The position numbers and the translations under genes are program-made. 64,000 nucleotides of DNA from Pagrus major. Taxonomy: Eukaryota > Chordata > Actinopteri > Spariformes > Sparidae. Shown here one piece after another: positions 1 to 64,000 of this stretch. The stretch's first letter is position 1, and every line of letters starts with the position of its first letter. Location of the stretch: the NCBI RefSeq assembly GCF_040436345.1, contig NC_133232.1:28397315-28461314 (forward strand). The letters run 5' to 3'. The notes below the pieces were generated by a model that saw only the letters and a program-made list of their open reading frames with translations, was not told where the DNA came from and did not search any database.

Positions 1-270
1 ACTCACTAGAGGAGCTGTTATGATGTCACACAACATCTGGTTATAATGGATGATAGAAAATATGTCTGATTATTGTTATTACATTTATTTTCATTCACCC
101 ATTCATATAAAATGATGTTATAATTTTGTGAGTAGCACAAAGGAACTAAACAACTGAAAGTTGTAAAATGATAAATTAATGAACCTTGTAAATTGTTTCC
201 TGAGTAAACCAGTCAGTGTTTGTCCTTTTGTGTTTTTTTTAATGTGAGATATATGAGATATGCTCTAACT

Positions 271-553
271 CAGTGGTTCCCGAATGGTGTGGCGAGGCAC
301 ACTGGTGTGCCTTGGGAATTTGTTACAACCATAGATTATTATTGTAATATACAAGGAAACAACAAGTGATGAATGAGTTTTTAATTTACTATATCCTTTG
401 TTGTACACAATTACTTCCTCATACAGAGGCAAAATCTGTACCCTAAAGAAGTCCTTTAAAAACCCTCCAGGGAGCTAAAAATATATGTACAGAGTGATTA
501 GATAACATGATGCTATAGAGGCTATAGAGGACACTGAAGTTTGAAAACCACTG
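271..553. repeat. hAT-type MITE, copy 1
   Basis: The element starts CAGTGGTTCCCGAA and ends TTGAAAACCACTG, a pair of terminal inverted repeats of hAT style. It is flanked by CTCTAACT on the left and CCCTAACT on the right, a 7/8 match to an 8-bp target duplication as hAT transposases make. No coding capacity is seen. The same element in the same context recurs at 8445-8728 and 22568-22835 because the surrounding PLAAT upstream region was duplicated with it. Confidence 0.75.
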
Positions 554-754
554 CCCTAACTAATAAAAGCTTTAAATAAAGGCTACTACTACTCCTTTCT
601 AACACAATTCCCACATCAATGATGCATCAACATTACATTTACTTTTCTCTTTATCTCGTGTTGTGTGCTAATGAAATGATTTGTTCCTGCAGGTGCTGAG
701 AGTCATCTGGAAGGTGAAACCAGTTGAAGGTTTACAGACAAAACAAACGCTGAA

Positions 755-2079
755 ATGGGCAACTGGTGGTCAAAGGTTAGGAAATTATCACTGAATCAGA
801 ACACTAAATCGCCTTCTTCCATTTCTTTGTCTTCTCTGTCTGTGTCTTCTTCATCTTCTTCTCCTTCATCATCTTCTTTTCAGTCTTCTTACTCTTTTTC
901 TTCGTCTTCTTCTTCGTCTTTATCCGTGGTTCATTGTCAATCTCCAAACCAACTTTACATTTGCACTCTGCCATCTACTGCATGTGTAGATGCTGCACTT
1001 GTTCAGTCGATGGAGGCAATTCAGCTCAATGTTATCTGCTTTATTTATCAGCTATATGATTTAACTTTAAAGTCTTATATTATCTGTGCTTATCTGTGTA
1101 ACACAGATTATGTCAGAGTTCTCAAATGTTCTTCAGTTGTTTCTAAACAGTCTGTTGCAAAGTCAAACATGTTTCCTGTATGTTCTAGTCCAAGTCTGAT
1201 CAGAAACCAAAGCCTGGGGACTTGATTGAGATCTCCCGAGGTGTCTATCAGCACTGGGCTGTGTATGTTGGTGATGACTGCGTTGTTCATGTGACAGTGC
1301 CAACCGGCGGTGAGTCTCCTGTCTGGACTGCTGCTCTCACCTGTTCTAGTCTGGAATAATATCAGCCTGCTGTCACTGTAACATTTACAGACCAGATTAT
1401 CAAATTAAATTGTTTATTTGAACTGATTCATGATTAATAAACCACACACACAAAAAAGTTGCAATATTTAGTTCATAATCCTGCTCATATGCTGTCTGTT
1501 TCTCTCTTATTATTCATGGGTAAAGTCCCACGTGCAGTTTCCAGCAGCACGTCTGACCCAGGTGCAGTTTCCAACAACTTGATGTCTGTCCCAACTGAGA
1601 AGGCCATGGTGAGGAAACAGAAGCTGCAGGAGGTGGTGGGAAACGACAACTGGAATATCAACAACAACCTGGACAAGAACTTCAAGCCCCGCTCAGCTCG
1701 CATCATTGTGAAGGAGGCGCTCTGGCAGGTGGTCAAGAGGATGCCGTACTCCATCATCAGCAAGAACTGTGAGCACTTTGTGAACGAGCTGCGCTACCGA
1801 AAAGCTGTGTCCTTTCAGGTCAGTGGACCCATGTTTTTACAAACAAGACTCTTTGTCTGATTCTTTGGTTTTTAAAACTTTATATTTCCCAGAGTTGTGA
1901 ATGATTTTAAAGGACTTAGAGTCAAGAAAACTCTGCTCATCATCGAACTTAAAGACGTCTGTTGCCCTCCGCAGGTAAAAGAAAAAGCAGCAAAATATGT
2001 TTTCGTGGGCCCTATCGTGGTTGTATTAGCAGCAGCAGGAGGACCAGGAGCTGCATCAACATTCTTCAGAAGACGATAG
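755..2079 (+). CDS. PLAAT/HRASLS-like phospholipase-acyltransferase, copy 1 (4 exons, 179 aa)
   Basis: Predicted exons are 755-775, 1189-1309, 1526-1818 and 1975-2079; phases join cleanly to a 179-residue protein. It belongs to the LRAT/NlpC-P60-like PLAAT family, whose members cleave or transfer acyl chains of phospholipids at membranes. Exon 2 carries the KPGDLIEI start of the fold and the catalytic-His block QHWAVYVGD followed by VVHV. Exon 3 carries the nucleophile motif NCEHF in [13 protein letters not shown]. Exon 4 encodes a hydrophobic Val/Ala/Gly-rich segment ending in three Arg, the usual C-terminal membrane anchor. Length and architecture match PLAAT3-type proteins. Exon 3 uses an acceptor six bases downstream of that in the sister copies, because the ancestral AG is GG here. 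An AATAAA lies at 2264-2269. Family assignment is firm; which PLAAT paralogue it matches is not decidable by eye. Confidence 0.85.
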
Positions 2080-4387
2080 ACAGACATTTTCTTCCACCTC
2101 TCCTCCTATCTGAAACTTTCCACTTTTTAATTAGGATGCCAAGATGAAATTTTCCCTATATTTTTAGTTGATTTTTTAAAAAGACTTTTAGTTTTTTTTT
2201 AAATGAGGAAGAAGTTAAATGCTAATGTTAACTGTTGTGTAACGGTAACGTTAGCTATCAGGTAATAAAAAGAGGCTGTGTTTTGCCTTGAAAAATGACC
2301 CGATGTTGCCTCTGAATTTTCATTATCCATTGCCTTTCAGTTGCTGATGAATTGAGAAGCCATGAAATGAACATTTTTAAAAAGCATTAACAGCAGCGGT
2401 ATGGCTTTCAAAATCAGTGCCCAATACAATGGAGGTGAATGAATGAATTTCCAGTTATATTTTTAGCTGAAGAAGTCCACAGAAGTCCAAATGGAGGTCT
2501 ATCTTATTTAGATATTGATTTAAGCTATTGGATCTTGATGAAAACAATCAATCATGGATCTTGATGAAAACAATCAGGTGTATTTAGGTGGCTGGTATTG
2601 ATGAGTGAGTACACATTGATGCAGAACAAAAACTGAAGTTTGTCCTCATAATAACCATTTGAATTACAGCGTCCTACTTTACCAAACAAGCTGTCTCACA
2701 TTACCTGAACATGCTGCCAGAGTCAGAGAGGGGTCATGGTATGTATGAAGATGTGTAGCCTCTAGAAAAATGCATATTCCAGATTAAAATCAACATAAAA
2801 ATGTTGAAATGGCCTAAATTAATTTATAGAAACATTACTGGAGTGAGTAGACAGTTTTTTCGTAAGTTTACTGGAGGATCTACCAACCTGAATTTAGTCT
2901 GTATAAAATGTAGGTGTGCACATTGTGACGTTTGGATTACACTTTCATTGTGAAGGTAAACTTGAATAACTTGATCGCTCGCAGATGAAGTTATGTGGCT
3001 CTTTGGAGGTGTCTCTGACATTCGACTTCATCGTTAAAGGTAAGAGGACAGACTGACAAAACATTTGCATAAAATGTAATTTTTTTTGTTAGAAGACCCG
3101 TCAGTATTTGTGTGTTTGCTAAAATGTTAAAACTTGTTTATTTTGTACTGTACAGACAGTTAGCTAATGCTTTATGCCTTTATAAACTATGTTGCCAGTT
3201 TATTAAATTCACTTCACCTATTAATACTAATGTGAAACTATTTGAGAGAGGTGTTTATTGAACTTAACTTTCATTTTAAATGTTTACTTTTGGTGCTGCT
3301 GAATTGTGCTGTCATCCAGATTATTACCTTAAATTAAAACAGAAACTAAAACCAAAATGAGCAGTGGAAAAAAAATCTAAACTAAATTAAAACAAAACCT
3401 TTTATGAAAAACTCAAACTTAATTATAAAAACGCTCACACAGCCTAATCCTAACCCATTTTAGAGGTGTTCAGGTTAGTTTTTGGTGCTTTCAAACAAGG
3501 TAGGCCATGTTATGGGCTACCTGAGGGTGTTTCTATTATTTGGCCCCAGGGTTATTATCGTAAATTAAAAGTGAAACTAAATCGAAGCCCTTGAAAATAA
3601 CTTGTCCAACCTGAATGATAGCCTCAAGAAAACTCAAACTAAAGAGAAACAAAACTAATTAAAATGAAATAAAGTTAAAGTCATTTCAGTTTTATTTTAG
3701 CAATGAAGTATCAGGTTCATTCATTGTCATTTTGTAACACAAGATTGCACAGGTGCGTAGGCTGGAGGCTGGTGGCTTGAGAGGCTGGAGCTCGTAGCAC
3801 TCCAGTTATCAGGGAAGCCACACCCAGCCTCTGCAGAGCACCTCTGTAAACACAACAGTACAGAAACCACATCAACAGTCCCAATCATGACACATACTTT
3901 ACAATCCATCTGTAGCTAACACACAATGATCACAGTTTAATCTTTACTGAACATGTTAATTTAGCATGTTTAGCACACACAAACATATGGGTGGACTTCA
4001 AAGTATGAGTTTCTGCCTTGGTTAAATCGGTGACATTAATGAAGGTCAGTGATCTCAAAATTGTTTCATTTTGTGTCATTTTTATTTCAATATTTAACGG
4101 TGGCTGTTTACCCCTTGAGGACTCAATTTACCCTGACCCCATGCCCATTTCACCCCCACCTTGGGGCAAGTTGTGCCATAGGACAACTTCTTTTTTTTTA
4201 AACTACCACTTAGTTAAACAACCCTGTGTTGTAGAATGGTAAATAAATGAATTACACAACACCCAGGTCAATGGCACATCAACATCATATATATATTTAT
4301 CATCATACATGATTTGTTCCTGCAGGTGCTGAGAGTCATCTGGAAAGTGAAACCAGTTAAAGGTTTACAGACAGAACAAACGCTGAA
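2080..4387. other. Intergenic region between PLAAT copies 1 and 2
   Basis: No convincing gene. It holds a likely poly(A) signal (AATAAA, 2264-2269), a 26-bp imperfect tandem duplication around 2530-2580 (unit GGATCTTGATGAAAACAATC), and a dispersed-repeat piece at about 2540-2640. That piece reappears in opposite orientation at about 52965-53040, sharing CCAGCCACCTAAATA on the other strand. Sequence just before 4388 again matches the upstream region of the other PLAAT copies. Confidence 0.5.
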
Positions 4388-5706
4388 ATGAACCAGTCAC
4401 AGGTTAGGAAATTATCATTGAATCAGAACACTAAATCGTCTTCTTCCATTTCTTTGTCTTCTTTGTCTGTTTCTTCCTCATCTTCTTCTCCTTCTTCATC
4501 TTCTTTTCAGTTTTCTTACTCTTGTTCTTCGTCTTCTTCTTCTTCTTTATCTGTGGTTCATTGTCAATCTCCAAACCAACTTTACATTTGCACTCTGCCA
4601 TCTACTGCATGTGTAGATGCTGCACTTGTTCAGTCGATGGAGGCAATTCAGCTCAATGTTATCTGCTTTATTTATCAGCTATATGATTTAACTTTAAAGT
4701 CTTATATTATCTGTGCTTATCTGTGTAACACAGATTATGTCAGAGTTCTCAAATGTTCTTCAGTTGTTTCCAAACAGTCTGTTGCAAAGTCAAACATGTT
4801 TCCTGTATGTTTTAATCCAAGTCTGATCAGAAACCAAAGCCTGAGGACTTGATTGAGATCTCCCGAAGTGTCTATAAGCACTGGGCTGTGTATGTTGGTG
4901 ATGACTCCGTTGTTCACGTGACATCGCCACCAGGCGGTGAGTCCCCTGTCTGGACTGCTGCTCTCACCTGTCCTAGTCTGAAATAATATCAGCCTGCTGT
5001 CACTGTAACATTTACAGACCAGATTATCAAATTAGATTGTTTGTTTGAACTGATTCATGATTAATAAACCATTAAAAAAACATGTTGCAATATTTAAATC
5101 ACAATCCTGCACAAATTCTGTCTGTTTCTCTCTTTTATTCATAGCTGAAGTCCCAGGTATAGTTTCCAACAGCTTGATGTCTGTCCCAACTGAGAAGGCC
5201 ATGGTGATGAAAGAGAAGCTGCAGGAGGTGGTGGGAAACAACACATGGAGAATCAACAACACCCTGGACAAGGAGTACGAGCCCAACAAAGTTTCCACCA
5301 TTGTGAACAATGCAGACATGCAGGTGGGCACGAGGATGGAGTACTCCGTCATCAACAAGAACTGTGAGCACTTTGCAAACAAGCTGCGCTACGGAAAAGC
5401 TGAGTCCTTGCAGGTCAGTAAACCCATTTTTTACAAACAAGACTCTTTGAAGCTGTGGTGATTTTGAAAGTGTGATTCTTTGGTTTTTAAAACTCTATAT
5501 TTTCCAGAGTTGTGAATGATTTTAAAGGACTTTAGATTGTCAAGAAAACTCTGCTCATCATCTAACTTAAAGATGTTTGTTGCCCTCCACAGGTGCGTGA
5601 GGCAGAAGCGGCAGCTACAACAGGTATTGTTGCACTGGGCGCTGTGGTTGTTATCGGTGCAGTAGCAACTGCAGCAGCACTCTCCAGAAATAGAAAGACA
5701 GACTGA
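4388..5706 (+). CDS. PLAAT/HRASLS-like phospholipase-acyltransferase, copy 2 (4 exons, 170 aa)
   Basis: Predicted exons are 4388-4402 (MNQSQ), 4822-4936, 5145-5413 and 5593-5706, giving 170 aa. The LRAT-type fold is intact: the His block KHWAVYVGD, a second His in VVHV, and NKNCEHFANKLRYG with the catalytic Cys. Exon 4 gives a long Ala/Val/Gly/Ile stretch followed by basic RNRKTD, typical of the tail anchor of this family. The exon-2 acceptor used by copies 1 and 3 (TAG) reads TAA here, so splicing must shift to the AG six bases downstream, which keeps frame and drops two residues. Probable poly(A) signal at 6029-6034. Expected role is phospholipid acyl transfer or hydrolysis at intracellular membranes. 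Confidence 0.83.
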
Positions 5707-6028
5707 CAGACATTTTCCTCCACCTCTCCCCGTATCTGAAAATTTCCACTTTTTAATTAAAATGCCAAGATGATTTTAAAAAAATATTTTTGGATAACCT
5801 TTTTTAAAGATTTTTGTTTTTTTGTTTTAATTGATGGGTAAGAGATTCAAAGGGGTGAAAAGCTCCTTGAATCAAATCTGAATGTCCAAATCCAAAATGT
5901 AAGCCTTGTAATGTCCCATACACTACACTTCCTCTTTATTGTAAGAGCACCTCCATGAAGCTAACAATTTAGCTGGAGTTTATAAAGTTCTGTCTTCCTC
6001 TGACATTAAATTGTTTGTCATTGTTTTG

Positions 6029-6034
6029 AATAAA
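6029..6034 (+). terminator. Probable poly(A) signal of PLAAT copy 2
   Basis: AATAAA sits about 320 bases after the stop codon in a segment that is duplicated after copy 3, with AATAAA at 10647-10652. Conserved position in both duplicates supports function. Confidence 0.5.
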
Positions 6035-6504
6035 GAATAATTTGGATGATTCTGGATGGTAGTCTTTCTTTCTGCAACATTTCACGAGGCGGCCATTTTC
6101 CTCTGATGTCATGCTCAGTGTGGGAAGCCCAAATAATGTTATCAAAAGGATGAAGTCGTATGCAGGGAATCTGACAAATAGTTATCATTTCACAGCTCCC
6201 TAATCAATCAGCTACTGATAAGACAATAGATATTGAAAATCTGGGGGGATATAGGGCCATACTTCAAGATTTCTTCTATTACAGCAATTATTTTAATTAT
6301 GCAACTTTTATAGCATGTATCCAATGTGTTATTGTATAAAGAATATAATGGAATTAGTTTGAAAACAGTTTAAAAGTCTTGCATTAACTTTGTATAACCC
6401 AGTTTATGTCAGAGAGTCTGCCTAGCTCAGATGTACTGCAGTTATTGCCAAACGCTATCTTTTGCAAAGTCAAACCTAATTTTTTCTGTATGTCCTAATC
6501 AAAG

Positions 6505-6942
6505 TCTGATGAGAAACCGGAGCCCGGGGACTTGATTGAGATCTCCAGGGGCCACTATGAGCACTGGGCTGTGTACATTGTTGATGGCTTAGTTGTTCAC
6601 TTTGCACCACCCTGTGAGTCCCTCAACACAACTTGGATTGCTTGTTTGGATAAACCAATTTATAATTAATAAACCACAAATATGTCGCCATAATTAGTGT
6701 ATAATCCTGTGCAAATTATATTATCATCTTTTTAATTCATAGCTGAAGTCGCTGGTGCTGGGGCCAACAGTGTGATGTCGGTCGCAGCTCAGAGGGCCAT
6801 GGTGAAGAAAGAGAAGCTAAGAGATGTGGTGGGAACCGACAAGTGGAAAGTCAACAAAGACCTGGATGAGAAGTACGAGCCCCACCCAACTGATACCACT
6901 GTGAAGGAAGCGCTTGAGTTGGTGGGCACGGAGGTTTTTTAA
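6505..6942 (+). pseudogene. PLAAT fragment lacking the catalytic Cys exon end
   Basis: Two exon-like pieces are present, 6505-6613 and 6743-6942. They encode the start of the LRAT fold (KPG-like [21 protein letters not shown]) and the following linker region. No first exon is recognisable upstream, where the sequence is the 3' flank of copy 2. In exon 3 the reading frame stops (TAA, 6940-6942) right after LVGTE. The part that should contain NCEHF is missing, replaced by sequence matching 11630 onward. Without the nucleophile Cys it cannot be an active enzyme, so I call it a truncated duplicate. Confidence 0.8.
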
Positions 6943-8929
6943 GTTATTATTGAGGGCAGAAGCAACAGAAGCTCCTCTCTGTATAATGTAATACATTCTA
7001 CCTAAAATGTGTTTATTTATTTGTTTAAGCTACATTTGTGTTATTAGTCTGTGTTAGATGTAGCAGTGGACATTGTGGCCTTTGGGTGATGCTTTTATTC
7101 TGAAGGTTTCCTGCTCCATAAGAATAAACAATCAGCTCACTGCCACACAACTGAAGTTTGGTGGTGGGCTTCTTGGAGGTGTCTCAGATATCGGAAATTG
7201 TTTAAGGTAAGAAAACAAATTGTCCAAACATCAACACAAACTGTAGTGTAACAGAGGGCTGGTATGATTTTTAGTTAGAAGAACCTGCGGCATTTGTATT
7301 ATTTTGTTTATTTGTTAAAATCTTAAAACGGGGTCTATCAGGGTCGACTTCAATCTTGAAATGTCAAGTTTATTCTGGACTTTTCGACTTTATTCACTTC
7401 CTCCCATTATTTTTTCTCACCCCTGGTCCTAACACCTCAAGCTGGTTTAGAGAGCTGTAGAGTGAACTTTTTGGTGGTGGATTTAGGGTGTTTCCGTTAT
7501 TTTGTTCAAGACGTGTCAGCGTAAATCAAACCGAAACTAAGACGAGCTGACCTGACAAAATGAGCAGTAACAATTGTCGTAAACTTAAGTTAAATAAAAA
7601 CGAAACATTGTCAGAAAAATGTAAAACTAAACATTGAAAACATCATTTTAAAGGTGTAGTTTTTGTACCTTCCAGTGTTTCTTTCATTTGGTCACAAGGT
7701 TACTTACCGGATATGAAACAGAAACTAAATCAAAGTAGTGGAAACGTGTTTAAAACAGGAACCAAATAAAATACCATTTAAGAAAAACTAAAACTAAACT
7801 GAAACAACAGATGATGAAGCTAAAACTTTTTCAGTTTTAATTTCATGTTGACACAAAGAAATCAAAGTTGTCTTTGACACTGACACTTTATATGTAGCCC
7901 TTACAAAGACACACTCAAACTACTGTAAACTAAATGTATAAAAACTAAACCATTCTGAAAAACTAAACTAATAACTAGCAAACGAACTCTGGTAACTTCT
8001 TAAACTAAACTCAAACTAAGAAAAGTAACACCTGTTAAAAGAGTTTAGATAAAACACTGAACATTGTAATACTCATGAAGGCAGGATTTAATGCAGGACT
8101 GTTGCATTAAACTACATTAGTTTGAATTAAGTGTATTTAATAAAGTGGCTACTGAGTGTATTGATGGGGACTGAACTCACTAGAGGAGCTGTTATGATGT
8201 CACACAACATCTGGTTATAATGGATGATAGAAAATATGTCTGATTATTGTTATTACATTTATTTTCATTCACCCATTCATATAAAATGATGTTATAATTT
8301 TGTGAGTAGCACAAAGGAACTAAACAACTAAAAGTTGTAAAATGATAAATTAATGAACCTTGTAAATTGTTTCCTGAGTAAACCAGTCAGTGTTTGTCCT
8401 TTTGTGTTTTTTTTAATGTGAGATATATGAGATATGCTCCAACTCAGTGGTTCCCGAATGGTGTGGCAAGGCACACTGGTGTGCCTTGGGAATTTGTTAC
8501 AACCATAGATTATTATTGTAATATACAAGGAAACAACAAGCGATGAATGAGTTTTTAATTTACTATATCCTTTGTTGTACACAATTACTTCCTCATACAG
8601 AGGCAACATCTGTACCCTAAAGAAGTCCTTTAAAAACCCTCCAGGGAGCTAAAAATAAGTGTACAGAGTGATTAGATAACATGATGCTATAGAGGCTATA
8701 GAGGACACAAAACGTTTGAAAACCACTGCCCTAACTAATAAAAGCTTTAAATAAAGGCTGCTACTACTCTTTTCTAACACAATTCCCACATCAATGATGC
8801 ATCAACATTACATTTACTTTTCTCTTTATCTCGTGTTGTGTTCTAATGAAATGATTTGTTCCTTCAGGCGCTGAGAGTCATCTGGAAAGTGAAACCAGTT
8901 GAAGGTTTACAGACGAATCAAACGCTGAC
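6943..8929. other. Duplicated PLAAT flanking sequence
   Basis: No gene seen. About 6935-7470 matches 11625-12175. About 7475-7960 matches 21845-22300. From 8175 the sequence repeats position 1 onward nearly base for base (offset 8,174). This is the region that shows the uninterrupted target of the 12.18-21.83 kb insertion. Confidence 0.7.
8445..8728. repeat. hAT-type MITE, copy 2
   Basis: Begins CAGTGGTTCCCGAA and ends with AACCACTG. It was duplicated together with the surrounding PLAAT upstream region rather than inserted independently, since both flanks also match copy 1. Confidence 0.7.
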
Positions 8930-10182
8930 ATGGGCCAGTCACAGGTTAAGAAATGATCACTGAGTCAGAATAATAAATCGTCTTCTTCCACTTCTTTGTC
9001 TTCTCTGTCTGTGTCATCTTCATCTACTTCTCCTTCATCATCTTCTTTTCAGTTTTCTTACTCTTTTTCTGTCGTCTTCTTCTTTGTCTTTATCTGTGGT
9101 TCATTGTCAATCTCCAAACCAACTTTACATTTGCACTCTGCCATCTACTGCATGTGTAGATGCTGCACTTGTTCAGTCAATGGAGGCAATTCAGCTCAAT
9201 GTTATCTGCTTTATTTATCAGCTATATGATTTAACTTTAAAGTCTTATATTATCTGTGCTCAAATGTTCTTCAGTTGTTTCCAAACAGTCTGTTACAAAA
9301 TCAAACATGTTTCCTGTATGTTCTAGTCCAAGTCTGATCAGAAACCAAAGCCTGGGGACTTGATTGAGATCTTCCGAGGTGTCTATGAGCACTGGGCTGT
9401 GTATGTTGGTAATGGCTGGGTTGTTCACGTGACATCGCCACCAGGTGGTGAGTCCCCTGTCTGGACTGCTGCTCTCTGATACGGACCTGTCCTAGTCTGG
9501 AATAATATCAGCCTACTGTCACTGTAACATTTACAGACCAGATTATCAAATTAGATTGTTTGTTTGAACTGATTCATGATTAATAAACCATGAAAACAAA
9601 CATGTTGCAATATTTAGTTCATAATCCTGCTCAAATTCTTTCTGTTTCTCTCTTTTTGTTCATAGCTAAAGAATCAGGTGCAGTTTCCAAAAGCTTGATG
9701 TCTGTCTCAACTGAGAAGGCCATGGTGAGGAAACAGAAGCTGCAGGAGGTGGTGGGAGACAGCAAATGGACAATCAACAACAGCCTGGACAAGATGTACG
9801 AGTCCCGCTCACCTTGCATCATTGTGGAGGAGGCGCTCAGGCAGGTGGGCAAGAGGATGAAGTACTCCGTCATCAGCAAGAACTGTGAGCACTTTGCAAC
9901 AAAGCTGCGCTACGGGAAAGCTAAGTCCTGGCAGGTCAGTGGACCCATTTTTTACAAACAGGACTCTTTGTCTGATTATTTGGTTTTTAAAACTCTATAT
10001 TTCCCAGAGTTGTGAATGATTTTAAAGGACTTTAGATTGTCAAGAAAACTCTGCTCATCATCTAACTTAAAGATGTTTGTTGCTCTCCACAGGTGGTCCA
10101 GGCATCATTTATTCCTGTAGTGGGCGCTATCGTAGATGCAGTAGATCTCCTCCATCTCCTCTCCGGTCAAAAGACAGACTGA
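8930..10182 (+). CDS. PLAAT/HRASLS-like phospholipase-acyltransferase, copy 3 (4 exons, 164 aa)
   Basis: Predicted exons are 8930-8944 (MGQSQ), 9327-9447, 9666-9934 and 10093-10182, giving 164 aa. All three catalytic blocks are present: EHWAVYVGN with the first His, VVHV with the second, and SKNCEHFATKLRYG with the Cys. Exon 4 is shorter than in copies 1 and 2. It reads as a modest hydrophobic run (ASFIPVVGAIV) interrupted by Asp residues and ending GQKTD, so the membrane anchor may be weaker or changed. This copy arose with copy 1 by the 8,174-bp duplication, and the two differ mainly in exon 4. Poly(A) signal at 10647-10652. Confidence 0.83.
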
Positions 10183-10646
10183 CAGACATTTTCCTCCACC
10201 TCTCCCCTTTTAAAATTGTCCACGTTTAATTGAGATGCCAAGATGATTTTTTAAAAATATTTTTAGATAATTGTTTTAAAGATTTTTAGTTTTTAAAAAA
10301 AGGATTGATAAGAGATCTAAAAGGGTGAAAAGCTCCTTGAATCAAATCTGAATGTCTCTGAAGTCCAAAATGTTTATTGTTGCCAATACATGATAAGACA
10401 AAAATGTCTTAGACAATCAAAATGAGCTAATTATATATCACAGACAGCCTTGTAATGTCCCATACACTACACTACACTTCCTCTTTATTGTACGAGCACC
10501 TCCATGAACTCAGGGTCATGATAACTAAACCAATTCATCACTTCTGTGCTTGACTTATGACATGTCCCTGCTGATTGTTTGACAATTTAGCCGGAGTTCA
10601 TAAAGTTCTGTCTTCCTCTGACATTAAATTGTTTGTCATTGTTTTG

Positions 10647-10652
10647 AATAAA
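10647..10652 (+). terminator. Probable poly(A) signal of PLAAT copy 3
   Basis: AATAAA in the duplicated 3' flank, at the same relative place as 6029-6034. Confidence 0.5.
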
Positions 10653-11083
10653 GAATAATTTGGATGATTCTGGATGGTAGTCTTTCTTTCTGCAACATTT
10701 CACATGGCGGCCATTTTCGTCTGATGTCATGCTCAGTGTGGGAAGCCCAAATAATGTTATCAAAAGGATGAAGTCGTATGCAGGGAATCTGACAAATAGT
10801 TATCATTTCACAGCTCCCTAATCAATCAGCTACTGATAAGTAGCATGATTTCTTCTATTACAGCAATTATGTTTAATTATGCAACATTTATAGCATGTCT
10901 CCAATGTGTTATTGTATATAGAATATAATGTAATTAGTTTGAAAACAGTTTAAAAGTCTTGCATTAACTTTGTATAACCCAGTTTATGTCAGAGAGTCTG
11001 CCTAGCTCAAAGTACTGCAGTTATTGCCAAACGCTATCTTTTGCAAAGTCAAACCTAATTTTTTCTGTATGTCCTAATCAAAG

Positions 11084-11180
11084 TCTGATGAGAAACTGGA
11101 GCCCGGGGACTTGATTGAGATCTTCAGGGGCCACTATGAGCACTGGGCTGTGTACATTGGTGATGGCTTAGTTGTTCACT
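11084..11180 (+). pseudogene. PLAAT exon-2 fragment
   Basis: A single exon-2-like piece reads [23 protein letters not shown] followed by VVH, then the homology stops and unrelated AT-rich sequence follows, which itself is matched near 24560-24720. No exons 1, 3 or 4 are found nearby. It is a remnant of a further PLAAT copy, truncated more severely than the fragment at 6505. Confidence 0.8.
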
Positions 11181-12395
11181 TAATGTGTATAAAAATACAA
11201 TTAAGATATGAGACAAAACTCTTCTAATATTGTACTGGAAAAGAGATGTGTGACATATTTTAAAGTTCTAAATTAATGCACCAAAGCCTGAATGAAACTG
11301 GCATCAGCTGACTGCAAACACCTCCATGTTGGAAAAACAATCAAAATCAAAATATGAATATCTTTAGTGTAGGCCATCAGTGCATCATCCTCTGAGAACA
11401 AGCTTCAACAAGAAGACAGGGCTGTGGTAAATCAAAAAATGTGTGCATAATAACACATAATAACACATAATAACACTACAACACTTAGTTCTGATATAAG
11501 AGTCCTCCTATAAATCCTCATGACGGTCAGAATTGTTTTTGTTATAATCTTCTTTTTAGAGAGATGTTAATTAAACTCTCATTTTGGAGCCTGCAGTTTT
11601 CTGTTAAAATGTTTGGTAGTGTACTAGTAAGTTTTTTAAGTTATTACTTCACTGAGGGCAGAAGCAACAGAAGCTCCTCTCTGTATAATGTAATATGTTC
11701 TACCTAAAATGTATTTATTCATCTATTTATTCAAGCTACATTTGTGTTATTAGTCTGTGTTAGATCTAGCAATGGACATTGTGGCCTTTGGGTGATGCTT
11801 TTATTCTGAAGGTCTCCTGTTCCTGAAGAACAAACAATCAGCTCACTGCCACATAATTGAAGTTTGGTGTTGGGCTTCTTGGAGGTGTCAGATGTCGACA
11901 TTATTGTTAAAGGTGAGAAAATACATTGTCCAAACATCAACACAAACTGTAGTGTAACAGAGGGCTGGTATGATTTTTAGTTAGAAGAACCTGCGGAATT
12001 TGTATTATTTTGTTTATTTGTTAAAATCTTAAAACGGGGTCTATCAGGGTCGACTTCAATCTTGAAATGTCAAGTTTATTCTGGACTTTTCGACTTTATT
12101 CACTTCCTCTCATTATTTTTTCTCACCCCTGGTCCTAACACCTCAAGCTGGTTTAGAGAGCTGTAGAGTGAACTTTTACACTGGATGCATGTCCGCTGCG
12201 TTTTGACTCAGCTCCGCCGAACAGCTGGAGTTACGACACCGAGGAATTCCCGCGATAATTACATAATCCCGCACGACCGCAGTTATATGTATGTGTTATA
12301 AACACAACATTGTCCTATGGGACGATAGGCGAACTGAAGGGGATCCAATGATCCGAGTAGTGATGAGCTGATGAAGTCTTTAATGAGTCTTTAAA

Positions 12396-12750
12396 GCTGC
12401 ACTCTGTAGTTTTGGGGACGAAATGTTAATGAGAAGAGAAATATGTTTATTGACTGATTGTTTAATGTCTAAACAAACAAACTCTCTTTGTTTTCATGAC
12501 TGAATAAACTGAATAAACAAACTGATCTTAAAGGACAACACAATTTATACTGTTTTACTTTGTTTATATGTGGTGGACCCTGCCACCTTTCTAGCTTCAA
12601 ACAGTGTTCTGGGACCTTATTTTCCTCTGAGAGCAGCTTGTTTATTCACTTATGGAAAAAATACATATTTAGATATAGAGTTAATATAGAATTTGTATTA
12701 TTACCTCATTAATATTGTAAATATAAAAATTCTGAGTTTGAATTTCTTCT
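12396..12750. repeat. MITE-like dispersed repeat (copy a)
   Basis: Shares long stretches, including CTTAAAGGACAAC and GGACCCTGCCACCTTTCT, with 47629-47983 and, inverted, with 49718-49961. The 47.6-kb copy shows terminal inverted repeats (GGTGCACTA at one end, TAGTGCCCC at the other). This copy seems to have lost its right terminus. Confidence 0.6.
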
Positions 12751-12978
12751 TTCGACCCATAGTATATAGTATACAATGCATTTATAGCCAGAAAATGACT
12801 TCTGATACTTGAGTTCATTTATTTTCAGAATCATTTCATTCATATATTCAAACAACTGGTATCCAAAAGACCCGATGACATGACGTCACTCTGGTCTCTT
12901 CCGGCTGACTTTCAGTTGGTTTGCATTTTTTCTATAGCAACAATAACAACAAGCATTCTGCAATAAGAATGCTTGGTG

Positions 12979-13022
12979 AAGATCAAAGGAAGATCGAAGG
13001 AAGATCAAAGGAAGATCAAAGG
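12979..13022 (+). promoter_or_regulatory. Four tandem TCF/LEF-like sites
   Basis: Four contiguous 11-bp units AAGATCAAAGG (the second is AAGATCGAAGG) occupy 12979-13022, and a fifth ATCAAAG follows at about 13030. AGATCAAAGG is the consensus for TCF/LEF factors, the nuclear effectors of Wnt/beta-catenin signalling. The array ends about 48 bases upstream of a TATA box and about 125 bases upstream of the ATG of the coiled-coil ORF. Binding is inferred from the motif only; a simple microsatellite expansion could also make it. Confidence 0.5.
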
Positions 13023-13069
13023 TGAATGTATCAAAGACACAGTGATGACAGTCTAGAATGTTGAAATGT

Positions 13070-13077
13070 TATAAATA
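13070..13077 (+). promoter_or_regulatory. TATA box of the coiled-coil ORF
   Basis: TATAAATA lies 71-78 bases before the ATG at 13148, which predicts a start site near 13,100 and a short 5' UTR. Together with the upstream repeats it suggests a real, compact promoter inside the inserted block. Confidence 0.5.
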
Positions 13078-13147
13078 GAAGAGATGACTTTATATTTGCC
13101 ATTTGTGCTCAGACCACAGTTTAGTTCAGACACATCTCTTTGTCGCA

Positions 13148-16100
13148 ATGGAACGTACACAGAATAACAGAAAGCAAGGTAGGAGAGGAAGAAAAAGAAA
13201 TAAGGAAGATAGTTCACAGGAGAAGAAAGTAGGAATAACTGGAGCTACAGCAGCTTTGTTTTCCCATTATGGACACTTGCTCTGTGATGAACCTGAAGAG
13301 GAGGCTGAAGTGCGGACTTCTCCCAGCAAGTCCTCTCAAGACACATCGCAGGAGATGAATGAGTTGAAGAATCTGAAGTTAGAGGAGATCGAGGATCTGA
13401 AACCACAGCTCCAAGCAGTCCTTGAGACGCTGCACAACACTCAGACTGACCTTGCGCGGCAGATTTCCAACAGCAAGGACATTCAGTTTGGATTGGAGAA
13501 AGTGAAGGCCGAGAATGCAGGCGATAAAAAGGAAGAGGACATTAAATTAGAAGTCCATGCTGAAAGAGAAGAGCTTGAGACTTGTACAAAAGCCAAACAA
13601 CTGGAGGCCGATCTTGTATTTGAGAGGGCTCAAGTTCAGATGCTGGCCAAGACAGAGGAAACAGCTTGGAAGATTGTAGAAATATCCCAGGCTTCCCTAA
13701 AAGCCCAGCTTGAGGAGCACAGAGAGGAGACCAGGAAGATCACATCTGATCTCATTATGGCTGGTTTGAATGAAGTCAAGCAACAGTTGCAAATCTATCT
13801 TATGCAGTGGCAGGGGGGAAAGACATCCCTCATTCAGGCCACAGAAGGCTTCAAGAAGACTGTGCAGGATGTGCAACAGGAAGCAAAGGAGGCTTTGGAA
13901 AGATCTCAGGCTTCCCATCAAGCCCAACTTGAGGAGCACAGAGAGGAGACCAGAAAGATCACATCTGCCCTGAAAAAGGCAGAGGATCTGCTGGAGACTG
14001 AGCAGCTCTGCTGGCAGCAAGAGAAAACCTCCCTGCTGGAAAAGGCAGATGCCCTGAAAAAGGCAGAGGATCTGCTGGAGACTGAGAACCTCTGCTGGCA
14101 GCAAGAAAAAACCTCCCTGCTGGAGGAGATGGAGAAATCCAGAGCTCTCTATGAGGATCAGCTGGATGAGCAGAAACATGAGAACTGCACCCTCGAGGAT
14201 GCTCTGAGGAATGTTGAGCAGAAGCTGGAAAGTCATCAGGTGGAGTGGCAGGAGGAAAAGACATCCCTCATTCAGGCCACAGAAGGCTTCAAGAAGACTG
14301 TGCAGGATGTGCAGCAGGAAGCAAAGGAGGCTTTGGAAAGATCTCAGGCTTCCCATCAAGCCCAACTTGAGGAGCACAGAGAGGAGACCAGAAAGATCAC
14401 ATCTGCCCTGAAAAAGGCAGAGGATCTGCTGGAGACTGAGCACCTCTGCTGGCAGCAAGAGAAAACCTCCCTGCTGGAAAAGGCAGATGCCCTGAAAAAG
14501 GCAGAGGATCTGCTGGAGACTGAGCACCTCTGCTGGCAGCAAGAAAAAAACTCCCTGCTGGAGGAGATGGAGAAATCCAGAGCTCACTATGAGGATCAGC
14601 TGGATGAGGCTTTGGAAAGATCTCAGGCTTCCCATCAAGCCCAGCTTGAGGAGTACAGAGAGGAGACCAGAAAGATCACATCTGCCCTGAAAAAGGCAGA
14701 GGATCTGCTGGAGACTGAGCACCTTTGCTGGCAGCAAGAGAAAACCTCCCTGCTGGAGGAGACGGAGAAATCCAGAGCTCACTATGAGGATCAGCTGGAT
14801 GAGCAGAAACACGAGAACAGCACCCTTGTGGCTGCACTGAGGAATGTTGAACAGAAGCTGGAGAGTCATCAGGTGGAGTGGCAGGAGGAAAAGACATCCC
14901 TCATTCAGGCCACAGAAGGCTTCAAGAAAACTGTGCAGGATATGCAACAGGAAGCAAAGGAGGCTTTGGAAAGATCTCAGGCTTCCCATCAAGCCCAGCT
15001 TGAGGAGCACAGAGAGGAGACCAGAAAGATCACATCTGCCCTGAAAAAGGCAGAGGATCTGCTGGAGACTGAGCACCTCTGCTGGCAGCAAGAAAAAACC
15101 TCCCTGCTGGAGGAGATGGAGAAATCCAGAGCTCACTATGAGGATCAGCTGGATGAGCAGAAACATGAGAACAGCACCCTCGTGGCTGCTCTGAGGAATG
15201 TTGAACAGAAGCTGGAGAGTCATCAGGTGGAGTGGCAGGAGCAAAAGACATCCCTCATTCAGGCCACAGAAGGCTTCAAGAAGACTGTGCAGGATGTGCA
15301 GCAGGAAGCAAAGGAGGCTTTGGAAAGATCTCAGGCTTCCCATCAAGCCCAGCTTGAGGAGCACAGAGAGGAGACCAGAAAGATCACATCTGCCCTGAAA
15401 AAGGCAGAGGATCTGCTGGAGACTGAGCAGCTCTGCTGGCAGCAAGAGAAAACCTCCATGCTGGAAAAGGCAGATGCCCTGAAAAAGGCAGAGGATCTGC
15501 TGGAGACTGAGCACCTCTGCTGGCAGCAAGAAAAAACCTCCCTGCTGGAGGAGATGGAGAAATCCAGAGCTCACTATGAGGATCAGCTGGATGAGGCTTT
15601 GGAAAGATCTCAGGCTTCCCATCAAGCCCAGCTTGAGGAGCACAGAGAGGAGACCAGAAAGATCACATCTGCCCTGAAAGAGGCAGAAGATCTGCTGGAG
15701 ACTGAGCACCTCTGCTGGCAGCAAGAGAAAACCTCCCTGCTGGAGGAGAAGGAGAAATCCAGAGCTCACTATGAGGATCAGCTGGATGAGCAGAAACACG
15801 AGAACAGCACCCTTGTGGCTGCACTGAGGAATGTTGAACAGAAGCTGGAGAGTCATCAGGTGGAGTGGCAGGAGGAAAAGACATCCCTCATTCAGGCCAC
15901 AGAAGGCTTCAAGAAAACTGTGCAGGATATGCAACAGGAAGCAAAGGAGGCTTTGGAAAGATCTCAGGCTTCCCATCAAGCCCAGCTTGAGAAGCACAGA
16001 GAGGAGACCAGAGAGATCACATCTGCCCTGAAAAAGGCAGAGGATCTGCTGGAGACTGAGCAGCTCTGCTGGCAGCAAGAGAAAACCTCCATGCTGGAAA

Positions 16101-18796
16101 AGGCAGATGCCCTGAAAAAGACAGAGGATCTGCTGGAGATTCGGCACCTCTGCTGGCAGCAAGAAAAAACCTCCCTGCTGGAGGAGATGGAGAAATCCAG
16201 AGCTCTCTATGAGGATCAGCTGGATGAGCAGAAACACGAGAACTGCACCCTCGTGGCTGCTCTGAGGAATGTTGAGCAGAAGCTGGAGAGTCATCAGGTG
16301 GAGTGGCAGGAGCAAAAGACATCCCTCATTCAGGCCACAGAAGGCTTCAAGAAGACTGTGCAGGATATGCAACAGGAAGCAAAGGAGGCTTTGGAAAGAT
16401 CTCAGGATTCCCATCAAGCCCAGCTTGAGGAGCACAGAGAGGAGATCAGAAAGATCACATCTGCCCTGAAAAAGGCAGAGGATCTGCTGGAGACTGAGCA
16501 GCTCTGCTGGCAGCAAGAAAAAACCTCCCTGCTGGAAAAGGCAGATGCCCTGAAAAAGGCAGATGATCTGCTAGAGATTCGGCACCTCTGCTGGCAGCAA
16601 GAAAAAACCTCCCTGCTGGAGGAGATGGAGAAATCCAAAGCTCACTATGAGGATCAGCTGGATGAGCATAAACAGGAGAACTGCACCCTCGTGGCTGCTC
16701 TGAGGAATGTTGAACAGAAGCTGGAGAGTCATCAGGTGGAGTGGCAGGAGGAAAAGACATCCCTCATTCAGGCCACAGAAGGCTTCAAGAAGACTGTGCA
16801 GGATATGCAACGGGAAGCAAAGGAGGCTTTGGAAAGATCTCAGGCTTCCCATCAAGCCCAGCTTGAGGAGCACAGAGAGGAGACCAGGAAGATCACATCT
16901 GCCCTGAAAAAGGCAGAGGATCTGCTGGAGACTGAGCACCTCTGCTGGCAGAAAGAAAAAACCTCCCTGCTGGAGGAGATGGAGAAATCCGGAGCTCACT
17001 ATGAGGATCAGCTGGATGAGCAGAAACACGAGAACTGCACCCTCGTGGCTGCACTGAGGAATGTTGAACAGAAGCTGGAGAGTCATCAGGTGGAGTGGCA
17101 GGAGCAAAAGACATCCCTCATTCAGGCCACAGAAGGCTTCAAGAAGACTATGCATGATATGCAGCAGGAAGCAAAGGGGGCTTTGGAAAGATCTCAGGCT
17201 TCCCATCAAGCCCAGCTTGAGGAGCACAGAGAGACCCTCATTCAGGTCACAGAAGGCTTCAAGAAGACTGTGCAGGATATGCAACAGGAAGCAAAGGAGG
17301 CTTTGGAAAGATCCCAGGTTTCCCATCAAGCCCAGCTTGAGGAGCACAGAGAGGAGACCAGAAAGATCACATCTGCCCTGAAAAAGGCAGAGGATCTGCT
17401 GGAGACTGAGCAGCTCTGCTGGCAGCAAGAGAAAACCTCCCTGCTGGAAAAGGCAGATGCCCTGAAAAAGGCAGAGGATCTGCTGGAGATTCGGCACCTC
17501 TGCTGGCAGCAAGAAAAAACCTCCCTGCTGGAGGAGACGGAAATATCCAGGTTTCTCTATGAGGATCAACTGGATGAGCAAAGACACGAAAACAGCACCC
17601 TCGTGGCTGCTCTGAGGAATGTTGAGCAGAAGCTGGAGAGTCATCAGGTGGAGTGGCAGGAGGAAAAGACATCTCTCATTCAGGCCACAGAAGGCTTCAA
17701 GAAGACTATGCATGATATGCAGCAGGAAGCAAAGGAGGCTTTTGAAAGATCTCAGGCTTCCCATCAAGCCCAGCTTGAGGAGCACAGAGAGGAGATCAGA
17801 AAGATCACATCTGCCCTGAAAAAGGCAGAGGATCTGCTGGAGACTGAGCACCTCTGCTGGCAGCAAGAAAAAACCTCCCTGCTGGAGGAGATGGAGAAAT
17901 CCAGAGCTCACTATGAGGATCAGCTGGATGAGCAGAAACACGAGAACTGCACCCTCGTGGCTGCTCTGAGGAATGTTGAACAGAAGCTGGAAAGTCATCA
18001 GGTGGAGTGGCAGGAGGAAAAGACATCCCTCATTCAGGTCACAGAAGGCTTCAAGAAGACTGTGCAGGATATGCAACAGGAAGCAAAGGAGGCTTTGGAA
18101 AGATCCCAGGCTTCCCATCAAGCCCAGCTTGAGGAGCACAGAGAGGAGACTAGGAAGATCACATCTGCCCTGAAAAAGGCAGAAGATCTGCTGGAGACTG
18201 AGCAGCTCTGCTGGCAGCAAGAGAAAACCTCCCTGCTGGAAAAGGCAGATGCCCTGAAAAAGGCAGAGGATCTGCTGGAGACTGGGTACCTCTGCTGGCA
18301 GCAAGAGAAATCCAGAGCTCTCTATGAGCATCAAGTAGATGAGCAGAAACACGAGAACAGCACCCTCGTGGCTGCTCTGAGGAATGTTGAGCAGAAGCTG
18401 GAGAGTCATCAGGTGGAGTGGCAGGAGGAAAAGCCATCCCTCATTCAGGCCACAGGAGGCTTCAAGAAGACTGTGCAGGATGTGCAGCAGGAAGCAAAGG
18501 AGGCTTTGGAAAGATCCCAGGCTTCCCATCAATCCCAGCTTGAGGAGCACAGAGCGGAGACCAGGAAGATCACCTCTGATCCAATTATGGCTGCTGTGGA
18601 TGAAGTCAAGCAGAAGTTGGACATCCTTCTCATGCAGTGGCAGGAGGAGAAGACATGCTACATTCAGGACAGAGAACGTTCCAAGAAGACTCTGCAGGAA
18701 AAGGAGCAGGAGTGGGAAGAGAAAGAACGCTCCATGAAGTCCCAACTGGAAGAGAAAAAAAGCAAGAACAAATGGTACAGGATCTTCTTCCCATGA
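13148..18796 (+). CDS. Giant repetitive coiled-coil protein, single exon (1,882 aa)
   Basis: I do not recognise a named family. The ATG at 13148 is the first in frame and has G at -3 and +4. The N-terminus is short and basic (RRGRKRNK near residues 11-20), followed by an acidic linker. From about residue 120 to the end the protein is almost all predicted coiled coil, rich in Glu, Lys, Gln and Leu. Residues about 218-1830 are built from near-identical modules. SLIQATEGFKKT or a variant occurs 12 times. Modules such as QASHQAQLEEHREETRKITS, AEDLLETEQLCWQQEKTSLL and ALRNVEQKLESHQVEWQEE are shuffled in long and short versions. Spacings between equivalent points are 354, 411, 438, 558 or 633 nt, all multiples of three. 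The C-terminus leaves the repeat and ends KNKWYRIFFP. There are no introns, signal peptide or membrane segment. The frame stays open through 5.6 kb of recombining repeats, which argues for selection or very recent expansion. Long proteins of this look are often labelled golgin- or trichohyalin-like by composition alone, which gives no function. Confidence 0.75.
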   Translation: MERTQNNRKQGRRGRKRNKEDSSQEKKVGITGATAALFSHYGHLLCDEPEEEAEVRTSPSKSSQDTSQEMNELKNLKLEEIEDLKPQLQAVLETLHNTQTDLARQISNSKDIQFGLEKVKAENAGDKKEEDIKLEVHAEREELETCTKAKQLEADLVFERAQVQMLAKTEETAWKIVEISQASLKAQLEEHREETRKITSDLIMAGLNEVKQQLQIYLMQWQGGKTSLIQATEGFKKTVQDVQQEAKEALERSQASHQAQLEEHREETRKITSALKKAEDLLETEQLCWQQEKTSLLEKADALKKAEDLLETENLCWQQEKTSLLEEMEKSRALYEDQLDEQKHENCTLEDALRNVEQKLESHQVEWQEEKTSLIQATEGFKKTVQDVQQEAKEALERSQASHQAQLEEHREETRKITSALKKAEDLLETEHLCWQQEKTSLLEKADALKKAEDLLETEHLCWQQEKNSLLEEMEKSRAHYEDQLDEALERSQASHQAQLEEYREETRKITSALKKAEDLLETEHLCWQQEKTSLLEETEKSRAHYEDQLDEQKHENSTLVAALRNVEQKLESHQVEWQEEKTSLIQATEGFKKTVQDMQQEAKEALERSQASHQAQLEEHREETRKITSALKKAEDLLETEHLCWQQEKTSLLEEMEKSRAHYEDQLDEQKHENSTLVAALRNVEQKLESHQVEWQEQKTSLIQATEGFKKTVQDVQQEAKEALERSQASHQAQLEEHREETRKITSALKKAEDLLETEQLCWQQEKTSMLEKADALKKAEDLLETEHLCWQQEKTSLLEEMEKSRAHYEDQLDEALERSQASHQAQLEEHREETRKITSALKEAEDLLETEHLCWQQEKTSLLEEKEKSRAHYEDQLDEQKHENSTLVAALRNVEQKLESHQVEWQEEKTSLIQATEGFKKTVQDMQQEAKEALERSQASHQAQLEKHREETREITSALKKAEDLLETEQLCWQQEKTSMLEKADALKKTEDLLEIRHLCWQQEKTSLLEEMEKSRALYEDQLDEQKHENCTLVAALRNVEQKLESHQVEWQEQKTSLIQATEGFKKTVQDMQQEAKEALERSQDSHQAQLEEHREEIRKITSALKKAEDLLETEQLCWQQEKTSLLEKADALKKADDLLEIRHLCWQQEKTSLLEEMEKSKAHYEDQLDEHKQENCTLVAALRNVEQKLESHQVEWQEEKTSLIQATEGFKKTVQDMQREAKEALERSQASHQAQLEEHREETRKITSALKKAEDLLETEHLCWQKEKTSLLEEMEKSGAHYEDQLDEQKHENCTLVAALRNVEQKLESHQVEWQEQKTSLIQATEGFKKTMHDMQQEAKGALERSQASHQAQLEEHRETLIQVTEGFKKTVQDMQQEAKEALERSQVSHQAQLEEHREETRKITSALKKAEDLLETEQLCWQQEKTSLLEKADALKKAEDLLEIRHLCWQQEKTSLLEETEISRFLYEDQLDEQRHENSTLVAALRNVEQKLESHQVEWQEEKTSLIQATEGFKKTMHDMQQEAKEAFERSQASHQAQLEEHREEIRKITSALKKAEDLLETEHLCWQQEKTSLLEEMEKSRAHYEDQLDEQKHENCTLVAALRNVEQKLESHQVEWQEEKTSLIQVTEGFKKTVQDMQQEAKEALERSQASHQAQLEEHREETRKITSALKKAEDLLETEQLCWQQEKTSLLEKADALKKAEDLLETGYLCWQQEKSRALYEHQVDEQKHENSTLVAALRNVEQKLESHQVEWQEEKPSLIQATGGFKKTVQDVQQEAKEALERSQASHQSQLEEHRAETRKITSDPIMAAVDEVKQKLDILLMQWQEEKTCYIQDRERSKKTLQEKEQEWEEKERSMKSQLEEKKSKNKWYRIFFP

Positions 18797-18866
18797 GTAG
18801 ATCCATGCTCAGTAACCAAGATCGACTGAAACACATGCACTTGTTCTCCCTGAGCTACAACTGTTT

Positions 18867-21197
18867 TTCTCCGGGTGCTCCGGTTAACCAACTTTAATTG
18901 AAGAAATAATTCTTCAATTAAAAAAAAAACTTGAAATAGTTCAGGCTTGTAAAACTGACCCTGCTCCTCACAAATATACAAGAACAAGTGCACGTACACA
19001 CCCAGCTGTCCGAGGAGAGGGGATCTCTCTCTGAATTGCCTTTCCCGAGGTTTCTTCCTGTGTCCTTTCAAGGTTGTTCTGAGGTTCATGTTGAATTGTT
19101 CATTGTCTTCTTAGAGAGCTTGGGCTGGGTACCTGTTCCTGATCTGGATCTGCAAGGCCCACTGTCACACTGGTTTTCTCCTGGTGCTCCGGTTAACCAA
19201 CTTTAATTGAAGAAATAATTCTTCAATTAAAAAAAAAAAACTTGAAATAGTTCAGGTGTGTAAAACTGACCCTGCTCCTCACAAATATACAAGAACAAGT
19301 GCACGTACACACCCAGCTGTCCGAGGAGAGGGGATCTCTCTCTGAATTGCCTTTCCCGAGGTTTCTTCCTGTCTCCTTTCAAGGTTGTTCTGAGGTTCAT
19401 GTTGAATTGTTCATTGTCTTCTTAGAGAGCTTGGGCTGGGTACCTGTTCCTGATCTGGATCTGCAAGGCCCACTGTCACACTGGTTTTCTCCCGGTGCTC
19501 CGGTTAACCAACTTTAATTGAAGAAATAATTCTTCAATTAAAAAAAAAAAACTTGAAATAGTTCAGGTGTGTAAAACTGACCCTGCTCCTCACAAATATA
19601 CAAGAACAAGTGCACGTACACACCCAGCTGTCCGAGGAGAGGGGATCTCTCTCTGAATTGCCTTTCCCGAGGTTTCTTCCTGTCTCCTTTCAAGGTTGTT
19701 CTGAGGTTCATGTTGAATTGTTCATTGTCTTCTTAGAGAGCTTGGGCTGGGTACCTGTTCCTGATCTGGATCTGCAAGGCCCACTGTCACACTGGTTTTC
19801 TCCTGGTGCTCCGGTTAACCAACTTTAATTGAAGAAATAATTCTTCAATTAAAAAAAAAAAACTTGAAATAGTTCAGGTGTGTAAAACTGACCCTGCTCC
19901 TCACAAATATACAAGAACAAGTGCACGTACACACCCAGCTGTCCGAGGAGAGGGGATCTCTCTCTGAATTGCCTTTCCCGAGGTTTCTTCCTGTGTCCTT
20001 TCAAGGTTGTTCTGAGGTTCATGTTGAATTGTTCATTGTCTTCTTAGAGAGCTTGGGCTGGGTACCTGTTCCTGATCTGGATCTGCAAGGCCCACTGTCA
20101 CACTGGTTTTCTCCCGGTGCTCCGGTTAACCAACTTTAATTGAAGAAATAATTCTTCAATTAAAAAAAAAAAACTTGAAATAGTTCAGGTGTGTAAAACT
20201 GACCCTGCTCCTCACAAATATACAAGAACAAGTGCACGTACACACCCAGCTGTCCGAGGAGAGGGGATCTCTCTCTGAATTGCCTTTCCCGAGGTTTCTT
20301 CCTGTCTCCTTTCAAGGTTGTTCTGAGGTTCATGTTGAATTGTTCATTGTCTTCTTAGAGAGCTTGGGCTGGGTACCTGTTCCTGATCTGGATCTGCAAG
20401 GCCCACTGTCACACTGGTTTTCTCCCGGTGCTCCGGTTAACCAACTTTAATTGAAGAAATAATTCTTCAATTAAAAAAAAAAACTTGAAATAGTTCAGGT
20501 GTGTAAAACTGACCCTGCTCCTCACAAATATACAAGAACAAGTGCACGTACACACCCAGCTGTCCGAGGAGAGGGGATCTCTCTCTGAATTGCCTTTCCC
20601 GAGGTTTCTTCCTGTCTCCTTTCAAGGTTGTTCTGAGGTTCATGTTGAATTGTTCATTGTCTTCTTAGAGAGCTTGGGCTGGGTACCTGTTCCTGATCTG
20701 GATCTGCAAGGCCCACTGTCACACTGGTTTTCTCCCGGTGCTCCGGTTAACCAACTTTAATTGAAGAAATAATTCTTCAATTAAAAAAAAAAAACTTGAA
20801 ATAGTTCAGGCGTGTAAAACTGACCCTGCTCCTCACAAATATACAAGAACAAGTGCACGTACACACCCAGCTGTCCGAGGAGAGGGGATCTCTCTCTGAA
20901 TTGCCTTTCCCGAGGTTTCTTCCTGTCTCCTTTCAAGGTTGTTCTGAGGTTCATGTTGAATTGTTCATTGTCTTCTTAGAGAGCTTGGGCTGGGTACCTG
21001 TTCCTGATCTGGATCTGCAAGGCCCACTGTCACACTGGTTTTCTCCTGGTGCTCCGGTTAACCAACTTTAATTGAAGAAATAATTCTTCAATTAAAAAAA
21101 AAAAGTTGAATTAGTTCAGACGTGTAAAACTGACCCTGCTCCTCACAAATATACAAGAACAAATGCGCGTACACACCCAGCCGTCCGAGGAGAGCAT
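18867..21197 (+). repeat. About 311-bp satellite, seven full copies plus partial ends
   Basis: Units start at about 311-bp steps (for example GTGCACGTACACACCCAGCT near 18990, 19300, 19611, 19922, 20233, 20543, 20854), with a degenerate partial copy after 21,160. Copies are almost identical and differ mainly at two sites (CCTGTGTCC or CCTGTCTCC; TCCCGG or TCCTGG) and in the length of an A run. Each unit has the near-palindrome AATTGAAGAA-4 nt-TTCTTCAATT followed by 10-12 A. The first, partial unit starts about 70 bases after the stop codon of the coiled-coil ORF, so the array grew from that gene's 3' flank. Each unit holds the same 72-codon open frame, a by-product of repetition. Confidence 0.9.
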
Positions 21198-21737
21198 GAA
21201 AATTAGATCAAATAAAAAATTTGCCTTAAAAAGTATTTTTTTTAATAATGTCATGTTTGTCACTCACTCACTCATTCACTCACTTTATCACACAAAAAAA
21301 CACATACATATACAACTCAGTATTTGCACACTCCAATTGGTACATTTTATGTTCCTATGCCAGTTTTTCTGTATATAGTGAGCTTTAATCATCAATCACC
21401 TGTAAATATTACAATAATATACAACAATATTGTAAATTTGTGTTAAGACTATTCACTAATATATTTAATCCAATTGCTACATTTTATGTTCCTATGACAG
21501 TTTTTCTTTGTATATAGTTATTTTTAATCATCATCCACCTGTAAATGTCTCTCAATAACTTTAATTTTGTATTAAGAGTATTCACTAATATACATCTCAT
21601 ATCATTGTCATTATCTGTCAGACTGTTGAGTTCTAAAGAGCAATTAAATAATTATTGTTTATCCCTAAAACAGTGGTATCTTTTGGTTTGGGTTCTTTTA
21701 TTGGGATAGTTACCGAAAGCTTCTGGCACATACAGCC

Positions 21738-21769
21738 CCACCTAGAAGATTTTTCACCAGCCGCCACTG
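21738..21769 (-). mobile_element. Solo hAT-like terminal inverted repeat
   Basis: Read on the minus strand this starts CAGTGGCGGCTGGTG, a start typical of hAT-type elements in fish. The partner terminus was not found in the inserted block, so only one end is supported. It suggests nesting of transposons at the right edge of the 9.65-kb insertion. Confidence 0.4.
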
Positions 21770-21845
21770 GTGAAACCGATCAGCTCCGCTGCCGTGGCAG
21801 GGCCGTAATGCAGCAGACACGTATCTGGTGGAATCGGGGGTGGAA

Positions 21846-22516
21846 TCAGGGGTGTTTCCGTTATTTTGTTCAAGATGTGTTACCCTAAATCAAACTGAAA
21901 CCAAGATGAGCTGACCTGACAAAATGAGCAGTAACAATTTTCGTAAACTAAAGATAAATAAAAACGACACCTTGTCAGAAAAATGTAAAACTAAACATTG
22001 AAAACATCATTTTAAAGGTGAATTTTTTGTACCTTCCAGTGTTTCTTTCATTTGGTCACAAGGTTACTTACCGGAAATTTAAACAGAAACTAAATCGAAG
22101 TAGTGGAAACGTGTTTAAAACAGGAACCAAATAAAATACCCTTTAAGAAAAACTAAAACTAAACTGAAACAACAGATGATGAAGCTAAAACTTTTTCAGT
22201 TTTAATTTCATGTTGACACAAAGAAATCAAAGTTGTCTTTGACACTGACACTTTATATGTAGCCCTTACAAAGACACACTCAAACTACTGTAAACTTGTA
22301 AACTGAATTAACTAGAAGAGCTGTTATGATGTCACGCAACATCTGGTTATAATAGATAATAGAAAATATGTCTGATTATAGTTATTACACTTATTTTTAT
22401 TCACCCATTCATATAATTTTGTGAGTGTCACAAAGGAACTACAACTAAAAGTTGTAAAATAAATTAATTAACCTTGTACCTGAGTAAACCAGTCAGTGTT
22501 TTTCCTTTTGTTTTTT

Positions 22517-22560
<44 letters not shown>

Positions 22561-23010
22561 TCTAACTCAGTGGTTCCCGAATGGTGTGGCGAGGTACACT
22601 GGTGTGCCTTGGGAATTAGATTATTATTGTAATATATAAGGAAACAACAAGTGATGAATGAGTTTTGAATTTACTATATCCTTTGTTGTATACATTTGCA
22701 AAATCTGTACCCTAAAAAAGTCCTTTAAAAACCCTCCAGGGAGCTAAAAATAGAGTGATTAGATAACATGAAGCTATTTTGCACAGATATGAATACAGGT
22801 GTGCCTTGGACACAAAAAGTTTGAAAACCACTGCCCTAACTAATAAAAGCTTTAAATAAAGGCTACTACTACTCTTTTCTAACACAATTCCCACATCAAT
22901 GATGCATCAACATTACATTTACTTTTCTCTTTCTCTTTGTTCCTGCAAGTGCTGAGAGTCATCTGGAAGGTGGAACCAGTTAAAGGTTTACAGACGAAAC
23001 AAATGCTGAA
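21846..23010. other. Duplicated PLAAT upstream sequence, resumed after the insertion
   Basis: This segment continues the duplicon broken at 12,178. It matches about 7475-7960, then the upstream region shared by positions 1-750 and 8175-8925. It contains the third MITE copy (22568-22835) and an AT dinucleotide run at about 22522-22558. No gene is seen. Confidence 0.7.
22568..22835. repeat. hAT-type MITE, copy 3
   Basis: Same termini (CAGTGGTTCCCGAA and AAAACCACTG) and same flanks (TCTAACT and CCCTAACT) as copies 1 and 2, with a few internal indels. Confidence 0.7.
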
Positions 23011-24058
23011 ATGAACCAGTCACAGGTTAGGAAATTATCACTGAGTAGGAACACTTAATCGTCTTCTTCCACTTCTTCTTCTTCTTTGTCTGTTTCTTCT
23101 TCTTAGTTTTCGTCTTCATCTGTTTATTCTTCGCCTGCTTCTTCTCTGTCTCCTTCTCCGTCTTTGTCTTCTTTGTCATCTTCTTCCTCATCTGCTTTGT
23201 CGTCTTCTTCTTCTTCATCGTCTTCTTTATCTTTATCGTCTTTGTAGTCTTGTTCTTCGTCTTCTTCATCTTCTTCGTTGTGGTCTTTTGTCTTCTTCTC
23301 CGTCTTTTTCTTCTTCTTCATCATTTTCTTTGTCATCTGCGTCGTCTTCTTCTCGTCTTTTTCATTCTTCCCTCATTCATCTTTGTCTTTATCTGTGGTT
23401 CATTGGCAGTCTACAAACCAACTTAAAGTTGGATACTTAACCCAGGTTATGTCAGAGAGTTCTCAAATGTACTTCAGTTGTTTCCAAACAGTCTGTTGCA
23501 AAGTCAAACCTTTTTCCTGTATGTTCAAATCAAAGTCTGATGAGAAACCAAAGCCTGGGGACTTGATTGAGATCTTCAGGGGCCTCTATGAGCACTGGGC
23601 TGTGGACATTGGTGATGGCTGGGTTGTTCACTTGGCACCACCCTGTGAGTCTCTCGACACAACTTGGATTGCTTGTTTGGATAAACCGATTCATAATTAA
23701 TAAACCACAAATATGTCGCCATAATTAGTGTACAATGTGCAAATTATGTCCCTTCTTTGTCTTTCTTCTGTCATCTTTTTAATTCATCGCTGACGTCGCT
23801 GGTGCTGGGGCCAAAAGTGTGATGTCGGTCGCAGCTCAGAGGGCCATGGTGAAGGGACAGACACTAAGTGATGTGGTGGGAACCGACAAGTGGAAAGTCA
23901 ACAAAGACCTGGATGAGAAGTACGAGCCCCACACAACTGATACCATTGTGAAGGAGGCGCTTGAGTTGGTGGGCACCGAGCAGCCGTACGACATCATGAC
24001 ACAGAACTGTGAGCACTTTGCAAAGAAGCTGCGATACGGAAAAGCTGAGTCCTGGCAG
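23011..24058 (+). pseudogene. PLAAT/HRASLS-like copy 4, damaged splice site and no last exon
   Basis: Exon 1 (23011-23025, MNQSQ) and exon 2 (23536-23644) are intact and encode [18 protein letters not shown] and VVHLAPP. The exon-3 body, about 23790-24058, carries NCEHFAKKLRYG with the catalytic Cys, so the enzyme core is conserved and closest to PLAAT3. However, the exon-3 acceptor that is AG in the other copies is CG at 23788-23789. The next AG (23816-23817) would put a stop at once in frame. No exon 4 like those of copies 1-3 is visible downstream. Reading through after the last Gln gives a tail with a short hydrophobic part (FVFYIKETFLGLWW) before a stop. I judge it a decaying gene, though a noncanonical acceptor or unseen exons cannot be excluded. 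Confidence 0.65.
23041..23400 (+). repeat. Pyrimidine-rich trinucleotide run in PLAAT intron 1
   Basis: Long stretch of TTC/TCT/TCG-type triplets in intron 1 of copy 4. Shorter versions occupy intron 1 of copies 1 to 3 (about 800-930, 4435-4555, 8980-9100). It gives long low-complexity frames (Ser-rich on +, Lys-rich on -) that are not genes. Confidence 0.8.
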
Positions 24059-24142
24059 GTCAGTGGACCCATGTTCGTCTTTTACATTAAAGAAACCTTT
24101 TTGGGCCTGTGGTGGAGTTTGTGTGAGTATGAGATGAATTAA

Positions 24143-27100
24143 GTTTAGTTCATTTAATGGTAATAGAATAGTAAAAGAACACACACACAAGAAACACAAT
24201 AAAGGAAAAAAAGATTTTTGCATAAATCTGAAGGTTTTTCAGTAAGTTCAATTGGTCAGACATTACTGAGGTCACTGCACCCAAAATCTTTTGAGCAAGT
24301 TGCCTTTAAAAAGTTGGTAGTTTGTCCATTATGAAGCACAGCCAGCTTTGTTTCATTTATTAAGGTTAAGTTTAATTTAGGCTTTTCCCCCCCTAACTTT
24401 CTAACTTGAATAACACTAACACAGCGAGCAGTTTCCTCTCTTTGGTATGGGCACCTTCTGTACACAGGACAATAAATAAATAAATAAAGCAATAAAAGAC
24501 AGAAATCCAACAGTTAGTCAAAGATAAGACTGCAAATTAAGGATATAAATACAATTAAAATATGAGACAAAACTCTTCTTTTTAGTCAAAGTTGGGTGAA
24601 CAAACATGGTGTACTGGAAAAGAGATGTGTGACATATTTTAAAGATCTAAATTAATGCACCAAAGCCTGAATCAAACTGGCATCATCTGACTGCAGACAC
24701 CTCCATGTTGGAAAAAATAAAAAAAATAAAAATATGAATACTTTAGTGTAAGCCGTCAGTGCATCATCCTCTGAGCACCACAGGGTGGTGCCTTTAACAC
24801 TCAAGCTACACTGTCCCTCTGAACTGACCATATCAAGCAGTCCTCCTACATCACATTCATTGTTCAACTCAGTACTTGTATTGATTTGTGGACAGTGACA
24901 TGACTGGTAAGCTTGTCTCGTTGTTTAACATGCTGTTGAATTAGAATTGTTTTTTTCTATGGCAATTTTTCTTTCCCTCGCCTTTACAGAAAAATTACAC
25001 CTGAAAAACACTTGAAACTTGCATTTTTTTTCAGATTTTATAATAAAACAACAGGTTATTTGAACAATTACTCTCTCTTGGTCCATCAATTTGGGAGTAT
25101 TTGTTTTTTTTAATCAATTATTTCACATTGCAAAGCACCACAGAACTACTTGTCTAGTCATGGATATAATGAAAGTGCTGTATTCAGAGTTCACAACCAT
25201 GTTTTCTACCTATTAAAATGCAATAATGTATACATAACTATCAAATATATGATAGAAATGACCTAAAACTAAATAAAAGTAATCGCCCCTGGAGTTGCAT
25301 CACTGGTGTTCCCGTGTGACAAAAGTCTATAGTTTTGAAATAAAAATCACACCGATGACACCGATTTTCACATTTATCTCCAGATTTCATATGAAGCTTT
25401 TGGTAGACGGAAAAAGGATAAAAAGTCATTAATTTATGCGTATTTGTATTTACTGGGGTAGTGAACAACGTTTCTATTTCATAAGAATCTTATGTTACTG
25501 CTTGGGGAAAACTTAAACATTTTTTTTACATTAATGATCTTTATTTCTTCCTGGCAAGTGACCATGGTATAACTGGGATAATGCTCTTCAATGTGTCCGG
25601 AAACAGGAATTAATGGACTCCACAGAAGGAACCAAATTCCTGATATTGGACACCTCGTCAGGCATTATCTCTTACTTAAAACATAAAAGACATCATCAGG
25701 AAAGATTCATTTCCATAATTTTCACTGGTGTTTTCAGAGTCCATCAGCCATTTATCAAAATGGAGACATGGATTCTGTGTTTCACTTACGAATTAATAAA
25801 GAATCAGAACTAAGTCAAACCAGAAAATTAAATAAATTAATCATATTTGAGGAATTAGTCACGGTAATAGTTATCATATCAGTTACAACAGATTCAAATA
25901 CTGACCTGCTTTTATGATAAGGATCAAGCATTTCAATTAGAAGCAACATGCTGTATTATTATATTAGTATTGTTGAGTTGTAGAGACAAGCCACCTAATT
26001 TCATACCCGAGTACTTTGAACTTGTTTTTCTGAATCTTTTGGCTTTTTCCAGGCCACTACAGGTCCTTACAAATAACAGGACACATCTGAACCTCTTCAT
26101 ATCACCTGGAAAAACACTTTCCTGTTATATTTTTAACTGAAGAAGTCCACAGATGTCCAAGAATTCTTGGCTGATAAATTTGCTGAAGATGTATATGATT
26201 ACAGCCTTTAAATTTAAAGAAAGAAACATGTGTAATTTAATTATATTTATTTATAGAATAGCTCACATGCTACATGATTTGATTTCTCTGTAAAACGTTG
26301 CATCCAGTCTTCCTCAGTCCACCAACACAGCATAGTTCTTTACCTGACCTGAACACCTCATACCAGGACATTAGCTCCAGTGGAGACAGCTGTTGATTGT
26401 GTCAGCCGGCCTATTAATACAGCATCTTACATCAAACCTTACAGGACCACATCCAACACAGACAGGGGATCTGGGGCTACACTGAAAGCTTTGATGAAAC
26501 CTCAGCATCGGCAGACATTTCCACTTTTTAAAATGTTCTGTTAGACGTCTTGGATGTGATCCTACAGAGCAGATCTGCAATTAAATAAAAGGCACAAATA
26601 AAAGAGTAAAAGAAACTTTAAGGGCACTCCTTTACCCTGACCACACCCAAGACTGTCAAAAATGACTGATGGGTAATTCTTACTTGGGTCAATGGTTTTA
26701 GTGAAGGTTTTATCTGTGGGATTATACAGGTACAAATGCACGATGGGACCTTCAAAGATATCAAAATAAAACTGATCTGAACTGAACTTTGATTTCATAA
26801 CCCCTCCACCACAGCACTATCCCACATAGATCACAGGAAAAGGCATGTAAACACATTTGAAACCAGTTCTCCAGCCTCAATTTAACTACTTATTTCCCTC
26901 CTGTGCTCATCATGTGTCTGCAGTGCCTGTTACACATTTACAGATCTGAAACCAGTCGAATGTGTCACCCGTCAGGCCAGTTCAGTACAGTAAAATACAG
27001 TGTTGTATGTGCAAAGTGAACTTAACACAATCGACGTTCTTTGTCATGAAACCTTTTGTTGTTGTTAGGCCACACAAATACACAAGTGCATGCATTGATC

Positions 27101-27653
27101 GCTTTTATGTCTTAAATCTGTAAGATAGTGACAGCTGAACTAAAACATTCATATCCAGAGTGTGTGTGTAATAATACATGTTTCAATTCTGTTATATATA
27201 TTTCTTAATGTTTAAAAAAAAGTGTCATTTTAAGACCAGATGCACCATTTATATACATTTACTTTACAACTGAGTTATGTATTTAAAATAAAAAAAAAAA
27301 AACAACAACAGAGGGGGGGATTTTGTGATCAACTCTGCTTCAAGGAGTTCAGCTTCATGTCTCTCAGGATTCTGCATTTGTTTCAGCTCTGCCGTCCACA
27401 ATAATGCATTCGTAAAGCACTGGATTGTTGTCAGAAGCAGAGTCACCCACTGACCAACGGTAACGTTTTCCTCTGCTCAAACAACAAGCCGCCTCTTTAC
27501 CAGCGACCGTTTACAGTATCTTGTCCACTGCCAACATGTCTTTCTGTTACTTTGTGGAATGTCGAGCCTCCATCCGCTGCTCTGGGTCCAGTTACTGTGG
27601 TCCATGTTCCTCCCTCTCCATTTCCACCCTCAAATCACTCTTTGCGTGCCCCG
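24143..27653. other. Gene-poor AT-rich interval
   Basis: No gene with splice or homology support. About 24560-24720 repeats the sequence at 11190-11345, so it is another part of the PLAAT duplicon. The rest, up to the SCYL1 stop codon at 27654, includes the SCYL1 3' UTR on the minus strand and unrecognised unique-looking sequence. Confidence 0.5.
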
Positions 27654-30600
27654 TCAGTCCAGCTTGCGTGCACCCAGTTTGAGAGGACCTTTAGCAGCTT
27701 TGCGCTCTGCCCGTTTCGCCTCCAGCTCTTTCCTCCTCTCGTCCCGTTTCTTCTTGGACAGCTCGGCCTTGCTGAGACCTGAATGACAATACAGGCAGTT
27801 CAGTCAGATAGTTAATGGTTGTCTAACAAGAATACTTGCGCATTAGTGTAAATACAGTTCAGGCGGAAGATCGTACACAGAAGATTGGTCTTTATTTTAT
27901 GCCAGAGTAAAATCCTTTTCACACTGGACACAACACCCACTAACACCCACTACCCTCTGGCTGTTGTCAGTGGGAAAGGATACAATCAGCATTCAATCTT
28001 GTGTCAAATGACTCTGTAAATGGAAACACGTGCTGGAAGCACAATGCCACTACGTGCATTTAAGTTCCCGTCATTGGTATATAAGTACTTTTACATCCGT
28101 CTCTGTTCAAGCAGTGCACGAATGCCGGTCAGTAGTTGTCGAGTTCGTGAGCGACTGAAGTAAAACATTTTTAAATGACATCGGTAACATTGTCACTGGC
28201 CTCCATGCTGCTCTTTATGATTCCCTGTTTTCCTGTGTGCTTATGACATCTAATGTGACACAACAGAAAAAACACACAAACAAACAAACAAAAACAACCG
28301 CACCAGTTGAATGTCTCCGGCACCAGCCAGGATTACTGTTCCAGAGCTGTGGTGCTGAATAATGACCAGAAATTTTTTTGCAGAAAATGTTGATGTCAAA
28401 GAGCATTTAACCTCTGATCTTATGGATATAATGCCATAATTTCATCGTTTTATCATATTAGGCATTTGTGTGTTAAATCTGATTGGAATTATTGTATGAA
28501 TTCTTGAGTTGTAGCCAAAACTGTGTTTTGTGAGGCCACAGTGACCTTGACCTCTGGCCACCAAAATCTAGGTTCTTGAGATATCGCATTTACAAGAATG
28601 GGACATACGGAGGGATGGACAACTGGAAAACATAAAAACTGGCAATGGAAAAGTAAAAAAGATATTTTTAGCAGGTGTATCCACAAAAAACCCCTGCATA
28701 TACGCCAAATGTTGATGTAAATATCGTATTAGAGTAAATGTGAGATGCACCATCTGTCTGCAGCTCATTCTGAGCAAATAAAGGTTCATATTTGTGATAA
28801 GAGGACCAACTGAGACTTACCCTGGTTTCCATCCACTGACTCCCAGCTCTCCTCAGCTCCCCAGTCTCCTGTTGCCTCTGCACTCCAACCATCTCCAGCC
28901 TGACGAGGAGAAAACACAACATGCACCACTTTTAATTCAATTTAAAGGAATTGTATTTTACATTTTGTTAAATAAGTTTATTCTGTAAGATATAATCTGT
29001 ATATGCATAAGCTTCAAGATGCTGGTAAACAAAGCCAGGGTAGCTGTTTGCCCATTTCCAGCTTTTATGCTAAGCTAAGCTAACTTCCTGCTGGTTCTAG
29101 CTTCACATTTACCATACAAAACATGAGAGTGGTGTTGATCTTGTCTAACTATGAGCAAGAAAACTTACTTCCAAGAAGTCAAACTATTCATTTTTAACAG
29201 GTGGTTCATTCTTTATGCTCAGTGTCCCTTAACCTTTATCGTCATCTAACAGATTCTGTTTAATATCGTCTTGCGTTGTTTTCACAGGCAAACTACTTGA
29301 AAAAAAAAAAGAAAGCCTCAATGAAAAGATCTGTCAACACCAATGTCTCCCACCTCCTTTATCTCTCTACCTCCATTTGCAAATCTAACGATTACATGAA
29401 GTTAGTTACATAAATGCAGACTTGCAACACTTAAAACCTGGAAAAACAATTAATAATGATGCAGAATGTTTTCTATCATTAGCGTTTTGCATTCAGGGTT
29501 CACATCGTCAAATATTTCAAACCTAATTGAGACTAATCTGTCTTTTTCGCCTCGCTCCGTCCTCACCGTGGTTGCAGCAGTACCGCTTGTGTTTCTCTGG
29601 GAGACGCTCGCAAACAGATCATTCTGACCAGCCCCCTTGGCTGCGCTGCTGCTGTCCCAGTTGTAATCGCTGGCTAGCCGCACCCCATCGGGCAGCTGGA
29701 CCGTCGTATTGGTCAGTGTTATGTCGTTTTCCTCCTCCCCCCAGTCATTGCCCCAGCCCTCCTCGCCTGCAGAGCTCTGACCCTGCCCTTCCTTCTCGTT
29801 GGACCAGCTGTCGTCGGCGTCCCAGCCTGAGCTGCTCCAGTCAGAGCTCTGCTTTTTCACAGCTGTCGACCGCCCCATCTAGATATCGGAGAGATGATAA
29901 CCGATTAACAAAGGCACTAAGTGAAATAATACAAAAAGATCAAATAAAGAACTTTGACTTTGACTGTTTAGGTTCTTTTTTCTCCACACAGAAAACAAAT
30001 GTCATCGTAAATTTAAATGGTGCCGAAAATTTGCTTGCTTTCATTTGCTTTCAATACTATACACAGGTTTAGGTATGTATGGAAAGGTATCAAGCCTGTA
30101 CAATAAACTAGTAGTATAAGGTGCTGTCAGGGGTAATATTTACATTTACATAAGGTAATATTGTATATTGGATCCAAATGAAAGGGCTCATACTCCTTTG
30201 TCACTGGCCTTCTTTTTGGATGGTGCCATTCCTGACCAGTCAGTGCTCCAGTCATCTGGCTCAGTTTGAGTTTTATCTGGCTCCTATATGAGAAACAGTT
30301 TGTAATTTATGACATTTTAAAATACAATGATGTGACATAATCTCACGCATGTATCACAATAATGATTACTCAGTTTTTCTTGTTAGTCAACAGTTGAAAC
30401 CCTACCTCCAAACTTCCCCAGTCCTCCTCCTCGTCCCAGCGGTCTCCCATCGCCTCTTCATCATTGTCCTTAACTTCGAGAGTGTGTGATTGGTTGGCAC
30501 GACTAGAGGCAGCATGGTGAGTCAATGAGGCTTGTGGAGTTTTATCTTCAGAACCTGTAACAGAAAATAAAAAACAAAGAAAAGGTTTCAGGTGGCATAT

Positions 30601-32573
30601 TTAAGATTTCTTAAAGCGGAATTCCACCGATTGAAGTGTGCTTTACGTCTTTGAGGGTGCTGATAAATTGCCTCGAGGGTTATCACTTGAATCAACAATG
30701 TTTGGGTCTGAAGAAGTTTGGTAATCAAATAAAATCTGGCAATGTGGAGTGAGAAAGAAGTGAGCTCCTCTTCTCTGCTCGAGGAAAGCAGCTAGATGCT
30801 ACATTAGTCGCTACTAACATACACAGCCCCAATTCTCATATCAAACTCAGATCAGCAAAGTTGCATTTTGGGTAATGTAGGCTCCAGGTTTTGACAAGGA
30901 AGAAGAACATTTGGAATAAAAAAAAGACGACATGTCTGGTTCTCCTGCTGTATTAATTTCTATCCTCTTAAGAAACTGCTCAGTGCAGCAGTGTTACAGG
31001 ACAAATCGAGTGTGATATAACCCTACCAGGTGCAGGTGCTTCGTCAGTGGCACTGGTAGGGCTGGTGTCGTTGGCGGGCCCGCTGTCTTCCGCTGCTGCT
31101 CCGCCTTCTGTCCCTGGAGCGTTGCGGATCAGCTTAGATGTTAGCGAGGACATGCCAGTCACGGCCCAGCCTGCCCAGCTGGAAGAGGCACCTGCAGGCT
31201 GAGCACATGACCCTACGTCCTTTTCTGCAGGAGGGACAGGAGAGCAAATTTCAAGTTTTTAGTTGGAGAAAATCAGAAATATAATTTTAAGAACTGTTTC
31301 TATTTAGTCTGCTCCAGATAAAGGAGTAAATCACAAAAGTATTTGTTTTCTTTTCCCCAGAAATCACAGGTTTTCTTGCCGAGTGAGACATAAAAGTAGA
31401 GAGCAGACTTTGCAGCTCAGTGCAGCGTCACATACCGACATCAGCCAGCTTGGTGGGATCTTCTGACACAGTCTCCAGCTTGGAAAGGAAACTCTTGATG
31501 GCTTTGAATGCCTGACACGCAGAGAGAAAGGTGGGAGAGAACATCCCGAGCAGAAATACATCAGCATATTCCAGCGACGACAAGAGGTTAAACATCAGTG
31601 AGGAAGGTTGAATTCATAAGCTAGAGAGGGATGATTACTGTTGGGGGTAACATTACACTACTGTATCTACTACTATGTTACTCTTGTGTGTTCTTCGGCT
31701 CTTGTAATTAGCTAGAATCCAGCCCTGTCTTTTTTTTCTATTACCTTTACTATAGGAACACAGTAATTAAAAATGAATGAGGCTTGTTGCTACTGATAAA
31801 AACAATCTAAATACTCTTGATTATACATTAAACATTGAGCAAGGCAGAGGAAATCAGTTTTATCTTCAGTTATAATTTCGCCATCATGTAGTGACAAGTC
31901 ACGTGTACCTGGTCTCGGACGCTCTTATCGGGGTCAACTGTAATGGCACAGAGCGTGGGCAGGATGCGGGCGGCGATCTCTGTAATGCTGTAGTAGTTGT
32001 GTGTGGCGGCGAAGCCCAGAACACCAGCGGAGCGTGAAGCTGGGAAGGGGTCTTTTGTGGCTCGTGAGAAGGCAGAAATCAGAACACGTTGTCGAGTCTG
32101 TGAAGAAAAGGATAACCAACATCTTCTCCGAACTTTGTTTTCAGTGTTTTCTGCATTAAATGAATGTTGTGAGTGTATTTTACCCCGGCGTTGAGGTAGG
32201 AGGCGATCTTGCCCAGGCAGACGGTGGTGTTGCACCGGATAGGGCCTTGTTCGTCTCTGGCCTGCAGCCGGGCGAAGTGACGCATCAGCTCCTGGTTCAG
32301 GTTGGTCTCGTTCAGCTTGGGAGCCAGCAGCAACATAGACTGGAGGGGGAGAAACAGAGAAGAGTTACAGCTACAGCGGGCCGACAACATCCTGTGCGCA
32401 AGTAAAAATGTATATAATACATCTGCTGGTTTGTGGTTGCGTTTAAATAAGTGAACTACCTTAACAGTCTGTTCTCTGATGGCGGGGTTGGTGTCTGTGA
32501 AGCCGTGAACGACGTGAGGGAAAATCTGGGAGTTGACTGCTGCCTCATTCAGATACTGAATGAACTGCTCCAT

Positions 32574-32619
<46 letters not shown>

Positions 32620-35600
32620 GAGAGTGAGAGAGAGACATGGAACGAGAGAAGAAACAATGTTACAACAAACAAATGCTTCTATACATCGACACAGATCTAA
32701 AAACGACAAGTAGAGATATCATTTCCTGCTAATTATTCTTTGAAATCATCCAAGTTTTAACTTTGTTCCTTTCTTGCTGGGTGGTAAATGAGAAAATTAA
32801 ATACATACACAAAAAAAGCCTCACATACCTGCTGCAGCAGTCGTATCCTCATGGCTCTGTCTGTGGAGGAAAACATCTTGACGATAACAGGGATGATCTT
32901 CTGTTGGTACTCTTCTGCTGACAGGAACTTCCCCACCTGGCAGACAGACAGAGGGAGATGAGATCAGGGAAATTTTTTGTATTAAGCACTTTTGTACTAA
33001 GATATTGATACCAGTATAACCATGTCCTACTTTTAATTTGTTTTGAAAAAGGGTTATGATTTGCTTTAAAAGTGATCAGGGATGCTTGGAGATGTTGCAG
33101 TCTACCGTCTGATGTTTAATAAGGTTTTAAAGTTGTGCTGGGAGGTTTGGACTCACCTTGAACAGCGGTGTGAGGACTACGGCACCTGCATTACCAAACT
33201 CGAAGGCGGTGAGCAGCTGAGGCAGGACTTTGTGTTTACAGAAGTCTTCTGGGAAAGAGTCCAGATTGTCACTCAGATCCTGGAAGAACTGCTGCTTCTC
33301 AGCTGGCTCTTTGATCTGGAGAGAAAGTTAGAATTATTATTACTGTAATTAAAATCTATCAAACTATCCTTAATTGTTATACTGTTATACAGTTTCCAGT
33401 GGGACAGGATAGTTCCATTAGAACTTGATCTATTTCTATCTTGATACTCTTGGTTGTGGCTTTACTGGTCAAGTTTGACTTTACCACTAATAAAACCACA
33501 ACTGATGTGATGATACAGGTGTGTCTTTATGCTGACCTGTATCTCCTCCAGGAAAAGGTTGCTCTCCACAAAGCTGTTGCTGAGGAATCCCCCGGGGGCT
33601 CTACAGTTCTGGAGAAAGCGGGCCGGGTTGGGCCGAGCTCGGGGATTAGCCCCCACCAGCTCACAGTAATGCGGAACCAGGCCCTTGGGAATCTGTGGGC
33701 ACAAAGAGGACACACGTGAGAGAACACAACTCTGTGAACGTCCCGTCCCGCTCTCATTCAATTTGACAACTAGCTTTTTCTTTACATGACCCAAATGCCA
33801 TACATAAAATACAAAAAAACAGAATAATCTCAATATTTCTATTTTATCTGAGATCATCACAACACTTCAATAACTAAAACGACAATCTGAAATATCTTTA
33901 GAATATTGAAATAGAATCGACAAAGGATCTGTCCAGGTGTTGTACCTTTCCCAGTGAGCGAAGGGAGGACGTGCGAGGTAGCGGCCCGTTGAACACCTCC
34001 CAGATCAGGCAGCCTAGCCGCCACACCTCCCCGGCCCTGCAACAAACATACACAGACTTCAACACAAAAGTTCCTAAACTTGCAGTAACCAAGACCAGCT
34101 TAAACATTACATCAACACTTTACTCAGGTGTCTTAATTCCTATTATGAACCCCTTCATTCTGCCACTTCTGCACATATTCTTACTGCTGCTCCCCTTTTC
34201 TTCCTGTATAACATATTGTTATAATTATGACTTGCTTCTCTCAGTTTATGTTTTTTTGCATCCCTCTCTTACCATTTCTCTCCACTGCTATTGGACATCT
34301 CTGGTGGGTCATATTTCTCCATGTCTGGGTAAACAGCCTTCGGAGCAGGGAGCGAGACCCCGCTTGGGTCACCCTGCTCTGGGACCACATGGTCGAGGCC
34401 GCCGAGCTTCCACTCCCCAGCACGATCCACAAAAACAGACCACATGCCCAAGTTGTTATGGAGCAGGTGGCAGTCGTTGACCAGGAAACTCAGAGCTTTC
34501 TGTGGGAGGAGGCGAACATCAGGAGTGGAGTAAGCGCTCACAGAGGACAGGTGACAGAACAATGGCTCTCCTCTTAGTATCAGATGGCTCCTATCCTTAC
34601 CACGATCTGGTGCAGTCCCCAGGAGACCTCCAGCTCCCCTGATCCACCCTTCTCTGCCTGGGCCTTCAGGTGGACTGCCAGAGGTGTCACCTGCTCAGTA
34701 ACCAGGTACAGGCTCTTCTCTGTCTGCGAAAACAACCACATTTAAAAGCAATTATTACTTTATGTGTATGGAACCATTGTGTATGTTTCATTGAACAATC
34801 TCTCTGGCTGAATGAAAAGGGTTAAACAAATATCACAATAACAGTACTAGTACTAGTTACTAGTACTCAGTTGTTTATTATTCTAACAACTATCTATTCT
34901 ATTAAAAGGCAAAACATGTAAATGTTGGATTATAACCCAGAGCTGCTAAACTAGAGCAAGTGAAACACAGCACAGCCTTGTACACACAGTAACATCTAAA
35001 AGGGATTCATGGTGGGTATTATACTAAGATAATGAGATTTGAAACTTCCCAGCTGCTGCTCAATCTCGGGCAGTATTATGAGTGGTAAGCGTCTTCAGAT
35101 TATAAATATGCAACTAACAAACACGGACAAGGAGGAAGACATAGTCTCCCTGGCCAGTAATCAACTGTCAAATTTCTCTTGATGTTTTTGATTCTCAGTT
35201 CATTCTTTTGGCAAAAAATGTAATAGATGCATCACTTAGAATTGAAACAGTAACAATAGTAGACCACCACTGTTGTACTTTTTACTCCACTAAATGTATT
35301 TGATAACTTTAGTTACTAGTTTCTTTGTAGATTGCAGGCTGCATCAGAGCCAAAGCAATGCATTTTTTAATTGATGTGTTTTATCCACAATTGGATGAAA
35401 AAATACTGATTCTGTGACCAAATAAATGCTGTTTATCAGATCCCATAATTGGCCGGGTTGATAACGCCAACACTAAGTATACAGTTTACACATGTATTTT
35501 TAATGTACTTTTACTTGTACTTTTGATATTTAAGTGCATTTATTGCCAGAAAATTACTTTTAATACTTAAGTACATGTCATATCAGATACTTAATGACTT

Positions 35601-37215
35601 TAACTCAAGTACTATTTGTATTGGTGACTTTCACAACACTGATATGTTGACAGATATGTGCCCATATGAAAACTTTTTTCTCTTTTTAACAGAACATATT
35701 TGCAAAAAAAGATCCTTGGGTTAAATTATAACTATTAAATTCCCAGCGAGGGTTTTTGTTTCAGTGTACTGATGTCATCTGGGACAATAAAGTGTTTGAC
35801 AACCAAAATTGAGAGATCATTGCAGAAGCATGTGTGTTTCTGTTTATATTCTGATAGCTGATAAATCGATACTGGAATTCTGTTTACTTCCTATTATCGG
35901 TATCGACATCGGCCACAAAAACCCTGTATCAAGCTGTACTATCATTTAAAGTCCAACTAACTGAACTAATAGTTGGGATACTTTCTGATCTTGTTGAGCC
36001 TGACTAAACTGAGAAAGCATTGTGAGGATCTGCTTACATTACATAGCACACTACTCACCACATATTTTGCACAAGTATTACAGATCTACTGTGACATATT
36101 CACACTCACCTCTATCTGAACGCAAACATGCAGAGAAAAGCAGATGGTGGTGATGAGACACTAATTACATGTTAGTCACAGAAGAAAACTCTCACTAATC
36201 TACAACATGTCATCGAGCAAGCCGAGTGACATTTTCCTCTCAACATTACCAACAATGGCACTGTGTGTGGAGCTACAGATGGGTGCACTCATACTAACAC
36301 ATACCTCCAATCCATCAACATAAGCCAGGATGTTAGGGTGACGCAGGGTCTTCATCCGCTTGAAGGCAGCCTTGGCCAGCTGGGTCTGCTGCTCCGTCCC
36401 CTGTGCTACCTCGTACACAAACACCGACACCGGCTCTCCGTTGGTCTGAGGAGACAGGTTGGGGTGAAACGAATCTTCAACCATTACCATGTGAAACATT
36501 TATGCTGTGAAATCACATCAAATAAATAACAATCGCAACCACGGCGTCATATGTAAAGAAATGACAATAAACATGATGAAGGAGGAGGCTTGGTTGTTAT
36601 TATCCGGCCCTGCAGTGATGATGATGATGATGATGACAGTTCAGATTGAGCTGCTCAGCGATAATAATCAGGACAGTTAGTTATGTGAGGAGCTGTAAGT
36701 GTTAAAGAACTGGACCTGTATTAATGTCGTGAAGCATTAGCCTGACAACGATTATGAAAACAGTTGTTAACGAAGCTAAAATGAGGTGACGTGGCGAGAA
36801 ATACGTGTCTCGGAGTAAACAAAGCCTGAGCTCACCTTGTTAGCAAAACCTAACGAGACGTAAAGCACCTAGAATAAAAGTAATGAGCGCTGACATTGAA
36901 TCAGCGAGAAAGACGTGGATTACACTGATAGATTGGATATGAAACCACGCCATTAAAAACACCGGACGTCGTGTTTATAGGCTAAAACAAAGTCGCGAGC
37001 AGACAGTAACTAGCTAGCTAGCTAGCCGGCTAACTGACAGGCCTCCATAACGAAGCGGGCTAACGTGAACTGTTAGCGGGGGATCGGCAGCGGTCTGCCG
37101 CTTTTACCTTCCGCTTCCCTCGATGTAGAGTCCATATTCCAGACTTTTCTTGGGTGTCTGGAAGAAGTTCATAAGCAAAGTCTTTGACAGGATCCCTGGC
37201 AAAAAAGGACCACAT
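27654..37215 (-). CDS. scyl1: SCYL1, N-terminal kinase-like protein (pseudokinase), 18 coding exons
   Basis: Exons, 5' to 3' on the minus strand: 37215-37108, 36445-36305, 34723-34601, 34499-34273, 34036-33946, 33692-33537, 33315-33157, 32936-32829, 32573-32460, 32339-32184, 32097-31909, 31511-31436, 31224-31027, 30554-30406, 30283-30194, 29848-29567, 28899-28821, 27778-27654. Frames join to about 856 aa, slightly longer than the 808-aa human protein. The N-terminus [10 protein letters not shown], the pseudokinase lobe (about 1-310), HEAT-type repeats (about 330-540), the Trp/Asp/Ser-rich linker and the basic C-terminal helix ending RKLD all match SCYL1. As in the family, the kinase is dead: the DFG position reads GLD in WKLGGLD and the HRD position reads HNN. 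The RKLD end is the COPI-binding signal used in Golgi-ER traffic. Exon 15 uses a GTATGA donor. The start has upstream CpG-containing 5' sequence. Confidence 0.96.
32575..32636. repeat. AG/CT dinucleotide repeat in a SCYL1 intron
   Basis: AG repeat directly beside the exon-9 acceptor. On the gene's strand it forms a long CT pyrimidine tract and could affect acceptor strength. Confidence 0.85.
35254..35645. repeat. Dispersed repeat family R2, copy in a SCYL1 intron
   Basis: Shares TACTTTTTACTCCACTA, ATTTGATAACTTTAGTTACT and GCCAGAAAATTACTTTTAAT with copies at 50455-50935, 56785-57250 and 62772-63450. About 450 bp when complete. No ORF. A common non-autonomous DNA-transposon-like repeat of fish, family name not assigned. 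Confidence 0.65.
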
Positions 37216-39867
37216 CTCCTCTTTCCTCCACACCTCATCAAACACACACACAGCAGCGACTGCAGAAGTGCACAGACTGCTACAAGGAGCTAACTAGCTA
37301 GCATATGGCACGGATGTAAAACGGCTCCGTGTAAAACTTTGTTTCTGCACATTCGTTCCGCCATAGTTTTTATTTTTTATTGTTTCAGATAATATTTTAT
37401 TGTTTCATAGTGAACCCGACGTATAAGACAAAAAGATAACATAAATTGACAGTAACACCACCAAATTCATCCCAATCCAATCAACCCAGACAACAATCAC
37501 AACACTACAGATAAACACAAACAAACAGCAGGTTCAGTCAATGTTCTGTAACAAAATCATAAACAAGATAAAAGATCACCCTGATGCTAAAACAAAGCTC
37601 AGGAAAACAAAAAAGAGAATGCTAAGGTAGATGCCCCCTTTCATAATTAATTAGTATTATTGCTGATCACAGCATGTTTATAGTGTGTATTTTATACCGA
37701 TATTCATTAACTTCATTGGCCTTTCTGAGGGAAGAATTATAAGTATTTAATTGTACCACATATATCCTGAAGGGGGCTCAGACTCAATCCTTCAAGATAA
37801 TATATATTTTCTTGCAGGTGACAAACGTTTCCCCAAAAGTTTAAACTTATATTTAGGTGTAATGTCCCCTGGTTAACATCAAGAAGAAAACAGGATGGAT
37901 GAACATTAATATTCTGATGGAAATTAAGTTAAAAACCATCCCTGAAAGATTAGATTATATGACAAGACCAAAACAATGGGAGAAGTATGAGTATGTAACT
38001 TAAAGTTTTTTAACAAAGGAGAGACCTGGGAGTTTCAAAATATTAAACTATGTTTCATGTAGCCGCGATAGCTTCATTTTCAGTCCAGCTCTTACCCATA
38101 TCAAATTTATTCTAGATTATATTTATCTTACTTAAGTTCCTCTTCATGTAAAGGCAGTCTAGGAGATGTTATACTTAAAAATTCTGTCCAAGCCTCTTTT
38201 TGTGAGTCACAACATAATCTTGAGAAGCAAAGCAGAAGTATTTCCTTTAGAAATAGGATTTTAATTTTATCTGGGGATATGCACCACCAGACCAGCATAT
38301 CTCAAATGATCAGGGCTTCTGGGCAGGTCATGCATATCTGTCTTGTGCAGCTGTATTGTACAGAAACCAGGCCATAATTATAAATGGTAAATTTGTGTTT
38401 CACCAAATTGTCACAAACGGGGAGTCAAATATGGGTTAATCCAGGTGTACTGGACTTAGATGCCCAGGACAGGCTTGTCCTCCCCCATAGTTCTCCTGCT
38501 GTACCCAAATCACAAGTGTCAATAAAGTGAACTCTTTGTTTCTTTACGAGAGGATGTTTGTCAGGAGGATGTCTCCATAAGGCATAATGCTATTTCAGCC
38601 TGTGTCAGGCCTTGATTGAAAAGATATGTGACGCGGTGATCGATATGCTCCTGCTCCTCTGACATTGCTACACTGAATGATGTTTCCTGCAATGATTTAA
38701 TAGACTACGCTATAGTTTTGTTTTCTCAAGAGCTTGAATGAATTATATTGTTATCTCGGGAAAACAAAGTTTCGTTATCTCGAGATCTTGAGAAAAGTAT
38801 CCTGTTATCTCGGGAAAACGGCAGTTATTATTTCGAGATAATAACTTGAGATCTCGAGAAAACAAATGAAACAGGATATACAATCTATGAATGCATGGCC
38901 CTTTAGGGCTTCCGTAGATTTTGGCTCAGCGACCCATCCTGGTATTTGTCCCGTTTATCTTTCATTCATCATTCAGATATGTCAGATATCGTCATGAAAA
39001 TGTCCAAATGATGTCACAGATATGTCCTCCATGGGATAGGTGTACTGGAGATTATAACATGACAACCAGAACAAAGTTAAAGGACACATGTGACAGTTTT
39101 AACAAATAGCCTGTCTTTACTTGATGCTTAGATCAACACTCCAGTTAGATGAATCAGATGTTACGTTTGCAAACATTGACAATTCATTCTTAATTTTTAC
39201 ATTGCATGGTTGATACTGTACCTTATAGTTTAAGATCTTTGATACCACGAGATAACGTTATTACCTTTATCACATTGATACTCACCAAATTATTGATACC
39301 AAAAGGCCTATAATTACTATTAGTATATGGATTTATTGATATTTAGACCACATTTTATTCAGGACTCATGTTTCAACTGGAAAAAATAAGCAGTATTATG
39401 GGAGAATGAATTGTCACATTTCAAGTCAGGGTAACAGAATGGCAGAAACAGTTTTATTGATCATTTAAACATTCACAGATGTAAACATGATTTGCTTTAA
39501 ATCGCTTTTCAAAAACAATTCACACAAGAAAACGTTAATACATTTCAAAAAAAGACCATTGCTTGTAACCGTTTTATCTCTTGTCAAATGAATTGTCACT
39601 GTTGTAGATAATGGACCTCGAGGCTCTAGCAGTTACCTAATGTCTTAAAATGCATTGCAATTATGCACATGCTAGCTCAACATTCCCACTATGAACTTTA
39701 GGCTCAATTTATCCAATTTTAATGTATGACGACTTTAGCCCTGTAGCTAGAGAATCATTTTTAAATACATAAATGGGTCGTAAAAGCCATATTTTATCTA
39801 ATATTACAACCTGGAATGGTTCTTTAATGACATAAGTTTTCCCCACGCAGCATACTAAAAAAAGCAA
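37216..39867. other. SCYL1 promoter side and MALAT1-SCYL1 spacer
   Basis: 37216-37380 is the likely SCYL1 5' UTR and promoter; the TAGC repeat at about 37010-37025 lies in its first intron. 37380-38700 looks like old, unassignable repeat sequence. 38735-38880 has several palindromic TTATCTCGAGAT-like units. No protein gene is supported. Confidence 0.45.
38735..38880. repeat. Palindromic TTATCTCGAG repeat cluster
   Basis: Multiple direct and inverted copies of GTTATCTCGRGA separated by AAAAC-type spacers, able to fold on themselves. It resembles the core of a small foldback DNA element; I cannot assign a family. Confidence 0.5.
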
Positions 39868-39925
39868 GACACCGCAGGGGATTGAACCCTGTCCCGACAA
39901 AGTCAGGAGTGCCACCACCGGAGTC
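39868..39925 (-). ncRNA. mascRNA, the tRNA-like small RNA of MALAT1
   Basis: On the minus strand the 58 nt start GACTCCGGTGGTGGCACTCC and end CTGCGGTGTC. The ends pair as a 7-bp acceptor-type stem with one U-U mismatch. A short arm pairs CTGAC with GTCGG around TTT. A T-arm pairs CAGGG with CCCTG around the 7-nt loop TTCAATC. This is the mascRNA fold, with GGCACTCCTG and the T-arm matching mammalian mascRNA. In mammals RNase P cuts at its 5' end to create the mature 3' end of MALAT1, RNase Z cuts its 3' end and CCA is added. It is not an ordinary tRNA: the anticodon and D arms are too small. Confidence 0.95.
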
Positions 39926-40007
39926 TTTTGCTTTTTTGTTGTTGCTGTAATAAAGGGCAAAAGCAAAACATGGAGGAACAAAAATTTGTTCCTCCAGGAA
40001 AAGAAAA
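39926..40007 (-). ncRNA. MALAT1 3' triple-helix element (ENE plus A-rich tract)
   Basis: In minus-strand order: U-rich motif 1 TTTTCTTTT (40007-39999), hairpin arms GGAGGAACA and TGTTCCTCC (39995-39972), U-rich motif 2 TTTTGCTTTT (39968-39959), a spacer, and the A-rich tract AAAAAAGCAAAA (39937-39926), which abuts the mascRNA. In MALAT1 the A tract lies in the major groove of the U-rich stem as a bipartite triple helix that protects the non-polyadenylated end from decay. The central C-G interruption is matched in both U motif 2 and the A tract, as in mammals. Confidence 0.95.
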
Positions 40008-43000
40008 CCCCTAAACACCTGGCTGCTATATTATCCTGTCACCACATGGGGATTTCTCTTGGTCACGAGGCTGAAACTAGAAGAAAGAGACAACCGTTTC
40101 CCCATTCCCCAGCATTTCCCCACGACACTGTATTGGCAAATATGACTGATTCCACGAAATCCTTTTGATCCATATTAACAAGACCACGATACCAGCATCC
40201 CTGGTGATACTCAAAGCCGTTTCCCCTTTGCAATTCGGCAGGACTTGCACGGCAAAATGGACAGTCAAGGCTTTGTCGCCAAATTTAAAGCTGTAACGGA
40301 AGAAAGACAGACAATGTAAGCCTCCCCACCCCCCTCCCACATAAACCCAACAAACCAATACTCATCCAATGACAAATGATGTCAATATGGTTATCGTTTA
40401 CCGCGACTGGCGTAGCAGCGTTTACCAAGGCTATTCTTCAGGAGCGATGCTCAATTCTTCAAAGAAATTAAGACTGTACCCTAGAGGTTGGCTGTACCAA
40501 GTGATCCCATGACTTCCTGCAGAGGTTTAAGTCCCCTGGCTCAGTTTCAAGTTAAGCTGAACGAGAAATCTGAAAGGAAGAAAGAAGAGCGTTGCCCCAC
40601 CCCAATAATCCCCTGACCAAATACTACTGCAATGTTTGACAACGACTTCATGAACATTATGTCGTGTATTACAAATAAATGTTATGCAGAGCTGATGTGC
40701 ATGCAACATGTTTGAGTTACACATTAAAGCCATGGTATGTTAAAGAAAAATCAAGGGAACCGAAATTACTTAACTTAGCACCCATGAGACTGAAGTGATG
40801 CAGTATTAGCGAGACAAGCTTGCAGCTCTTGATCTTAATGTGACTGGATTCTCAGTGTTCCATCACAGGTTAGGCCATCCCAGATGACAAATTAAGACAA
40901 TTTTTAGGTAATTTGACCTGAGAAACCAAAAGGGAAAAAGAAAAAAGGCACACACACAAACACAGAGAGCGGGGCTTCTGCGAAGGACGTCGGGGGTTCA
41001 GATTTAAGCTCAAGCGCACAGGGGGTTGGTACTTCATTCAGGGGCCACACTCATATTCGCTGACAGCCTCCACAGATGGCTTTGCATTCAGAGGCAGGCG
41101 AGATCGGGAGCGGACAGACGAGAATGATCTGAAACAAAGAGTGATCTACACAACACACCCACCACACAATACTCAAAAGATTCGAGTTCTACTCATCTTA
41201 TGGTTTAAGATGCAAAGCAATAGGGCCCCATGGCCAAAGAGGAATATGCTAGTAAAGCATTGTTGTTACTGATGATTTGAGGTTAACATAAAGCCAGTTC
41301 CAAGATGTCATTTTGTCAACTACAACATTGCAGAAGTTCATTTTGACAAGTTAAGCCAACATCTTACTACATGCTCCAGGTTAGAAGACTTCACTCGTGC
41401 TTGAACCAGTCTTGCACTCTGATGTCTGTGAAGAGAAGTATAGGGATACACCCAACCAAAACACAATAGAAGCTAAAGCAACACATTTGCGCTGCATTGA
41501 AGACCAAATTAAAGCCGCACCATGCACAGCTTTCCTCAGCTACTCAAAATTTGGAAACTTCGCACAGTTGCACGATGGAGAAATTTTATGTGACAAACCT
41601 GCCACCTGCACAGTTGCACAAGGGCTAGCAGCTGAGGGCTAATTGTTGTAATCTATACACATCAAAAACGACCTGACTCCACTTGTTCAAACTGCGTGTT
41701 GATTTCAAAGGGGAGGATGATTCCCGTGTTGTCCTAGGTAGACTGCGTTCTTCCTTTGGACTGTTCTGAAAGATCAAAGAGGCAGAAAAGAAACACCCCT
41801 ATGCCCCCTCACAGTATCATAGAACTGACTATTGTTATCCTTACCCAAATGCTTTACTGCAGATAACGTCAGAATCAATGAAGGTCCATCAAATCTTCCC
41901 GTTATCACAAGACTCTTGTTAAGAAAGCACAGCAGTGCTATTTCTACAGTCAAGTATAGCAAGTTGCTTTCATTTCAAGAACAATGAGGGCAGGTAAGCC
42001 CATTCAAGATAAGTGACCCCTCTAGGGTGGAGAAATTTCTACTTTCCAACATCAATATTTGATGGATTCAACTTATCTGCCTTCAAATTTCCGCTTTGAA
42101 AAGGATGTCATTCGAGCGAAGGTCACATCCGTGCTCTACAAAGCTCCAAGCTTTAGTCATACCTGAAAAAGCACAAGAAAAGCTCCCCCACACAAGCCCC
42201 CAAAAAGAACAAATGCATACCAAAACTGTATTCAATCACAACAAGCTATGCATTTATTATGCAATAAGAAAATCCTTTACAGATAGTTCACTCATTGTAT
42301 TGTCAATACAAGGCATGGTAACTAATTGCAAAGGAATTGCAATGGGAGGCATTTAGCCAGACAATGAATGTTAAAGAGAAATGTGACATTTAGTGACCTT
42401 ACGTGATGCTCGATGCGCAAGGAAACTTGTACATACAATGAGTTAGAAGAGTTCCTGATGGTCTCGGGTATTGGAAAGCGCACAGGACACAGCACACTGA
42501 AAAAATGCAAAGGAAAAGCCTCTCTCCCCACAATACCCCTCCAATATTGCAATACACAGAACTACAAGATAATAATGGCATTACATACTGCCTTAGGATA
42601 CAACTGTATGACTATTAATACAATTCATTAAAGTATTGAAGCCATTTTCCAGAAGAAGCATTTAAATACCGGAAACCTGACCGCGGGGGATTCCATCCGT
42701 ATGAACAGTAGACGTGGGCTTGAATGTAGATTTTTGAACCATGGGCCATACAACTTAATCTGCAAGAGTGACAAATACACAGCCCACTCCCAACCCCACA
42801 AAGCAACTTTTGGAAGCCTTTACAGAATTACAATAACTTCTAGTAAAGAGACTTGTTACCACACTCCCTGGGAAAACAGAGCTTCTTGCTACATCGGGGG
42901 ACTAGTTTGGAAGTTCCTATCCTGCGAGGAAAAGTGTCCACTTGAAGCTTGTTGGTGCACTTGGATGCTGCCTATTCAAGCCATTTTGCGTTGGGTAACA

Positions 43001-43989
43001 CGAGCTGTGGAGTCTAGGAAAAGACTGATTAACGCCCCACAACCCACCCTCCCATTACCCAAAAAGATTTGCATGAAACCCCCATAATACAACACGTTCC
43101 AAATAGTGTAGAATGAATAAATAATCTAGTGGATTACTGAACAATGCCAAATACCTTCCTACATCTCTTTAAACCGCAGTGGATGCACATGATCCAGATC
43201 CATAGCACTATAGTAAATAAGATGAGCTCAACTTGTATGGAGTGGCTAGCACAGGGGGATTCATTCGATGATCAGCTTTAGGGGGCCAGGCCTGTGAAAA
43301 GAAGAACTCGAAACACGTTTTAAATGCCCCCCTCCCCCTCCCATTAAAAAAATAACTTTGCTATCCAGGATCAACTATTAGCTCAATACAATTTTCTTTT
43401 GATTGCAAATTTTACAGAATACCAGATAGTATATATAATGAGTTAATGCACAGGATAGTTACACCCACATACATTTCATGCACTAACTCACTGCTCTGGT
43501 TTAAGAGGTCGATGTAGCTGATCTGTACCATTGAGGCGCAGCTGAAGCACTGAAGGGTTGCTGTATACACACATCAAGCGGCCGCACAGGAGACCATCCA
43601 CTCTCACACTCCAATGCCGAAAACTCCTTTGGGGGAAGACCTATGAACAACAAGGGACTGCCTCTCCCTCCGGCTGGGGGAACTACTTCTGATCGCAGCG
43701 GGTAGAGAAGTCCGATAAGGCGTTCCTCTCTCCATCACACTACCAAGGCATTCACCACAGCAGACACCACCACACTCATGTCAGCGCACAACAGGAGGGG
43801 TGACCACGGTACAAAACGCTTTACACGGCTTGCCTGAAAAGAGGAAGAGAGAGCTGTGCGAGAAATTGTGTTCTACAACAGTTGTTTCTAGAAAGTGGTA
43901 TATAAACTAAATTCCTGAGAATGTTACAGATACCTCTACCCAATATACAAACCAACGCCTTGCTTTAAAACTTGTGAAGCTAGAAGACA

Positions 43990-44300
43990 CTTGTGCGCCC
44001 TTTCCCACCCTCATCACTGGCTGGCTGGCTGGCTGGCTGGCTTGCTCGCTCTGGGACTGCTGCCAACTGCTTCAGCGATGGTGACTGTGTGCTGCTACTC
44101 TGCCCTGCGCCTCTGGCTCCCTCTGGTGTACACTCGCCCACAGCTGCTGCCGTTTCCTGCACTCTTGGGCTCTCTCTGCTTCCCCCTCCATGCCCTCTGG
44201 TCCTGTCCTGCCTGGCTCCTCTCTGGTCCTCCCATGCCCTGTGGTCCTGTCCTGCCTGGCTCCACTCTGGTCCTCCCCGTGTCCCTCGGCCTCGCTCCTC
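43990..44300. repeat. CTGG tetranucleotide run and 44-bp tandem duplication
   Basis: A CTGG/GGCT run at about 44020-44043 is followed at about 44190-44280 by two copies of a 44-bp unit containing GGTCCTGTCCTGCCTGGCTC. GC-rich relative to its surroundings and inside the probable first intron or 5' part of MALAT1. Confidence 0.7.
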
Positions 44301-44787
44301 GCGCTGGTCCTGCGATCTTCCTCTAATAACTAAGTCCATTCCTCCTCACAATACCTAAGTCCACTCCTGCCCTGGATAACTCAGTCCATCTTCCCCTGGG
44401 GGAAAAAAAAATCTTCTGTCTTCTCTAAGCAATACAAAAAATTGGCAACTTAAAAAAAAACAAAAAAATCCATATAGAATCATCTGAGCCTTTGATAAGA
44501 CTAGATACTTTGTTTCCTTCCAAGCTACTGCAGCTTTCCTCTTTCTTCGATCAATGGAATCACTTTCATTTAAAACATTACAAAAAAATGGAAAATGACT
44601 GAACCACTAGGGTGCAACTTGAATAAAAAAACAAACAAAATAACGATTAACTGCAATTTAAGCTGCTTTCTCAAACCATGACATTGACTAGCCTCATCTG
44701 CTGGTTTTCACAACTTCAAAAAACATTGATTGTCTTGATTGCTTCTTTGGTTTACAATGCAAACAAAAGTTTTTATTCTCAAGTCTC

Positions 44788-45108
44788 AGGCCTTTTTTTT
44801 TTTTTTTAAGTCTTGGTCTTTTTTTTTTTTCTTGGCCTTTTTTTTTTCTTTTTTAAGTCTTGGCTTTTTTTTTTTTTTAAGTCTTGGCCTTTTTTCTTTT
44901 TTTAAGTCTTGGCCTTTTTTCTTTTAAGTCTCGGCCTTTTTTCTTTTAAGTCTCGGCCTTTTTTCTTTTAAGTCTCGGCCTTTTTTCTTTTTTTTTTTTT
45001 AAGTCTTGGCCTTTTTTTTTGTTTTTTGTTAGTCTTGGCCTGTTTTTTTTTTTTTAGCCTCAGACCTGTTTTTTTTTTTTTGTTTAAGTTTCAGGCTTTT
45101 TAGTTTTT
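44788..45108 (-). repeat. A-rich tandem repeat array in MALAT1
   Basis: About a dozen units of 20-35 bp. On the RNA strand each is GGCCAAGACTT or GGCCGAGACTT followed by a run of 8-13 A with occasional G. Units vary mainly in A-run length. It would place a dozen oligo-A tracts in the primary transcript. Confidence 0.8.
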
Positions 45109-45602
45109 TTTCCCAGATCGCAACCTGATATGTCTGCCCTTTAAAGTGGCATATATGCCTGTAAGTATAACACGGCCCATTTTAAGATACTACAACTGGG
45201 ACATTTCTCGCATTATTGTTTTTCATTGCTCAACAGCGCTCTCGATATACATCTTATAACCAACATCTTGATAATGAAGTCTGCTTCGGTTCCGCCCTGA
45301 TTAACTTCAGTAACGTGACTTCTAAAGTTGCTCGTACATATTGTTTTAAGACCACGTCAGCCAACTCTTATCTTTAGCCTCATCAGCGTCTCACCGCACT
45401 GCTTTGTTAATTTCAAAATAACAATCCTGTTGCTTACAGCAGTAGACAAGTTAACTACCATTTTGTTAATTGCTCTTTCTTACGCTATCAGTTTTTTAAA
45501 GGCTAATAGACTTTTTTTTTTTTAGAAAAAAGCTCGATACTTGCTTTCACTCGACGCTGCTCTGTGGATAATGCTAATAGCGTTAGCCTCGCGGCTGGTC
45601 CA

Positions 45603-45700
45603 ATCCGGACCGCTCCCTTTCCGTCTCTGAGTAGTGACGTCACGCGTTATTCAAAATCAACCAATAGCCGACATTTGCTGGCTGCTACGTCACGGCTCCA
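45603..45700 (-). promoter_or_regulatory. CRE/CCAAT promoter-like block
   Basis: The perfect palindromic CRE TGACGTCA at 45635-45642 lies near a CCAAT motif at about 45661, a TACGTCA half site at about 45687, and a second CCAAT-like site near 45600. CpG content is higher than around it. It could drive MALAT1 on the minus strand or be bidirectional. Confidence 0.45.
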
Positions 45701-46317
45701 CTCATGGGCCAACAACTGTTATGGTCATGGAAAACATCGACCTGGATTAGTTTCTTTAAAAAATACATTAGAAACGAGCTTTGTTGATACGGTAGCTTAT
45801 TTTAACCGTTGGGCTAACACGGCGAGTACGTTATGGTTGAAAAAAAACAAGTTGGCATAAACACAAGTCTAAATTTGGCTCGCTTAGCCTGCCTTTAGCT
45901 AGATAGCTAACTAGTGTCGTCAAAAATAACGAAGCTTTGGTTTAGGAATCGGATCGAGGCTGATGTTCAGAGATCGCCCGATTGGAGATTTGCCCGCTGA
46001 CGCTCATTACTTTAAAACAAAAAGCACGGTAACAAGAAGTCTTGCTGATAAAAGACGAGCAAGTGAAATGCGTATCTTGATATTGAAGCTGCTCGCGTTA
46101 GAGACAGGGCCCGATGGCCATTAACGACGATCAAAACACTATATTAAAACAATTCACATACATAAAGCTAGGTTGTGCGGATCTACATATCTTCATCATT
46201 AACGAGCGAGCCTATTAGTTTAAAAAAGAAAGAAAAATAAGATCGGTTTAACCTGCGACGCCCCGCACCGCGACGAATTCGTATGAATGCAGTGAGAGTT
46301 GAAATGGCGTCAACCGC

Positions 46318-46325
46318 TTTTATAC
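46318..46325 (-). promoter_or_regulatory. TATA box, alternative MALAT1 promoter
   Basis: TATAAAAG on the minus strand predicts initiation near 46,290. About 40 bases further, GTCGCAG is followed by GTTAAAC, a possible first donor. Another perfect CRE, TGACGTCA, lies upstream at 46688-46695. Confidence 0.4.
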
Positions 46326-46329
46326 TGTT

Positions 46330-49300
46330 TGGGTGATTCGGCTGCAGCGAGAGGAGTTATTCATCCGATAAAAAAAGTAGTCCCACTTTCAACTGAAACA
46401 AATCGCTTACAAATGTTGATTGGGGCTTTATAGTCGACGTCAAAACAGAACACGTGAATAAATGAATCGACGTGGGGATAAAATGATTAATAGGGGACTC
46501 TTAGAAACAATACCATTTCATGAAGCGGTGCTCCTTTTCAAACTGGCTGAATAAGACGAGTGAGTGAGTGACGGTGATTGTGTTGATCGGATTCACTACT
46601 TGGAAATATATAAAACGCAAACCAGTGAGGTTAATCACAAGAAAAAGGCACATTTTCAACATATTACCCACCATCAGCCAAAACAGCTGACGTCACGCTA
46701 AGGGGGCTGCGCGGATTGATCTTTACTTGTGTGTTACACGGTCCAACAAAAACCGGATCAAACTAGAATATGGTTGAATCGCCGGATCTACTTCCCCTTT
46801 ACCGCAATGATACGCCGTCTGTGATTGAAGAACAATAGAAAACACAAAAACAGCCAACTCATCTCTCTTAACTTGGACGGCCCGTGTTCAATAACGCGTT
46901 TATCCTTTCGGCAGATTGTAGTAGTTGCTGTAAAAGCTGCTGGTGCGTGCGGTACGTTTTTTTATCAAGTGTGTGTGGTATCACGTTACATGTGGCCCTA
47001 TTCATAGACACGTGTTGTTGTTTTTTACAGGCCTTCATCATATGAGTCTCTGCTTTAACGTCCAATTCAACATGAAGTTGAGTGAAACATAATGTCTGGT
47101 GGTGTTGGCTGAGCAGTGTACGTGACAAAACTAGAAATATCCAGAAACAGCCACTGCCAGACTGTGTGTTGCTGTGGCAGGGTGGAAAATTACCAGTACT
47201 GAAGGCCGAAAATGGGACTGATTCACCAGCAGAGGGTGCAGTTAGACGTGATGTTTGTCACGTATGTCCCAGTGCATAAAAACTCCCTGTTCCTCCTCCC
47301 TTGTGTTTTCATCTGTTCAGCTGGTTTTCAACATTGATTACAGTACCCTGGACAAGTCTGGGCAACCTCCCTTATGCAACCATTCTCATGATAGCTCATT
47401 GATCAACACCAGCAGAGTGTGGAGAGTTGTCCTCTGGATGGGTTTCTGCCCCACCCGGCCTCAGCGAATTGATCTTTGTCATGGTTGTTGGAGAGGATAT
47501 AGTCAGTGGCGCTCACACATTTGAGAAAGAGGGAATCTTCTTTCATGTGATAATGCTACGCCAAAACCTTTCATGTGATAGGCTCATCAAGGCCTTTGTC
47601 TGATACTTGCTAATCAATGCCATTAAAAGGTGCACTACATAGCCTAGTTTTGGGAAATGCATTTTAATCAGAAGAGAAATATCTTCACTGACTGATTTCT
47701 TTATGCCTAAACAAACTAAATAAGCAAACTGTCTTTGTTTTCATGACATAATACTGAATAAACAAACTGACCTTAAAGGACAACCGCAATTTTATACTGT
47801 TTCAGTTTGTTTACATTCGGCGGACCCTGCCACCTTTCTCAAACAATCTTATTTGAACCTTATTTTCCTCCAAGAACAGCTTGTTTGTTCACTTATTAAC
47901 TGAGTTTGTATTATTACCTCATTAATACTGTAATTATTACTATTCTGAATTTTAATTTCTTATCCAAAACTACATAGTGCCCCATCAGTATATGGAAATA
48001 TATTTGAAGTAGGGTGCTGCGATATACCGATACTGACGATAATGTGATATAAAAAAATTAAATACTGACCTGTGTTAATAATACACTTATGATGTTACCG
48101 TGTGAAATAATCCAGCGCAGATCTTATGACCTGTGGATCTTTTGCTCATCTGGTTGCTTTTTCACTATTCGTTATGTGTAACTGTTCGTTGCAAACTCTC
48201 TCCAGCTCGCTACTCTCATACTTTAAGTGTGATCCATTTGCTAAAAAAGGAGAAAAAAACAACAGTAAACCAAAGTAAAGTAGAAAAAATTCAAATTTTC
48301 TATAGATATCACGATAATATCATGATTGTGCATTCATTTGGCCATGATAATGATGTAATGAAAATCTTATATCCTGACAGCCCTAGTATGAAGGATGCCT
48401 GAAACCAAACGTTCAACCTGACAAAACTACATAATGCCCCTTTAAATAGCCTAAATAACTTGACACAGAAGATTTTTATTTTTTTGGCTAATCCAGCAAA
48501 TTAAACACCTGACAAATCAAAACACTTCATCACATCTTATAAAACAATGTGATGTCACAAGCAGTCTCTATTATTGATTTGCATCATTGCTAACAATAAT
48601 TTCATACAATCGGAAAAGGTGTAGCTGCCATGGTAAAAATCCTTTATGGTAAAGGATAAATGTAGATTGTTCCATGGCATATATTGTCATATCACCCACC
48701 TCTTCCAAATGTAATAAAGTAGGCCTCAGCCAGATGATAACAGGAAACCTCTCAAAATCAATGGTGCAGCTGAGGGCAGTTTAATAGCTCTGGTTGATAC
48801 TCATACCTGCTTTTCGTGTATTAATAACGATAGCTGTAAAAACAAAGCAAACAAAAAATGTCACACCAGATTATAGGATGAAGACATGAAGTCAAAGAGC
48901 GGGCACACTCCACTGTGAGTTATATCAGGGGGTTAAATTAACTTTGTTATAGATCTTGTCCCACAGGGCTCAGTTCGATTGTGTGAGGACAACGGCCCTG
49001 CTCTTTCAGCTGGTTCAATTAGCATCCAGCTGTTACATCAGGACTGATACAGAATCAAGCCACCATCCAGGAATTCATACATCCCTGCTCACGAGCCGAG
49101 AGTACATTATGTTTCAGCCAGCCGCCGAGGGACATAAACTTAACTAGCAACTGGATATGTGCAGATTTCATTTCTGCAGAGACTTCTGAGGCTGGACTCC
49201 TTATTTGATAGTTGAGAGTATAATTTACTTTTCAAAATACTTTCCCACATTTTTGTACTTATTTTTGCGATCACAAACAGCAGAAGATTATTGTTGGTAT

Positions 49301-49467
49301 GAAGTGACAATTCTCTGCTTGGAGCCTTTCGAAAAAAAAAAAAGATTAGAAGAAAAAAAAAAACTATAGTTGCATATTAGCTGAAACAACTGAGTGCCAC
49401 CACGGATCACCATCAGTTCCCCGACCAGGACGGCATCCACAGCCTACCACCAGGGAGGAGACAGGTG
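46330..49467. other. Spacer between MALAT1 and the + strand coiled-coil gene
   Basis: Contains the CRE at 46688-46695 and dispersed repeats at 47629-48440. The 5' UTR or promoter of the + strand gene probably lies in the last few hundred bases. No supported protein gene. Confidence 0.45.
47629..47983. repeat. MITE-like dispersed repeat (copy b)
   Basis: 355 bp with terminal inverted repeats: GGTGCACTACATAG near the left and CTACATAGTGCCCC at the right. It is related to 12396-12750 and to the inverted copy at 49718-49961. A further terminus, ACTACATAATGCCCC, sits at about 48425-48440 beyond an unrelated insertion at about 48010-48387. Confidence 0.65.
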
Positions 49468-52400
49468 ATGGAGAAGTTTTTTAAGCCTGTTCACAGCCCC
49501 TGTGACCCGGACGAGATCAAGCCGCGGAAGCACCACCATCGTCACCCTCACCATCACCATGACTCTCACTCACACAGGTAGGATGGTTCATTCCATGTTT
49601 ATATTCATGTCTAATCGAAAAGGAATTAAACTATGTAGTTATGAAAAATAAGTTTAAACTCAGACTTTTCACTATTTACAGTATTGGTGATGTAATAATA
49701 CAAACCAGAAATATTTATTTTTCCCATAACTGAATAAACAAGCTGTTCTCAGAGGAAAATAAGGTCCTCAGAACACTGTTTAAAGCTAGAAAGGTGGCAG
49801 GGCCCGCCACATATAAACAAAGTAAGACTGAAATTGTGTTGACCTTTAAGGTCAGTTTGTTTATTCAGTTTATTCATTCATGAAAATGAAGAGAAATTGT
49901 TGATTTAGTTCGGGCTGAAGAAATCAGTCAGTGAAGATCTTTCTCTTTCGTAGTGCACCTTTAAGAAATATAAGTAATTCTAAAATTTGCCTGTTTAAAA
50001 ATCTTTCCAATGCGACTTAACATTTTCATTGGTTGCACCGGTGTGCCTGATATTCAGCAGGTCAGATTTTAAAAATGTATAAAATATTTTTTAACAGAGA
50101 AAAAATAAAAATAAAAAGCAAATCCACAAAAACTTCAACAATAATGTTCATATAGCCAGCATCATAAAAACACTATAGTCTTAACAATAAGTTTTTAACT
50201 TTATTTAATAAATTAAGGGTTTTCTTAATACCCCAGTATTTGAGTTTGTCAAGCACTTATAACATCAGCACTTGTGATTTGTTGTTGTGTGTGCTGCTAA
50301 TGAATTGAAGATTGTTTCCATTGTTTGTTTTATTTATATAATGTGTCAGGAAATAGGCAAATTATTGGTTGCACCTAAATTATGTGCTGGTGCACCTGAG
50401 CAACCAGTGTTACAAGTTAGTCTGGAGCCCTGAGTACTAGTACTATATAATACAATCAATAATGGAATGTAACTAAGTAAATTTACTCAAGTACTGTATT
50501 TAAGTAAAGTTCTGAGGGAGGCTACTTATACTTTACTTCAGTACTTTTTCTACTACATTATACCACAGTTTGGGGGCAAATATTTAACTATTTACTCACT
50601 ACATTTATTTGATAACTTAAGTTACTAGTTACTTTTCAGGTAACATAAATTCTTTTTTTTTAGATTAGATTTTTAAAAAAAGAAGAAAAAAGCACATTCT
50701 GATTATTAGAAAAATGCTGAATATTGGATTAGATATTTGTCTAGGAGGCTAATCTGTCGACGTATAGTATACAGTATATACATGTATCATTTACTTTTAC
50801 TTGTACTTTTGATACTTAAGTACATTTTATATCAGATACTTTAAGAAGTGCTATTCATATGGGCGACTTTCACTTATACTAAAGTAATATTTTAACACCA
50901 TATCTTTACTTTTACTCAAGTATGACTGTTGATACATCATTACATTTATTTATTACTTCTGTGTTCATGTGTTGTAGGTACACAATGTTCGATGATACAG
51001 ACAGAAATACAGATGAAAGCCATGGACACCACCGCCATCATCATCATCGCCACTATCTACATGACATCCCTCATCACGATGCCCGCCATCGCCATCAGAC
51101 ACAACAATTTCACCACAGCGAAGAGGATGAGATACTCTACAACCACGAGACACCTGTCACTCTCTCCAGGGCCTCTTCCTCCTCCCTCTCTTCCTCCACT
51201 TCCTCTTCCTCCTCTTTCTCCTCCTGGTACACAGAGACGAGTATGAATAATCCTGTCTCCATCCATCATGCTCAGCACCCACAGCATTCCCTGTCCTGCT
51301 CCAATATCGCAGATATTCGCAGAGGTTTCAGGGAAGACGACGGCAGCGAGCCCGTAGTCATTGCCACCGTTAAACATGGAAAAAACGGAAGTGTTTGTAG
51401 TGAGTTACATGGGAGCTCGCAAAAAAAAGAAAAACATGTTTTTTCCACTCTCGACCGAGGTCACAGCAGAAGTGTTGAAGGCCTACTGCAGCGTAATAAA
51501 AGTGATGTTAAAGGGGAGCGATCCAGAGCACAGCACATGGACTATGGATCTCTGTATAAGACATCTAGTTTGAATCGAAGCCTGGCTTTCAGTGAGGAGG
51601 ACATTGTGCTAGGGGTCTCCAGGGGCCCAAAGAGAGCAGTGTCTTCCATCCAGCTACCCAGCAAAGGCATTCTCAAAAACAAGGAGCCTCATACTGACAT
51701 TCGCAAGGCTAAGTCGATGGAGGTGCTGTCGCCAAGAGTTTCCAAAGAGCAAGATCCCAGTGGGCAGAGGGGGAAAGGGGTGACTCAGGCAGAGATAGAG
51801 CGAGCCAAGGCAAACTTTGTGCAGGGGAAGATGCAATTCTCAGCCTTTCTAGATGAGATTACGAAACAGGTTATAAGTCCTTCAGATCTCACCATCTTGG
51901 GTGTGAACAAGAATAAAGCAACTGGGAAGACACCTGTCCCAGCCCAGACACCTGGTCCAGTCAAGCCTCAGCTCCCACCCAAGAAGGGCAGAGAGAGCTC
52001 AGGAGAGGAGAGGGAGCAGCATCCAAAACAGCACAGCAGACAGGAGAGAGCAGCTCGCAGCAGCTCTCGTAAACACTCGGACTGCTCCAACCCTGACAAA
52101 CTGATCTCATACACAGCCAAGAACCACCACGGAAGCCCCCCGCCTCATCACTACCCTCACTCTCCCAGCCACAACACTCACCACGGCAGCAGCCGTAAAG
52201 ACAGGAGGCCGTCTCCCACTGGGGGCTCCGTGTCAGGGGACAGAAGTGCCAGATGTGGCCCTCCCCTCACAGATGGCACCAGCACCAGTCCTGAACCCAG
52301 CCAGCCCAAACAACGCCACCACCGCAAACAGCAGTCTGCTGCCTCCCCCAGTCAATACACCCAGCACCTCCCTCAGTACCAGCCTCAACAAGTGCATCCC

Positions 52401-55400
52401 AGCCCCTCTGTGGGGACCGGCCTCGGGTCTGAAACTTCATCCACAAAATCGGATTCATCCAGGCACAGAGACACAGCCTCCATAGCGACGAGTCACAGCT
52501 CGGAGCAGAGCGGTCGACACCATTCAGAGCATGTGGGGCAACAACGCAGGGTGAGTTTACTCTCATAGTATTTTTGCTATTTTTTTTTTGATGAAGTACA
52601 ATAATATGAGACAGGAAGTGGAGAGATCTTAGTCCTCAGATCATGAATCTGGTAGTGTCATTTGTGCAACAGTACAAAAACAGAGCTTGCACACTAGGTA
52701 ATACTCCCATGAACATTGGCGGACTCAGGACGTATGAGGGGCAGGGGCGAAAAAAATAAAAAGGGCACCAGCTGTATGAAAGTCACGATATATTTATAGT
52801 GAAGAGGCACGTTTTGTTCGCTGGAAGGTCACCCTGGATGGCACTTTATCATGTTATATCAACCATAGGGGCATCCAAGAGGGCATTTTTGCCTTGTATC
52901 ACTCTAAATCTCAAACTACCCATAACTGCTTGACCCTAATTTAAGATCACCGGATGTAGGATCAAATTGTACTCACTCATAGATACCAGCCACCTAAATA
53001 TGCCTGATTTTTTCCATCAAGATCCATGGATTATTTCCTGAGAAATTAATGAAAATGTTGAAAGAAATCTCCCAATGTTTAAGAAAGTGAGAAAAAAAAT
53101 TCCTGGATCTGTCCATTTATCTGTATCCACACCAACATTTAATGGGGTCTATTCTGGGCCAAGGCCCATCCCCCATCCAAGTTTTGTGGAAATTCCTTCA
53201 GTAGTTGTTGTTTTTTTTCAGTTGTAATCCTGCTCCCAAACCTTCAAAAGGACAGGGGTGAAAACATAACCTCCTTGTTGGAGGTAATTAGTCAAAACAG
53301 CTGCCAGAAAAAAGTTATGTGTTATCCCTGAGTCATACACCCTACTCAGCTAATATAATTTATCTTTATTTATAAATGATATGTGGTAATTGTAAAATGT
53401 TCATCAAATAAAATCAATGAATGTGAAAGGGATGGAGAGACTTTATAGCATTTTACACCAAATGAGGAAAAGATGAATCAAGTTTTGTTTTGTTTTATTA
53501 TACAGAATTTATTGCTTCAAGACATGTACATACATTGTATAGCACTACACTGAAGGGCAGACATCTCTGTCGAAATATCAGGATGCACATATCAAATAGA
53601 CAGAGTATTGCTCGTGTCTTGCAGCAGCAGTGTAGCTGAGTCACTGTGTGGGTTGTGTCAAACACTACGCATTGCAAGCTGAGTCATTCTTCAGCACTGC
53701 AGCAGATGATAGTCCTGTGCTTTTAAAGGAAACTCCCTTTGAAACTACCTGACTTGTCAATTTAAACGGTATCATTATTATCAAGGATTTCAAGGCCCTG
53801 ATATACAGTCTGTTCTAAGAAATCGCCACAGAAAGTAACAACACATACCACACATGCAAGACAAATCTCTCACTAGCTCTCAGTAACAGCCAGCATCATG
53901 CAAAATGTGAGAGCGAGTTGGTTGAATAAGAGCACGTATCACGTTGCTGTTATGTAAGAATCAGGCTTATACTCTCATGTACTAATAAACACAGATAATA
54001 TTACATAACACTGACTGTTTCCATGTATTCACTGTTAAGGTTTGAGTTTATTTTATCAAGTAAAGGGTCAGTGAATTCACACATACACACAAACCTACAT
54101 TACACAAACATGCAAAAGGGAAAATCCCAGTTTAGCCCGCAGAACCAATCGATGAATCCATTTCCGGGAGCAGGTCTGCCATAACTCAATAGTTTATTCA
54201 ATCTGTCATGTACTCTGTAATGGGTGGATGACCCAGCCTGTGTGTATTCTGCCTTTTACACAATGCGGGCAGGGCCAGGCTCTAGCTGCTGTACCCATGA
54301 ATAGTAATATGTCTGCATAGATGTGGGAACTAGGGGTGCTGAGGAGGCACCTCCTAAAATGAGGCTATAACATATGCCGAATTTACAAGAAGGCCCAAAA
54401 TTGAGTGATTTTTAAGAGTCATGGGGACATTCTCTCCCTCTTCATCTCCTTGCTGTTGTTCACTGTAGTTGATGTGGCTGCTTTGACACATAATATGTTG
54501 GTGTTCAAGTCTGCTGTCTGCTGTAGTACACAGGTTATAAATTATTGTTGAGAGTGTTGAGAGTGTGTTTTAGCATTTACTATGACGTCATTTTATAGCC
54601 TGACCCCTCAGCACCCCAAACTGTGACTGTGTCCCTGTGAGTGTGTATAAAAATAACTGGATGGTAAGATGGGTGTGACGTCCTCATTATTTATTTATTG
54701 TTCTGTACCGATCTGTGCTTTTCCGCCTTTAGCACCAAACCAGGAATCAGCCCTGAGCTGCTAATGTCGCTGCAGATTTACAGACTCGAATCAGCAGCTT
54801 TGAACAGCTTTGTTCGAAAGTTCCCGTTCACATGCTTACAGTGAATATCTGCAGTGCATGTTGTGTTTGAACAGTGATGTGTTTTTCATTGTTTTGGCTC
54901 TACTCCAGTATGCTGGAATTCAAATGAAACAATGCAGTTGAAGTTCTGACACTCAGCAAGGGTGTATAGGGAGTGTTCACATTCCTATGTGGTGATAAGA
55001 AGCTGTCACCTGTGTAGAAAGAGGGCCACAAGTTTAATACAAGTCATGGACGGTGGATGTAAACACCCTCCAATTAAAGCTGAATGTCATTGTTTCATGC
55101 CATAACAATCCTAAATTACCTAATGCCTTTTGTATCTCTTCTCCATCCCTCTTTTATCCTGTTTTAGGACACACTGTGCGATGCCGACCTTCTCCAGTAA
55201 GTGTAATAGACTTTCTGTCCGCTCATGTCACATTTTCAGTAATGCTTCTCACACGTTCCTCTCTGACTCATTCAGTTCTCTCTCATGATGGGTCAGTGGT
55301 TATTGATCACACTAATGAGCATCCTCTCTGCTTCCTCTCCTGAACAGAAAGAGATGCAGTTATGAAACATTTATATAACCATCTCTGTGTCATTAGAAAT

Positions 55401-55688
55401 AAGTATATGTGACAGAAAACTAATAACATAAGCACCAGATGAAAACACTTGTGTAAGTCATACATAATGCTCATGTCCATTGATGGAGTCATTTCAGACT
55501 ATTCCTCTAATATTGTGTTATAGTTTTCTTTAAAATTGGCACAGATGATTTGACTTAAAAATGCTGATTGTCAGACCTCTGTATCTCTGTAGCTAAAATA
55601 ATGCTAACTTATATGCAACCTATGTAGCAGCCATCTTTGTAGTATTTGTTTGAAAGCTAAAGCTTTTTATATATATATATACATACAT

Positions 55689-55719
<31 letters not shown>

Positions 55720-58700
55720 TATTTACCATTTTTGACTTATTTAAGTCACCCAAAAATGAAAATTCAGTCATCTTCTACTTACCCTTTGAGTGAAGTTTCG
55801 TTGTCCACAAAACATTTCTGGAGCTTCACAACAAAACAGTGTTGTAGTATTTTCCTAAACAACTGAAGTAGATGGGGACTTAACACATAAATTGGCTCCA
55901 TGCAGATCATCCGACATAATTAATAATAATAATAATAATAATAATTGATTTAAAAAAAGATGTTATATACAACTTTTTGTAAAACAAAATGTTCACTGTA
56001 TCTGCTATGCTAAAAGGGTATGTGCACACCTCGTCTGAAGTGGGTGCTTGAGCTCAACCACTCTTTGAGGTTGTAAAAAACATCTTTTCAAATCAATTTG
56101 GGATCTCTGAGATTCTGGACTCTTGGATTATGCCGGACGAGCTGTATGGAACCATTTAACTTTTTTCTTACTGTTGTTTTTTTAACGATTTAAAACAAGT
56201 CCCCATCTCCTGCAGTTGCTTAGTATAATGCTGCAAAGGTGTTTTGCTGTGAAGCTCCAGAAATGTTTTGTGGACCACAAAACTTCACCTGACTTTCCAT
56301 CGGCATAGAGGTTAGTAGATAATGACTGAATTTTCATTCTTGGGTGAACTTATCCTTTAATATGTATTACTAATTAAGTTTGATATCAACATGACATGAA
56401 ATGTGCTACCAAGAATGGATTTTTTTGGTTAAAAAATGTTTGACCATGCATACTGAGTAGATGCAGGAACAATTTATAATAAAAATATTCATAAATGGTA
56501 AATGTATAGTTAATTAGACTTTAGTTAATAGTTATTTCACAGTGAAATAAATGTATTCGATAATAAAACTCCTCTGTGTTCAGGGCACTGCAGGAGGAGA
56601 ATGCTGATCTTCACCAGAACTTGTTGCAAACTGTGGTTTGCATCGAGAGCCTGGAGGCAGAACTGCAGAGGACTAGGGACGAGCTCAGCCATGTCAAGGA
56701 GAAATATAAAAGGTTTGTTATTATAAACAGAACAAAACCCAACATGCATGACTGATAAATGTTGCTTATACACTCCTCACTTGCAGTGATGGAATGTAAC
56801 TAAATACATTTAATCAATTACTGTACTTAAGCACAATTTTGAGGTACTTGTACTTTACTCAAGTATTTCCATTTTCTCTTACTTTACTTCCACTCCACGA
56901 CAATTTTGAGGGGAAATATTGTACTTTTTACTCCACTACATTTATTTGATAACTTTAGTTAGTTACTCTGCAGATTGCATGCTGCAACAGAGCCAAAGTA
57001 GCAGATTTTTAAAACAAATGTATTTATTTTATTGCCAATCATATAAAAAAAACACTGATTCTGATAATCAGAAAAATACTGAATACTGTATCTAATAATC
57101 AGCCAGGCAGGTTTACATTTATTGCGAGAAAATTACTTCTGATGCATTTAATATTAGATACTTTAAGACTTCAAGTTCTTTATGGATGGATGACTTTCAC
57201 TGTCACCAAAGTTTTATTTTAACACAATTTCTTCATTACTCAGTTATGACTTTTGAGGAATTTTTGCGACAATGTCGACTTGTTTTCACAAAGAAAGACT
57301 GACGAGCACACAGGACTGGAAAACATCTCTCCCACGTGTAGAGTGATGATGCAGTACATACTGAACAACATGTTTCTATAGAGTAAAGTATCGACTCCAG
57401 AGCAACAACCAATCAATAAAAAACAAGCCAACCTATAGCTTTACATAACAATTCCTATAGATTGATCGATCCGTGGAACACTTTGGATAAAGCCCCTGTA
57501 TGTTTCCGTGGGTGTTTTGGTTCTTCAGTGACCCATTTTCCCTGAGCAGCAGAAACTCAAGGCATCTGTCTTGTCCCTTCACACCCGCGAGTGAGAGTCT
57601 TGTTGTTACTCGAACCCTGTCGAGCTTGTATTTGTTACCAAACAGCAGCTGCAGCCCCCAAGGCACATACCACACCTTCTTCAACAAACTGGAGCAACTG
57701 GAGTGAATGGTTGCCTCACACTGGGCTCCAGTTTGGTGTCAGTTGTTGCATATTCATTAGAAGGGTTTGAGGCTGCCATTTGGCCTGAAAAACAGCTGTT
57801 TCTAACCCTTGAAAAAAGATAATGACATGGTAGAGTGGTGTGTGTTGGAACAACACTAATACATTAATGTGTTTGTTGTTTCTTCGTCTTTCTTCTGTAG
57901 CCTTCTAGAGACTCACACTGGGACCAAACAGGCCAATAACCTGCTCGGGGAACACCTGCATATAGCGGTGAGAAAACTTTTTATGAAGTCACAGGCACAA
58001 TGATCAAAGAAGGAATCTTGTTTCGCTGCATTCACAAACCATGAGCTACTGTCATGTTAATGTCACCCTGTTGTACGTGTCGCTGTGTGTATGTGTGTGC
58101 AGTCAGAGAGCCTGAGCAGCGAGAGGAAGTACCTACTAAACCGTGTGTCACAGCTAAGCTCAGAGTTGGAGGACGCCCACAGGACCATAGCAGCCCTGGA
58201 GAACATCAATGTGAGCATACTGCCATCTACTGGACATCCTCACACACTTCCATACACAGCAGACATTAACAGACGGCACACATTTTACTAAATACATTAT
58301 TGTGATGGATTAGTCTTCCTTAATTGTTGCTTCTATTCCTAAACTTGAGTAACGGCTGAAGTTACTTCTGATTTCTTTGTATTAGTTGTAGTTCTTTATT
58401 AGTGTTATGCTAGAAGCCATTCTAGTCATTAGTTTTTGTAATAATATCTTGGAAAATACCCAAAATACCCTAGTTTGCAGTGGTCAGTGCTCAGTTCCTT
58501 TACTGAGTAAAAGTACCTGTGTAAAAATATTCCATCACAACTATGAAAAGTTTAGCAGGGAAATTTCTCTTTAGGAGAGCTAATAACAACTCAAAAAGAA
58601 AGCTGTGACAGGGCCACAACCCGACACTGCACAAGTGAAAAAGTTTGAAAACCACTGGTTTAATCCTGTACATGTGTTGTATTTTACAATCTTATCATGT

Positions 58701-59729
58701 GGGTTTTTTAATGTAAAAACTTAATTTAAAAAATGTCCTCTGTCAGCGGAATGTAGTGGAGTGAAAAATAATATTAAAAAAAAAAAGAAAAAAACCCCTG
58801 ATACCAGATATTTACAAAAAACAATAAAGTTTATCAGTTTGAACAGTAAATATCTTGTCTTTTTACTGTTTTTGACTGAATAAAGGTCTTAAAGGATTTG
58901 CAAATAATTAAATTCTTAGTTTTTATTTATTGTTTTCAACCAAAAGCAGCACATTATGATTAACCTGCAAAATGTTGCCAGAAAGATGCAGAACAACCTG
59001 GAGCGATACAGGACAGGGGTGTGTTTCTTCTTCTTTTGCCTGGATTGAATTCAGAGTTAATGTTCTTGTTTGCTGTCTCACCCTCAGGTGCCATGCTTGA
59101 TAAAGGAGCTATTAGAGAAACACTTCGACTCAGCCGAGGCCATACAAAAGTTTCTGAAAAGCCCTGCTACAATCAGCCATTCCACCACCTCTCCACAAGC
59201 CGGCGGCCAATCCCAGGCACCTAAAATGGAGGATCCGTCACTTGATTGGTTGACAAAGTCAGAGGCAGGTCTGCAGAGGGTCACAGCCTTCATACCATTT
59301 AAACAGGGGGTGCCAGCAGCAGGAACTGAAGGCAGTCACGAGTCCAGCTACAGCCCACCTTTCTCTGTATCTGACATCAGCTCAGCTATCTGCAAGAAAA
59401 TGGCTGCCAGTTTTGCTGCCAGACCTCAACCTCTCTATCCCCAAAGCCAGCAGCAGCCTCCCCCGGGCACCAACTACGTTGACAACCAAACCAACCAAAA
59501 CCTCCATCAGGCCCATGTGGGTGGTGACAGCTGGGGTGGGAAGGGAGGAGTAAAGGTAACTCTTTTGGAGCAGGAAATTGTGGACGTGACGTCGTCGTCA
59601 GCCCAGCAGATCCTGGATGAGTTCATACAGCAGCTGCAGCCCCATAAGGAGGCGGGTGGAGGGAAGGAGCAGCAGGGCGGGCGGGAGTGGGCGGGTGGAG
59701 CAGAACACACAGGCAAAGTGGCAGATTGA
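49468..59729 (+). CDS. His/Ser-rich protein with C-terminal TJAP1/BEGAIN-like coiled coil (8 exons, 908 aa)
   Basis: Predicted exons: 49468-49577, 50978-52550, 55168-55196, 56584-56712, 57901-57967, 58103-58210, 58950-59018, 59088-59729; all phases join. Residues 1-75 hold several His clusters (RKHHHRHPHHHH, then GHHRHHHHRHYLH). The long exon 2 (about residues 37-560) is disordered and Ser/Pro/Gln/His-rich. It includes the short ordered-looking segment TQAEIERAKANFVQGKMQFS at about residue 330 and basic LPSKGILKNK and RKAKSMEVLSPRV motifs. Exons 3 to 7 (about 561-695) form a coiled coil, LQEENADLHQNLL to DAHRTIAALENIN. Its pattern resembles the TJAP1/BEGAIN family of junctional and postsynaptic scaffolds. 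Exon 8 gives VPCLIKELLEKHF and a low-complexity tail to the stop. No signal peptide or membrane segment is seen. Probably a cytoplasmic scaffold; I cannot name the orthologue. Confidence 0.75.
49718..49961. repeat. MITE-like dispersed repeat (copy c, inverted)
   Basis: Inverted relative to 12396 and 47629; carries AAAGGTGGCAGGGCCCGCCA and ends TAGTGCACCTTTAAG. Lies in intron 1 of the coiled-coil gene. Confidence 0.6.
50455..50935. repeat. Dispersed repeat family R2, copy in intron 1 of the coiled-coil gene
   Basis: Begins AATGGAATGTAACTAAGTAA and ends CTTTTACTCAAGTATGACT, nearly touching the acceptor of exon 2 at 50977, so it may supply part of the acceptor's upstream sequence. Confidence 0.7.
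52551..55167. other. Intron 2 of the coiled-coil gene
   Basis: No separate gene seen. Around 52965-53040 is an inverted match to the dispersed repeat at 2540-2640. Confidence 0.5.
55668..55722. repeat. AT-rich dinucleotide microsatellite
   Basis: Run of AT/ATAC dinucleotides in intron 3. A short AAT trinucleotide run follows at about 55918-55944. Confidence 0.85.
55745..56362. repeat. Foldback element with long inverted arms
   Basis: Left arm begins CACCCAAAAATGAAAATTCA and right arm ends TGAATTTTCATTCTTGGGTG. The arms (about 55745-55885 and 56205-56362) also share AAACATTTCTGGAGCTTCAC and its complement and the CCCCATCT box. A single arm of the same family is at about 60050-60155. Non-coding MITE of foldback type within intron 3. 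Confidence 0.8.
56785..57250. repeat. Dispersed repeat family R2, copy in intron 4 of the coiled-coil gene
   Basis: Most complete copy: starts AGTGATGGAATGTAACTAAA and ends ACTCAGTTATGACTTTTG. Same order of blocks as the other copies. Confidence 0.7.
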
Positions 59730-61670
59730 AAATGTCATCCGAGAACATGGCAGGATAAATGAATGTTCCCGTCTTGCCATCTTGCATTTAATTATGTCTC
59801 TATTCATATACAGTATGTCACTGCAATCAGATGTATGCTCAAAATACCAGCCTGCTGAAGCTGAGAAAACAAGGTTTTTTTTTTGCTCATATATAATTTA
59901 CTTTTCGGTCAGGGTTGCTCAAAGTAGGGCCACTATAAAGTTCAACACAAAACAATTATAATAATGTTTATGCTGAATCTTTTTTTGTGATGTAAAATGC
60001 AGTTTAAATATGTAGGATGCCTAATAATTAATTGTTTACTTGGGTTACTCTGAGCTGTATGGAGCCATTTTATGTTGTAGTCCCCATCTACTTTAGCGGT
60101 TTAGTCAGTAGATAATGACTGAATTTTCATTTTTGGTTGAACTTGTCCTTTAAGTTTCAGTGTTGGCCCTCCCAGGGAAAAGGTTTAGATACCCCTGTTT
60201 GAGGTGCTTGATGGATTTTTATAAACCAGAATTAATAATAGAGGAAAAAGAAGAAAATTATATGATTGGTGCTGAAAGATACAGTAAAAATTGGATGAAC
60301 AAGATTTCCTCACAAACATAAAAGAACTGTATACGGGGAATGTAATTTACATAAAAAAGCCACTTTGAATACCAAAAAATATATATATTTTAAATGCAGT
60401 AATAGAAAATATGAATTTAAGTACATCAAATTATATTTGCTATATTTGCTAATGGTGGTTTTCCATGTATGCTTTATGAATATATTTCCATTTTAGTGTT
60501 TATTTTAATAATGTGTCTATTCCCTTTTTCCTGTTACCATCATTTCCTCACAAATTAGCAGAGAGCATGTGGATCACATCAAATGTCATCTGCACACAAA
60601 GCCTCACAAAGCCATTGTGACTGCTGAGTGAGAATCAAAATAACCTCTGTGCTTCGATAAGTGCCGGAGTGATAATAGACATCAAGTTGATGAGAATAAT
60701 CACCTTTCCAAAAAGCCAATTTTAAGATGAATGCTTCATTTTCAGATAGGAGCAGCTCTTCATTCAGTAGTGAGCTCAACAGATGAACTTTTAGACCTGT
60801 TCATATAATGAAAAACTGGGTTTTTTAAAAGTTGGAGACAGGGGAGTAACAGGTCTGATTTGAATTAGTATCATTCAATAACTGTAGCCTCTTATCAGCT
60901 GCTTTTCAAATCTGATTTTATGAGACATGGCTGAGCTCTCAGTAGGTAAGACTCAATAGATGGTTGTTAAATGACAGACACAGGTGTAGCTACTTGAAGA
61001 ATGATGCTAAAGACCTTTTCAGATGCGGCACAGTGCTGAGGTAAGTGGGTCTCACTTACCTCTTGAAGCAGTGCATCTGCTCTCACACACATCAGTGAGT
61101 TCACAGTAGTCATCTTTCAGCAGCAGCCTGTTGTACCATGTCAGCACCAATGAATAAGATTTTTATTTCTTACTTTTGTTCATAATAATTCCACCAGGCA
61201 GAAATAGCTCTTGAAGACTTTACATAGACATGATCTCATTTCTGTTTCCTGACATTGCTCATCTTTATTGTTTGGGGCTTTACAACAGAGCTGTAGGAAG
61301 AAAGAAAAGAAATGGCTTTTAACTGATGTTAACTGGTGAAGACTATTTTTAAAAAACCTTATGATATTAATGTAGTAGAAAATGTTAAATGTATTGCTTC
61401 GTGTAGATATTTATTGACTCTGTGTATGAAGGTTCTTTTATTTTTGTCATTCTACAACACAGGGATGTACAATAAAATGCGAGTTGTAGTCTCTTTATGC
61501 TTCACAAGAAAAACTATTTGTGTTGAGAACGAGTTAAGGATTGAGAGAAGAAGCTGATCCGTCGTCTGGTGGTTTGGCGACAGATACTTCTGTATCTTTT
61601 GGCCGACGGCAGCAGGATGAACAGACTGTGACTGTTTTAGGCTCTGTGTGTATATGTAAATATGATACAT
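59730..61670 (+). other. Probable 3' UTR and flank of the coiled-coil gene
   Basis: No ORF of note. It includes a single arm of the foldback MITE (about 60050-60155) and an AATAAA at about 61470 that could end the transcript. The true poly(A) site cannot be fixed from sequence. Confidence 0.4.
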
Positions 61671-63006
61671 TGCTTTCTGAAGTATAATTGCGGTAGATGT
61701 CTTAAACTGGCATTGTCGGCAGTACCAAAAATGTACAGCTAACAGCCCTGACGTAGTTATGAAGGTGTTGTGAAAATGTAGATTAGAGCACAGCAGTGAG
61801 ACATTAATGTTATTTTAATCTCTATCGCCCTCATCTCTCATCACTGTACACTTTCTGTAACCGTGACATTTCAGCTCTTGTACCATAGAAATATAATCAT
61901 CTTAAATTAAAGCAAGATCTCAGATTATAGACGTGTGTTCTTTACTTGTGATTTTGTGCTCTCTCTCTCTCTCTCTCGTCTTGTCAGCAACTTTGCTATT
62001 CTCAGCTGTACTTAAAATGTATTTCTCTTTAATTTGAAGCAAGAAAGAAATGTTTATTTTGGATCTCCAAAATTATAATTATTCCCCGATGGCCTTGAAT
62101 ATATTATATTTAGTTTGAAGTGAGACCTGGACAAGTTTGCTCATTATGTCAGTATGAGCAAATCTCTCCCTCAATCTCCCTATTTATGAAAGACATCACT
62201 GGAAATGTGATTAACGATGAAAAACGGCGAAAAAACAATTCTTTATGATTTAGTTCGATTTATTTTTCTCTTATGTGTGTTGTAAGAGCTGGTAACACAA
62301 GACTGGCTCCAACCTAACAATAGCTCCAACCCAAGCTGTTATAAATACTTATAATGACAGTTTAATCCTATTGATGCAGCCCCACCAACAGCCCTCCCTA
62401 TTGCACTGTACTCATAATCCCATGCGAGCATTATCTCTCCTCTCCCTTGTCTTACTTTCACTTGCATGATGTAGCCTGTGTCTAACCATCCTCCACAAGA
62501 GATCATTTCAGCGACAATATTCACTTCATTTCAGTCAAAAATACATCAGTGGATATGTGGGCTGCCTTAAAATAACCATCACATGTGTTTTACTCATGTA
62601 AGGCAGTCTTTTATTCATACAGTCATGGCTGTTGTTCACTGTAATGACACCACATTAAAAGTTCAAGAGAAGGTTTTCATCTTTGTTAACTTGGAATAAA
62701 CACTCATTTAGTTTGGATAGAATTGGGTTGAGAGCAGCACGGTGTTCAAGTTAATTAAAGATAATATTTGTAGTAGTGGAAAGTAGCAATGTATGTACTG
62801 TACTTAGTGTATAAGTATTTCCATTTAAATGTCAACTACATTTCAGAGGCTGTATAATGTGTTTTAACTCCACTACATTTATTTGATAGCAATAATTGGA
62901 TATCCAGTCTGGACCCCTCGCTTGCTAAAACAGATGCACACCTGTTCAGGACCTGTTTTACCAGCCCTGACAGTGCTGCCTGGACTGGTAATGTTTCACC
63001 TAGTGA

Positions 63007-63040
<34 letters not shown>

Positions 63041-64000
63041 ATATGTGTGTGTGTGACATCATGGTAAAATGTGGCCTTGGAGACACCTTTTCTAGCGGGA
63101 CCTGCCACAGAAGCGGTTTGAGTACTTTGACAGGTGTATGTCTGTCTGTGAACAGATTTCATCAGTGCGATAAAATCACTAAGATTCGGTCACAAAACTA
63201 TACAGGTGTGTAGTTGAGACGGATGATTGGATGATTGAGAACCTTCATCAACATGTACTTATGATAATGAAGTACATTTATTGCCAGAAAATTACTTTTG
63301 ATTCTTACAGAAAGTACATTCAATTTCAGATACTTTAGGACTTTTATTCAGGTACGTATGGGTGACTTTCACTTCTACCAGAGTAAAATTTTCACACAAT
63401 ATCTTTACTTTTAGTCAAGTATGACTTTTGGGTACCTTTTACAACACTGCTGAGTATTAACATGTATGTGATAATGTAGTATTGACTACTGAGTAGTCAT
63501 GGGTCGTTATGGGAACATTTTGACAGCGGCGTCCCAGCTGGTGTGATCCCATCGCAAGATTGTCTTTAGTCCCTTCATTCCTTTCACATTAATTATCTCA
63601 GAAACCTTGAGTGATAATTGTCATTTCATACATTGGTATTATAAAAAAAATGATTATAGTAGGCTACATGTTGCAGGACTGTAGGATTTTGATTGCAGGA
63701 CTTTAACTTGGAATATTTTTGCGTTGTTGCTGTTTCAATTTACCCCTCTCACCTCTTACAATTTTTCTTAACCTTATTATTTAATACAAATCTCAAGTAT
63801 TACAGACAGTAAATTAGATTTGCTTGCTCATTTCCCCACACTCCCACATCTCAAGTTTGCTAACATTTAGCCTCAGCTAACGGTGTTTGTTATATTTTTT
63901 TCTCTGAGGCATCCATGTAGCCCAGCCTGTGCTGATGTGTTTCAGGTAAGTCCACCTGTCATAACAGTCCAATAGTCCCTCCCATACTTCATGTCTATCA
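61671..64000. other. Gene-less repeat-rich end of window
   Basis: A CT run at about 61961-61978, a split copy of repeat family R2 (62772-62890 and about 63262-63450) with other sequence between, and a GT run at about 63010-63055. No coding support. Confidence 0.5.
63010..63055. repeat. GT dinucleotide microsatellite
   Basis: GTGTGTGT run interrupted once (TACATAT), lying inside the segment that splits the R2 copy. Confidence 0.9.

Follow-up and report, generated by a model that had tools for sequence, protein, structure and literature searches.

On the minus strand of the window (the whole 64-kb stretch of DNA that was analysed), we found a full 3'-end module of the MALAT1 type at positions 39868-40007, each part of which could be located to the base, in agreement with the first-pass annotation (Table 1). 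Two U-rich motifs, the hairpin between them, an A-rich tract with its GC and a 58-nt tRNA-like RNA were all found in the sequence, and the tRNA-like RNA begins at the base right after the A-rich tract. The acceptor-type stem has, as had also been claimed, a U-U mismatch, which lies at pair 4 (39922/39871) and is flagged in the Rfam alignment; apart from this difference the module is ordinary, sharing with the vertebrate MALAT1 3' end the order and kind of all parts as well as the SCYL1 neighbour.

Table 1. Parts of the MALAT1 3' module and the neighbouring SCYL1 exons in the window, with the basis of each assignment.
Feature	Positions	Strand	Basis
SCYL1 exons, neighbour anchoring MALAT1 orthology	29450..36499	-	open frames; presumed identity; one exon matches 3vwa
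mascRNA, 58-nt tRNA-like RNA	39868..39925	-	RF01684 70.7 bits, full model; cloverleaf-like minimum-energy fold
A-rich tract AAAAAAGCAAAA, predicted mature MALAT1 3' end	39926..39937	-	sequence; pattern with U-rich motif 2
Linker	39938..39954	-	sequence
Basal stem P1, 3' side (GCCC)	39955..39958	-	sequence; paired in minimum-energy fold
U-rich motif 2 TTTTGCTTTT, Watson-Crick strand	39959..39968	-	sequence
Apical hairpin P2 CCTGGAGGAACAAATTTTTGTTCCTCCATG	39969..39998	-	sequence; 11 consecutive pairs in fold
U-rich motif 1 TTTTCTTTT, Hoogsteen strand	39999..40007	-	sequence
Basal stem P1, 5' side (GGGG), opposite GCCC	40008..40011	-	sequence; paired in minimum-energy fold

An Rfam scan matched the tRNA-like RNA to the mascRNA/menRNA model RF01684 with 70.7 bits, spanning the full 56 positions of the model (gathering score 42.5; E = 8.8e-13 for 64 kb and both strands), the sole match in the window above any gathering score. 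Of the covariance models that had been named as a check, this one matched, whereas the triple-helix family did not: a permissive Rfam scan of 39800-40100 gave three extra matches, all far under gathering and none to a triple-helix family. The pattern of U-rich motif 2 and A-rich tract occurred once in the 64-kb window and in none of 100 shuffled sequences, and the predicted fold of the 151-nt module gave a z of -2.96, with 2 of 200 shuffles equal or better. For the tRNA-like part alone the folding energy was not significant (z -1.47; 19/200 shuffles), so the case for it is carried by the covariance score. ARAGORN, run with the bacterial code, called no tRNA in the window.

The minus-strand frames from 36499 to 29450 we take to be SCYL1 exons, recognised by their resemblance to the human sequence. 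When compared with solved structures, one exon matched 3vwa, 'Cytoplasmic export protein 1' (E = 1.8e-6), presumably yeast Cex1, a relative of SCYL1; a second matched just two designed-looking chains at about 1e-4, giving no support for SCYL1, a third had no match, and two exons compared with Pfam had none either. The first recognised exon ends at 36499, about 3.4 kb beyond the tRNA-like RNA, and the 3' end of the module points toward the SCYL1 5' end on the same strand, the synteny that marks a MALAT1 ortholog. Since MALAT1 upstream of SCYL1 on the same strand is the published gene order in ray-finned fish, the arrangement fits the proposal that the DNA came from a fish, and the parts, the RF01684 score and the same-strand SCYL1 agree on the identification as MALAT1. 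The evidence thus supports reading the feature as the 3' end of a MALAT1 lncRNA, which adds one more ortholog to an RNA already known. The view that the site is remarkable in itself was not supported; because MALAT1 has already been reported from jawed fish, the site by itself is ordinary.

Elsewhere in the window, four plus-strand frames (1441-1860, 5054-5461, 9587-10015 and 23248-23700) encode LRAT domains (PF04970, E = 4e-12 to 3e-21) and presumably form an HRASLS-like gene cluster; they are preceded by similar serine-rich low-complexity frames at 728, 4361, 8957 and 23045. A plus-strand open frame of 1,902 codons at 13088-18796 consists of repeated coiled-coil-like units with periods of 84, 354 and 438 bases and had no match above the cut-off in Pfam. 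Just past its end begins a 311-base tandem repeat (18860-21194; 7.5 copies, 98% matches), successive units of which contain a nearly identical 88-codon open frame; this repeat may have expanded recently or may be an artefact of assembly.

The assembly from which the window comes (786 Mb, 25 contigs) was searched with RF01684, and at least 31 matches were found, at least 29 of them above the cut-off, these counts being lower bounds from the best 68 of 78,628 first-look candidates scored. Besides MALAT1, which had the highest score among the scored candidates (70.7 bits), they comprise at least 30 dispersed copies on 11 numbered contigs, of which 28 of 30 scored above 42.5 bits (for example, 63.5, 63.0 and 53.9 bits at loci L033, L034 and L050). 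A script recovered both stem arms, a loop of 115-225 nt, and U-rich motif 2 and the A-rich tract ahead of the tRNA-like RNA in 28 of the 30; the parts of the dispersed copies are arranged as in MALAT1, except that a long apical loop stands where MALAT1 has a small one. Both stem arms were not recovered in L025 and L027, and U-rich motif 1 is lost in L018. An exact scan of the 786 Mb for U-rich motif 2, a linker of 5-30 nt, the A-rich tract and G gave 26 matches, namely MALAT1 and 25 dispersed RF01684 places, with none outside RF01684 places, and the reversed pattern used as a control gave 3 matches. The RF01684 places that lack the exact pattern were L014, L025, L027, L029 and L030.

Ten-kb loci were examined around 20 of the copies. 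An upstream open frame stops 503-910 nt before the tRNA-like RNA and is longer than 1,900 codons in 13 of these loci, being broken in the other seven. For one copy, the joining of two contiguous stretches gave a frame of 2,751 codons, 2,145 codons of which carry OTU, DUF6570, Helitron_like_N (1.8e-31), PIF1 (1.2e-23) and Exo_endo_phos (3.1e-9); Helitron_like_N, PIF1 and Exo_endo_phos lie in a single frame in L034 and L033. From this predicted domain set, the transposon beside the dispersed modules is assigned to the Helentrons (rolling-circle DNA transposons), because it matches the description, in the accessible part of PMC4067079, of elements known in fish that encode a Rep/helicase with a fused C-terminal endonuclease and an OTU protease. 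The same Rep/helicase-endonuclease fusion and OTU are found here, but the OTU here shares the Rep/helicase frame, and no MALAT1-like 3' module is described in that part of the source.

A search with the last 210 codons of the frame found at least 49 places, the counts being lower bounds from the best 150 of 406 candidates scored. The 32 places that were at least 55% identical were merged by neighbourhood into 28 loci of one Helentron family. An RF01684 match follows the endonuclease match by 449-831 nt on the same strand in 26 of the 28 family loci found; the two without a module are fragments, and frames of at least 2,700 codons are open in 16 family loci. By contrast, none of 17 more distant Helentron places (29-34% identical) had an RF01684 match within 3 kb when their coordinates were compared with the RF01684 list (best 68 of 78,628 candidates scored), and the exact whole-genome pattern scan gave no match near any of the 17. 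Four 1.5-kb 3' flanks of these distant elements (L053-L056, two per group) lacked both a U-rich-2 motif and any RF01684 match with an E of 1 or less. The L055 flank contains the string AAAAGCAAA; its match to a miRNA family (30.5 bits vs a gathering score of 70) was taken as chance. No upstream endonuclease match was found for the dispersed copies at C5:27888328, C24:13122560 and C22:2171633, and C5:1272361 is a partial tandem copy of the module, 390 nt behind another.

Several of these loci have features of their own. A DDE transposase frame (DDE_Tnp_4, 2.8e-29), which we take to be PIF/Harbinger-like, lies inside Helentron copies at 767-1690 of L048 and at the matching place in L045; the two copies lie on different contigs and share 99% identity over 8.5 kb, and this is a transposon within a transposon, copied together. 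Within the Helentron frame of L033, a 54-base tandem repeat (438-884; 8.3 copies) encodes a basic 18-residue repeat, seen in the L034 protein, the copy number of which seems variable among copies. In L025 and L027 (around 984-1081, different contigs) U-rich motif 2 and the A-rich tract have decayed, and the similarity of L025 to the Helentron loci is limited to some 75-121 nt in the 3' part of the module; these two may represent another element family carrying the tRNA-like RNA.

With blastn, the A-rich tract and tRNA-like part of MALAT1 aligned to all 20 ten-kb loci at 75-81% identity over 74-88 nt (best E = 6e-11), the alignment being confined to these two parts. Common descent is therefore likelier than convergence, and the MALAT1 and Helentron modules are probably related. 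Over 15 distinct dispersed copies, the tRNA-like part shared 38-45 identical residues of 58-60 columns with that of MALAT1; with this degree of identity, and with blastn similarity of 75-81% only over the A-rich and tRNA-like parts, a recent capture from the genome's own MALAT1 is unlikely, and an old or foreign capture of the MALAT1 end by the Helentron is possible. When a 264-nt piece of L034 that runs from U-rich motif 1 through the A-rich tract and stops short of the tRNA-like RNA was used to search the genome, 30 matches were found, MALAT1 not among them, which is weak evidence, the query being mostly loop. In viral contigs we found neither a match to the A-rich/tRNA-like pattern nor a relative of the endonuclease part; matches of a degenerate pattern in 13 prokaryotic contigs were regarded as chance, because Rfam finds no mascRNA in those contigs.

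Conservation of the module was assessed in the 16 loci with intact frames, 14 of which are distinct at the module, since two pairs are identical there. U-rich motif 2 is TTTTGCTTT in 16 of 16, the A-rich tract is AAAAAGCAAAA in 15 of 16, and the tRNA-like RNA starts with GG directly after the A-rich tract in all 16. U-rich motif 1 varies, being TTTCGTTT in seven loci, TTTTGTTT in five, TTTTCTTT in three and TTTTGTTC in one; the C for a C+.G-C triple is present in 10 of 16 and absent from the six with TTTTGTTT or TTTTGTTC, and an extra G follows it in the seven with TTTCGTTT. For 12 of the 16 intact-frame copies (66 pairs), the mean dN and dS of the frame were 0.044 and 0.177, and divergence was 0.031 for the module core and 0.024 for the tRNA-like part vs 0.106 for loop and linker. 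Against the divergent L050 (530 codons compared), dN was 0.225 with dS saturated at about 3, and the corresponding values were 0.134 for the core, 0.089 for the tRNA-like part and 0.533 for loop and linker; because the frame of L050 is broken, its recent changes are not under selection. In an alignment of the 30 dispersed copies, main copies (all but the divergent or damaged L020, L025 and L027-L031) were compared with old ones (L020, L028 and L029), gaps being counted. Mean identity was 0.996 for the A-rich tract, 0.963 for U-rich motif 2, 0.810 and 0.871 for the P2 arms, 0.861 for the tRNA-like part, and 0.848 for the 3' side of P1, but 0.656 for U-rich motif 1 and 0.577 for the 5' side of P1; it was 0.509 for the linker, 0.335 for the loop and 0.298 upstream; the first 60 nt downstream gave 0.573 and the next 140 nt 0.257. 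On these sequence comparisons, the Helentron module is conserved where synonymous sites are saturated, whereas the loop and linker are not.

The predicted pairing was examined in 23 of the 30 copies (L009, L012, L018, L023, L025, L027 and L031, which are near-duplicate, damaged or not locatable, being excluded): 96.8% of pair cells were standard vs 37-55% when the structure was slid, a comparison that favours the structure because it was taken from one aligned copy. One pair of P1 changes from A-U to C-G in two copies and is unpaired in four of 23, and one pair of P2 changes from G-C to A-U in two copies and is likewise unpaired in four of 23. The number of pairs changed on both sides was reached by 150 of 500 shuffles, and the covariation score by 6 of 500. 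Among 16 distinct tRNA-like parts, including that of MALAT1 (16 of 31, the distinct ones except the truncated L031), two pairs change on both sides, a count reached by 5 of 500 shuffles. Covariation is present but thin, and the weight of the argument falls on position and on how differently the parts are conserved. When 317 nt of L004 were folded (z -2.33; 2/100 shuffles), P1, P2 and a cloverleaf were seen; none of four Helentron tRNA-like parts folded was significant by energy (z 0.85 to -1.59), and that of L022 gave no cloverleaf fold. A C-A mismatch interrupts the acceptor stem of L022, L023 and L024, whose frames are all intact, and L025 has lost the first two pairs and the D arm. Among the 13 long-frame loci, nine have AATAAA or ATTAAA in the stretch from the stop codon to the module, so that ordinary upstream polyadenylation is possible there, and four have neither; an AATAAA lies 44 nt after the tRNA-like RNA in six of the 13.

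We consider it likely that the window contains the MALAT1 3' module and that a divergent, related module ends the Helentron mRNA, which would be cut by RNase P, protected by a triple helix and devoid of poly(A). The basis for this is the sequence, the position, the predicted pairing, the conservation and the absence of the pattern from the other Helentron places. The B-box consensus is GGTTCGANTCC, and the T-arm sequence GGTTCGATTCC fits it exactly in L004, L019 and L020 (three of four loci tested; MALAT1 does not), so that the tRNA-like part could be either an internal Pol III promoter or a small RNA gene of its own carried by the Helentron, having nothing to do with how the transposase mRNA ends. 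This reading is very improbable, as it leaves unexplained both the conserved U-rich motif 1, P2, U-rich motif 2 and A-rich parts upstream and the exact junction between A-rich tract and tRNA-like RNA, and ARAGORN gave no tRNA in L001-L008. Somewhat less improbable, though still unlikely, is a functionless passenger, a piece of a MALAT1 gene caught by the Helentron by chance: Helentrons are reported, in the accessible part of PMC4067079, to capture gene fragments, L025 and L027 retain only the tRNA-like part well, and U-rich motif 1 is gone in L018. A passenger, however, should drift like the loop and linker, whereas the core and the tRNA-like part diverge far less, U-rich motif 2 is exact in every intact-frame locus, and the module has been retained between subfamilies with saturated synonymous sites.

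The dispersed copies might also belong to the already described class of MALAT1-like lncRNA loci, with an adjacent Helentron frame that is incidental. This seems quite improbable, because 26 of the 28 loci found for the family have the module on the strand of the frame and at a narrowly limited distance from it, and 16 frames stay open for at least 2,700 codons; that MALAT1-like loci are themselves transposons is a likelier relation than an incidental frame. As for the window, the presence of at least 30 other module copies in the genome raises the question of whether its site is a MALAT1 pseudogene or a transposon copy, which we regard as scarcely credible: the window copy is the top-scoring one among the candidates scored (70.7 bits), has TTTTCTTTT, TTTTGCTTTT and the short hairpin, and adjoins SCYL1 on the expected strand, and tblastn with the Helentron protein gave no match in the window.

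The MALAT1 transcript of the window is predicted to be cleaved by RNase P at 39926/39925; trimming of the tRNA-like RNA by RNase Z would yield mascRNA, and the MALAT1 end would be shielded by a triple helix formed when the A-rich tract docks into the U-rich hairpin. Under the preferred reading of a module that ends the Helentron mRNA, a promoter of the element would drive a transcript through the Rep/helicase/endonuclease frame and then the module, so that the RNA after the stop would consist, in order, of P1, U-rich motif 1, P2 with its apical loop of 115-225 nt, U-rich motif 2, linker, A-rich tract and tRNA-like RNA. Host RNase P would cut ahead of the tRNA-like RNA; the A-rich tract would pair with U-rich motif 2, with U-rich motif 1 in the groove; and this triple helix, not a poly(A) tail, would protect the mRNA and keep it translatable. 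In MALAT1 reporter work of 2012, an mRNA with such an end was reportedly translatable. The predicted Helentron triple helix would have some six U.A-U triples, and one C+.G-C in copies whose U-rich motif 1 has C, fewer U.A-U triples than MALAT1, for which nine U.A-U and one C+.G-C are given in the accessible part of PMC11411715. Transcription through the Helentron module, cutting by RNases P and Z, the triple helix, protection and translation are steps that we infer from sequence.

Among known systems, MALAT1-like loci and their tancRNAs are said to have been described by Zhang (2017), some of them answered by antisense piRNAs, and ENE-bearing transposons reportedly by Tycowski (2016). The menRNA of NEAT1 starts with GG, as do the tRNA-like RNAs of the Helentron copies, and NEAT1 has an end of the RNase P type, which for the Helentron is predicted. 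NEAT1, however, is reported as a tetrapod feature in the accessible part of PMC10869381, whereas the Helentron copies follow a protein gene. The MALAT1-like loci and tancRNAs likewise comprise many dispersed triple-helix and tRNA-like modules per genome, but in the accessible parts of PMC10869381 and PMC12941219 they are lncRNAs, whereas the module found here comes after the transposase frame of a Helentron. ENE-bearing transposons likewise have a triple helix in the 3' UTR of their mRNA, which for the Helentron is predicted; for example, according to the accessible part of PMC12501189, a 3' UTR triple helix of Arabidopsis Copia93/Evade, with the poly(A) tail as third strand, makes the RNA more stable and promotes new insertions. 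The helix of these elements binds poly(A), whereas the A-rich tract of the Helentron is encoded and directly followed by a tRNA-like RNA, and therefore the end would come from RNase P. In the open-access literature searched, we found no report of a MALAT1-type module on a Helentron, although Zhang (2017) may contain part of it; neither Helentron with MALAT1 nor Helitron with RNase P and tRNA-like was found together, and co-mentions of Helitron and MALAT1, with one to four mentions of each, were unrelated by title. The window module is of a known kind, and the transposon-borne module is an apparently undescribed form of that kind.

A broader proposal is that a protein-coding DNA transposon ends its transposase mRNA by tRNA-processing enzymes and a MALAT1-type triple helix, and that the lncRNA MALAT1-like loci of lizards and fish may be Helentron transcripts; we put this forward tentatively, as a possibility against which the balance still leans. 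More speculatively, the MALAT1 3' module could have begun as a transposon end that was later domesticated, or a MALAT1 end taken up by the transposon may have been carried by it from host to host. If true, the Helentron module would provide a natural case of a translated RNA with a MALAT1-type end, would explain the multiplication of such modules in certain genomes, and would link mobile DNA to how the MALAT1 end arose and spread.
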